DNA of 64,000 nt from Bolinopsis microptera (Eukaryota > Ctenophora > Tentaculata > Lobata > Bolinopsidae): contig NC_087078.1 in the NCBI RefSeq assembly GCF_026151205.1, positions 13,995,118 through 14,059,117 of the forward strand, given 5' to 3'. The notes beneath the pieces were generated by a model. That model did no database searches. It was not told the origin of the DNA and saw only the letters and a program-made list of their open reading frames with translations. The number at the start of each line of letters is the position of its first letter. Within the stretch, counting starts at the first letter, position 1. Shown here one piece after another: positions 1 through 64,000 of the stretch. A program made the position numbers and the translations under genes.

Positions 1-1179
1 ATTTTTTATGTTTCATTTTGTCGAAAAACATTATTGTGTCGTCTCAAACAAATCTAAAATCTTACTTGCCCACTGGGAACGACACTTATTTATAGTAAAG
101 ACGGTGTTTCCGTGGTAATTTATATGTATTCTAATGATGGGTCGTACAGCCCCAGCACATCGTGCTCCCGAATCTCGTACCCCAGACTTTCAGCCCAGAG
201 CTCCATAACATATTACCTCAGTGGCCATGGGCCCTAGGACCCAGGTGAATTCATGTCCCAGCAACTACGAGGTCCTAGAGCACGACGATCTAGGGATTGC
301 AATCTGTGGCACGGGCCTCTTGGACAGAACGACACGAAACTAATTAGTAGTCATCCGTTAGAAACCAAAATTATTTATTGCAAAACATTTTAAAAGGCGA
401 ATATTATAAGTATTATTAGAAATACCTTGTACCGTTGTTAAGATATTATTAGTAATATTAATTGTATTTTATACCATTGTTAAAATTATATTGGTACTAT
501 TAATATTATTTTGTATCATCCGACCAAGATATTCTGAACTATCATGGCTATATCATCAAGGACCCAGAATTCGCAGTCACACCCACAATAACGTACAATT
601 AAGATAGACACTTCGTCATACTCTCTACATTATATTATTCGCATATTATTCACATATTCACCACAATCCACATTATATTGACATGATATTCACACATTCC
701 ACACAGTATTTACATGTCACACACATCAGGACAGGAGAACTGGCTTTAATCACGGTAGTATTGCATTCACCTTACCATTCAAACAAGTTTCATTCCGGGC
801 AGCCCAATATTTCCCGTGCAAACAGGACTCATAATCAAGTTAGTTTTATCAAATTATGCATTTGATTTGATTTCTTTTAGGATCCCTTTACTTCGTAAAA
901 ATCAGGGAACATTTAAATCCAAGATCACACATTTTGAACTTGATCCCACCTAAATGTTTGCACAAGAAGGATTGGTCCGCCATGATATTAGAGATAAGAC
1001 TCACAATTTTGCGTCCATGTGTCAGCCCATTGATGTGTCTGAACCCATGGTCACCATGGCAACCATGGCCGAGGCCATGGCCGTTGGAATAGCTTTTCAC
1101 ACTCTTAACACTTGCACTATAAAGTTTAATCTGTTCAATATACTCTTACATATCAGCTTAACACTGCAATTTGGAGAAA
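1..1179. other. intergenic, no gene recognised
   Basis: AT-rich sequence without a convincing coding exon. The short open frames around 683-1187 have no recognisable domain. Around 1045-1080 there is a run of CCATGG-type palindromes that includes a good RFX X-box match, listed separately. This could be the flank of a gene outside the window. Confidence 0.5.
1050..1063 (+). promoter_or_regulatory. X-box-like RFX site
   Basis: The bases GTCACCATGGCAAC fit the RFX X-box pattern GTNRCC, two-base spacer, RGYAAC at both half-sites. X-boxes drive ciliary genes in animals. No start codon of a recognised gene lies within 800 bp, so its target is unknown and chance occurrence in this CCATGG-rich stretch is possible. 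Confidence 0.3.
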
Positions 1180-1306
1180 GGGAGTGAGCTGCGTGCAATA
1201 ATAGTGGTATGGTTATAGGAGCTGAATAAGGAAACAAGTAACCATCTTGTGTATCAGAAAGTGGTAAAGTTAAGACGGATATGCTATTATTGCACGCTGC
1301 ACTCTC
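1180..1306. mobile_element. small inverted-repeat (MITE-like) element
   Basis: The left arm GAGTGAGCTGCGTGCAATAA (from 1182) and the reverse complement of the right arm near 1284-1304 agree over about 21 bases, with a two-base difference. The arms enclose about 80 bp of non-coding DNA. A clear target-site duplication was not identified. Confidence 0.45.
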
Positions 1307-1455
1307 GGTACGCTTAATTAATTAAGAATGCTAGTCACTCGCGCACTTGTTCACATTTCACACTCATTAGAAACACAGCTGCATTCCAAATAGGCATACG
1401 AAACCCTTCAAACGCTGTTTTAGTGGCGAAATATAGAAGTGTTGTGCTTAGAAAA

Positions 1456-1755
1456 GCTGGTCACATGATAACTGGTCACATGGTCACATGATAACTGGTC
1501 ACATGGTCACATGGTAACTGGTCACATGGTAACATGTCACATGGTAACTGGTCACATAATAACTGGTCACATGATAACTGGTCACATGATAACTGGTCAC
1601 ATGGTCACACGGTAACTAGTCACACGGTAACTGGTCACACGGTAACTGGTCACACGGTAACTAGTCACACGGTAACTGGTCACATGGTAACTGGTCACAC
1701 GGTAACTGGTCACACGGTAACTGGTCACATGATAACTGGTCACATGATAACTGTG
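1456..1755. repeat. 15-bp minisatellite
   Basis: About 20 copies of a 15-bp unit based on TAACTGGTCACATGG, with C/T variants (CACACGG, CACATGA) clustered in blocks, which suggests local unit duplication. Because 15 is a multiple of three the array reads as an open frame of repeated peptide; this is not evidence of coding. Confidence 0.9.
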
Positions 1756-1908
1756 ATTGATGACACATACCTTCCAGAAGTCTGAATCTTGTTATTCGTT
1801 GTTCCATTCCAGCTCTGAGTCAGTCCCCTAACTTCCTTCTGGAACTGGGACATCCTGAAGTTAAAGGAACGTTAGTTGGGAAAACACCGGATAATAAGTT
1901 TAAACATT

Positions 1909-4900
1909 TCAGAAATACCTAAACACGAAATGCGAGCTCGCAGTGTAGTTGTTAACTAAAAATAAAAACCTGAAATAGTAAAGGAAAGGGTTGCCAGCAC
2001 AGTTCAGATACTTCATAATAGTAGTAAGTGTACAGTAGTAGCTGATAGCGGCCGCCTTCATGCCTTCCAGCACTGAGTTCATTATACCCAGATATAGGAA
2101 AAAACCATCTGTAAGGGGGCGAGGGTTATACACAACTTATTGACAGCAGAAATTCTTGAGGAGCCATTATCGACGTTTGTGTAAAGACACTAAGTAAGGC
2201 CCAGAAATAGTAAAGACAAATGAATTGGAATTTGAAAATTCTTTTAGATTAATGCGAGTTGTTATTAAGCTATTTTAAAATTCAAATATCTCACTGAATA
2301 TGTTGAACCACTCAAGAGCATAGCAGAATACGAAGAACATCAACATAAGTATAACTGTGTTAATGGCTTTCTTCTGATGATCTGCTTTAGTTCTTTTCTG
2401 CAAACTCTTAACACTGATCTGGCTCCACCGATCTCGGGCCAGGTTCGGACTTCGGGTATTGTTTACGTTAACCTGGTTGTAGTTTACGTTAACCTGGTTG
2501 TAGTTTACGTTAACCTGGTTGTAGTTTACGTTAACCTGGTTGTAGTTTACGTTAACCTGGTTGTAGTTTACGTTAACCTGGTTGTAGTTTACGTTAACCT
2601 GGTTGTAGTTTACGTTAACCTGGCTGTAATTAATTACCTTTAAGTTTTAACGTGGTTGTAGTTAACGTTAACCTGGTTGTAGTTTACGTTAACCTGGTTG
2701 TAGTTTACGTTAACCTGGTTGTAGTTAATTACCTTTAAGTTTTAACGTGGTTGTAGTTTACGTTAACCTGGTTGTAGTTTACGTTAACCTGGTTGTAGTT
2801 TACGTTAACCTGGTTGTAGTTTACGTTAACCTGGTTGTAGTTTACGTTAACCTGGTTGTAGTTTACGTTAACCTGGTTGTAGTTTACGTTAACCTGGTTG
2901 TAGTTTACGTTAACCTGGCTGTAATTAATTACCTTTAAGTTTTAACGTGGTTTTAGTTTACGTTAACGTGGTTGTAGTTTACGTTAACCTGGTTGTAGTT
3001 TACGTTAACCTGGTTGTAGTTAATTACCTTTAAGTTTTAACCTGGTTGTAGTTTACGTTAACCTGGTTGTAGTTAATTACCTTTAAGTTTTAACGTGGTT
3101 GTAGTTTACGTTAACCTGGTTGTAGTTTACGTTAACCTGGTTGTAGTTTACGTTAACCTGGTTGTAGTTTACGTTAACCTGGTTGTAGTTTACGTTAACC
3201 TGGTTGTAGTTTACGTTAACCTGGTTGTAGTTTACGTTAACCTGGCTGTAATTAATTACCTTTAAGTTTTAACGTGGTTTTAGTTTACGTTAACGTGACT
3301 GTAGTTTACGTTAACCTGCTTGAATTTTTCCGGAACACTACATATAAGTTACTTTTCAAGTGCCAAAATAATTTGAATGGTCAACGCTAGACAATGAGAC
3401 GTCAAAGAGCTAAAGAAACATTAAAAATTTGAGGAAAATGTCAACTACTCAAAACTTTAAAACACGCCAACTATTTGACCTTTGGCTTTAGAAGTTTAGA
3501 CAATACCAGCTGTATCGTGGCCTGTGGGAAGTAACATTCTTATTTTACGCAAGGCAAACAGAAAACACCTTCGTCAATTTAACTGATTGTAACTGAATAT
3601 AACTAATCACCTCTTTAATTTTTCTACTAGTTCGCCTCAGAACGACTTTACCCTCCAAGTCCTCAGATGCAGTTCCTTGCCCCGTGTGTATCTCCGTGTA
3701 ACCAGCATCAACCTTGCTCATCTAGGAGAAAACATGGGATTAGATTAAACAAATCATCGAAACTTGAGCCCTAGTCGCGCAAAAAACATGCAGAGATATA
3801 ACGGAAAATTATTGAATTCTTAATTAGCGAACAGGAGATTGTACCTGGGTTGTAATAGGTTTCTCTGCCGCTTTCCTCTTGAAACTGAGAGATCTAAGTT
3901 CCTTAGTCAGGGCAACTGACCCTCTGAATGAGCGGTTCCTTTTCAAATCGGGCGGCTCAATCTGCTGTATTATACGTTTTGAGTTCTTGAATATCCTGTG
4001 TAGAATCACTATCACAGCCACACCTGAATGAGAAGGAGATGATAACGTTATACTATACATCATACAATACATTTTAGAGTATACAGTATACAGTATACAA
4101 TATATGTTCATGGTGTGATGATTTGTGTGGTAGTGTTATCACCCTATGTCGGGACAGTTCATAAATTAAGTAGTCAGATGTTCAATTAGTTTAGTTAGCC
4201 GTCAAGGAGCAGTTCAGCCTTTATGATAGTTTATATTGAACAATATCCACAACCCAGCCTATCAATCAGACCGACTTGGTGATGTATAGTAATTAAATCA
4301 AACGCAGTTGACTGAGCATATAATGTGAGATAAAGCCAAACAAGACAATATACCCAGAAAGAAAGCAGACCGCGGCTCAGCTGTGAAAATACTTTAATCA
4401 ATATTAATTTCTCATAAGGTCAGCTATTATAGCAAGGATTAATGCAGTCACTAAAATTTCAGTTTCCAAGAAGAACCTTACTTTTTCTTGGTAATTCCTT
4501 TACAGTAGATAAAATCTCTGAATATTCATATGAAAAACTTGAAATACCAAGACGTTTCTCCAGCTATCCACAACAAATCTCACTTAATCTGTGACGAGCC
4601 CAAGCTTAACTGTGAGAACAAGTTACCACAACAACATGATAATAAATAATAACAACAAATCATTTCACAAAACTCACAAAAGAAGACGATAAGGTAAGTA
4701 GGGACAACAATTGGCAGGATATTAACGAAGAAGTACGCTGTGGACACGTACGGAGGGTACGCCACCAGATCTGGGGTTCTCCCCGGTATCTCCCAGTAGT
4801 CCCCCGAGTAACTGTCGTTCTTCTGCACTAAGCTCACGTTCCTCTCCACGTATCTGTACAGACCTACATATTCTCCCACTTTGAAGATGTCAAACATGTC

Positions 4901-7900
4901 CTCTACTCGGTACGAGCACTGAAATCATGAGTAGAATATTATCTTTGTGTTATCCTGAGTATTATACACTATACAGGGTTCGTCATATAAAATTTGACTT
5001 TTTCGAAAAATTATTAATTATAAAAGTATAGAAAAGTAATATTTCATGTGGCACACCCTGTATATTATATACAGAATATAAATTATAGGTACTAGATAGT
5101 CAGTAGAAATATCTCGTTACTAATCGGTAATCCTAGTCTGTAATATTCTTTTCAACATGATAATAAAGAGTGAAAGGTACTTAAATTTAATATAATTTTA
5201 GTAATGCGGTGTAATCTTGAGTTAATAAAGTGCAGTTAATAAAATACAGTCCAGATAAAAAAGTCAGAGTTACCTGGGTAAACTGGGGGACATACTGATA
5301 GTTAATAACTTTAAAAGGTCTGTTCTCGCTGGTATCCATGACAGCGTCATCAGGTATAAGATAAGGGAAGATAGCCAATAGCAGGGCAGAGACCCAGCAC
5401 GTGATCACTAGTATCAGACAGTTCTTCACTGTCATGATAAGGTGCACGTGCAGCGCGTCGTGCACAGAGATAAACCGGTCAAAACTGAAAAGTTTCTCAT
5501 TTTAGGAGATCAACTGGTTGAAAGTATAGGATAAACCTCATGCCAAAGGATGAACACTAAACATTAAACAGGTCAACCTTTAAATATTCATAAAATTGGT
5601 TCTAAGTTTTTTCGATCAAAATTCACACAATATTCCATTTCTTTATAAGGAAATAATTGCTTAGTTATGGCCTTATAAAATTAAGTAGTAACCTAAACCT
5701 ACCAAATTAGGATTAGGGTAAACAAGGCAGCTTTACTTGACGTGTTCATCACGATTCCTGAAAATAATCATCTGTCAGTTCATCATGACATCATGTTTAG
5801 AGATCCTGTGGAAGTTAAGTTTTACGAGCAAGAAATTACATTTGCTTAGAGTTTAGAAGCATAAAAGTTTTCAAAGATCATGCCATCATCTTCAATAAAT
5901 GTGTTCAATTTTGTTTTTTAAAGTTCCAGTTTGCAAATAAAGAACTGCGTAATATATAGTGTTTAAATCTCCGATCAATATTTATGAGCGACGGCTAAAC
6001 ACAGTCAACATTTTTCCTGTTCGCTAATGCTTAATAAAATCACCGTCTCTATCCTGCATTTTGTATAGAGTCATAGAGCGGTTCCGATCAAATTCAGTTG
6101 GACTTTTGCCAGGATGTCAGGACTTATTTTGCTGTTTGGAACATTTAAACTAAATTTCTGGCAACTTTTAAAACGTTGGTTTTGTTGTCGCAGAAAATAT
6201 ATTTGTCAGAATCCTTTGTCATTATTCAAGGTTTCATACACTTGTTAAAACTACCAATTTGAAACTCAAATTGCAGCTTATTGTTTTAACATTTTATGAC
6301 GTTTTCCGCTGTAATGCTTCCCCGAATAAGTTATAACCAATAAAAAAATACCCTAAACGCATTGTGATGGAGACGGAAGTAGCAGGTGCAGATAAAATGG
6401 GTGTGGTCATCACACCTGAACTATGTGTGAAGTTCGACATGAGTGGGGAATATTTGTAGCAACTTATTAACCTGATAATTAGAAGTTAATCACGAAAATT
6501 ACACACCAGCCCGAAACCACTGAAATTAGCGTCGTGTTGTAAGACTTGTTCAATGTTCATGCACTGTCATTCCACTGTGCCTCCCCGCGTTAAAATTATT
6601 GACCACAGCAAGTTGGAAATTTAACTCGCTCAGAAGACATACGTCACAACGGGAGAAATATAGCTTCAACGTACATCAAAAGTATATTTATAGAGCTTCT
6701 TCAATATCATTATTCAGCAAATTGCTCTGCAATCATCAACTTTTTTACGAGATTCAGGGTCTTCATTGATATATAATGTTCACTTCTAAACGTCGCGTAC
6801 ACTCCTAGACCTTTGTCAACTAGCGTGTCTCATAGTGAATATTTAGCTGGATTCGCCAGACCCCATAGTCATAGTCTCTGAACTAGATATACTGCATCAA
6901 GTTTTCAACCAAGAATATGAAATTAAGGTAAAAATGGTATCTAAACAGTTAAGTACCTGAGAAAGTACAATAACTTTGTAAAGCTTCGTTGAAAGTACTG
7001 CCAGTAGAATTTCCCTCTAGTCCACTGATTGTCCTGTTCTCGTTCAGTAGACTGTAGACTGAGAACGGCATCACAAATATACCTGTAATAGTCCACAGTA
7101 AGAAACTAGTCCTGATTTATAAATTACTGAGCACATTTAGAAAATAGAGATTAGAAAATAGGGAACCTATCTGGTTTCACCACCAGACTTTAGAGGTTTG
7201 GTCACCAGTTCGAGTCAAACCAATTCGAGTCAATTCTCCTTGGCTCAACTCCAATGCAGAGCTTTGATATCCAGAGACCGTTTAGACCACCAAATTTGTC
7301 AAATATTGTCATTCATGTATTTTATGTCTTAATTTTTCAAAACCTGGTCAATATCAAAACATTCATAGTAAATCATATATCATCTTACAGCAATCGCGGA
7401 TTAAATCGAATATATATATTCAAATGTTCGAATATTTGCGCTTTAATGAAAGAATCTAATTCCGGAAAAAGCACTTCTTTTAAAAGTAAACTCTAATTTT
7501 ATCCACCAAATCGAAATCAATGTAATGAAAATGAGGCTATAACATTGACAATTCCAAACATACCGTTACAAAGGTCAGCAATAGCCATACTGGTAAAGAA
7601 GATAACGGATACAGTCTTTGAGAGAGGTATCCGAGTGAAAACAGTCAGGGCCATCATGTTACCTGGCAAATTGGGAGGGGTTGGTCAGTTACAGTTATTT
7701 GGGGGTAAACTGTAAAACATGGCCGTAAACAGCATTCACAGTACTAGTTGTATATTGGATTGCCATTAACTTTAGCCCTTTTTGATGACCCTTACAACTT
7801 TTATTGCGAAACCTATTCTTTTCGCTGTGATCAGGTGCGATGAATTGTAGATTTTCCGGCGATCCAGAACCTTATTTCATGTCTGCAAAAAGGGCAGAAT

Positions 7901-10254
7901 TCAAGCCCAGGATTTTCTAAACGTTACAGAAGGTCAAGGTTGATCGAACAAGATTACGTATCTCTAGGTGCTATTTCCGGGCACTCATGGGGGCTTACAG
8001 TGAGAATAACTCGATAATGACACTTTAAACCGTTATCTGTGTCGCTGATTACAGATTGAACACTCCACAAAGGATGACGCTAATGGTAAATTAGCGACTT
8101 ATCCTAATCCTGTTATTAGGTTTTATCACGTCACTAGTTGACGTTCCCTTCTCTAACAATGTAAAATATATTACTGCTTTATTGTTAGCGAGTCTACGTG
8201 TAAATTATAAGTAGTAATTCTCCTACTACTATTTTCGCTAAAGTGAGCTTTTTAACCTACACTAGTCGCTAAAGTGAGCATGCTTACCTACAATAGTCGC
8301 TAAAGTGAGCATTCTTACCTACAATAGTCGCTAAAGTGAGCATTCTTACCTACAATAGTCGCTAAAGTGAGCATGCTTACCTACAATAGTCGCTAAAGTG
8401 AGCATTCTTACCTATAATAGTCGCTAAAGTGAGCATGCTTACCTACAATAGTCGCTAAAATGAGCATTCTTACCTACAATAGTCGCTAAAGTGAGCATTC
8501 TTACCTACAATAGTCGCTAAAGTGAGCATTTTTACCTACAATAGTCGCTAAAGTGAAAATTCTTACCTACAATAGTCGCTAAAGTGAGCATGCTTACCTA
8601 CAATAGTCGCTAAAGTGAGCATTCTTACCTACAATAGTCGCTAAAGTGAGAACGATAAAAAATACTGCCAGAATTATCTCCGCAGCTTCGTGGTATGATT
8701 TCTCATCTGAAATTAGAAACATTAAACTAAATATAATAATCAATATTGAATATCAACATGCATAATAAAATGTAGTGTGTGGTAGTTTGTGTGGTAGTTT
8801 GTGTGGTAGTTTGTGTGGTAGTTTGTGTGGTAGTTTGTGTGGTAGTTTGTGTGGTAGTTTTTGTGGTAGTTTGTGCGGTAGTTTGTGTGGTAGTTTGTGT
8901 GGTAGTTTGTAGCTACACTAACAGGGAGCCACCGACTAGAATCCCAACAATAGGAGCTGTATATTGAGATGAAGTCATACCAAAACCAACATCACTAGCG
9001 GGTTATGATCTGTTTGTATGACCATGTAAGGCATCAAACCTCCAGCCAAGTTACTGATGTGTTACTCAGCTAGCAATAAAGTCACTGTCAAGTCTCTGTG
9101 TGATGGGCAACTAAATGTGCGTACAAATGTGCGTACAAATGTGCGTACAAATGTGCGTACAAATGTGCGTACAAATATGCGTACAAATGTGCGTACAAAT
9201 GTGCGTACAAATGTGCGTACAAATGTGCGTACACATTTGCGTACACTGACTGCGTACGGGGGGGGGGGGGGGGGGGTACCAATGGCATAGAATGGAGAAA
9301 AATGGCATAAAATTCATCAAATGGCATAGAAATTTCATGGCATAAATGGAAATTTTGTTGGCCAATTCTCCATTATGCCATTTATGCCATTGGTACCCCC
9401 CCCCCCCCCCCCCCCTGCGTACAAATGAGCTGTTACTTTAAAAGTTTAAAAGTTGAAAGTTTTCATTTTAGAAAAGTCTGGACGCGTGTGATTAAATGAA
9501 ATTAAAACTGATAAAATCCAGCCTTTCTCTTAAGTTAATCGAGAAAAAGATTATTCATAACATATAACTATACCTAAAAAGTAAAAAGGCTAGACTCAAT
9601 TAAAAAGTGGTATTACCTGTAAGATGTGTATAGGAATCAGTGTAGAAAGTACTGCTGGAGGTGTACCACGAGCTTGTTGGGTAGGTTCCCGTCGTTGTAC
9701 CATAATCTCCACTCTTGTTTAACGTACTATCATCTGCGAACACTGTCTCCCCTTCTGTCTGCACCTGTCATAACAAGAGGGGTTAGTTGTGGTGTTATTT
9801 GACAGTTGTACACAAGTTAACAATCTCATGATAATGCAAGATTGCACGTTTCATGTACAACTTTAGCTGTGCAATTTCAACTGCCAAAATGACTATACAT
9901 AATACAACATCATCATTCATCAACCATTTGGGGGACAAACTTTCAACTACTCTAGTGTCCAGATCAAATTATGCTTATCAGTAATTAGGTAGGTTTTCAG
10001 TTTCAAACGGAGAAAATGTTTTGAATTGATAAAATCTCAAGGAACTACACCCCAGTATCGTGGTAGAATAACTGAACCTGAACAGGGTTGAAGGAGGCAG
10101 ACTGAGTGACCATAGTACTGAGAGTGGTAGCAGCTTCAGTCATAGCACTGGAGAGCATCTCTGATACCCAGCTCACCGTGACTACATCAGGGTGGTTAGT
10201 CGTCATGTCCGGGTTGTTTGTTGTGATCTTGTTCTGGGGGGTGGTGGTAACCAT
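1909..10254 (-). CDS. class A (rhodopsin-like) GPCR, 12 exons, 575 aa
   Basis: Seven-pass plasma-membrane receptor; ligand unknown. Joined exons (5' to 3'): 10254-10078, 9764-9617, 8706-8629, 7662-7564, 7082-6957, 5757-5703, 5484-5274, 4918-4678, 4023-3845, 3721-3611, 2397-2295, 2108-1909. All borders have AG/GT sites with matching phases, and the total is divisible by three. Residues 1-109 are a Ser/Thr-rich extracellular tail without a visible signal peptide. Hallmarks fall at the expected spacing: TM1 GN (N136), TM2 MAIAD (D164), C206 at the start of TM3, a DRF motif (R231, exactly 25 residues after C206), C299 in the second extracellular loop, and TM7 NPFLY (549-553). TM6 (about 486-508) lacks the usual proline of the CWxP motif. 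The third intracellular loop is long and basic. Least certain are exon 1, its weak donor GTTCAG, and the short C-tail, which might splice on to a further exon. Several introns contain minisatellites. Confidence 0.85.
2453..3325. repeat. 21-bp minisatellite with higher-order structure
   Basis: Roughly 35 copies of a 21-bp unit containing GTTAACCTGGTTGTAG lie in the intron between the TM6 exon and the preceding exon of the GPCR gene. Blocks of 2 to 9 units are separated by a spacer ending TAATTACCTTTAAGTTTTAA. One long block plus spacer (about 2750-2950) recurs almost unchanged at about 3090-3290. The unit contains the palindrome GTTAAC. The open frames of a repeated seven-residue peptide are by-products of unit length. 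Confidence 0.92.
4974..5060. mobile_element. 87-bp TA-flanked MITE
   Basis: It starts CAGGGTTCGTCA and ends TGGCACACCCTG, forming imperfect terminal inverted repeats, and is bordered by TA on both sides. TA targets and CAGGGTG-type ends are typical of Tc1/mariner-derived MITEs. It lies in the GPCR intron between the TM4 and TM5 exons. No coding capacity. Confidence 0.6.
8233..8640 (-). repeat. 31-bp minisatellite repeating an exon end and its 5' splice donor
   Basis: Fourteen copies of a 31-bp unit. Read on the gene strand, the first copy is the last 13+ coding bases of the GPCR TM1 exon followed by the donor, TTGTAG/GTAAGAA (exon end at 8629). Most later copies keep the same exon-like bases and a near-consensus donor (GTAAGA or GTAAGC); the copy furthest downstream is degraded (GTTAA). 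Thirty-one is not a multiple of three, so use of the second donor would shift the frame, and readthrough meets a stop in the second unit. Only the first donor gives the conserved TM1 GN joint. Confidence 0.9.
8776..8912. repeat. 12-bp minisatellite
   Basis: About 11 copies of GTGGTAGTTTGT, with one or two point variants, in the GPCR intron before the TM1 exon. Confidence 0.9.
9115..9257. repeat. 12-bp minisatellite
   Basis: About 10 copies of GTGCGTACAAAT followed by diverged copies. The array is interrupted at 9258 by a poly-G-ended inverted-repeat element and resumes briefly after 9415 with TGCGTACAAATG. Confidence 0.9.
9258..9415. mobile_element. 158-bp poly-G/poly-C-ended inverted-repeat element
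   Basis: The element begins with a G run of about 19 bases followed by TACCAATGGCATA and ends with TATGCCATTGGTA plus a C run of about 20 bases. The 13-base inner part of the terminal inverted repeat is perfect. The interior is made of more ATGGCATA-like words. The bases TGCGTAC occur on both sides and would be a 7-bp target duplication, but the site is itself a repeat containing that word, so the duplication is not proven. It lies in the second intron of the GPCR gene. Confidence 0.7.
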
Positions 10255-10312
10255 GTCTCTGATTGGTTGGTTCGGGTCACGTGGCAGGAATACGGCGTTG
10301 TGATTGGTTGGT
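10252..10312 (-). repeat. dispersed CCAAT/CACGTG repeat, copy 1
   Basis: The plus strand carries CTCTGATTGGTTGGTT, then GGGTCACGTG and a second TGATTGGTTGG. It matches similar segments near 13451, 14743 and 15376. It directly abuts the proposed start codon of the GPCR (10254), so part of it may be promoter or 5' UTR. Confidence 0.6.
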
Positions 10313-11040
10313 TTGACAGAAATAGAGCGATGTGACTGGTGGGAGGTGCTGGTTTGAGTCTAGAAGATTCTTGGTCTTATCACTGAAACACCTGGTTTGA
10401 ATGACCCTACTGTTCGGTTATTTCTGAGCAACAGTATCTAGTTTCTGATAACACCGGAAGTCTTCAAAACACAAGGAATAGCCTCAAAACACAAAGATTC
10501 TATCAAAATTGCAGATAAATCTCAGATCAAGTCTCTCACAATATCCACAAGAGTATTTTCTCTTTTCAGCTGATTGTCGACACGCTATGACATTTTCCGG
10601 CGTGACTTGCTAAGAAGGTTGGTGTTATATTTCAGAAGTTAAGTAAAACCCTGACATTATCATCAGTACACAGCGTTAATTAGAGAATATAATATCCTAC
10701 AATGTCCGTGATTTCATACAAAATCAGGGAATTTCACAGCCAATCGTTGAAGGCCTGAGTGCAGCCCTACAATGATATGGGTCACGTAACCACCAGAGGG
10801 TAGAGGAATCAAAAAAATCTGGATAATATCGCCAGATGACAGCTAATAATTCAGGAACAAACAAGAGGGCAAATTAGATTAAGCTATAATGACGAAACAG
10901 CCAATAGGACAGTATTTTTTATGAAAAATATGCTGAGTGCATACCGCGGGTAGGCGATGAAAAGTAGCACATACTGCTCCTAATGGCGAGAGCTAGTTAA
11001 CTACAGGGTGTACCGGCTGCACCGGTAATATACCCTCAGA
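10313..11040. other. intergenic, no gene recognised
   Basis: Unique AT-rich sequence upstream of the GPCR gene. No exon or structured element was recognised. Confidence 0.5.
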
Positions 11041-11043
11041 CAG

Positions 11044-11625
11044 AGCTAGGTTGTACACAAATCTAGGTAGCACACAAAGCTAGGTAGCACACAAAGCTAG
11101 GTAGCACACAAAGCTAGGTAGCACACAAAGCTAGGTAGCACACAAAGCTAGGTAGCACACGAAGCTAGGTAGCACACGAAGCTAGGTAGCACACAAAGCT
11201 AGGTAGCACACGAAGCTAGGTAGCACACAAAGCTAGGTAGCACACAAAGCTAGGTAGCACACAAAGCTAGGTAGCACACAAAGCTAGGTAGCACACAAAG
11301 CTAGGTAGCACACAAAGCTAGGTAGCACACAAAGCTAGGTAGCACACAAAGCTAGGTAGCACACAAAGCTAGGTAGCACACAAAGCTAGGTAGCACACAA
11401 AGCTAGGTAGCACACAAAGCTAGGTAGCACACAAAGCTAGGTAGCACACGAAGCTAGGTAGCACACGAAGCTAGGTAGCACACAAAGCTAGGTAGCACAC
11501 AAAGCTAGGTAGCACACAAAGCTAGGTAGCACACAAAGCTAGGTAGCACACAAAGCTAGGTAGCACACAAAGCTAGGTAGCACACAAAGCTAGGTAGCAC
11601 ACAAAGCTAGGTAGCACACAAAACT
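11044..11625. repeat. 17-bp minisatellite
   Basis: About 34 copies of ACACAAAGCTAGGTAGC, with an A-to-G variant (CACGAAG) in a few clustered units. It is highly homogeneous, which suggests recent expansion. Confidence 0.95.
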
Positions 11626-12393
11626 GAGCAGCACTGAAAGGCAAGCAGCAGGTTTAGCACAGTTAAGCAAAATATTATTTTTGTGACCGATAAGTATTCA
11701 GCAACGCAAACCGTATTGGTAACGGTTACAAGTTGGCACTGTAGATACAACATAATATTATTATTAGAAATTAGAAATAAGATATTGGATCTAGTTACAA
11801 GAACAAGGCAGCGTACGAGTGTACGGCAGAGAGTATCAAGATATACCAAATATCCGCTAACTTAGCCGGCATGTCAAACACTCAAACTACGTCACCCAGC
11901 TACAACGTCACAAGGGGTCTAGTAAGTAGTAGGAAGTTGGGTCTAGCAGTGTTATCTAGCAGTGTCTAGTTGGCCTGAAGATGGCCCAGGTGTACCCTGG
12001 AGGAGTACGTCTATAACACGGTCTAAATGTTAGCACCGAATGTTCGACACAGTAAATCCAGCTGTTGTTGGACATACTGCTGTTGAGTAGCAAGGAAGCC
12101 ATGAATAAAATCAGCCTGACAAGAACAATATTTAAGCACAAGTTTTAACAACAAATACAGATTTTTAAAGCTCTCTTTTATCGTATGAATGTGTGCGCGA
12201 GTGAAGGAAATATTTAATGCAGCGTAAATTAAAATATTTAGTTTTCACATGGACAACGCTGACTATGACTTTATGACTAAACTAAAGAAGCTCTGATCTG
12301 AAAACAAAACAAAACAATCATTAGCATTTAGCGGATGCATCACTCTGAAGTGATCAGGACCGTTCTAAAAAGGCACACACAAAACGGGATCAG
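11626..12393. other. intergenic, no gene recognised
   Basis: Non-repetitive sequence between two minisatellites. Open frames here are short and show no known domain. Confidence 0.5.
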
Positions 12394-12782
12394 TGTGCGA
12401 ACACAGAAATAACCCCGTATTAAGGAAGGAGTGGATATGTTGTGAACACAGAAATAACCCAGTATTAAGGAAGGAGTGTACATGTTGTGAACACAGAAAT
12501 AACCCCGTATTAAGGAAGGAGTGTACATGTTGTGAACACAGAAATAACCCCTTATTAAGGAAGGAGTGTACATGTTGTGAACACAGAAATAACCCCGTAT
12601 TAAGGAAGGAGTGTACATGTTGTGAACACAGAAATAACCCCGTATTAAGGAAGGAGTGTACATGTTGTGAACACAGAAATAACACAGTATTAAGGAAGGA
12701 GTGTACATGTTGTGAACACAGAAATAACCCCGTATTAAGGAAGGAGTGTACATGTTGTGAACACAGAAATAACACAGAAATA
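12394..12782. repeat. 45-bp minisatellite
   Basis: About eight and a half copies of a 45-bp unit containing GAACACAGAAATAACCCC and AAGGAAGGAGTGTACATG. Units differ by only a few substitutions. Since 45 is divisible by three, several frames on both strands stay open for more than 130 codons, but no start context, splice site or domain supports translation. Confidence 0.92.
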
Positions 12783-13450
12783 AGCCAGGAAGCTGGGAGT
12801 GTTGCTAAGAAGGTTATCGAGTATTATGGTTCAGGAAGCAGTGGGGGTGTGAAGAGAGCAGAAAGAAGTGTTTATACTGGATGAAGGAAGGGAGGGAGGG
12901 TGATTATAAGAGCTCTAATTACAACACTGCGTCATACTACTCATACCCTGCTGCACGGAGGGATTCCTCTGAAGTGTCAACTACCAGGCTAGGGATTCCT
13001 GAGAATCCTCTCCAGTGAGCTGCCCTTCACGTTAGTGGACCTGACAGGTGCCAAAATAACTGTTTCAGCCAGAGTTAGGATCTTTATTTATTTTGGTTTA
13101 TTTTTACCTGCACCTTTGTATTAAAGTGGCCCGTAAGTGATGAGGCTAATTTAATTATTTCCAAAGCAGATTTCCCGGTACGGAGACTAAGGAAATATTC
13201 CTCCAGGATGGAGAGATGTTTGTTTGCAGTTTGAGCCTTACAAACTTTGTGATTCAGAACAATCCACCTCACAACATAGTGGGTTTTACCTTGTCCTTCA
13301 ATACCAGCGACATCTAATTCAAACATTGCTAGATTTTCAACAGGCTAATAATAGACTTGACGACACAGCCCGATTTTCAAGGACAATATCAAGGAACAGT
13401 AATAATATAACAGCCGTTTAGAAAATTGAGCAAAACGCTCGACTTGTGCT

Positions 13451-13505
13451 CATCAAATGAGCTATCAACAAATCAAAGGGCTGTATTCTTGTCACGTGTC
13501 CCAAA
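13451..13505 (+). repeat. dispersed CCAAT/CACGTG repeat, copy 2
   Basis: Diverged copy: GAGCTATCAACAAATCAAAG then TGTATTCTTGTCACGTGTCC. It aligns with the copies at 14743 and 15376 across the spacer between the two motifs. Confidence 0.5.
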
Positions 13506-13904
13506 TAAATATTCATATCAGAGAGCTGTGTAAGTACCTGGTGAACATTTAATTCTCTTGACTTGAAAACCTGTGATACTGCAACTGCAAGCTGTTTGTG
13601 AATATCCTCTAACAAAGTGCTTAACGCAGAATACAAGGAGAATGTTGTAACCTAAGGGAGGACAAAAGAACAACTCTCCCCCAATAATCAAAAATATGTT
13701 ATTGTTAAGGGAAGCGAATTAGATTTAAGAATAAACGGACAGAGTGATGTGTACTCTAGCCAGGTGTCATCTAGTGCGGAGCAATTATTTATGAAGGAGC
13801 AATTAGTTCGCATACCATTATCCAGCTTATCCGGCCTGTGACATCAACCAATGATATAACGAAAAAGCAGTAATCGATAGCAACACCGCTGTATGCAAAT
13901 GCAA

Positions 13905-14080
13905 TAGCAACACGACAGTAACCAGTAGCAACACGACAGTTACCAATAGCAACACGACAGTCACCAATAGCAACACGACAGTAACCAAAGCAACACAACA
14001 GTAACCAATTAATTAGCAACGTGACAGTAACCAATAGCAGCACGACAGTAACCAATAGCAACACGGCGGTAACTTATAAG
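13905..14080. repeat. about 21-bp minisatellite
   Basis: About eight imperfect copies of AGCAACACGACAGTAACCAA. Copies are more diverged than in the neighbouring arrays, suggesting an older array. Confidence 0.85.
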
Positions 14081-14742
14081 AACACGAAAGTACTAAAACT
14101 AATTTAAGGACTGCAATCAAAAACACGACAGTATGCCACTGAAAACATATCATTCACTGAACTAATCACAATCAAACGAGTGGCACTGAACTGAAATGGA
14201 ACTAAAACAAATGAGCAGAAGTTTTTCACGACAGATAGAAGAGCAGCAGATGTAGGACGTGTGAACGTCATGTTAGTGACAAAGGGCGGAGTTAAATCTA
14301 GCTATCACTCGGGTGATACGTAGCACCGGTCAGCCGTTAACGGGAAACATTAGATCACACACCTGCAGTAACAAGGGAGTAGCTAACAAATCACACACTG
14401 CTCGCTACAAAATGTGAAAATAGCTTTATGCTATCAGCCGTAACTCTGGGATCCTGGGCTGTGGCAAATTGGGACTATATCATTAGAGCACATGTAATGG
14501 CTACATATGGAACACGAGGTAACGAGGTCTATACATGGCTTAAAGTGCACTTCTGACGTTATAATAGTCTAGTGTAGATACCCAAGATAGTAACTCACAG
14601 ATAAGATTAGATTACCTTCTAAATGTGATTACGAAAATAATCCTCTGTTTTGTAATACAGATCAGAGTTTAGGATCATGATCCGGCCCGTATCGATGTCA
14701 GCGAGACAGCGGCATAAATTTATTGTAAACAGCCTCGCCCAA

Positions 14743-14805
14743 CTATTCAGCTATCAACCAATCAGAGAGCTGCATTCTTGCCAAGAGACACAAACTAACC
14801 GATCA
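14743..14805 (+). repeat. dispersed CCAAT/CACGTG repeat, copy 3
   Basis: Contains ATCAACCAATCAGAGAGCTG, a spacer with TTGCCAAGAGACACAAAC, and a second CCGATCAGAGG half. It matches the reverse complement of the copy at 15376. The CACGTG core is changed here. Confidence 0.6.
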
Positions 14806-15373
14806 GAGGGATGTATCATTGCGCAACTATTTGTAAACCTAAAAACAGATCCTGATTGCATTAGCGAACATGACTAAAGGAGCAGCACGCACGAGAAGAT
14901 AGGATTCCAAAAGTACACGGTCGCGTGAATATCTACCAGGAGTTGTTCTAACCGCTTGCATAACACGAGGTTTATAATGCGGTTACTGTGCGGCCCAGGT
15001 GCGGTTAGACTAGAGGAATGTTCAGAAGGAAATAGCAACAGACGCTTTCCACCAAGACCGAAATCACGATTATTTTTAGGTCACTGCAAACATGTATCAG
15101 AATAAAAGAGTAACAGTATTTTAAAGAAAAGTCTCGTTACTCGGACACTGTAGAAAACGTGTTGACGCCTCAATAATACAAAAATAACGGATCAACAAAT
15201 CTTAACAGAGTTGCGGGAGAAAGCGTCAACAAATTCGCTAATTAAAGAATCACCACAAAAACACACATCTCATATTCCTCCTCTCTAATATATAGCTTGG
15301 AGATTTTTTGAACAAATCTGCGGCGCTGCCAAAAATAGAGTAAAACCTGGTCGCTGAACAAGGGATCCAGCTC

Positions 15374-15442
15374 CAGACCATGCAGCTCTCTGATTGGTTG
15401 GTTTGTGTCACGTGACAAGGATACAGCTGTCTGATTGACTGA
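15374..15442 (-). repeat. dispersed CCAAT/CACGTG repeat, copy 4
   Basis: The plus strand has GCAGCTCTCTGATTGGTTGG followed by TTTGTGTCACGTGACAAGGA and a second TCTGATTGACTG. It is the best preserved copy; a shorter, diverged relative lies at about 15977-16025. Confidence 0.6.
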
Positions 15443-17262
15443 TAAAGCAGTGAATCTCACAATGTTACAGTTACCCTGCTTCCTCCTTTCCAGACCACAC
15501 AAACCTCACATATTATATAATGATATCAAGTAATATATACGTGTGAATTTAACAATGGACTGAAGCAATCAGTGGAGAAATTACACTTGATAAAATCAAA
15601 ATGTTATTAGTGATTACAGTAGCTTTGGCAGATCAGCCGCACTGTGACCTGAACATTACGACAGCGATAAGAAAAGATTGGCAAATACTTTTCTGGAACT
15701 AATTGATCCCGTGTCAAGCCAACAGCGGTATTACTATTAGTATTAATTGGAATGGAAGTAATGTCATCTTGCGTTATATAATGACAGGAAATTTGGCAAT
15801 GTCTGGACGGCCTGACTAAGTAAAACCAGGCAAGCGTATCAAACTTCACTGTAAAATAAAAGAGGAGTGGGTATGAGTCATTATGATATCTGATCTCATC
15901 GTCTCCAATGTATCAGATTGGTAAGTCACGTGCTGCGGAGACTGCTCTCTATTTGTCGAGCCGCACCTCGTGACCGTGATGCAGCTCTCTGGTTGGTTTG
16001 TATGTGTCGTCTCAAATGTATGGCACGGTGAGGGAGAGTAATGTGCAGGAATGTATGAAGGGTATGTTGCAGTAGTTTGTGGAGAGAGCTCCATCATCGT
16101 TATTTTAATGGCGGAATTTAAATTACGGAACTTGAGGCACGAGCAAAGTAAAGTGCAGGTGATTACGAACGCGTCTCATGCGATCAGAATAACATTAAAC
16201 ATTCTTGTTTACATTTGGTTTGAGACTGACAGGAGACCCTGCAGCAAAGCTATCAAACACCAAACAAGCGGGTATTCTTTCTAAAGAATTTTAAAGTGGA
16301 GTCGGTGAGCCGTTTTTCTGATATTTCAGAGCGTAACAACGTCCTTCTGTAACATTCGGTCCGTGATCACAGATTAAAGATCTGTGATTGTGCGCATTTC
16401 TAACCGCTATGTCATCAATTTCTCGCGACATTTCTTGGTTGAGAAAATTTTATCAGGTCTGAACCATTCAACTTAATCGGATTTTAATTCCAAATACGGC
16501 TGCAGATTTATTTGGTGATCGTGATTTAACTGAACGTAGTTTGACTTTGAGATGATAAATCCTAAATACCAGGCCAAAAGGCGATGCAATGTTTAAATTA
16601 AATTAAGTTATATCAAGTATATAAGTTAAGTATGAGTTATATTAAACTTATTTTACGATCAAAATTCAAATGGTAACGACAAATTGTGTCGTTATGGCAA
16701 TGAATCAACACGTAATATTTCGTTATTGATGATAACGTAAAAATAAACCTTTTCGGCTTTCGCACGACCAAGTACTATGCTCCGATAGTGTATAAAATTA
16801 TGGGAGCAGTTTCCGTCAGTTTATCTAAATTAGAGCGTAGAAAAATAACCGAGAATAACTCAGAATAACCCAGAATTTAGCGAAAAGTCGGAAGAGTAAC
16901 AAATTAATGTAGTTTAAAAATTAAACTTTGAAGTTTGAACTAAAGGTGTTGCAACACTTGTATATTCTTCAGCTTTAGGCAGAAAACAAATCAGGGTCGT
17001 TTAAACACGAATATATATTGAGTTTAGATTTGATTTCAAGCGACATAATTTTGAATTGATTTCTTTTTGATAGTTGAACAGCAGACGGAAACAAGTTTGG
17101 ATCAGCGCTATAATCGACAATTTTCTAAAAATTTAAATGGTCTAGGACCTAAATCTCGATCGATAGGCAATAGTGAGTTGGCATATTCATACAGAATTTA
17201 GATTTCCATTTACAGTTTATGGAATACAGTTGGCCCAGTTTAATAATTTAATTTATTTGAAT
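15443..17262. other. intergenic, no gene recognised
   Basis: Apart from a partial repeat relative near 15977-16025, this is AT-rich unique sequence. Short open frames lack domains and splice context. Confidence 0.5.
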
Positions 17263-17263
17263 A

Positions 17264-17400
17264 AGGGATCGTTCACATATTACGTTATCACTTTTTGGAC
17301 AATTTTTACCCCCCCCCCCCCCCCCCCTCCGTAATCAGTTTTACACTATCGTTATCATTTGGAAACCCTCCTCGGCTGATTACGTTATGAACGACCCCTA
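17264..17400. mobile_element. MITE with GGGRTCGTTCA termini, copy 1
   Basis: It starts AGGGATCGTTCACATATTAC and ends GATTACGTTATGAACGACCC, so the ends are inverted repeats. The interior includes an 18-base C run and no open frame. A second member of the family is at 36443-36530. Confidence 0.65.
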
Positions 17401-17837
17401 ACAAGCCATCTGGTAATCGTGTATCCGATAAATTAACCTAGAGTTTCTAAACTAGTAGCCCAGTAGCCAGACTTAGAGTACACTGCCATCCCAAGTAAAG
17501 CTCACCCATCAGCTACCAGCTAAACAATCAAGACGAATAATCAATAATCATACCAGTCTAAAAGTTAAATACGGTAAATTTAGAAACCCTAACAAATGTA
17601 AAAAAGTACGGCAGCTGCTGCTAATAATACAAAACTAAACGAGACAGAAAAAGCAGCCGATACTCCATCCCCTTAGTTCGTAGAACACAAGAAAGTTCCT
17701 GTAAATTACATTAATATGCTGGTCAAAGCAGAGCAGTGCAGCCTAGTAGTCAACAAGCAGGAGGTTATATACGTGTCAATTTGTCAACATATTCGGGTAC
17801 TGGTTGAAGTGGCTAAGTGGGCGAGGTCTCTTAACGT

Positions 17838-18222
<385 letters not shown>

Positions 18223-20149
18223 CGACTGATCGCACTTCGGGCACTAAACATAAACTCAACATACTTATAAAGTTAAAACATACCAAACATGCACAGTAAA
18301 CATTCCAACTATTCCTACATAGAGGGTACCTACTGGCAACATGCCAGTCACACCATCTTGTAAGAGACAATAGACCATCACAAATAATAGAGCAAATACC
18401 TGGCGAGAAAACCTATCATTAAATAACGGCTTACAGAGCGTCAAGTTTTACAACATACAAATTCTGACCGACAAAAAGTAAATATTGTGACGCCAGGTAT
18501 AAGTAAAGGGTATTATGTCACGTCGAACTCTAATGTTTAACTCCGTTCGGACTACACAACAACACTGCCGGAACTCAACGCTCCGCAAAACAGCAGGGAG
18601 GACAAATAAATGAGAGAGAGAGAGAGTGCTCAGGAAATGGAGCAAAGACAAGCAGGAATTTGGACAGGACACGGGCGTACACAGAGCATGACACGGACAC
18701 ACGGACTAGAATAGAATGTGATACATGCTGCGAGGGGGGGGGGGGGGGGAAGTAGTTGTTCTGTTATAGACAGATGTCCTCGTACACTGGTAGAACACAC
18801 GCTAGCTGCATGCACCTAGCATGTGACCCTTGTAAGCATTACCTCCCCTTCCTTACCCCTCGCTATTACATCACCTAAATAGTAATAGGTAACTAGTATA
18901 GCCATCACAAGAGAGTATTATAGCATTTTATTTGCATTACTGTAATTCTCTAGTTTTAAGAAATAGTTTGACGTCACAGCCCAAGTGGTGACGTCACAAC
19001 ACGTGGTATGACGTCACGTGAACTGCCAGGACGCAAACTTGAGTGAGTGACAAATAATTAATGAACAGCCGCCTAACAAGCTCACGAGTAAACTATTGGA
19101 AGTGAGTGTGTCTGATAGCGTGACCTGGAGACAGCCACCAGCACAAAGCTGCACGTTCAACACACGGCCCAGTTTCAGAGCAGTGCTGTCTGAACAGACA
19201 AGACGGTGATTGGCCGCGGAGAAAGAGGAACAAATCCAGAGACAGGAGCAGAGTGGATAAGAGTGGGGTGGAGTGCACACGCTCTCCACCACTTCTCTCA
19301 AAACTCACACACACACAGCTGAACAAGCCACATTACAAGTAATTAAACCGCCCGGAAAATCTAATTATTTTCTGCACTTTGTCAAAACGTACTCCCGAAA
19401 TAAGTTGTATATATTAAATATCTGATGGCATGTGTTTCACGTCACGACACAACGCTGGCCACGTTCTTGAGCCGACATTCGGCTATTTTAGGGCTACACC
19501 TCCTGGCCTGTGTGCACTTCAGAGGTAGCTGTCCTACAGGAACACGGTAAGGCGGCTGTAAATCAGTGAGCTCAGTAGGTGGAGGACAGGTTCTGGGGAG
19601 CAAGGTTTTCAAGACAAACCCCGGTTTATATTAGCATTGGAGTGATAATGTGGTTTACAAATTAGGCACAGACAGCCCGCCCGGGAAGAATAATTAGCAC
19701 CTGATGACACCCAATTATCAAGACGTTGTTGTGAGCAGGGGGAAGAACTACGAGCATTGTTTCACACAAATATTCAAAATATTATTTACAAAATATATAC
19801 TCTGTACAGCATCGTGTGGATATAAGAGCATCTTTCTTGTATTTAAGTTGTAAATCTGAGCTCGTTAAAATGTTATCAATCACGACTGAGAAGCACATTG
19901 GAAGTGGAAGGTAAATGCTAAAATTTCGCAAAATAAGGCAGTTGCCAATAAAATCGTCTTCAACGACCAAACAGAGCAAAATAATGTAATAAATTATCTA
20001 AAAATGCATCTGAACTTAAACCAGGCCTCTCTCCAGTGCCCTGCACAACATCACCCTTCTCAAAAGTAGATGACAGAGCCATCACAGAAAGTCTCAGCTC
20101 AGCGTCATGATACGTAGTCCCGCAAGGTTCTATCCTAGGTCCTTCTGAT
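18223..20149. other. intergenic, no gene recognised
   Basis: Includes a 16-base G run at about 18735 and a short GA tract near 18612, but no supported gene. The last few hundred bases should contain the 3' UTR of the RSPH gene that ends at 20150. Confidence 0.5.
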
Positions 20150-23100
20150 CTAATCCTCATCCTCATCATCCTCCTCCATCTCTGCCTCCTCAGCCTCTCT
20201 GTCTAGCTGCTCCTGTTGGACAGCCTGGAGTGCTCTCTCCTCGTCCACTGTTGGGTCTGGCACTTCAGTTACCTGCCAAAGGGCGTGGTTAGTGGCCTCA
20301 GCACTCTTTTTAACACTAAATTAAATCTCAATTATTTTATAGGTATCTGGATACAGCCCAACACACTAGCAAAAGTCACTCTGTTGATTGGTCTCACAGC
20401 CGGCAATGTGAAATTCTGACATATTGTCCTAAAGGAAGAAAGTTCTAGAGTTCTGAGCGTTGGGAATCGTTATAAATAAGTAAAACTAGATTAAATAGTG
20501 TTATTATAAAGGAGTAGAAGGTGGAAATGCCCACCTCAGCTCCACTTGGGTATTCCTCTTGAGTGGCAGCAGGGGCAGGTGGACTGTAGTTCTCAGCTGT
20601 GTATTTGTGTCCCCAACCTGGCAAAATATCATCGTCACATTCAGCACAATTCAATCTAAACTTCATGTTACGCGACATTAAACATATATCGCAACAAATA
20701 AAGTCAGCAGAAAATGAAGTAATCACATAAGACTTACCAATATACAAGTTCTCGAACTTCTTGTCCAGTCCGAATACGCAAGCACCAGGCCAGAGGTTAG
20801 ACCTCAGGACAGCAGCAGCGTATTGAGGCACGAGGTTTGAGGTTAACCCAGCGGACCAGGCAGGCATACTGTCTACCTCACTATCCTCGGATATTGGGTT
20901 CAGCAGAGGAGGTCCATGTTCGGGGACCGGCTCATCCGGCTCTTCTCTCTCTTCCTCCTCTTCTTCCTGGAGTATTATAGCGGGTTACAGTGAGAACATT
21001 CGTTCAGATGATGAGAAATTTGTGGCCCGGAAAATCCTGCTAATGTGTTAGACCCCGTTAGATATCATGTGACGTCACGTGGTGTAATAAGACGTCACGC
21101 GGGGTAATGTGACGTCATATGGCTGGCGCAGTTTTGAATACTCACGTCTTCAAAGTCCTCAGTTTCAGTTTTGACGGTAGGGTTGACCCAGACACATCTT
21201 CCCTGTGGTAGAATATGCTGCACGTGATGTACCTATGAGGGGAGAAACTTGTTACAAAGTGGTAATGTAACAGAATACTTGTTACAAAGTGGTAATGTAA
21301 CAGAATACTTGTCACATCATATCTGGTACATGTTCAGACTTTACTATAGTTACACTTCGCCATTTAGCTGTGGAGCTGAAATGTTTTGCTACATTTACAT
21401 TCTTAAACTATTAGCTTACTTGTAAGTTTAAGATAATAATAAGATTTTTGAAGCACCATTCGCACTTAGTATAGCACTTGTCGTGCTCATATTGATTATT
21501 TTTGACTGGATATCTTTACAAAGATAAACAGTTCGTTACAATACCGGTTATATATCCCTACTAACGGCGCTGCTTCGTTACAATACCGGTTATATCCCTA
21601 CTAAGGGCGCTGCTTTGGTAATACCAATTTACATTTTACATTTTACATTTTACAACCTAACAATAGTTACACTCGGGTGATAATATGCTATGTTTTAGTT
21701 GCTCCTAAGCTACGAGTATCAAGTAGTTGGGTTATTAGTTGCTGTCTACATCTGAATTACGATTTTACAAAAATTTAGCAGTTGATAGGCGATACATTTT
21801 TATTCTCTGCATATTTTCTACAAGCAATTACAGCAGGTCACTCGGGCCAATGTTCATTTCAAATTTAGAGACAAGGATGGGCTACTTTCTGACGAAAAAC
21901 GCAGCAATATGAATAGTGTAAGCAGTATGAATAGCAGTATAAATAGTATGAATGGTCAATAGACGGTGCTGAGACGTTTGCAGTCTAAGGAAATCATCAA
22001 ATTCAGGAACATGTTAAAGATTATAATATGATGATTCTGGCGTATAGATGGTATTCTGATTTATAATTCAGTTCACGAAAATAACTTCTCTGCCCACAAC
22101 CTTGAAGACTTTACATTTCTGAGAAGGGTTGAGATACACTGTTGTCAGACAGTTTGGAGAGACAGCACGGAGACTTGTAACCCAAACCCAGTCAGAGCCA
22201 AGAAACAGCTCCAGACTAGGCCCTAGACAGCTCATGCCGTCCGGGTAAAAGTACGTACCAGACTAGTCACGGCAGCAAGGGGAAAACATGCAGTTAGTAC
22301 CTTGGTCCTGTCATCTTTCATAATAGATTTGCTAACCGTCTCGACTGAGATTGCTGACAAACTTTGGAATTTTCTATCATATTACTGTTCAGCTTGTCAA
22401 AGAAAAATATGTTAGAAAGAATGTGAAATTTCCGTAGCGAACTACAACAAGCCTAGAAATACCTAAACTCGCAATAAATCAACGAGCAAGTATACAGGGA
22501 ATGCAGAGAGAAGTGTCTGCTCTGTAGTTCCAACTTCCTGGACCTCCATATTAACATTCTAGATACGGAGTTGTTATACGTTACATTTAATTAAACAAGT
22601 GTTTGGTCAACTTAAAAGTAAGATATGTTTGTTAAGTGGGCCACACACAAATTTAGTTTTTTTTTCAAAGTCTGGAACGTATGACTTCATTTAGCTTAAT
22701 CACCTTATTTCAGTAAGTCAGATTAAACACAGTTTTTAAATTTAGACCTTCATCAAGGCCAGGGTCTAAAGATAGACTAAAACATTCACTAAGTTAGTTA
22801 CAACTCTTTATTCTTAAGTTGGCATAATTTGTATAATACTCTTTCCTCGATCTTCACTTAGTTTAAATCAATAACAAATAATCCAGGTGACTAAGTTAAA
22901 TCATCAAATGTCCGTCTTCGTTATGATCAAATACTTTGAATAACACAGCCATCTCAACTATGTATCTCATTTACATGACGTTAATTAACCACAGTTTCGC
23001 GGAGGATCATTGCTCGCATATTTCTCGATCCCAGAAAATACCAAGTTAGTTGGTGTGATAATTATTTTCTACCAGCCCAATCCTGAGTTGACATATCACG

Positions 23101-25364
23101 TATTGTTTTGGCAACTATTTCTATAACAATTCAACACTACAAATACTTTTCAGCGACAGTTGGTGCCTGGCTACGATTTTTCACATCTGAGTACCACGCC
23201 TCATAGTAATGTGATAACTTTATTATCTACTGTAACGCCCTTTAAATATATAATACAGTTTATAAAGCGAGTTTCCGTATCGATGACTACTAATGATGTT
23301 GTATTTTTATTTGCTGAACGTTAACGGAAAATAACTCGCTGATAGGATGTAATAGCTGGATCAATATTGTACGGATGCTTCCTCATTAAACTTTAGTGGA
23401 GATTGAGGGAATTGAGAATGAAAAACAGGGAACCCTCGCAGCGTGCGCCGTACAGCTCAATATGTAATCAAATTACAAGAATCATAGTTTACAAACAAAT
23501 TAATTGTTCATAAGCCCATTTACGTGCGGTATAGTTAACTCTAACCGCGAAGGCAAATGGTAAAATGTGTGATTCGAGATGTTAAAAACGTACCCAGTTA
23601 CTAAGAGATGGGTCGATGAGCTCCTGTACTCTGGGAGGTTCGAACTCAACATTCTCTACGAATGAGTCCCTTCCTTCACCGTCACTGTCATCTTCATCGT
23701 CTTCCTCAAACCTGCACGTGCCAATAATTATAACATATAAGCTGATACGCTGTGCATAGAAATAACAATATACATCACGTGCAAGATAATGATACTGATT
23801 TATCGCTCCACTTCACAAATCAGTAAGGTTGGGATAGGCAAAAAGAAGAAATTAATATCATTGTTGAGGGAACACTGACTTGAAATAGTCCACAGGAGAA
23901 ATGAGAGTTCCGGCACTAATTCTGGCAATCTGTGCTCTGAGATAGTTGATTTCGGTTCCTGGGAAAGGAGGGTAACTGATTACAGTCTCCTCCAAATTAC
24001 CGGTGAAGAACTTCTTGATTTGTCGAGCACACACGATCTGGGCTGGAGTTACTGGAGGCAGTTTCGTCCATTCTGTTCCAGGCTCATTGCATACAAAGTA
24101 TGTCTTTTTGTTGCAACCAGTGCCGGTCTCTTCCTTGGGGATTACTGGAGGTGGTTTGTAATCTGGTGTTGGCAGATTGTCTTCGTCTCCCTCTTTAGGT
24201 TCTTCTGCTTCCTCATCTCTTGGCTCCTCTCCTTCCTCCTCTTCTCCTTCTTGTTCCTCTTCCCCTCCCTCTCTGTATTCCACCTGACATATCACAATTT
24301 TGATTAAGCAAATTATCTACTGGAGATATGACCGATTTTGTTATTTTTAAACTAATATACGGCGACACGTCAGATGCGGGCAGAGTTTCCAAGTTTTGCA
24401 CGCCTAATATAATAAAAACGATCTGGGATGCCATATAAGTAAAACAATTACATTGTCATTGTAGGAAACTTTTATCGTGCGTGGAGTAACCGCGGCGAAA
24501 TTCTTGTTTAACTAATATATGGCAAAAATTGGTTTGAAAGATAAGAGTGAGACACTGAGATGGAGATCTTAGATGTGATAATAACGTTTACCTCAGCCAC
24601 AATATAGTTTTTCTCAGTTCCAAGAATCTTTCCCCAGAATCTAACAGACTGAAGAGTGTGAGTGTCCACCAAGTTCTTGAGTGCGAGGAATATTCTGAAA
24701 GTTTCCTCTCTGCCGAGACCAAGACCAGCCTGTTCGAAGTAGTGCGCTGTATCCATCAGGTCTGGGAGTGGCATTTCCACTTCATCCTCTGGTTCTGGTT
24801 CAGCATCCTCACTGGGCTTTTCGAAGAGCTTGTTTTGGACGTTTGCTAATTCAACTTCAAGTGATGCCGGTCGCACATCCTGCAACTTGAAAATTAGATT
24901 TAGGAACCAGCTAAATAGTCAAACATTTTCGGATGCTTATCAGGACTTATCACTTAACCAAAACACAAATTTTGCGAATTTATGATATTGGTTATGACAA
25001 TGACATATTGGAATACGAATGAATAAATAATAGATACCCAAAGTTTATACTAAAAGATAAAAATTGTGCGGTCGCAGTCCCCTATCAATTTCAAAACCAA
25101 AAAAATTAACAATAGAGTTACGGGTGGTACATCGTTAAAAAATCAGTAAAGTAGACTAACCGAAGAAGGGTCGCAGGGAGGAGCAAACTTGTTGGTTTTA
25201 ACTTCTTTTGACAGAGCTTCTAATAAATCGACTGAGTTAGGGGTTCTGTTTTCCAATATTTTGTGCATCACGGAGCACATATGATCATAAAGATTCAGCT
25301 TGGAGTCCGGACTCTCCTGCTGCAGGAATGCCTTCGCATTCTGTATCATCGTCTCCGACGCCAT
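20150..25364 (-). CDS. RSPH4A: radial spoke head protein 4A/6A homolog, 8 exons, 511 aa
   Basis: Structural protein of the radial spoke head in motile cilia, where spokes pass signals from the central pair to the dynein arms. Joined exons: 25364-25161, 24879-24592, 24283-23880, 23711-23594, 21232-21146, 20966-20738, 20617-20535, 20272-20150; phases match and the total is divisible by three. Family blocks seen: [12 protein letters not shown] and [10 protein letters not shown] (exon 2), an acidic stretch after VEYREG (about 170-200), [15 protein letters not shown] (about 218), [66 protein letters not shown], and an acidic C-tail after VTEVPDPT. The start is the first Met of a well-conserved N-terminus ([13 protein letters not shown]). 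It is a tandem paralog of the gene at 26239-28267 but has four additional introns; the largest (21233-23593) is 2.4 kb. Vertebrates have RSPH4A and RSPH6A; I cannot say which it equals. Confidence 0.92.
21239..21615. repeat. short direct duplications in an RSPH intron
   Basis: Two adjacent copies of about 30 bp containing ACTTGTTACAAAGTGGTAAT lie at 21246-21308. A second pair, based on TTCGTTACAATACCGGTTAT with CCCTACTAA and GCGCTGCTT, lies at about 21531-21612. Both pairs are in intron 4. Confidence 0.7.
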
Positions 25365-26238
25365 CCTACCTGAATTTGTTAGCAGTTAGCCATCATTTAT
25401 CATTTCTAGTTTCAAGTTGAAAAATTTCGTTGATCAAATAATTTTAACAATTCTGTATCAAGCTGAAAATATGAGATGGAACAATGAAAGATACTCAGAG
25501 AATTTACAATGGGGAATGTTTAGAAAAACAATAAATAAAATGATGTTATGTACACAAAATAACAATGAGTCTGATGACAAAGTCAAATACCCTGTGTAAT
25601 ATGAATAGCCCTCAACAAAAATATTGTCAGAAAACGCCTTTGTCAAATTTTAGAAATATATAAAACTCTGTCCCCAGAAGTTGTTAATCTAGAAAAGTTT
25701 CTCCTAACGAAAATATAATACATTATCTACATATTCACTGCATTTGTTTGTCAAAAACTGAATAACACATCCCAAAATTTATCGAACCTAGAATTACTAG
25801 AATTACGGCAATGCCACTTATATAATTTACGAAATATTGGCAATAATTGTGCGTCAGCTGCAGTCGATAAGGGGAAATGTTAAGATACCACCCAAAAATG
25901 CCAAACCAGAAAGTTAAGGGTTTAATAGAAGATCACAGTGATGTGTGATGTATACTGAACAATGAACATGCTACATGCAATAAGCTATCGGAATCAGCGA
26001 ACGAATACAAACGCTCATTTTATCAGTGTTTTGCAGGAGACGCATATAGTTACGGTTGCTATGGAAATCTGCTAATTTCGCAGCGCGCGATTGCAGAAAA
26101 GCCGCACTTTTATCACAGTTTAAGCTTCGCGCGTAACAAAAAACGTATATTTTTCAGTGAACCGTTTGAAAGTGGCGCGCTCAACTGCTTATCCACAAAG
26201 CGTATTATAAACGGGAAATTGTGGATAGGGGTTTGGAT
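25365..26238. other. intergenic between the two RSPH paralogs
   Basis: 874 bp that must hold the 3' UTR of the upstream paralog and the promoter of the downstream one. A partial X-box is listed separately; nothing else was recognised. Confidence 0.5.
26055..26068. promoter_or_regulatory. partial X-box (RFX) candidate
   Basis: GTTGCTATGGAAAT resembles the RFX palindrome GTTGCCATGGCAAC with one good half-site (AGCAAC on the minus strand) and a diverged second half. It lies about 690 bp upstream of the RSPH start codon at 25364. RFX control would suit a ciliary gene, but the match is weak. Confidence 0.2.
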
Positions 26239-28267
26239 TTAATCGTCATCCTCTTCATCATCTTCCATTTCTGCTTCTTCAGCTTCACGTTCGAGTTGCT
26301 CTTGCTGCATCGCAAGAAGTGCTTGTTCGTCTGCTACAGTTGGATCTGGGACTTCAGTTACCTGTGATAATTTTGCGTCAAATAAACCGAATAAACACAC
26401 AAATTTAGTATTGATTGAACCAAGAAGATACCTACAAACTTTAAACGAATTAAATGAAAATCACATTCATGAGAGATATAACTATACACTTAATATTTAC
26501 CTCTAAGTCAGTCGTGTATTCCTCAAATACTGGTGGTGGTGGGGGTGGACTGTAATTCTCCGAACTGTACTTATGTCCGAACCCAATATAAATATTCTCA
26601 AACTTCTTATCAAATCCAAAGGTACAAGCGCCAGGCCAAGTATTGGATTTAAGAACAGCTACAGAGTATGCTCGTATGAGGTCTGAAGATCGGGCAGCGG
26701 ACCAGGCAGGAAAGCCGTCCACAAGACTATCATGGTTTATCGTGTTTAGTAAGGGCGGACCTTCTTCTTTTTGAGGCTCATCTGGATCTTCATTTTCTTC
26801 TTCTTCTTCTTCCTGTGGAGAATTTATTTTTAAATAACAGATTTGGAAAAAATGGCATATAGACAATCAATGAAAAAAATATTCTTTAAAATTAAATGTT
26901 TCTCAAATGGTATAATTGTCTTATTTCATTGTTTAAAGAATTGATAGGGGTAAAATCGTAAATTTATATCTCTTAAAAACCTCATCGAATTCCTCGTTAT
27001 CAGCCTTAGTGATGGGATTGATCCACTTGTACCTGCCCTGAGGCAGAATGTGATGCATGTGATGTACCCAGTTATTGAGGGAAGGATCTACCAGTTCATA
27101 CACTGGTAACGGTTCAAACTCAACATTCAATATGAATGAGTCACGACCCTCTCCGTCACTGTCTTCATCGTCATCTTCATCAAATCTGAGGAGTAAACAA
27201 ACAGTATTATATACTTATAAATGTAGTCAAATTGACTGTGAATTGTGACCAAAGATCACTTGCTGTGTAAGAATATAACACTGATCTGAGTGGATAACTG
27301 TTGTCAAAAGATCATAAAATCATGCACAGGAAAAAATTCCTAATGTATAAATACATAATTCACAAGTAAGTTAGCAGCTGTTTTCTTACTTGTAATAGTC
27401 ATAAGGCTTTATATGAGTACCAGCGCTGATCCTTGCAATCTGGGCACGAAGATAGTTTATCTCCAGGCCTGGGAAAGGAGGATAACTGATGACAGGTGCG
27501 TTGAGATCCCCCGTGAAGAACTTCTTGATCTGTCTTGCGCACACAATCTCTGCTGGTTCCACTGGTGGCAGTTTTTTCCACTCTGTACCCGGTTCATTGC
27601 ACACGAAGTAAGTTTTCTTGTTACAACCCGTTCCGTTCTCTTCTCTTGGTATTTTAGGAGGAGGTTTGTAATCGGCTTTAGGAAGATCCTCCTCTTCGCT
27701 CTTCTCCTCCTCCTCCTCTTCTTCTTGAACCTTCTCTTCCACCTCCTCCTCCTCCACATCCTCATCTTCTTCTCCCTCTCTATACTCCACCTCAGCTACT
27801 ATATAGTTCTTTACAGTTCCAAATATCTTTCCCCAGAACCTCACATCCCGTAATGTATGGGTATCCACAAGATTCTTCAGAGCTAGGAAAATCTTGAAAG
27901 TTTCCTCCCGTCCCAGACCCACGCCAGCCTGCTCGAAATAATAAGATATGTCCATCAGATCTGGAAGTGGCATATCCACTTCATCTTCAGGCTCAGGGTC
28001 AGCGTCCTCGATATTCGTCTTCTCAAACAGACTGGATTGAAGTTTTGCCACGAACACTTCCCGCTCATCGATCTCCCGCGTGGTTCCCTCAGCTTCGTCC
28101 TTTTTGTCAGCAGACAAATCTTCGAAAATGTCCACAGCATTTTGAGTCCTCCCTTCAAGCACACTATGGAGAATGGAGCAGAAGTGATCGTAGACATTAC
28201 GTTTAGTGTCCGGGCTTTCTTTCTTGAGGAAGGATTTAGCCTCGTCAATAATTGCTTGAGACGCCAT
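26239..28267 (-). CDS. RSPH4A: radial spoke head protein 4A/6A homolog, 4 exons, 505 aa
   Basis: Second radial-spoke-head paralog. Exons: 28267-27390, 27185-26981, 26812-26501, 26361-26239; phases 2, 0, 0 match and the total is 506 codons with the stop. The first exon alone encodes residues 1-292, including [28 protein letters not shown] with a long Glu-rich insert (about 170-200), [28 protein letters not shown] and YLRAQIARI. Then follow [66 protein letters not shown] and an acidic tail. Its three introns are at the same places and phases as three of the seven introns of the downstream paralog, so four introns differ. It carries an extra charged segment ([15 protein letters not shown], about residues 55-70) missing from the other copy. 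Its start lies about 500 bp from the EFCAB2 stop. Confidence 0.93.
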
Positions 28268-28755
28268 CTCTATCTAGTGAATCAAGCTAATTAATATTCA
28301 GGATAGGTATAATTATTAAATATCTACAATCAATAATTCGGGGCCGATTTTGAAAACGAATTAAAAAATACCATTCGTAATAAATTGACATTTGGAACGT
28401 TTAGCATAAATAAACGGCCAGATTTTAACTGGATCTTTTAACTTGTTTAACTTACCAATTATTATAAATTCCACTGGTCAGATATATAATTGTTATGATG
28501 TAAACAAAACCGTACTGATTATGAATTGTGATAAGATAAAACATTATATTCAAATAACATCATTGTTTATACAAACACTCTGAATTTATTTCTTAAATAA
28601 TGGTTGGCTTCAAACAAACACTGATCAGTCAATTTCAGAGAAACCAATTAAATTGTAAGCACGATCGCGACCAAAACCAATGCATCTTCATTTGCCACAT
28701 AATAATCTCTGTATACTGAATGCTTTGAACTGGCGCTCCAAAGTTTTAATCCCAC

Positions 28756-28761
28756 TTTATT
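28756..28761 (-). terminator. AATAAA poly(A) signal
   Basis: On the gene strand AATAAA starts two bases after the EFCAB2 stop codon (28766-28764). If used, the 3' UTR would be only a few tens of bases long. It is the nearest such signal to the stop. Confidence 0.45.
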
Positions 28762-28763
28762 GT

Positions 28764-31700
28764 CTAACTCTCCTCTAACAACATAAGAGGAGCAAAGTCT
28801 TTATAATAGATAAGCTGTTTATCTTGGTCAATAGCTGCTGATAACATTTCATCCATTTCTTCTGTGGTAAATGCTTCTCCTTCTGTTGTCATGTAACGTT
28901 GTAACTCTTCAGGTGTCAGGTAACCTTTCAGCTCTTTATCTAGTACTTCAAACGCTTTTATTATCCTGAGAAATGTTATTTTAGTTTTCTCCTTTCAGAA
29001 AAATATTTCTCGATGATATGATTTAAACCTCAATTGAAGATAAAAACATCATATCATGGACAACCTGAAATAATCAAATTAGAGGCGCAAAAATGTATAG
29101 TTTCCGAAATGAATGAGTTTAGTAATAAGCAACATAAGAGTAAGAAAAAAGCTATATTTTCTTCTTTCTTACTCAGCAAAGTAATAAGCTTCATAAACTT
29201 CCTATTTATTAAACACGTATATATATATAGTATATACACGTATATATAGTATATATATATATATATATATAGTATATACACGTACCTATCCTCAGGTTCA
29301 GGTCGGTATCTGCTCTTATCCATGAGAACACGTGTCATCATAGGTTCGAACCGCTCGTAACGTACATAACCAGTAGGTTCATCTTCCTCTACCTCGGCTA
29401 TCATGTCATTTAACTCACCCTCCGTTGGGAAACAGCCTAGTGACCTACGGAATGTGTGTTGTTAGATAAGTAAACTGATTAGTTGGATTTTTTCCATCAA
29501 TTTTTTTTCTATAAAAGTATGAGATGGTTAGAAGTGGTAGGAATTGAGAATGGGTATAGTAGGTAGGTAGGTAGGTTTTTCGTGGTGTCAACTGTCACAA
29601 AGGAAAACATGTGCCCCCTTAATTTCCCACCCGAACAACTTATGTTTAAACTTGTAAAGGCGGGGTGCAACACCTAACCCCGCCAATCCCGCTAATCCCA
29701 CCAAATCCCGCCAAATCCCGCGTAATCCTGCGTAATCCCGCGTCATTCCGCAAGTGCGGGGTTAGACGGAAATTGGCGGGGTTATGTACAACACCTAACC
29801 CCGCCAATCCCGCTAATCACGCCAAATCCCGCTTATTCCGCCAAATCCCGCATAATCCCGCCAAATCCCGCGTAATCCCGCCAAATACCGCCAAATCCCG
29901 CCTAATTCCGCAAGTGCGGGGTTAGACGGAAATTGGCGGGGTTATGTGTTGCACCCCGCCTTTGTAAACAACCATTCCTTCACATGGCTTTTGTTCTTCA
30001 AACGTTTAATATCACCACACAGGCTACGGTGTCCGTTCATTTAACTTTTTAGATTTGAATAATTGACAATGGCAACCCCTCCATTTTGTGCTCCATAGCG
30101 CCCCAAGAATGATGAATAAAGAACCATTATTTGATATTTTGACCAACATCAAACGATCGTTAATTGTAATTTTAAATTTTAAAAGGCAATGCCTACGGTT
30201 GATGGAAATTTAGCCTCCGCTAAACGGCGCAATTCTTGTTAACTGTTGAGTCTTGAATGCAAACAACAGTCTTCAGTGTCAGTTTAGGACGACACAGGCG
30301 GCTGGTGGTTAGTACCATCAATTTCAGATCGGTTTCAGAAAGTTGGACCCCTTCCCTAACTCTGAGTTTCGTAAACTTTCTATCAATAACTCTAGCAGAG
30401 CAACACTAAGATAATCATGCCGTATGGGTACGATAATGTTTGTTATAATAGAATTTAATAAGACCTTAGTCTGAAAGCTATTCTACCAGTTCTTTCTTTA
30501 CTTAATAATTAAATATCAAATTAGAAAAATAAACGAGGTGTTTCGTGTCGGTCAATTATTTTGAGTTTTGATCGAGCTGTATATCCAGAGCATGGATTCT
30601 GCTTATTTGGTTCACAGGTTTTTCCTAGACTTTTTGTTCGAACTTTAGCTTTCTGTACAAGATTTTTTGTTATCTTAGAATTTATTCCGCATTTATATTA
30701 TTCCCACTCTCGACTCCTCGCTAGCAGTCCGGTTAATTTAGTACCTCTAGGTAACTTCTCATTTAATCATGAGGACTTTTTAAAGAACATATTCTCACCC
30801 TCTAAGATTTTCACCGCTTCGTTCATTTTATAGATTTATTCTTTTTATATTTTTACTACACTTACTAACACGTGCATATTACGAAGGAGTAGATGCCTCC
30901 GCAGGCATTTTAGAACGTGTTATATTTTATCACTTCATGCACGGCTGCCATTCTGCTTATTTGGTTCACAGGTTTTTCCTAGACTTTTTGTTCGAACTTT
31001 AGCTTTCTGTACAAGATTTTTTGTTATCTTAGAATTTATTCCGCATTTATATTATTCCCACTCTCGACTCCTCGCTAGCAGTCCGGTTAATTTAGTACCT
31101 CTAGGTAACTTCTCATTTAATCATGAGGACTTTTTAAAGAACATCTCACCCTCTCAGAAAACTCCGTTTGAAGATATTTACTATTATTATCTATGTCATA
31201 AATTTTCCTTGTGATTGAATTCTGTCACTTTTTAACTGTTTCTAGTAGTAGTATTTGTTATTTTCGGCCGATTTCTGCACTTTTTCACTGGGTCATCTTC
31301 ATATTTTCTGGGATGGAGACGACGCATATCAGCATTTAAGGAAGAGTTTGCTTGACTGACTTACTTCATTAGACACTTCTGGTCAAGGACAACATGACAC
31401 CTAAAACTTTGAACATAACACGAGGAAACATGGACAAAACTGAACAAGAACCACATTCGAAGACTGAAACATCTGAATGACTCTGCAACCCAGGAATCCA
31501 CTACTCAGTTATCATCGCTAAATGATCAGTTTGGTATCGACGTTACATACTTTATTATTTTTTTTAAAAAGAAAAAGAAGCTGATTTTAGTTTTTTTTTT
31601 TTTTTTTTGTTTTTTTTTTTTTCTTCCTTCAAAACATTCCAGTACATTGTGCAGAAAGTTGGAGATAAAGCCGTAGTACGTACATGTAGCATACTACTGG

Positions 31701-34700
31701 ATCGAACTTGCAGAGTGTGGTTTCCTCCAATCTGGGCCGCGCGTTTATATAAACATACACGGCGCAGATCGACTGGAGGAGATTGCACTATGTAGGCTCC
31801 GGTGTAATGTGATATGTATGTACTACGGCTTTACAAATTTTGGAAGCATGTAGGGATATATATCTGATACCAATCGTATATACTAAAAATACTCTAGCAC
31901 AATTGTAACTGCAGTTTCACAGAACTCTAAATGCTTAAGGAACACTCTTGCAGGTACCACCCGTATTCACACTCAGACCTGAGTTTAGTCATTTCCCGAT
32001 ACGAGATTGGGGACGGGTTCTATAAACAAACAAACAAACAAACATATCCAGAGCATGTGTATTTTAGAATACAATCAGCTGATTGGACCAGTAATATACC
32101 AGCTGCCAAAGGGTTTGCTAAACACAAGTGAATGGGAACCGTGAGCGGACACGAGGTCGGAAGGCACTAGGGTGGTACTCAAACATCGACACGCATACGG
32201 AACCAAACATCGTCCTAAATGATGAGCTAGTAATAAACTTATAATGGCATCACACAATTTCATTTTAACTTTTGTTTATAGGCGCCAACCTACTTTTATA
32301 TTTATACACATTCACGATTGATAAATATTTTTTTGCTGAGTTAGCCATATTCAACAATTTATCTATATCTGGCTTTACCGACAAAACATACGATTAAATA
32401 GGTTTTTGATGTTCCGAGGTAAAGCTTAGCTCGAAGAATTGGATCTACTCACGATTAAATTTGAAACTAAACAAATTGATGTGACAATTAATAATCACCC
32501 AGATTTAAACCACCCAAAAATTGAGAGATTTTCCTTAAATAATTAGCCAACTCAGCAGCAGATTTTGGGGTTTGGTAACGTGCTTAGACCAATCACACAC
32601 TGCCTAGATGTTCATGTGACAAACTTGATTCTCAGAATATCGCCGTCGCTGATGCTACAGTTACCCAGGTTTAGATCAGGGGTAGTACGTACCAGGATGG
32701 GTATTAACTTTGGGCTGACGAATTTAACTGAGGTGTGTTCACTCAGTTCCAAACCATCAATCCTCTCAGTTATATCGACCACTAGTACTTATTTTCATTT
32801 CAATAAATTTGTAAACTGCTAAATAATAAGTTATCATTTGTTACGTTAGCCAGATGTTAGTAATTTTATTTGACGTTTTTCATTATAATCATATAAAATT
32901 AAATGACCAAACCGTTGAGTGAAAGATTGTCAAACTGATTTAGGCTTTTATTAGTTCGCCTGACCGTCTTTGCTTCTTTCTTTTTAGTTTCAATCGAGTT
33001 GTTTCGTTTAATGCCACTAAAATCTTATCAGATGCAATTAAATTATTGAATATGACAACATTTTAATAAAATATATAAATTAATGTTTATAAAAGTAGGT
33101 TGACGCTTATAAACAAAAGTTAAAATGAAATTGTACGATGCAACAAGTTTATTACTAGTTCGTCATAATTTAGGACGGTGTTTAATTCGGTCCTCGTGTC
33201 CATGTTAAAGTGAGTCATGTGGTTCGCCCTCGTTTCCACCCTTTAATATTAGGAAAGTACCTCCCTAGTGTCCTATATCTCAGTTAATTCATATAATATC
33301 AGGACACAGGATGGAATATTCAACGATAACAGCAAAAACACCAGATTGGTATACGGACTACTCCTATAACTACAACCTCGCAGCTGATGTGATCACAGTG
33401 ACCTACGGGACTATCTGTTGTCTGTGCTTCCTTCTCGGGACGGTGGGAAATATTGTGAGCTTTCTGTATTTTAAGGCTAAAAAAGGAACATCTCAAGCGT
33501 CACCTATATGGTGATTACGGCAAATGATACAGTCGTAAGTGTGATAGTACTCCCCGTTGGAATTTCGTTTTTGTCAGAAAGAAGTCCAGGTATCGTATTC
33601 GGTACGAGCCTGTGCTGTAAAGCCTGGTATTACTTGTGGGTAGTAGCAGTTTCACATAGCATTTTCTTAGTGCTATGTTTGTCTATAACTAGGACAGTGT
33701 CACTGATACGACCCTTTCAACAGCAGAAAATAAGGTATCTGCTTATAGCTATAGTATCGTACTTATTTCTAATATTGGCTTTGACAATTGGAAAACATTT
33801 TCAAGACGGTGTGGATATTAAATTCAAACCTTGGTTGGCATGTTGTGGATGGATTGGCCCTATTAACAGGGCTGTAACTATCCTTTATATCATCAACAAC
33901 TTGGTATACACAGTTCCAGCGTTCGTAGTTGCAACAAGCTGTATCATATCAGTTGTGTTGCTAACAAGAAGAAATAATGTAGCCGAGCAACAGGAGCTAC
34001 AGCAATCCAGAAACAGGGCGACAGTAACAATTTTATTGTTTGCTCTTGTGTATGGAGTGTGTAATGTTCCTCATGCCGTTGATTATATCTTGCGAACACA
34101 CGCCATGCACACTTATAACTGGGAGTGGTTCGATAATTTGCACCGGTTTGATAAACAGTTGTACTACTATAACGCCATATCCACTGTACTCATGGCAGTG
34201 AACTCGGCAGCAAACCCAATCCTATACTTTTGGAGAATGCGCAGGCTGAGAGAATTCTTCAAAGGGATATTGAGACTGAACAAAGAAAATAGGAGGCCTC
34301 CAAACATCGTTAACCAGCAAGAGAGAGGTCGTGAAGTTGCAAATGTAGAGACTCGTTTATAATTAAAGACCACGTTTTAAAATTAATTAAATGATAAAAA
34401 TTCTGTTTGTTAATTCGATTAAATGCAAGTTAAAGCCATACGTACAATTTAGTTACAGCAGTTACGGAACCGAACAAATTTTCCTTAATTTCTTCGCATG
34501 ATATAGCATGTGCCGCATATCATCGAAATAATTCCACTTTTGCAAAAAAAAGATTAATATGGACTTCCATTTTTACAAAAAATTTGTAATATTGGGGGGG
34601 GGGGGGGGGGGGGGTGTCACGTCCGTCTATGTCCGCCTATGTCTTGTCCTTTTTGGATTCTATGAGACAACGGACGTGTTTTTTGGGACATTGGCGGACT

Positions 34701-36798
34701 CGGACGGACATTGGCGGACTCGGACGGACATTTGCGGACCCGGACGGACATTGGCGGACTCGGACGGACATTGGTGGACACATACGGACATTGGTGGACA
34801 TTAGCGGACATTGGTGGACATTAGCGGACAAACATTTTGAGAATTTTTCGCAACTTCTAATTCTATGTATTATAATTCTGTACAAAGCAAACGACTTATT
34901 AATCACACTAAAGCTATTAATAGCTTTAACTTATATCAAATTATATACATATAATAGAACCTTAGAAGGCAGTGCTCCCGCTTCCGAGCTCGTGTTACAA
35001 AGGGGAAGCTTGCCTTCCGAGATCGCATAACAAAGGGGAACCCTCGAGTCCTAAATCTTATATCGAAGGGTAGGTGCGGACTTTGAAAACCACAAAAAAA
35101 TGTTTGGCTCATAATGATCAGAGTAGCTTGAAACATGAACTGAAATAGTTTCCAGAAAAAGTTTAAAATTTTTGACTTGGAAAATTTTCAGTCCGAGTCG
35201 ATCTCGATACGAACCTTAGAAGGCAGAGCTCCCGCTTCCGAGCTCGTGTTACAAAGGGGAGGCATGCCTTTTGAGATCGCATAACAAAGGGGAACCTTCG
35301 AGTCCTAAATTGTATATCGAACGGTAGGTGCGGACTTTGAAAACCAAAAAAATATTTTTGGCTCATAATGATCAGGGTAGCTTAAAACATGAATAGAAAT
35401 AGTTTCCAGAAAAAGTTTGAAAATTTTTGACTTGGAAAATTTTCAGTTCGAGTCGATCTCGATACGAACCTTAGAAGGCAGAGCTCCCACTTCCGAGCTC
35501 GTGTTACAAAGGGGAAGCTTGCCTTCCGAAATCGCATAACGAAGGGGAACCCTCGATTCCAAAATTGTATATCAAAGGGCCGCGGGTAGGTGCAGCCGGA
35601 CTTTGAAACCGGAAAAAAAAATGTTGGCTCATAATGATTAGGGTAGCTTGAAACATGAACTGAAATAGTTCCCAGAAAGAGTTTGAAATTTTTTAATTGG
35701 AAAATTTTCAGACCGTCTATGTCCGTATATGTCCGTCTATGTCCGTCTATGTCCGCCTATGTCTGATCCGCCTATGTCCGCCTATGTCCGCCTATGTCCG
35801 CCTATGTCCTGTCCTGTCCTGTCCTGTCCAGTCCTTTTAGGATTTTATGAGACAAGCGGCGCGGACAAAGACGGACGTGACACCCCCCCCCCCCCCCACC
35901 CTCCAATATTTAAGCTCGCTTGACAATGGCAAAAGATCAATAGTGAGATTAATTACCCTTTGTTAATTTACTGAGGAATCAGCTTCCTTGAATCAAAATC
36001 GTCCCGTCCCTTAAAAAAATACCTTGCTCCAAGAACTTTATATACCGCTGCAAAATTGATTAAAACCACAGCTTTATGGTGTCTTTGATGCAATTATGTG
36101 CAAAGTGATATTTTACAAATTAAGCGTTTATTAAACTATTGGTTTTAGCAGGTTGCATCTTTTAAATTTTTTTAAAAAGGAAGATACAAGAAAAAAATGT
36201 ATATTCTATTTACGAGTGCTAACTATCTGATCATTTAAGTGTGCTTTAACTATCTTTATTTTATTTTGTTAATGACATGTGTGCTGTTATTTGCTGTTTA
36301 AACTTTAATATGACTGAGTAGAGTAAGAACATCTGATGTGATCAATAACATTCTGTTCCGTATTATTGGAAAAAGTGTTTGAGATTTCTGTGCCCACCGG
36401 CGGTTCGTTTCCAAACGTAAGTTTTCAAGTAATTTTTTAGTTTGGGATCGTACATTATATTACATAATCACAGAGGGGTTAGAATTGGCCAAAAAATGAT
36501 ACTGATAACGTAATATGTGAACGACCCCTTTCCAAGGTTTCATCGTCCGCTTTAATTATACAATGAGGACTGTAGTTTGGCGGATCTTAAAAATAAGTTA
36601 AATTTACAAAATTAAATCAATGAAATGGACAATAATTTTCAGTTAAACTAACTCACACCTAATGATAGTTCCCACTTCCCGCATATCTACAGTATCATTG
36701 TTCTCGTGGTCGAATATTGAGAAGGCGTCCTTCACTAACTTCTGCATTTCCAACAGCGCAGGATCCTCAACCTTTCCTCCATCTCCATTAGTCGCCAT
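28764..36798 (-). CDS. EFCAB2: EFCAB2 / dynein regulatory complex subunit 8, 3 exons, 166 aa
   Basis: EF-hand subunit of the nexin-dynein regulatory complex, which links doublet microtubules in motile cilia. Exons: 36798-36659, 29444-29286, 28965-28764; both introns interrupt Arg codons in phase 2 and the joined frame is 167 codons with the stop. Exon 1 encodes an EF-hand with a canonical-looking loop (D30 to E41, DHENNDTVDMRE) followed by VGTIIR. Exon 2 continues SLGCFPTEGELNDMIAEVEE and ends YRPEPED. Exon 3 has a degenerate EF-hand (FEVLDKELKGYLTPEEL) and the family motif EEMDEMLSAAID. The pattern and length match animal EFCAB2 closely. Intron 1 is 7.2 kb, very long for this locus, and contains a GPCR gene on the opposite strand plus several mobile elements. 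Neighbours on both sides are ciliary genes in the same orientation. The first exon is far away but its phase and sequence fit are exact. Confidence 0.92.
29215..29284. repeat. TA-rich microsatellite
   Basis: Alternating TA with CGTATATA interruptions, in EFCAB2 intron 1 directly next to the exon that starts at 29286. Confidence 0.85.
29658..29961. mobile_element. 304-bp GC-rich TIR element with 6-bp target duplication
   Basis: It begins AGGCGGGGTGCAACACCTAA and ends with the inverted equivalent (TGTGTTGCACCCCGCCT), flanked on both sides by TTGTAA. The inside consists of short CCAAATCCCGC/CGTAATCCCGC direct repeats in two blocks, each closed by AAGTGCGGGGTTAGACGGAA. No coding capacity. It is much more GC-rich than its surroundings. 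Located in EFCAB2 intron 1. Confidence 0.85.
30596..30804. repeat. direct duplication, copy 1
   Basis: About 209 bp starting ATTCTGCTTATTTGGTTCAC and ending CTCACCCTCT. It recurs almost identically at 30950-31157. The open frame through it (30561-30833) shows no known domain. Confidence 0.9.
30950..31157. repeat. direct duplication, copy 2
   Basis: Near-identical to 30596-30804, offset by 354 bp in the same orientation. It differs by a small deletion next to GAACAT close to the end. The intervening 145 bp are unrelated. Confidence 0.9.
31558..31623. repeat. poly-T tracts
   Basis: Three T runs, interrupted by AAAAAGAAAAAGAAG and single G bases. On the minus strand they look like A-rich tracts, but no retrogene body was found beside them. 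Confidence 0.8.
32150..32365. repeat. inverted repeat, left arm
   Basis: This arm pairs with about 33043-33225 in the opposite orientation at roughly three-quarters identity. Shared words include AAACAAAAGTTAAAATGAAA and TTTATTACTAG. The arms flank about 680 bp. Confidence 0.65.
33043..33225. repeat. inverted repeat, right arm
   Basis: Partner of 32150-32365. It ends only about 85 bp before the start codon of the nested GPCR at 33311, so it may overlap that gene's promoter. Confidence 0.65.
33311..34362 (+). CDS. class A GPCR nested in the EFCAB2 intron, one frameshift
   Basis: Seven-pass receptor in a single exon except for one reading-frame break. The first frame (33311 to stop at 33512) gives an N-terminal tail rich in Tyr and TM1 with GN. 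The second frame carries on from about 33493 with SVTYMVITANDTVVS (TM2, including the conserved Asp) to the stop at 34362. The break lies at about 33490-33500, in the first intracellular loop, and equals a net +1/-2 shift; no intron fits there. Other landmarks: Cys at the start of TM3 (LCCKAW), TRT in place of DRY after TM3 (SITRTVSLIRPF), a short third loop, and NPILY in TM7 followed by FWRMRRLREF. Total length would be about 345 residues. The rest of the frame is intact, so a sequence error, a polymorphic null allele or a young pseudogene are all possible. It lies antisense within the 7.2-kb EFCAB2 intron. Ligand unknown. Confidence 0.85.
34594..35904. mobile_element. poly-G-ended foldback element A, 1.3 kb
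   Basis: It starts with a G run of about 21 bases, then TGTCACGTCCGTCTATGTCC, and ends in the inverted equivalent GGACGTGACA plus a long C run; AATATT flanks both sides as a 6-bp target duplication. The left arm leads into a 20-bp array based on GGACATTGGCGGACTCGGAC; the right arm is preceded by a 10-bp array of GTCCGCCTAT, so the arms are broadly complementary. Both arms also hold CCTTTTNGGATTNTATGAGA in the same orientation. The centre has three tandem copies of a 250-bp unit. No protein-coding capacity seen. Element B at 53718-56260 shares both ends. Confidence 0.85.
34959..35712. repeat. three tandem copies of a 250-bp unit
   Basis: Copies start at 34959, 35213 and 35465 with GAACCTTAGAAGGCAG and each runs to GGAAAATTTTCAG. 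They are highly similar and form the core of the poly-G-ended element A. Confidence 0.9.
36443..36530. mobile_element. MITE with GGGRTCGTTCA termini, copy 2
   Basis: About 88 bp running from GGGATCGTACATTATATTAC to TAATATGTGAACGACCCC. The ends are inverted repeats matching the element at 17264-17400, while the interior differs. It lies about 130 bp from EFCAB2 exon 1, within intron 1. Confidence 0.65.
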
Positions 36799-37410
36799 CT
36801 TACTATTGGGATCTTATATCATTGTTTAAATTTAATATTCATACTATTACTAATAATTACATAGCAAATATTGGAATGAAAACCAAATTCAACCAAATTC
36901 ATCAAATTATTTGCTTATTTTAGTGACTTATTCTTCAAAGCTGAAGAAGACTTACCCACAATCGGATTTACAAGGTTTTAAAATAGAAAGCAATAAAACT
37001 AAAACCTCATTTAATCAGCATAATATTGAAACACGTAAGTTCAGCAACATGAACACAGAACACTGAACAGTGCAATGCTTTAAACGTAACAATAATAATA
37101 ATATTATTTAACCTCGTTTCACTTCACGGGCCAGCATGACAGTGACACCCACATTTTCTAAAATTTAAATATATTAACGTCAAATATATTCAGTAATATT
37201 ACTTATTCACAATACATCTTAAAACATTTTCTTCTCACATCTTGTACAGCTATAATAATGTTGCCAAATTAAACTGGCATCTTAGTAATCCGCATTTGAA
37301 ATACTTGTAGAAACTTGAGAAATGAGAAATGGTTGTTATTTTAGGGATATTATGGGCCAGTTTACTTTGTCAGTTTACTTTGGCCACATTATGAAAAGAA
37401 TCGTCGATTT
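36799..37410. other. intergenic between EFCAB2 and IFT46
   Basis: 612 bp holding the EFCAB2 promoter/5' UTR and the IFT46 3' UTR. One GTTGCC half-site near 37260 could be part of an RFX site, but the second half is missing. Nothing else recognised. Confidence 0.5.
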
Positions 37411-39509
37411 TCATCCATTTTGGTTCTCTAAGTTCTCGTTATTTTCAGCCATTTTCTGGAAATGCTGAGAGTTTTTGAATTCGTAATAGAGGGTGAAGAG
37501 GAGGTGCAGGGAATGAATTCTGTTTCTGAAATAATTGAATATATAAGATATTAAGATATCTTTAGAATTTAGTGGTGACTTTCTAATGGTGATTTAAAAT
37601 AATGAATATATTTTTTAATCAGGTCTGAAATTCAAAAACTAAATGTGAGTGATAAATAATCTTGATCTATCTGTATCAAAGTACTCTTTATCTGTAATAC
37701 TCTAGTTATAATTTTCGCTAAATTTAAATGTGACTTATTTGAGTTGGTACACAATATCAGTACTTACGTTTGTGTGGGAATATCCAGGATATTACAGATA
37801 ATATCAACGTAGTCTTTCAGTTCGCAGTCGAGATCAGCACTGGGTAGGTTGATCTTAGATAACAATTCTTCAATCTCACTCGGCCACTCCTAGGGGACGT
37901 TACAATGTTATCTGCAAAATAGTGTTTTATAAAGTTTAGATAAAACACCTTACAAGTGAAGACATTTTGTTGCCTAAATATTACCAATTTAACAACCGAA
38001 TACCGAATACTGAATACTGATTCATCCAAACAGATACCTTTGATAGAGAAAACAAAACTATGAACGCAACAAACCTCCATAAGGACATCGATATCAGGCA
38101 TGTTTTTAGCATAGTGCACACTTGGGGGAGGTTTTTGTCTGTGTAGCTCAGAAATGTTGTTTATCCAACTGTCTATAGCTCGCGGGTTCTTCTCTGCTTG
38201 TTCAACACTGGACACCTGTTATAATAGCTGTTTAATGCATACTTCAAACTATGTTCCCATGTACTACTATGATTTTAAAGTAAATACGGGCAAGAACAAC
38301 ACTTTCCATCACAAGTAATATAAATAAATGATGAAATTTAACTCAAAAGCAATCTTAAATCAATCCAAATCTGTCAAGAGATTTTGACTTTTCAATTACT
38401 AAAGATCATGTAATGTACCTGCATAGCTCTGAAATGAGTTTGTTTGGTGATAGCACGTATCTGTAGATCCAGAACAGTAGGATCTGACTGTTTAGCACAA
38501 GGTTCGTCAATACAAGCAAGTCCTAGCTTATCTACAACAGCATCAGGGCGGGGTACTGTGATAAACGCATCTATATCTCCTACAGCTGGGATGAAGTCTG
38601 GTATGAAGGGCTTCAGTTTGTGGTCCAACTCAACCTGCAGTGAATCATGTGATAGATTAGTTGTAACTCAAGAAGTCAAGAACAATATAACTGAAAGTTT
38701 ACAGTCACTTGGACACACTGTTATAAGATACAAGTACTGAAATTAACTGTGTTTAGGTGTAGCAATGAGAGATCTAGGTGCAAGAGTCATTTGAAACTCA
38801 CCCAAACTGCAGGTAAATAGGTGTTACAGAGAAATGACATTGTCCCCATCTCATATTCACAATAACGTAAAACACTGTTTGTGGTGAACTTATGCGAGAA
38901 TATAGCTCACAGCAAACTGACCTGTTGTGGAGTATATCTGCCGATATATTGGAACAACTCCTTTATATCAGCTGAGACAGGTAAACTCTCAAACTCAGCA
39001 GGATTGTATCCCCCCTCAAAAGGAGCCCCATGCTCATCTCCCTCCTCTTCCTCCTCTGTACTGTCATCTTCGTCATCTATCTGCATTCCTCCAACCAGCT
39101 TCTTGGGCACTTGTTCATTCTTAGTTAAACTGTACCTGCAGTTTAAATTATAAGATTGTGTGTTCATGAGGTTGAAAATGTAGAAAATGGTAGATCTTAC
39201 ATTCTCATTAAAATTAGTATGAATCTGATATTTTTGGGAACTGAGATGAACTACTTAATTAAATGACTATGCATTCAACACCAAAGCTTCATGTTCTAAG
39301 AGAATATGTAAAAAATAACAGTACCCGGTCTGGATGTCGTCATCATCCTCTTCCTCATCTTCCTCCTCTTCATCAGAGCAATTAGAGAGGTTCTGCTGCA
39401 TGGGCTGAGCTCGTGGAGTTATTGATAATGCTGTAGGAACATCCTCTGCATCGCTCACATCAACGCTCTCATCATACGGAAGGTTGCTGACCGGTCTGTC
39501 CTCTTCCAT
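37411..39509 (-). CDS. IFT46: intraflagellar transport protein 46, 6 exons, 330 aa
   Basis: Subunit of the IFT-B complex, which moves cargo (in algae, outer-arm dynein) from the cell body into cilia. Exons: 39509-39325, 39135-38922, 38634-38419, 38215-38075, 37889-37768, 37525-37411; phases match and the total is 331 codons with the stop. The N-terminal third is acidic and low complexity, as usual for the family. The conserved core follows: EHGAPFEGGYNPAEFE-type block, LPVSADIKELFQYIGRYTPQ, LDHKLKPFIPDFIPAVGDID, KQSDPTVLDL, EKNPRAIDSWINNISELHRQ, VHYAKNMPDIDVLM, EWPSEIEELL, DYVDIICNILDIP and SLHLLFTLYYEFKNSQHF. Length is close to that of other animal IFT46 proteins. It is the most upstream of four ciliary genes in the same orientation. 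The start is the first Met of a conserved-looking acidic N-terminus. Confidence 0.95.
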
Positions 39510-40237
39510 GCACTAATTGACACAAATATGTCACAGGTTGATCATCTTAAGTCTTTAAAATTATCAAAAGATAAAGCTACTTTAAGATACAATTTATGAT
39601 GTCATCACTGTATAAAGACTCTACCTCCACGTGTGTTCAACCGGCCATGTCTGGCATAGCAAAAAACTGTAAACTTTGAACTGCTTAAGGATGTGTTAAA
39701 TCCCAGAGAAGCGCACATCCACTCAGCTGCTTTAAATCTCAGAGGCAGCAAGTGGCGTAATGAGGAGCCCTGCCCACCCCGCTGTGACGGGAATCCAAAA
39801 AGTGGCTTGGAATCAGGTCACATGATTTGTAAACAGTTACATTTATAAACATTTTTGCAAGGGATCATTAACAGGTATTTGAAAACACGTTTATGTTATT
39901 TTACCACTCGACTGCCAACTCATGACATTATTTCAGATTTTGAGATACAATTACATACTTGTTCTTAGCCTACAACCCAATTCGTCAATATCAGCACTTG
40001 ATGGTGAAACTCAGGAGGAGTGTACATGTAGGTATCTATGGCTATATCCAGGCATCCCTTGGCTAGATTCTAGATTCAGGCTTATTCTACTCCAGATTTT
40101 GCAGTTTAAATAGAAGTGCTGACGAAAAGAGCTTTGGAAAATCACCACTTGAAAGGTTGTGGCATCAAATCCTGCCATTGACCATATTTTCAACCAAAAT
40201 TTTAACTTTGTTCAGAAACATGAGTCAAACTATTTAG

Positions 40238-40420
40238 ATGGCGGCTGAAACAAAAATTATTGATATGGGCAACTTAAATCAACAAGAAATGCGGCCGCTT
40301 TTCTTTTGTGGATGGCCGCTCAATTTCCCGATCCGGGATGAAGTATTTTATCATATTCCATACCACCTGGGGACCCCAGTCTTTGCGGTTTATAATAAGC
40401 ATGCAGATATGGCGGAGTGA
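40238..40420 (+). other. short ORF with a good start context, uncertain
   Basis: Sixty-codon frame beginning MAAETKIIDMGNLNQQEM after TTTAG, with GCG as second codon. It lies divergently 730 bp from the IFT46 start. The last third runs into a dispersed repeat (GGGACCCCAG...). It could be the first exon of a gene whose remainder is lost in the poor-quality block at 42-52 kb, or a chance frame. No domain recognised. Confidence 0.15.
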
Positions 40421-41030
40421 CAGGCCGAGCGCCGCCCAGTTGATATAATTCTATATTGAATTTGAAAATCGTGTATATTTCTATGTAACCATATGTTTAT
40501 TGTTTATGCAACCTGACACGGATTTGTGCAAAATAGTAATACTAACTCAAAATAATAATACAATGCTATCAATTTGTCCCTAGCGGGATGCGTACATGGT
40601 GAAATTAACAATGTACTTGAACATTTCAGCACCGCGCGCCAACAATTGTTTAATTAAGATGATTGCGCAAAATAACTTTGCGCAGGCAGACACGAGGGGC
40701 GATAACTAGACTGGGGGCGAGGGCACGTACGCACGCACGCTCGCACGGTCGCAAGCTACCATATACAAAAAAAACCTCGATCGCTAACCCTTGTCCTTGA
40801 CTCTTTTGTGCCTTCGGCACTTAGAGTCATGGATCGGGAAAAAATTTTACTAAGGACCTCATTCCTAAATTCTTCAACTTCTGTCACTCATGCAAGGTTA
40901 GTCTTCAGTGCACCTCTCCTAAAGTGTCAAGGAGTGGCCTGTGGCTGATTGCTTTGCATGTTAAGTCCTTTTAGTAACTATTTTAATAACAGTGCCTTAC
41001 ATTCTTTGACATGCATTTATGAAATTTTTT

Positions 41031-41127
41031 AACGGGTGATACTCGTAAAATATCTGTACCATATATTCAATATACCGTCGACGAGTCCAACTCGGCGCGC
41101 GTCCTGGTAGGTTGTAAACCTACAAGC
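41031..41127. repeat. two-hairpin dispersed repeat, copy 1
   Basis: About 95 bp from ACGGGTGATACTCGTAAAAT to GTAGGTTGTAAACCTAC. It contains a small hairpin GAGTCCAACTC, then GGCGCGCGTCCTG, then a 7-bp-stem hairpin GTAGGTT/AACCTAC. Copies are at 60197 and 60658 in the same orientation, conserved above all over the hairpin part. Confidence 0.8.
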
Positions 41128-41149
41128 TGAAATAAGTTGACATCGTTGT

Positions 41150-41440
41150 AAAGTATGACCCGCCGCACACGAGTGCGCGGCTCCCCTGTACCGTATAAAC
41201 TCTACAGTGAAACGACCGTGGGGGTCACGACGTGATACAAGTAAATATCTATGCATATATTCAATATTTAAAGATTTGACAATATCACCTATAAATATTA
41301 CTGGGCCACACTCTGCCTGTCATTTTTGTATCACGTGGTGACCCCCACTGTCGCTTCACTATATAACTCTAGGCCCCTGTAGAGTCTCTACGATACAGGG
41401 GAGCCGCGCACTCGTGCGCGGCGGGTCATACAACGTGTGA
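41150..41440. repeat. foldback inverted repeat
   Basis: The left arm (about 41153-41240: GTATGACCCGCCGCACACGA ... GGGGGTCACGACGTGATA) is matched by an inverted right arm (about 41330-41434), which ends CGTGCGCGGCGGGTCATAC. The loop of about 90 bp includes ACTGGGCCACACTCTGCCTG, a word related to repeats at 40412, 53353 and 60417. GC-rich arms in AT-rich DNA. Confidence 0.75.
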
Positions 41441-41577
41441 CAAGTCATTCCGCTATTTTTTCAATAGGTGTGTTTAGGAACACAAAAATCATTTTAATTT
41501 CCATTAAATGTTTAAAATATTACATTTTTACATATAACAAACACATTTTGATTGTGCACACGTCACGGAAAATTTGC

Positions 41578-41665
41578 TTGGGGACCCCAGGCTACCTATT
41601 GCTCTATCCAGAGCCCTTGCGCTTGCAGTAGCGCGCGCCCGCCTCACTTGTGAAACAAGTGAAAC
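41578..41665. repeat. dispersed repeat with AGAGCCC and CTTGTGAAACAAG
   Basis: Begins TGGGGACCCCAGGCTACC, passes CTATCCAGAGCCCTTGCGCT and GCGCGCGCCCGCCTCACTTG, and ends in the palindrome CTTGTGAAACAAG. Inverted relatives are at about 60478-60570 and 60800-60920; fragments at 40369 and 41977 share GGACCCCAG. Confidence 0.7.
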
Positions 41666-41989
41666 AAATTTTTTAGTGAAACAAATTTAAAATTTTATCC
41701 TTTATTTTACAATCATAATATTATAATATTTATAAGCCTCCGTTTTGAAAGTTTTTAAATTTTTAATATATTCACATTTCTATTTAAAATTCAATTTAAT
41801 GTATAAGTCAATAACTGGCCGTCAAAGCCGCGCATTTTTAAAAACATGATTAAATTGTTTATGATTATACGACAAATAGAAATAAATTTAAAATAATTAT
41901 CCGTGGTTTTTTTTTAAATAAATTATAATCTTACCTAAATCCAAAGCCAGCTTTGTAAAATTTACTTTTAGATCTTACCTGAGGACCCC

Positions 41990-44900
41990 AGGCTATTATG
42001 TTTCATTAACAATTTTTCCCGGTGAGAAACCCGCCCTTTTTCGGCAAGTCTCCCCAAAGACGGGGGGTTTTTGCGCTGAATTTCTGGGGCGCGCAAAAAA
42101 ATGTTTTTTAAAAGATAAACGCATATCGGTAACCTTTTTAAAAGCATATGTGACAGGAAAATGGAACAAGCCGACAAGGAAATGTTGTAAGTTACCAAAT
42201 GGGTTGCGTGATGATACCCTTTAAGGAAAATTTTTTTCAATTTTTTTTGGGGCCAAATTTTCAAGGGGAATTTCAATCCCCAAAATTGGACGGATCTAAG
42301 GGGTTCAGATGGTTTTAAAATATAATTTCTATTACTTAATTTTTAATTTTCACAAGCAATTTGCCTTTGCCTTTCCCCCACCAAAACCGACCCAAAGTCA
42401 TTCCACCATATTATACATCACGTGTTAAAAAAACAAAACCGGGGGTTGAAAGGTAAAAAACCAAAACAAGTGGGAAAAAGGGGGGAAAAAAACACGAATT
42501 TATGTTAAAAATTTTTATTTTTAATAATTTTTTAACAAAGTAAAGATCAATTATAATAATTTAATTTTCTTAAAATTTTAAAAAAAGAAAAAGGTTAAAA
42601 GGGGTTTTAAAATTTTTGTAAAAACTATTGGGCAAATTTGCTTTTCACGAGAGTGCTCAGATTTTCCGGTATTTGCCCATTAAAAAAATTTCCAAAAATT
42701 TCACAAAAACACTCAAAATAATTTTCCCGCTTTTAAAAATTTAACCCGGGGGCCCCCCCGGGTTTGTTGGGGTTTTTCAAAAAAATAGTTATTTTAAAAT
42801 TGATTTTAGTAAATATTTCTTGATTCATGACTGATTTTGGGGTATGAAAACCTAAAAAAGGGGGGCCCCAGGTAATAAAAACTAATTTGAAAAATATGTT
42901 AAAAAATTCCGATACGAGGGGTTATCATTTCCTCATGCCTAAAATATGCAATTTTGTTTGAAAAACAAAATGACATTAAAATCGGAGCACCGTAAGGGGT
43001 TTCTAAACAAAGGGGGACCAAACTGAAAAAGTAAACATGTGAAATGATTTATTTAAGACAGTCACTCGACCAATGCAAGGAGCATACTTTAAAAAGTACT
43101 ACTTCAAGGGGGGGCCTTAAAAGCTATTTAAAAAAACTAAACCCAAAAATTTGGTGTAGAAAAGTATGTTGGGAAAAAAAATAACCCACGACTTTCGCCC
43201 AAAAATACCAAATCCCTTTTGTTTTGGGCATAATATCCCGGTTTATTACAAAGAAATTTTATTAAAAAAGAAAAAAAATTAAACCAAAAAATTTTTTTCC
43301 AAAAAGTTTAAAAATTTCCCTTCTAAGGCCCCAAAAGTTGGTTTTTGGGCCTTTTCTTGTGCAAGGGTCCCCTCTTTTGCCCCTAGAGGTTTGGTCTTTA
43401 TCAAACAAAGGTTGGGGGACGAGGGTTTTTTGTAGGGGCCCTGTGTCCCTTTTTCAGGACTGGTGGGGAAAGGGTTTCCATGTCCCCCACTCTTGTATTT
43501 TTTAAGACTCTGGTTTAAAAAACGGGTTTCCGGGGGGGGCTGTGATTCAAGGAAAGGGGGCGTGAAAACCCAAATCTCAAAAATAAACGAAAACAACCCA
43601 AGGAGCCTCTTCTGACGTTTTCTTCTTCGTACAGTGAATTGGGAAACTAAATGAAAAAAAAGCCTTTTTCTAATGTTAAAAAAGTAGTTTGGGTTAGCCA
43701 TCCTTTCGGCATGGTGGTCAGCCCAAAGGGCTTTGTATTGGAAAAAGTATCCTTTCTTCATATCTTGTTTGCATGGATTTTTTTAGTTTCAAGCTCTAGG
43801 AATTCCCCGGGAATGTTTTTTTTGGGCTGGGTTTTTTGAGGGGGACGGGTGTGATTAAATACAATAAAAAGGGTAGAAAATTTTTCGTCGTTCCTTTAGG
43901 CCCCCGTAGGGAAAATTTGGGGAAAGGGCGATTTTTCTGCGATAGAGTTTTCCTTCCCCAAAAAGGGTTTTTGATCTTTGAAAAGGGTTTCTTGAGTGAA
44001 AATTTTGTCAACCCAAAGTTGTTTGGGGGAAAATCCCTTTTTTAAACCCCCTTACAAGCTCCCCTCCAGGACGGATGGTTTGAGGCCATTTCCGGGGGTC
44101 TGTCCCATTGAAAAGCTGCGGGGGGGGAAGGGATGCCTTTTTTTGGGAAAAAACCCCGTATTGGATGTTTTCCCTTTTCAAATCCAACGGCTATTATTTT
44201 ATTGCAGGGCCCCGGGCGTCGAGAATTTCTTTTTTTGGTTCGTCCCAGTCCTTTTAGCAAAAATAACCCAGTTTGTAACGATTGCGAGGATTTGTTCTCC
44301 TTTCTTGTAAAAAGGGCCCCCTAGCCATCCGGGTTTTTTTTCAAACCCTCCGAGGTTTTGTTTTCGTCCCAAAAATTTTCTGCTGACAAACATGGGTAAA
44401 GTCTCCCCCTTTTTTTCTTTGCTTTCTTACTCTGATCGGACTGTGACAAACCCTTTCCGTGGATTTGGAGGGAAAACTGCTTCCTAACCCCCTGTCTCCA
44501 CCGGGGCGTGAGATTTCAGTTTTCCTCAAAAACCCTCAAGAGGGGAAAAGAAAAAAAAAGGGCTTTTGTGTGAAATTTGGGGGGAAAAAGGGAACTTTTA
44601 ATTTTTTGGGAAATTCCCCCAAATTAAAAAATTGGGTTATTTTTTAATCAAAAAAGGGAATTAGCAAGGCGGCCTTTTTGTTTTAAAAAACCCGGGTTTT
44701 TTAAACCAAGGAAAGGGTAGGTTTTTTTTTTAAAAAAAAAATTAATACCCGGGTTTTTAGAGAAAACAACGCAGCCAAGGGCTTTATATCAAGGGCGATT
44801 TAAAACCGGGAAATTTTGGCCAGAAAAAGATATTTTTTTTTTTGTAGATTTACCTCCTGAAAAAAAAGGTGTGCGTTTAGAAATCTATTTTAAAAAATTT

Positions 44901-47900
44901 TTAAGTAAGTCTTATAATTTTCCGGTTTCGTTTGGGTGGGTTGCAAAGGGGGACAAATTTTTTTCGGAAATTGATTGGGTTAATTTAAAAAAAAAAGTGG
45001 TTTTTGTAATATACAAAACGAACATAAACAAAATTCAGGGGAAAAAATGGGTGTATTAAATTTACGTTGAAAGGCCATGTTACGTTTTTTTGGAAAGGGG
45101 GGAACTTAAAAAAATTTCCCCCCATTTTTGGGGTTAAAATAAAAATGTGCCTTAAAAATGAAAAATTCTTTTTTTTTTTTTGACGGGGAAAAAACCAGTA
45201 AATTAAAGGAAAAAAAAAAAAAAATTTTTTTAACCCAAAAATAACAAACCCTTTCAACCGGGGAAAATTTTCTTTCTTTTAGTAATAGCGGGGTGAGCCC
45301 ATTGGGGGAAAGGGGTGATAAAAGGGGGGTAGGGAACCAATTCAAGGGTCGGAACCCCCTTTCCGGCTGTTTCGCCCAAATTTTAAGGAAAAGTATTTAA
45401 ATTTTTTTTTTTTTGACACGGTTTTTTTGTCGAATGAATTTTGGGGCGTTCAATATTAACCTAAATTTTTGGTTTCATATTGGCCAATTTAACCCCCCCC
45501 CCAAACCCCCCCAAAGATCAAATTTTTCAGAAAAGAAAAGTATTTGTTTAATAACACTAGGGAATCTAAAACATTTGGGTATTTTAAACCGGGGTTGGGC
45601 CGGGGTTGGCCCAATTTTTTTCTTTCCCCCCGGGCCCCGGGCCCCGGGGCAAACGGGGGCAAGTCACACTTTTAAACCCCGGGGCGCGGGCCCCGGGCCC
45701 GGTCAAATGCTTTATTTTTTGATCCCGGTCCCGGGTTTAATTTTTGGGTTCTTGGGGCCCGGGCCGGTCCCGGTAAAACCCAAATTTGCCCGGGGTTTTG
45801 ACCGGGTCTTTTTCACAATTTCTTTTACCCGTGTTTTTAAATTTTTTTCTTTTATTCCTTTGAATTTCATATTAAAAACCTCTAGCCAAATAAACAATGT
45901 TTAAAATTTTCAAACAAGTTTAGGTAAATTTTTGTTACATAAAAATCATAATCAAAGGAACCCTCAAGTTTTCAAATCGGGCTAACGCCCAAAATTTTCC
46001 CAATTTGGGAAATTTAAAAATGAAATGTTGAATTTAATTTTAGGAGGATTTTTTGAGGAAAAAAAGGGAAAAAAAGGGCCCGGGGGGTGAAATTTTAGTA
46101 ATCAGTAAAAGAACATTTTGGTGTAGGACTTAGGGGCCATGCCCCAAAAATTTACGGGTTTTTTTAGTTTTTTCCCAATTTTAAAATTTTGTTACACTTT
46201 TTCCAAAAAAGTTTAATTATAATGGAATAAAAATTGCAGGTTTTAATATGAGAATACCAAATTTGGTCCCCGGTTTAACCGGGGTCCCGGGTACCCGGTT
46301 TTAAAACCGGTCATCCCGGGAAAAAGGGTTGTTGGGTTTTTTTTTCCCCGGTTTCCCCGGGCGGGAAAAAATCCCAGAAATTATTGGGGCCCCCAAATTG
46401 ATAACTTTTGTCCGGTCCCCCCGGCAAAAAAATTTGTATCCCGGGCCCGGGGCAGGCCGGCAAATCATGTCCCGGGGCCCCCTCCTGATTTGAAACCCCC
46501 CCCCTGCCCCCGGCTGATCGGCACCCCCCCCGGGGGGGGGCGCGGGGGAAAAAAATAGAAATTTTATGCTGAAGTGAGTGGGTTAAAATTAAAACCCTTT
46601 TTTATATTTTTTTTGAAAGAAATTTTTGGGGTGACTTTTAAATTTTTTGGCGTGGGCTAGAGCCGGGGCGCACGTGGGCCCTCCAACATTTGGGTGTTAT
46701 TCTTAAGAAAAAGTAATTACCGTGGAATGTTTTATTTATTCCAAATTTGGGGAGCGGGGTGGTAGAAGTGAGTGAAGGGCCGGGGCTGTAAGGTCGTACG
46801 GGAAAAGGGTTGTATTGTAAGTGTCATTTTGATTTTAAGAGATAATGGCGACTGGGGTGGCCATGGTGCAAAATTTTTTTTTAAAAAGGGCAAAACAAGG
46901 GCAGCAAAAAATAAAGTTTAATCCCGGGTCAAAAAGGGAAAAAAATTATATTTTTAATTTGATAACGTTAAAAATACCTTCAATTTAAAATATTTATTTT
47001 CTTCGGGAAAAATTTTTTCATGATGAATTTTATGTTTTGTTTTTTTTTGAAGTAAGCCTGGGTTTTTGGATAACTTTGGAAATTTCAGTTTACACAACAA
47101 ATTTTGGGCCAAAATTGGGTGAGGGTTTTGAGCTTTTAAAAAATATGCCCTTTTTTGGGGGATACGATTTTGCCCCAAAATTTTTTTTTGCCCAACTTTA
47201 AATATTTTTTTAATGGGTTTAAAAATTTTGTTTTTAAAAATATTCCCCATGTTTGTTGAATATAGTTTAATTTTAAAAATAAAAAAAACATTATAAAAAA
47301 AAGGGGGAAAATTGCAATAAAAAATCGGTTCCCGGGAAAAAATTAAAAAAAAAAAAAAAGCCAAAATTAGAATTAATTTTAAAATTGAAATAGGGTCCAT
47401 TTAGTTTTCAATATTTTTCAAAAACTTTTTGGGGAATTTGATTAAGGGAAATTTCAGTTTAAGTTAATTGTGGCCCGGCCCAAAAAATTTTTGAAAGTAG
47501 GCCCTAAGGAGTATGGGGGCAACAACCCGGAAAAAAAAATACATTTTAATATTCCTTGATTTGGTTGCCCCCCCCCCCCCCCCCCCCCCCCAAATATTTG
47601 AAATGAACACTAAAAAAAAGCCGTTTTACCTGTTTAGAGGGGTTTTTTAAAGAACGTTTTAGTTCCCCCAAAAAAAAAGTTTTATAAACCCAAAAACAAA
47701 AATACCCGTACCATTAGCTTTAAAATTTGGGGTTCAATAATTTTTTCAAAAAATAAAAAAAAATTTTCGAGAAAAGGAGGCCCGGGGGGGGGTTTGAGGG
47801 TGGATTTAAAATAAAAGTTAAAGGGTAGGCTGACATTAAAACCCCAAATTGTCAGAAAATAAACGTCTAAAAACAACAGAAAAGTTTTGGGGAAAATTAT

Positions 47901-50900
47901 CGATATCGGAAATAATCGCACGGACGACAGGTTTTTTGTTTTTCCCAAAAACTTCAGAGCTTTTTTTCCCCATCGTTCCCGATTTTTACCTAAAATTTCC
48001 AATTTGTAAAGCCCTCCTGCTTTTTATATCGGCCTCTTAGCTTCTGTCTTTAATGCTCTCTCCGGGGGCCCTGTAAATGGGGGTTGTAAAAAGATTTAAA
48101 AAAAGTTGGTTTACAGTTTTCAGCCAATCAGAATGAATCAAACGGGGTTTTTTTTTCCAAAATGAAACGCTTTTTCAGGGTTTGCGTACGAAATTTTAGG
48201 GGGCCTTTTACCCCCAAGGGAAAAAACATAATTTTATTTTTTTAAAATGTTTGTGGGTTCGCAAGCTGAATTTCAAAATTTTAATTTGCAAACTTTTAAA
48301 GGGGATAGGGGGAATTTTTACTTGAGGGCCCTTTACCGTTGACCAAAAAAAAAAGTTTTTCGGGGGGCCGGGGGGGGAGGGGGGAGAGATAGAAAAAAGC
48401 TAAAATGTTTGGGAAAAGGGTTTTTAAAAATTTGGTTTTTTAAAAAAATTTTAAAACGAAACAAGCAGCATTTAAAAAAAAACATGGTTTAGCCCTAATC
48501 AGAAGTAACCCCACCCCGTAAAAAAAGTGCCCCAAGGTTTCGCGCAATTTTAAGTAACACGTTTAAAGATTAAATTTGATTAAATTCCCTAAAATGCCGA
48601 AAAAAACCCGACAAGTAAGTATTTTAGTTAGGTTATGAATGGTGATAGGGAAAAGGGGTTTTTCCCAAATTTAGGGCTGCAAAATTTAGCGGTCAATCCA
48701 AAAAATAGATTTTTAGGGAATCGTTTTTTAATAAAAAAACTTTGCATAAAAAACCATTTTTATGTAACCTGACAGTTCTGGCCCCCCCCAAAAGTTCCGC
48801 CCCCAAACTTTGATCCTTTTTTCCTTTTATGGGGTGATGGGGACCCAATTCCCAAAAAAAAGTTTTAAAAAAAAAACCTTTCTTGGTTGGGACGTAAATC
48901 CGGACCTCGCAAGGGGCTGGTCGGATCCCCAATTTCCGGTGGGAAAAATTACTGAAAACCCCCAAGGGTATTTTACCCCTTTTAAATGGTTTTTTTTCTA
49001 AAAAAGGGTTTAAATTTTCATGAAATTTTTAATTTCCCCCAAAAACCACCCATTGTTTTAGTAACATAGATTTCTATTGAAAAAAAAAAAGGTTTAAATG
49101 AATGGGGTTTTTAGCCCCAAACCTCAAATTTTCAAATTTCCCCCTTTTTGCCCTGGGAAAAGAGTCATCTTTAAGCAATTTTTAAGTAGTTTTTTATGAA
49201 ACATCGCGTTTGGTCTGTCAACATTGGTTTACTTTGCATATGACGTTTTTACTTGTCCGGGCTTAAACACAAAACTTTTATAAAATAGATAAGGGAAATC
49301 TGTCTCTTAGGGGAAAAACTAATAAGAATTTTTAAGAACTCAAAGCAGAAAATTTTTAGAATGCAGCAACGTTGTGTCAAGGTGTGCTACAAATAGAAAT
49401 TTTCAATTTTCGGTATATTTCGCAGGGTTTTCCCGTCTTTTTTGCTTTTTTTTTCTAGAAATTGCTACGAAGGGGGGGTAGGGGACCAAAAATTTGGGGT
49501 TTCAAAGGGGGTTTTCTGTGGCGTTGGGTTTTGGGACCCCCCAGCTTGTTAAAAATAAATTGCTTTTAAAAAAGGGCAAATTTAAAAATATCATGGGTTT
49601 ACTTTTTTTAAGTTTCGGGAGTCAAAGAAAAACCAAAAGATTTTTGGCTGAAATTTGGGTTGAAATTTTTCCCAAAAAAATTTATTTCGGGGGTCCGGGA
49701 AAACCAGGCTTGAGACTCTCTTAAAAGGGACTCGCTTTTTTAATTTTAAGTTGGGATGTATTAAAATCCCAGGAAAACTAAATGTTGTACAGTATGGGCT
49801 ATGTTTTGGGTAAGTTCAACCCGCTAAGTGTTTAAAAACAGTGTTAAAATTTCATCGGTTTTAAAAAAGGTCAAGGGTTAAAAATTTTTGTTTAGAAAAA
49901 AGCTTACTTTGGAAAAAAAAAACCCTTTTTGTAAAACCCTGGGCAACCCCAAATTTTATATGGGAATTCCCATCTATTTTGATCGGAAAAAAATGAAACA
50001 AAAAATTTTCCCCCCTTTGAGTCCCCAGTTTTTACTGGCCCCTTTTGAGGTCTTTCGTCGTTTTAGTCTCACCCCTTTAAAAGTAACCCGGGAACCGTTT
50101 CCATCGGGTTTAAAATGGTTTCAGGCACCCTGGGGGTTTTCCCCAAAAAATTGTAGTGGTGAAAAATTGGATGGAAAATTTAAACATTAAAAATCCCACT
50201 GTACGTGATTTTTTTTAAATGTTTTTCCCAGGTGGCCATGAAAAAACCCTTTTAAACTGATTCCCCCCTAATCCAACCCAACTCTAAAAAAAAAAGAATT
50301 TTGGGCCAAAAACCCCCAACCTTTAGAAAGAATATTTGAAAAAAATTTATTAATAAAGGGAATTAAACAAAGTGATCAAGACAGTTTTCGCCAATTTCGC
50401 CCAAGGGGGGGATTTTAAAAGTCATGAGGGTGATTCGGAATCACGTTCCACTGTTGGGGGGTTTTTTTTGGGAAAAAACCCTTTAAGGTCGAAGGGAGAG
50501 TAAAGACGCTCCAAACAACCATTCCCCCCCACATTTTAAATTTTCAATAAATTAAAAAAAACCCTTTTCTTTTTTTTTAAAAATTAAAGATTTATAAAGA
50601 TACAAAATTTAAACCCTTTTTTTTAACGAGCAAACCCCAAAAAATTTTAAAATTTTTTTTCGATTTGATAAAAGGCAGGGGTCCCCCAATTTAAATTTTT
50701 TAGTTTCAGGAGTTTCAAAAAAAATGGCAAATTCGAAAACGAAAAAAAAAATTTGGAAAAAAAAAAAAAATTAAAAACAAAATTTTTTCCTTTTTTTAAT
50801 TAAATTTTTTTTTGTGACAAAGAAAAAGGGAAGGGGGGGGGGAAAACAAGGTTTCTAAAAATTTTTAAATTTCACGATAAAAAAATTTTGTCCCAGTATC

Positions 50901-52140
50901 AAATAAGCCTGTCCCAGTCCTTTTCCCGGGAAATATTAAAAAAATAGGGGACTAGATAGAAGGGTAAAATGCGAGGGCCCCAGAAAAAATATCCCGAGTC
51001 AGTTCACTATCCCAAATATTTGTGGATTTTCCCAAATGAAAATGAAGGTTTTTTAAATTCCCAGACAAAATAAATTAAAAGGCAGCTTCCCGGGGAACAG
51101 AAAAAACGGGGGATTTGAAACTTAAAAACCCCAAAAGAGGATAGGGCCCGGGAACCCGTAAAAAATAAAATGAAGTTTTATTTTTAAAATAATTTTTTAG
51201 AAGACCTTTTTTATGGTTTTTTTTGAAATTTAGAAAAAACCTTACACAAGAGGCTTCGGGCATAAAAAAAAAAGTTTAAAGTAAAGTGATCCCCGGGGCA
51301 ATAAAAGATTTTAAACGCAAAACATTTTACACCCCCCGCCCAAAAAATTGCCACCAAAATGGAAAAAATACAAAAATTTTGAAAGGCAGACGGATAGAAA
51401 AAAGAACGAATTATGAAAAAAAGAACCCTAGAATGGGTCCCCTTTTTAAAATTTTATTAAAAAGAACGGCACAAGTGCCCCAAAAAACCAAAGGCGATAT
51501 GAAATGGTATGGAAGTTAGACCTAGGGAAATTGAAAAAAATCGCCCCCAAGGGCCCCCGTCGCCTTTTCATTCCCCCAATCTCCTTAAAAATGAACAATT
51601 TAAAAACCGGGGGGATTTTTTTATTTTAAAAAACCAAAAATATTTTACTTTTTTTTTGATCCGTTGGGCCAAAAAAAAAGTGCTAACAGACTAATGGTTG
51701 TGAAATAAGCCCCCTTTATCCCCAAAGTGTGAAAAATTTCTAACATAGCAGTAACCCGTGTTTTTTTTAAGGTGGGGTTTTCCCCCGGGGAGGGAAATAA
51801 CACACAAAATTAAAAAGGAAATTAAAAAGGAATTAAAAAAGGAATTTAAAAGGAAAATTAAACAGGGAAAATTAAAAAGGAAAAATTAAAAATGAATTTC
51901 CCCAAAGGGGAACACTAAACAAAAATCGTCTTTGGCTAGATCAATTAGAAAATGTTTTTATTAAATTTGAGGGGGTTTTTTAAAAAACTTGGCCCATTTT
52001 GATGAGATACCCAATTTTCGAAAAAAATAAAAATAAAATAGAAAAATTTTAATTTTCTGGGGGGGGGGATGAAAAAAAAAAATTTGGGGAAAAAAAAGTA
52101 AAACCTGGGTTAAAAAAAAAGACAGATACCCAAAAAGAAA
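41990..52140. other. homopolymer-rich block, probable low-quality consensus
   Basis: Over about 10 kb the texture changes abruptly. Runs of four to eight identical bases of all four kinds follow one another constantly, including a 22-base C run near 47570 and GGGCCCCGGGCCCC patches near 45630-45780 and 46270-46540. Flanking DNA at both ends is normal. Open frames on either strand are rich in Lys, Phe, Pro and Gly, as expected from run inflation, and none has a recognisable domain. The simplest reading is uncorrected long-read or low-coverage consensus. No genes are annotated here; real genes may be hidden by indels. Confidence 0.75.
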
Positions 52141-53717
52141 CAAATCAAATGTTTGGTTCGATCCACACTACTGATATGTAAGATCAGACACAGCAAATTA
52201 TGACGCTCTCAAAGCATTTCACAATAAAGGATAATTTATATAGATTAACTCCCGATTTCAATTCAGGGAGACTAATCTATTCTTGCAAAAATGTTAAAAC
52301 AAACTAAATATTTTACAACATCTAGGATTAAGGACAAAGTGACTAATATAGAGTACGAGAACACATGATTTCCATCACAATACAATCTATTAAATAAGTA
52401 ATAACTAGGATTAAATATCTTAATCCATCATCAAAGATTGTACAGTATGAATATCAGACCATTAAAGTGTTTTTCTACGATCCAATTCAGAATTTTGACA
52501 CTAACTGTAAAGGAAAAAAGGTGCAGGGCAGAACTAATCTATAGATCACATCTAAGAGATTTCTTTCGATCACAGGCCTTCTTTGAAAACGACAAAAAGT
52601 AGCCGGGCCCGAACAGGCAGTCCGAAAGAAATAAAAACTACAAACAGACAGTATAATGGTCAACATCAATCTGACATATTTTGTTCCTTCTAGTACCCTG
52701 AACCTCTTGATTTGGATTTAAGTAACACGATCTTAGTTCGGAAATTTAATTCAAATGCATAGCATGAGTATATAAAGGAAAATCTTCAGATAACTGCAAA
52801 CTGATTGACAAACTAAACCATCCCTCATCAGAGTGGTAGTCATGACAGGACCATGTTACTTTGATATTAAGTAAAGCTAACATCTTTCGCTAGGGTCTTT
52901 AAACGAAGTAAATGTCGGGCAGCTAAATATAAACAAGTGTAGACAACTGGACGATTTTTAAAAAATGTCGTACGAGCAATCGAAAAGGTCATCAAAATAT
53001 ATCTTAACTACAGGAACAACATAAACATGAAGGAGGTACCGATGTTACTGTGCAGTATGATAACACGAGGTGCAGTGAGCAGCACATCACTGATGACACT
53101 CATATCGCTCGATTTTACAATCCAATAATCAAATTTTACAATCTAACTCAGCGCGCGGCTCCTCTAGCTAATACGTTACTTTTCTCCAATTGGCAGTTTG
53201 CGTGCACGTGTCTTTTCTGAGGCCCCAATTGGTTCTGAATGATCACGTGAATGCTGGTCACGCGCACATCAACTTCCAATGAGCGTACTGCCATTTTTTC
53301 TGAGGCGATGGAGGTCGTAAATCACTCAGCCCGAATAAAGATTTGGCGGAATGACAGGCTGAGCGCGGCCCAGTAATTTTAGATCAAAATATATCGTCAA
53401 TTCTAAATATTTACAATGCAACATTTCATTAATTTACATACAAGCGTACTCCAGCCCCTGCACGCATCCGTTCTTATGCGGCGCGGCTCAAGCCGCGCAC
53501 GCACGTATTATTTTATACTTTTTGCTTTCTAATAAATATCGTGTCAATGTGTACGTCTAAATGTTCATGCTTTGTGTAAACCGAATCCAATTGAGATTAG
53601 TGACAAGGATAAGGACCCAAGTGCCTGTACGGCTTTTTTGTTTTTCGGACCCCTGTGGACCACTACTCTTGAAGTCGCTCTACAACTATTGAACATTTAT
53701 AACTGTTATATAATATA
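52141..53717. other. intergenic, repeat fragments only
   Basis: Normal-looking AT-rich sequence resumes. At 53340-53372 GCGGAATGACAGGCTGAGCG CGGCCCAGT resembles words at 40412, 41302 and 60417. Around 53450-53510 a GC-rich stretch has GCGGCGCGGCTCAAGCCGCG, a hairpin. No gene recognised. Confidence 0.55.
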
Positions 53718-56260
53718 GGGGGGGGGGGTGTCATGTCCGTCTATGTCCGCCTATGTCCTGTCCTTTTTGGATTCTATGAGACAACGGACGTGTTTTTTGG
53801 GACATAGGCGGACACGGACGGACATTGGCGGACACGGACGGACATTGGCGGACTCGGACGGACATTGGCGGACTCGGACGGACATTGGCGGACCCGGACG
53901 GACATTGGCGGACTTGGATGGACATTGGTGGACATTAGCGGACATTGGTGGACATTAGCGGACTAACATTTTTAGGACTGAAGAGTACTGAAGAGTACTG
54001 AGGAGGATGGCTGAGAAGGATGGCTGAGGAGGATGGCTGAGGAGGATGACTGAGGAGGATGACTGAGAGGGAGGAGAAGGATCAGGAAGACCCAGGAGGA
54101 GGAGGAGGAGGAGGACCCAGAAGGATGACTCAGGAGGAGGAGGACTCAGGAGGAGGACTGAGGAGGACTGAGAAGGAGGAGGACTGAGGAGGATGGCTGA
54201 AGAGGATGGCTGAGGAGGATGACTGAGAGGGAGGAGGAGGAAAAGGAGGAAGAGGACTGAGGAGGAGGAGGAGAAGGACTGAGGAGGAGAAGGAGGACCC
54301 AGGAGGAGGAGGACCCAGGAGGAGGAGGACCCAGGAGGAGGACCCAGGAAAAGGCCCCAGAAGGGGGAGGAGGACTGGGGAGGAGGAGAACTGTTGAGGA
54401 CTGATGAGGAGGACTGAGGACGAGGAGGAAGAGTAGGAGGAGGACTGAGGAGGGGAGGAGGAAGAGGACTGGGGAGGATCAGGAAGACCCAGGAGGACCC
54501 AGGAGGAGGAGGAGGAGGAGGAGGACCCAGGAGGAGGAGTAGGACTGAGGAGGACTGAGGAGGAGGACTGACGATGACTGAGAAGGAGGAGGACTGAGGA
54601 GTACTGAGGAGGATGGCTGAGGAGGATGGCTGGGGAGGATGGCTGAGGAGGATGACTGAGGAGGATGACTGAGAGGGAGGAGGAGGAGGACTCAGGAGGA
54701 GGACTCAGAAGGAAGAGGAGGAGGACTCAGGAGGAGGACTCAGGAGGAGGACTTAGGAGAAATGAGAAGGAGGACTGAGGAGAACTGAGGAGGAGGATGA
54801 GGAGGAGGACTGGGGAGGAGGAGAACTGTTGAGGACTGATGAGGACTGAAGACGAGGAGGAAGAGTATGAGGAGGACTGAAGAGGGGAGGAGGAAGAGGA
54901 CTGGGGAGGATCAGGAAGACCCAGGAGGACCCAGGAGGAGGACCCAGGAGGAGGAGGAGGACTGAGGAGGACTGAGGAGGAGGACTGACGATGACTGAGA
55001 AGGAGGAGGACTGAGGAGTACTGAGGAGGATGGCTGGGGAGGATGGCTGAGGAGGATGACTGAGGAGGATGACTGAGAGGGAGGAGAAGGATCAGGAAGA
55101 CCCAGGAGGAGGAGGAGGAGGAGGACCCAGAAGGATGACTCAGGAGGAGGAGGACTCAGGAGGAGGACTGAGGAGGACTGAGAAGGAGGAGGACTGAGGA
55201 GGATGGCTGAAGAGGATGGCTGAGGAGGATGACTCAGAAGGAAGAGGAGGGGGACTCAGGAGGAGGACTCAGGAGGAGGACTTAGGAGAAATGAGAAGGA
55301 GGACTGAGGAGAACTGGAGGAGGAGGAGGAGGAGGAGGACTGAATAGGAGGAGGAGAAGGAGGGGGACTGGGGAGGAGGAGGACTGATGAGATGGATGAG
55401 GAGGAGGACCCAGGAGGAGGAGGACTGAGGACCGAGGAGGAAGAGGAGGAGGATGAAGAGGAGGAGGAGGACCCAGGAGGAGGAGGACTGAGGAGGAGGA
55501 CTGAGGAGGACTAAGGAGGATGGCTGAGGAGGATTACTGAGAGGGAAGAGGAGGAGGAGGAGGAGGAGGAGGAGGTGGACTGAGGAGGACTGAGAAGGAG
55601 GAGGAGGAGGAGGACTGAATAGGAGGAGGAGGAGGGGGACTGGGGGAGGACTGAGGAGGAGGATGGAGGACTGAGAAGAAGGATGAGGAGGAGGACTGAG
55701 GAGGACTGAGGACTGAGGAGGAAGAGGAGGAGGATGAAGAGGAGGAGGAGGACTGGGGAGGAGGAGGACTCTTGAGGACTGATGAGGAGGACTGAGGACG
55801 AGGAGGAGGAGTAGGAGGAGGACTGAGGAGGGGAGGAGGAAGAGGACTGAGGAAGATCAGGAAGATCCAGGGGGAGGAGGAGGAAGAGTAGGAGGAGGAA
55901 GCATCTAAATGTTATTTCCATTTTTGTCCGTTTTTGTCCATTTTTGTCCGTTTTTGTCCGCTCTATTTTTTGTCCGTTTTGAAAATATAGGGTACCGAAC
56001 GGACAAAAAACATGATCCCCTATAACAGCAAAAATTGAACATTTTATTTAGCAATTTAGGTGTCCATTAATGTCCGCCTATGTCCGCCTATGTCCGCCTA
56101 TGTCCGTCTATGTCCGCCTATGTCCGCCTATGTCCGCCTATGTCCGCCTATGTCCGCCTATGTCCGCCTATGTCCGTCTATGTCCGCCTATGTCCGCCTA
56201 TGTCCTGTCCTTTTTGGATTCTATGAGACAAGCGGACATAGACGGACGTGACACCCCCCC
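53718..56260. mobile_element. poly-G-ended foldback element B, 2.5 kb
   Basis: It starts with a G run then TGTCATGTCCGTCTATGTCC and ends GACGGACGTGACA plus a C run; AATATA flanks both sides as a 6-bp target duplication. The left arm leads into a 20-bp array based on GGACATTGGCGGACTCGGAC (to about 53965). The right arm is preceded by about 14 copies of GTCCGCCTAT (56073-56200) and by TTTTTGTCCG repeats (55920-55980). CCTTTTTGGATTCTATGAGA is in both arms, in the same orientation. The centre is a 1.9-kb polypurine array instead of the 250-bp repeats of element A. It borders the 3' end of the CR1 ORF2 at 56261. Confidence 0.85.
53965..55905. repeat. 1.9-kb polypurine GGA-type minisatellite
   Basis: The plus strand is almost entirely purine with regularly spaced C or CT, built from GGAGGAGGACTGAGGAGGA, GGATGGCTGAGGA and GACCCAGGAGGAGGA units. 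Longer segments repeat: about 54000-54240 reappears at about 55025-55240. The composition suits triplex or G-quadruplex folding. Open frames of Ser/Leu/Pro repeats on the minus strand are not genes. Confidence 0.93.
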
Positions 56261-59131
56261 AATATATAACGACAATCCCAAATGTGATTCGAATAAAGTA
56301 TGGTATAAATCCTTATAATACTGTTTAGGGACAATGTGTCGTATTCTGCATAACTTACCTACTTCACATTTAAGTTTTGAGTTAAGTGACCGTGTGTGAG
56401 TTTTCCAATTAAGTTGATCATCGATAATGACACCTAGAAATTTAGCTTCTTGGACTTTTTTAATGACGACATTGTTCAAAGTTAATATGTTCTCGTCATT
56501 TTCTACTTCCTCTTTGGCACGTGACGGTCTAAAGTGGATAAAACAGCATTTCTTAATGTTAATATGTAATAAGTTTAGTTTCATATACTTATAAACAGAT
56601 GCTAAAACTTCATTTCCCTTTTCGTACAGTCTTCTGACACATGTTTCTTCAATAAATATGTTAGTGTCATCGGCAAATAGTATAAACGTTCCTACAATTG
56701 ATGAGTTTCGGATGTCATTTATGTAGATGATAAACAGCAGGGGACCTAAACAGGACCCTTGGGGCACTCCGTAGACAACGGGCAGTTTCTCAGAGTCTTC
56801 ACCTAATACTGAGACATACTGGTATCTATTCGACAGGTAACTTGCTATAAGGTTGTTTGCATTTCCACGGATCCCATAATTTTCTAACTTATGCAGTAAC
56901 TTTTCATGTGAGATTGTATCAAAAGCTTTGCTAAGATCAATAAATATTCCAAGTACGTGTTGTTTTTTCTTGAGACGTGATTCTATGTGGTTAACTGAGT
57001 AATTTAAAGCATAACTAGTCGAATGATTTTTACGGAATCCGTACTGGTTTTCATACAAGGAATTCTGTGAATGAAAGAAGCTATATAATCTGTTGAATAT
57101 AATTTTTTCAAATATTTTACCAAATACTGCAAGTGTCGACACAGGTCTATAATTTTCAAGGAGTTCCTGGTTATCTTTCTTGTAAATTGGACTAATCCTT
57201 CCAATCTTAAGGTCATCAGGGAATATGCCATCTTTCATACATTCATTGTACAGTACAGTAAGTAGAGGAGTGACTATTTTTGAGGACTGTTTTACAACAT
57301 GAATAGGAATATCACTTGCCTTACCGTTCTTAAGTTCAGATATGATTTTGCTAACCTCGTCTGTTGTGCAGTCATGCATGTAAATGCTGGAGGTGTTTGA
57401 GAGCGGTAAATAGTCATAGAAACTAGGTAGATTGTTTATGTTCATTTGACCAAGTTCATTGTAAGCAGTATTTAGGTCAGAGGCCAATGATACGAAATAC
57501 TTATTGAATTCGTTTGCTATGATCCTCCTGTTCGTTATCTTAACGTTGTCTATGGTGAACAGCGGCTTTATTTCACGCCGCCGTTTTCCTCTTATACTAT
57601 TAATTAGTTCCCAGGTCTTTTTACTATTCCCGCTATTTTCTGCAAATTTACCAGAGAAGTAATCTGTTTTCACTGTTTGACGTGTTTTCTTTAGGACTTT
57701 TCTGTATTCTTTGTAGATAAGGTAGCGACTACGTTTTAGTGAGCATTCAGGGCACTGGCAAATCCCGCCCTTGTTATCAGTTTCCCCGAGTTTACATTTT
57801 CTATTTCTTATCTCAACCCAATTTTCGTACAGTTTATGCTGAATATTAATTGAGCAAATGAGACCGGGAGTTATCCAAGGGTTAACCTTAACAGTTCTCT
57901 TAGAGGTTTTCGGGGTTTCTAGTTTAAACGATTTTTCGATGCAGTTTTTGTAAGTGTCATGGAATTCAGTGAAGTTATGGATTATTTTAGTTTTAAGCTC
58001 ATCTTCAAGATCCACTAGGAAGCCGTTAACATTTGATTGACAGAAATCGTAATACTGTTTAATAGAAGTTTTTCCAGAGTTGACTTCAACATTCCAGTTA
58101 AATATGTTAAAAATAGGCGAGTGGTGAGTTATTCGTTCTTTTAGGGTGCCTGAAGTAATAACATTCTCAATGTCGTTGGTAATTATGTTGTCTATGCAAG
58201 ATGCTTTACAGCCTGGTTTTTCGTGAGTAGCAATAGATATTAACGGACAAAATCCTTTACTGAACAATATTTCTTCATATTTTTGTACATTTTTGTTATC
58301 TTTATCATGAAGATCGATATTAAAGTCTCCAGCTAGATAACTAAACTTCGGCATGTGATCAAGAAGGTTAGAAAGTTCAACTAGAGCTTGGGAAATACAG
58401 CCACTTGGTGGACGATACAAAACACCTACATTAACAGGTTGATCTTCGTTACTTAATGATAAGACAAGTATTTCTAGATGTTCTGTGACTTGTGATATAT
58501 TTTCAATTACTGTAGCATTTAATCTATCGTCAACATAAAGGGCTACTCCAGTGCCCTTTTGTTTGTTAGGTGCTGTGTCCTGATAGTAACTATCATAACC
58601 GTCGAGCTGAAATAGGTTGCTTAATTCTTTTCCAGTGTTGGTTTCAGCTAGGGCTATTACGGAGAATTTTGTTTTGTACCTACAGGTTTCAATGGCAAGG
58701 TTGTCAAAATTTGATTTATTTCCATCAATATTTTGAAAGAGAATAGATGATTGTTTCTTTACTTGGTTGCAGAGAATATTGGTAAGGTCAGATGCAGTGT
58801 ATGAGTTACAATTATTTAAAGTATTCGAGATTTTGGTTGTGTATTCGTCTAGGTTGTTGTCGTCGTTGTCATTGTCAGTGAGTAGTTTAAATGGGTTGTA
58901 TTTAACCTTGTCTAAATGGATACAACGAGTACAGTAAAACTCATTAGATTGGCTATTTGTATTGGATTTGCGATAGCATTTATGGTGCATTATGCAGTCA
59001 CAGTGGAAACATTCAACTATTGTTTGGCCGATGACTATGTTCTTAGAACAGACAAGACATACCTCCTTAATGAGGGGAGTCATGTGGTTGGTAGCCATCC
59101 ACGTGACCCTGACTAGCAGCAGCAGGAACAA
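56261..59131 (-). CDS. CR1-like non-LTR retrotransposon ORF2 (endonuclease-reverse transcriptase)
   Basis: Long open frame of about 957 residues of element sequence; the frame runs on to 56198 through the neighbouring element. It encodes target-primed retrotransposition functions. Order: a Cys/His-rich PHD-like finger (about 25-70: CLVC...CFHCDCIMHHKC...CTRC), an apurinic-type endonuclease with LAGDFNIDL (about 267) and THHSP (about 335), then reverse transcriptase with NYRPVSTLAVFGKIFEK, QYGFRKNHST, FIDLSKAFDTISHEKLL, GVPQGSCLGPLLFIIYINDI and the catalytic FADDTNIF (about 816). The frame has no internal stop or frameshift, so the copy is young. The last residues before the border (LFESHLGLSLYI) suggest that the C-terminal tail has been cut off, where poly-G element B begins. 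It overlaps ORF1 by 65 bases. Confidence 0.93.
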
Positions 59132-59708
59132 CAGGACCAGTTTCTCTTCCAGCAGTCACATCCCTGAAGGATCTACTGTCTACCTTTGTGGACCTCCTCT
59201 TCCTTTTGTCGATACCACCGTTAATCCTGAGAAGAACAGTGTTACGAATAAATTGACCTAACTTTGCTAGTCCCCTCCAGTTGAGGTGAAGGAAGTCTGG
59301 TTTTTGGTGTTTGTTGAGGTCGCGAGAGAGAGAGCGGTCAAGTAGACCATCTCTATCACAGAACTCATCAAATCCATCCGCATAACTGACACCAAAATTG
59401 GACGGGAGCAGCCTACGTCGAATCAAACTGTTAAAATATATAAGTTTTCTATTTAAGTCAGCACGTTTAGAGGGAATTGCTGGACAAACAAAAACATGTA
59501 TACACGGATTGACAGATTGTATCTGTGCAATCTTTGAAGCTAATGCGTTATAAATAATTTCAATGTCATGTTGGTTCTTGACGTCTTCGTTTTTGAGGTC
59601 GTTGACCCCGCACAATATTACACAGTTTCTATACCCCAACGTGACATAAGGATCTATATTATCAATGACCGGAGCGAAGAGCGCGCGCGCAGCGGCGCGA
59701 AAGCACAT
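59067..59708 (-). CDS. CR1-like retrotransposon ORF1, SGNH-esterase domain, 5' truncated
   Basis: About 200 residues of an SGNH/GDSL hydrolase-like domain, as found in ORF1 proteins of CR1-type elements. Visible are CVILCGVNDL (block with the conserved Asn), HVFVCPAIPSK, and the terminal catalytic pair in DFLHLNWRGL (DxxH). The N-terminal part with the catalytic Ser is missing: before about residue 15 the frame runs into a GC-rich dispersed repeat (59688-59709). The C-terminus overlaps the ORF2 start in another frame. Confidence 0.85.
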   Translation of the reverse strand: MCFRAAARALFAPVIDNIDPYVTLGYRNCVILCGVNDLKNEDVKNQHDIEIIYNALASKIAQIQSVNPCIHVFVCPAIPSKRADLNRKLIYFNSLIRRRLLPSNFGVSYADGFDEFCDRDGLLDRSLSRDLNKHQKPDFLHLNWRGLAKLGQFIRNTVLLRINGGIDKRKRRSTKVDSRSFRDVTAGRETGPVVPAAASQGHVDGYQPHDSPH

Positions 59709-60408
59709 GCGTTAGGTGAAGCTACCTATAATGTTCATAAACCCCAGACTATAGTTATATTTTTAGGATAGGCTGGGCCTGGGTGGCCCACGAAAAGATA
59801 GCATGAGGATGCTTTGCTAGCCTCTGTCATATTGGGGTATGACTTGTAGCGCGATGCGTTACTGTGCCGCGCCGCGCACTCATGATGTTGACCATTGTTA
59901 ATGGTCTGGCCCGGCCAGTATCGCGCGCTACTTCGTAGCACTTGCCATCGGGCCACATTTCGAGAAGAAAGCGGGGCGCGCTACTTATAGAAATGTAGAC
60001 GAGTAACATTCGTCAAACTCAATGAGGCTTCTCACAGCGACATCTGGCTAGATCGGCGAAATGCGCTACTGTGCCGCGCCGAGCTGCCATGAATTGACAT
60101 CGTCAATTAAGGTATGACAGTCGATCCTAAAGGTGGATGCTGGAGTAATCAAAATGTGTAATAGAGGATGATGGTAAGTTTTATGAGGAGGATGATTCTT
60201 AACGGGTGATACTCTTAAAATATTTCATATTTGTTCCAATGTTCCATATATATACCGTCGACGAGTCCAACTCGGCGCGTGTCCTGGTAGGTTGCAAACC
60301 TACATGACATTCCTACAAAATGATTCATAAAAATTCATATTAAAAATTCATATTAAAAACTTTTGTTTTATTAACGTTTACTTAACCATGTGCTTTCGCG
60401 CCGCTGCG
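59688..60408. repeat. 0.72-kb unit bounded by 22-bp perfect inverted repeats
   Basis: The left end CGCAGCGGCGCGAAAGCACA TG is exactly inverted at 60387-60408. Between them are GC-rich segments, including GCGCGCTACTTCGTAGCA, and one copy of the two-hairpin repeat at 60197. It cuts into CR1 ORF1 at its left end. No open frame of note and no clear target duplication. Confidence 0.65.
60197..60302. repeat. two-hairpin dispersed repeat, copy 2
   Basis: Same order as at 41031: TAACGGGTGATACTCTTAAA, a variable AT part, CCGTCGACGAGTCCAACTCG, GTCCTGGTAGGTTG and AAACCTAC. The last stem has one substitution (GTTGCAAACC). Confidence 0.8.
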
Positions 60409-60411
60409 GGC

Positions 60412-60925
60412 TTACTGGGCCGCGCTCAGCCTGTCATTCAGCTAAATCTTTATTTGTGTTTGTGTTTATGAACATAATAGCCTGGGTCCCCAGGTAACTG
60501 CAGGCGCGCTTGTGAGGCGGGCGCGCGCCACTGCAAGTGCAAGGGCTCTGGATCATGGATAGAGCAAAGGGAACACTTGAGTCATGTCAGCTGAGCTGGG
60601 TGTGGAACAGAAAGGTGAGCTATAGCTATAAAACAACATTTTAGTAGTTGCTATGTTAACGAGTGATACTCGTAAAATATCTGTTCCATATATTGGACCT
60701 TCGACGAGTCCAACTCGGCGCGCGTCCTGGTAGGTTGTAAACCTACAATTGCTATGTCACACCGGTCTTCACATAGCCATTTGTATACGCATACTGCGTG
60801 ACGCGCTTGTTTCACAAGTAGAATATATCTTTGCCGCCTTCGGCGGTCACGCGCTACTGCAAGCGAGAGGGCTCTGGTTAGAGCAAGTTAATGGACATTA
60901 TAGGTAGCCTGGGTAAATATTTCCA
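60412..60925. repeat. cluster of dispersed repeat fragments
   Basis: Contains ACTGGGCCGCGCTCAGCCTG (60417), inverted copies of the AGAGCCC/CTTGTGAAACAAG repeat (about 60478-60570 and 60800-60920) and the third two-hairpin copy (60658). The order of pieces resembles that at 41.0-41.7 kb, suggesting one composite family. Confidence 0.65.
60658..60750. repeat. two-hairpin dispersed repeat, copy 3
   Basis: AACGAGTGATACTCGTAAAA, then TTCGACGAGTCCAACTCGGC, GCGCGTCCTGGTAGG and the TTGTAAACCTAC stem. Closest to copy 1. Confidence 0.8.
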
Positions 60926-60929
60926 TGTC

Positions 60930-61625
60930 GTTTTTTGAGGAATCTGCTTTATGAGGTTGTTGAAGTTTTTAGTAGAATATGATTGACAGTTCTCAAGAGT
61001 TTTTGAGATTGTACCTATTGAGTCTATATAGTCGTGAGGTTCATTGTCAAGTAGTTCGTTGTTTGAAAAGTGAGGTGCTTGATAGAATGGATTATAACGA
61101 ATTATATCATGATTTTGAATACAATTTGAGCAGTAAGTTTTTCTCTAAAAGTGGCAATGTTTTCCTGTGTTTTACATCTCTTGTGAATGATGCAATCACA
61201 CTAATTGCAATTTATAAATGGGTGTCCAGCACGAATAGGTTTGCTGCAGCAGACACAGTTCTCACATATAGTTGTTCTATTCATGGTTTAGGAGCTCTTT
61301 GAACACGTGAATTGAACATCCCAACTTTACTCCTAGCAATATCACTAAATTGGCGCCCATCTATTGGATTGCGCTGTATTTTATCCACTATTAGCCTAGA
61401 AAACTTAAAGATACCAGTAGACCCAAGATGGATGGCATCACTTTTATACTTGAAACGACCGAACTGGTCAGCTAGTTAACCTTCTTCATCGACAAATTCA
61501 TTAAAATCTAGAGTTCCCACCCTTGGGTTCTTGTCAACATATTGAAATATAAGTTTGTTAAAATATAATGCTTTCTCGTTCAACCAGCCAAACTTAGTGG
61601 GTAGTACTGGCGAAACGGTAACCTT
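60930..61625 (-). pseudogene. decayed CR1-like element (ORF1 3' part and start of ORF2)
   Basis: On the minus strand about 61615-61310 reads as an SGNH-domain C-terminus with LNEKALYFNKLI, DFNEFVDEEG, an in-frame stop, then DAIHLGSTGIFKFSRL (the DxxH pair). Further down, about 61270-61120, a PHD-like finger is recognisable (CENCVCCSKPIRAGH...CDCIIHKRCK), again with stops. The order equals that of the intact element at 56261-59708, but the sequence is clearly a different, older subfamily. Confidence 0.75.
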
Positions 61626-61767
61626 GGAGTTAAACTAACACTAGAAACTAACACGCTCACAGGCTCTCACGTCTTATGTAAACCCATATTAACAGACTTA
61701 ATGATTATCCTTAAAGATACTTATTGCGGCAAATTTTGTGATTTCGCGGCAAAGTTTTTAGTGTATA

Positions 61768-62570
61768 CCTTACTCGGGATTATTATGACCGGGATAAAGT
61801 GGTGGGTTTAGGGTAATTTCGCCATATTTTTCCCGAACCACATTTTCACCGGTCGTTAATAAACCCGCCTACTCAGCTTTTAGGGTTCCCAGGGGGTATG
61901 GGTGCTCATATTTTAATCGTTGTCTTATATTCACTAAAGAAGACTATTGGGACACTTGTTGTAGGTTTTTCGACTTCATTTGGCTAAAATTGCAAAAAAT
62001 TCACCTTTTTGCCCAATTCTTGTCATATAATATCCTTATTGTCAAATTTGATTTAAATAGGCCAATTTTTAATTTCTTAGGTATTGACTATCTCTACATA
62101 ATGAAATAGGACTCAAAGTAAAAGTAACAGTAAAATTAAAACTTGAATTAATTAAAACTGATGAAAGGGATGATCCAGATGAAGATAACGAAGATGATTA
62201 CAACTTATTGGAAGACTAAACAGCTCTCCCTTCATCTTAATATCGATCTGGTTGTTACGCTTCAAATGTTAAAAATTATTTTCCATCTAGTTTGATTAAC
62301 CACGAGTCATTATTTCTGTCTCTTTCAACAATTATTGATAATTCGACTTGTTTCACAAGTTTTAGCAATGCGAAAATTTCTAAACTTGCTTATCTCTAAT
62401 AAGGAAATTTACATCTGAGACAAAATTTTTGAATCTAAAATTGAAAGGTTGGACACCGGTAAAATGGCGACCGGGAAAATGTGGTGGGTTTTGAGCAATT
62501 TCGCCATATTTTTCCCGAACCATATTTTAACCGGTCGTTAATAAACCCGTCGTAATAATCCCGAGTAAGG
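61768..62570. mobile_element. 803-bp TA-flanked inverted-repeat element
   Basis: Starts CCTTACTCGGGATTATTATG and ends with the exact inversion TAATAATCCCGAGTAAGG; TA on both sides fits a Tc1/mariner-type target. Sub-terminal segments of about 85 bp (AATTTCGCCATATTTTTCCC, CGGTCGTTAATAAACCCG) occur twice as direct repeats (about 61790-61870 and 62460-62545). No transposase frame; a 43-residue acidic frame ending at 62219 may be a remnant. Confidence 0.8.
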
Positions 62571-62820
62571 TAACTCAAAAAATAAAGGGTTTAGGACCTT
62601 GAAACCTTCATTCGCCTACACTAATGCGCTCATCCTGGTCATTTTGGTGGGGTTCTTGATCTTCTTAAACCCACGATAAATAAAGTTTCAAAATCCTGAT
62701 TTTTTGGCTTCGCTACACTGTTTTTGTCTTATAACTCAAAAACTAAAGGGTTTGGGACCTTAAAACCCCTATTAATGTGATCATTCCGGTCATTTTGACG
62801 TGTTCATTCATTTCAATTGG
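62571..62820. repeat. diverged direct repeat pair
   Basis: AACTCAAAAAATAAAGGGTT TAGGACCTTGAAACC (from 62573) recurs as AACTCAAAAACTAAAGGGTT TGGGACCTTAAAACC (from 62734), both followed by GGTCATTTT. Period about 161 bp. Confidence 0.7.
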
Positions 62821-64000
62821 TCAATTAGAAGCCGAGTTAGGCACATTTTAAGTGCGGGTCAGTCGCGATTCGGTGACTCCACTTCAAAGCGTCCTGTAGG
62901 ATTATGCCCAAGCTAAAAAGGGTGTCTCCGAGTGAAAGTTACTAATACCTTGATGAAGGCCTGTGCTTCAGGAAAAAACTCTCTCAAATCGTGCAGATAA
63001 ATGTGCATAACTGACTGTATGTGTTTTTGTTGGTTACAATTCTGTCCGTCCAATTTCAGTTGTGACGGAATTGTAATGAACAAAATCCATATATAATTAT
63101 TTATGATATGTTTGATTTCTTGTTATTGTATGTCATTCAAATTTGGTAGACGGCCCCAACGTTAATGTGGCTCTTGCTATGTGTTGGTTCAGCTGAATTA
63201 ATTATTATGTAATCAAGTTTATTTTTCTCTTTCAGTTAGTTGTCATCCGGCCAAACATTAAGCAACTTATATTGCAGTTCCATTTATCAATTAGTTTATC
63301 AAAATATGTCATTGTAATTTTGCATGGCTGAAATGTAACGCTTGATTTATATATAATAATTAATTGAACTTTCAAATAAAAAAAAAAAATAGCTGTTTCA
63401 TCAAAATGTTGACTGTGCGCGGCGTGACCGCGCATTTTTATAATATTTGTGCAAATGGCAAAATCATACGTTGTTTAATGATAAATTGACGTAAGGTCTA
63501 CTTAGTTCGACTGTCGGCGGGGCGCCAAATTTGTGCGCTAGTTGCAGCGCAGCCACTGTGCAGCTTACTCATCAAACATAAACGTACAGGCATGTACACA
63601 GAACGATCAAAATATAATCGCGCCCCTTAATATATTTACGTAAAATAAATTATTTAAAAATTACACAATTATTGTTTCCAACAATAAACATGAACTGTGA
63701 ACATTAATTGTTCTTTTTAAATAAAAAATATGCAGCGGTGTGATAAGTTATAAGTGCAGCACTAAAATAAAAACTGAACACAAACATCTTTTCCATTTTC
63801 GAAAAAATATTTTTACTGGAAATAAATTGGTTGCAATTGGAATAGTTTGTTGCCATGTTATGTCATATTTATTTTCAAATTGCATAAATAAAATTTAGTT
63901 ATAAGCATGTTTGGATATAAAACTAAGTTAAGCATTAAGATATTTTAAAATTTGCAAACATGACACAAAAAAAAATTTGAAAATTCGAATATTTTAGACC
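62821..64000. other. no feature recognised
   Basis: AT-rich end of the window. No exon, repeat array or RNA gene was recognised on either strand. Confidence 0.5.

Follow-up and report, generated by a model that had tools for sequence, protein, structure and literature searches.

A row of splice donors at a receptor exon of the ctenophore Bolinopsis microptera, probably one of a recurrent class of minisatellites grown over exon junctions

Which of 13 near-identical splice donors ends the TM1 exon of a ctenophore receptor gene, and how did such a row come to stand there? The gene lies on the minus strand of a 64,000-nucleotide stretch of the Bolinopsis microptera genome (the window; NC_087078.1, positions 13,995,118 to 14,059,117), where a 31-bp minisatellite (8235..8650, minus strand) runs from the end of the exon into the following intron. 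We regard it as probable that a minisatellite has grown here over an exon junction, as one member of a recurrent class, and that it is tolerated through exon definition as a nearly neutral passenger.

The host gene was modelled with 13 exons and 611 codons (1771..10254, minus strand; start and 3' end putative). The predicted protein matches Pfam 7tm_1 (E 4.3e-20), and its best relatives in a sequence search were class A receptors of solved structure. The TM1 exon of this rhodopsin-type GPCR (8629..8706, minus strand) lies between introns of 910 and 966 nt. The longer of these, the TM1-TM2 intron (7663..8628, minus strand), carries the array in its 5' part and is followed by the TM2 exon (7564..7662, minus strand), with the acceptor that completes the conserved GN joint.

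TRF scored the minisatellite at 13.4 copies with 94% matches, and on the minus strand 13 complete units were read from 8650 to 8248, all with a GT donor, followed at the intronic edge by a partial copy that has decayed. The unit, CTCACTTTAGCGACTATTGTAG|GTAAGAATG, consists of 22 bases of exon end (coding LTLATIVG) and 9 bases of intron start. In unit 0 (8620..8650, minus strand) these 22 bases are the last of the TM1 exon, and the productive donor, TAG|GTAAGA, follows position 8629. The initial annotation had thus rightly described a 31-bp unit straddling the exon end and about a dozen extra donors, there being 12 beyond the first; the array itself is real, and the span of 8233..8706 assigned to it takes in the TM1 exon (8706-8629) as well. 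The donors of units 0 to 12 read GTAAGA (seven), GTAAGC (four), GTAAAA (one) and GTTAAA (one), and AG|GT is present in all 13 full units. The best pairing of the unit with U1 (-9.4 kcal/mol) was equalled by none of 100 dinucleotide shuffles of the unit. Eleven of the 13 array donors reach this value, which none of the gene model's 13 donors exceeds, and 12 pair at -6.7 kcal/mol or better. For the U1 5' end behind all pairing energies we assumed the general animal sequence.

Splicing from the first donor, which ends the exon at 8629, onto the acceptor at 7662 yields ...LTLATIVG|NMMALTVF..., with the conserved GN joint, and from each of the 12 further donors translation of the test fragment ends at one and the same stop after 37 residues. 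This agrees with the earlier claim that only the first donor gives the conserved joint. The array does not qualify as a coding repeat, given that stops recur in its frames. An introner or other mobile intron element was likewise ruled out, since a whole-genome search with a 26-base part of the unit, allowing up to three mismatches, found 13 places, all of them inside the TM1 array. What the locus does have are tandem units across an exon-intron border with a donor in each, the arrangement of a splice-donor minisatellite of the IFI6 kind.

The same gene carries a second array, on the acceptor side of the TM6 exon (2461..3322, minus strand), composed of 21-bp units with CAG|GTTAACGTAA. Near the exon it reads in frame (VNVNYNQ), and variant units interrupt the array. 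The TM6 exon (2295..2472, minus strand) probably starts in the last copy of the array, in a loop without homology.

A second receptor, on C13 (L007/L055; 7tm_1, E 8.4e-25), has an intron at the same codon and in the same phase (G|GT AAC). That intron is 196 nt long and has one ordinary donor and no array, from which it follows that the TM1-TM2 intron most likely predates the array, as judged from this one paralogue. Elsewhere in the C13 receptor, the TM3-TM4 intron (997 nt) is filled by a 31-bp donor array from the SIDR exon, with 30 copies of the donor motif, and retaining one more unit leads to a stop. The G before GT is missing in 18 of these 30 copies, and copies without it pair with U1 at -3.2 kcal/mol, compared with -9.8 kcal/mol at the exon-edge donor. 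The TM5 exon of this receptor has a 41-bp donor array with at least 99 exact copies of GTAAGTTTACT, reaching the end of the examined piece, and the TM2 donor marks the start of a 16-bp array. The C13 receptor also has a 51-bp array of 18 copies (L055, 259-1188) directly ahead of its TM1 exon; judged by eye, this array appears to read in frame as extracellular repeats (MSNMSQFTNCTNFAADN) and may be coding.

Junction arrays were also found beyond receptor genes. Fourteen random 10-kb regions yielded 27 filtered TRF arrays, three of which straddle acceptors of homology-confirmed genes (UBE2W-, COMMD- and SLD5-like) and one of which is a probable donor array, so that in this sample acceptor arrays outnumber donor arrays. 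Given that the other 23 are unclassified, three of 27 is a lower bound. The acceptor array of the UBE2W-like gene (L050) has seven CAG and three CAT copies; the exon that starts from its last acceptor begins VMF and aligns to UBE2W (E 8.7e-24), and one further unit would add 15 in-frame residues. The COMMD-like gene (L053; Pfam COMM_HN, E 3.5e-6) has a 29-copy acceptor array in which 27 acceptors are CAG and two TAG. Because the last of them is TAG, position and not motif should decide which one is used. A sequence search for solved relatives of the COMMD-like protein gave none of note (best E 1). In the SLD5-like gene (L060), 58 acceptor copies fill a 3.4-kb intron, the first of them 23 nt from the upstream exon. 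When the exons are joined at the last acceptor, the alignment with SLD5 of known structure (E 7.5e-23) runs ungapped through the joint; including one extra unit leads to a stop (TDYVRTH*). AG|GT is absent both from this array (CAG|CG) and from the probable donor array of L059 (ACA|GT); the L059 exon had no Pfam family above the cut-off (zf-H2C2_2, E 0.03), which is why we grade that array as probable only. An array in L023 starting beside a weak receptor match was left uncounted because the exon edge could not be discerned, and among the arrays at window 10900-14260, inspected for exon edges, none was clear enough to count.

We suggest that the TM1 array originated as a short tandem duplication across the exon-intron border that grew into a minisatellite; given that the duplication would have spanned the border, a copy of the donor came to lie in every unit. 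The array would then be one case of a recurrent class, with units that lie across donor or acceptor junctions and that may take up a large part or the whole of an intron. If the exon is recognised as a unit, its acceptor should pair with the nearest donor in donor arrays, which is the first, and its donor with the nearest acceptor in acceptor arrays, which is the last. The arrays, their positions at junctions, the homology across the outermost joints and the stops that follow from inner use in the TM1, SLD5-like and C13 TM3 arrays are directly observed, and in both kinds of array they point to the outermost copy as the one used. Protein homology is the basis for this conclusion, and some leaky splicing at inner sites is possible. 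A rule by which the first transcribed site wins fits donor arrays and not acceptor arrays, whereas exon definition fits both. From this agreement we infer that the outermost site is the one used in RNA and that exon definition operates in this ctenophore.

Minigene work provides a precedent. In constructs whose flanking introns measured 365 nt, splicing went exclusively to the upstream of two identical donors (PMC9225289). The introns around the TM1 exon, at 910 and 966 nt, both exceed the length of about 250 nt above which exon definition is expected. For acceptors, the accessible text describes a preference for the upstream 3' splice site that was reduced by long introns on both sides and not shown to be reversed (PMC9225289), and the support is therefore weaker than for donors. 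The same source describes a long upstream intron combined with a short downstream one as behaving like exon definition (PMC9225289). The COMMD-like exon (1450 nt upstream, 132 nt downstream, with only the former above about 250 nt) and the TM6 exon (1138 nt upstream, 186 nt downstream) are of this kind. The initial annotation held that the spliceosome must choose the first of many near-identical donors; the first is indeed the only productive one, and, given long introns and the minigene precedent (PMC9225289), the choice poses no special puzzle. Inner copies would most likely be passed over by exon definition, and we infer from this that the arrays are nearly neutral passengers of a high birth rate of minisatellites. 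Coding constraint would keep the copy at the exon edge, and inner copies would be free to drift and to vary in number.

Minisatellites are dense in this genome: in the first 80 kb of the random regions, 11 arrays of 100 bp or longer take up 7.1% of the bases. In 20,000 trials that placed the five minisatellites of the gene randomly in its introns, with at most 30 nt of exon covered, 75% touched one splice site or more and 33% touched two or more, two being the observed number. Unrestricted placement, with arrays allowed over exons, touched at least two sites in 98.6% of trials, and was set aside because it ignores coding constraint. For the random regions, an assumed, unmeasured density of 100-200 junctions in 140 kb and seeds of 45 bp give roughly 3-6% of arrays straddling a junction by chance, or 0.9-1.7 of 27. 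The three confirmed and one probable cases may lie above this range, and do not do so clearly.

A special link between minisatellites and donors was rejected by a shuffle test of 45 arrays (27 from the random regions and 18 from the window), in which donor-like motifs exceeded dinucleotide shuffles at p<0.1 in five arrays only, with a mean p of 0.60. Genome-wide pattern counts gave a less uniform picture. Triple AGGTAAG had 2961 matches compared with 70 for the pattern read backwards (overlapping matches, not arrays), and a dinucleotide-preserving permutation of it had 1205 compared with 75. Triple CAGGTAAGT had 377 matches and none backwards, of which the 100 listed fall in nine arrays; multiplying array density by chance by hand, about eight arrays of the CAGGTAAGT type are expected genome-wide. 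These counts may leave room for some enrichment of donor arrays, and we claim none.

Several other explanations of the TM1 array have to be weighed against a tolerated passenger. The AG|GT in each unit invites the idea that splicing heals itself: inner donors would be used, and the retained units (GTAAGAATG...TTGTAG, in multiples of 31 nt) would be removed later as small introns or recursively, giving the same mRNA whichever donor was chosen. Because AG|GT lies within the unit, a run of one or more complete units starts with GT and ends with AG, and on paper its removal (GTAAG...TAG) keeps the frame. Also on paper, and apart from self-healing, the 12-nt piece in each unit (CTCACTTTAG|CGACTATTGTAG|GTAAGA) is a putative in-frame microexon adding ATIV. 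The unit holds a putative branch-like word, CTCAC, between GTAAG and TAG, and from four units (124 nt) upwards a removed stretch would be similar in size to the shortest introns of the gene model (115 and 123 nt). A model of AGGT tandem duplication and a test in ATP2A2, both described in PMC4974935, point the same way. However, the SLD5-like acceptor array and the probable L059 donor array lack AG|GT, so that re-splicing at AG|GT is rejected as a general answer, and for the TM1 array we consider it unlikely. The same AG|GT units, together with tandem-repeat introns reported in fission yeast (PMC3629103), could also be taken to mean that an AGGT-duplication array created the TM1-TM2 intron. Given that the C13 receptor, the one paralogue compared, has this intron at the same codon and phase with no array, an origin of the intron from the duplication is extremely improbable.

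A functional array would be one whose donors bind U1 snRNP and block early polyadenylation, or whose copy number tunes output through unproductive splicing. The strong U1 pairing of 12 of the 13 donors (11 of them at the maximum) and the premature stop behind all 12 inner donors are what such a role would lead one to expect, and a C. elegans minisatellite is described as enriched near multiple splicing decisions (PMC4039745), which makes an effect of such arrays on splicing conceivable in principle. The initial annotation had raised copy number and U1 recruitment, and neither found support: the C13 receptor manages the same intron with a single ordinary donor, the random sample contains three confirmed arrays on the acceptor side and one probable array on the donor side, and donor motifs are not enriched in minisatellites overall. 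Recruitment of U1 in the manner of donors is not open to acceptor arrays, the C13 receptor has no array in the corresponding intron, and most copies of the C13 TM3 array lack the G before GT; a U1 or copy-number role is therefore quite unlikely. Finally, copy numbers or whole arrays could stem from errors of long-read assembly. The published B. microptera assembly was built from PacBio reads using wtdbg, with subsequent polishing (PMC10232365), and window 41000-53000 appears by eye homopolymer-rich and odd, perhaps a poorly polished piece of assembly. Against this, the units carry scattered, partly shared substitutions, and on several chromosomes the unit of each array matches its own exon edge, which leaves an artefact very unlikely.

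Donor minisatellites and repeats at exon boundaries are already known from human genes. The repeat unit of human IFI6 is reportedly 12 bp long. As in the TM1 array, a tandem repeat stands at the end of an exon there, and provides several donors, of which ones in downstream repeat units are used (PMC4526556); two downstream units are in use there and give isoforms, in contrast to the TM1 array, where any inner donor alone would lead to a stop. Closer in unit length are the minisatellites of about 30 bp in human segmental-duplication genes, some of them at exon-intron boundaries and with 27 intron modifications, which average about four copies and are linked with new introns and alternative transcripts (PMC2812944). 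The ctenophore arrays differ from these in having 13 to at least 99 copies, in lying on donor and acceptor sides and, at TM1, in involving an older intron. Introns gained by AGGT tandem duplication, as in the Rogers model and ATP2A1 (PMC4974935) or the repeat introns of the fission yeast genes SPOG_01682 and SOCG_00815, with units given as AGGC (PMC3629103), share with the TM1 array an AG|GT unit and, in principle, the removability of whole units. Unlike them, the TM1 array lengthens an intron that was already there, and some junction arrays found here lack AG|GT. CeRep25B of C. elegans is likewise an intronic minisatellite associated with splicing choices (PMC4039745); as far as described there, it is not made up of exon-intron junction copies, and it is one family spread over many genes, in contrast to the gene-specific units of B. 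microptera. The minigenes shared identical donors and long flanking introns with the TM1 locus, and had two sites in human-cell-type constructs (PMC9225289), compared with 13 to about 100 natural copies here, known from sequence alone. Among the top-ranked literature matches, with subscription papers mostly outside them, we found no report of junction arrays in a ctenophore or at such copy number.

With tens of near-identical sites in a row and a conserved protein that fits just the outermost, such arrays amount to natural experiments in how splice sites are chosen. For donor arrays, a rule of the first transcribed site and exon definition predict the same outcome; it takes acceptor arrays, in which the needed copy is the last, to tell the two apart. 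Outermost use in both kinds, if it holds, would speak for the cross-exon proximity rule in a lineage that branched early among animals, and at copy numbers beyond the two of the minigenes. Gene predictors may misplace exon ends in genomes with junction arrays. A bolder reading, which we find rather unlikely, is that junction minisatellites are a standing feature on both sides of exons, in the order of thousands (estimated by hand from three to four of 27), that pairing with the nearest site across the exon goes back to the base of animals, and that some arrays serve as sinks for unproductive splicing, tunable through copy number.

Other features were observed in the window and the random regions. 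About 550 bp upstream of the TM1 exon, at about 9258-9414, runs of poly-G and poly-C with inverted-repeat ends (GTACCAATGGCATA ... TATGCCATTGGTAC; by eye) possibly represent a small mobile element. Minisatellites in L023 (1645-3141), in L052 (3270-3889) and at window 1457-1753 contain words like GTTACCATGGTAAC or close variants, which resemble the RFX X-box. Elsewhere in this genome, an ionotropic glutamate receptor has ML032222a, a Mnemiopsis protein, as its best relative of solved structure. On the minus strand at window 23585-29461, two similar acidic gene stretches are followed by an EF-hand protein; we take the former to resemble radial-spoke-head proteins and the latter to be like DRC8/EFCAB2. 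Judged by eye, the plus strand at 33269-34359 has long open frames that are receptor-gene-like with few or no introns, and the minus strand at 56201-59711 has a 985-codon open frame with a zinc-finger-like start, possibly a retroelement.
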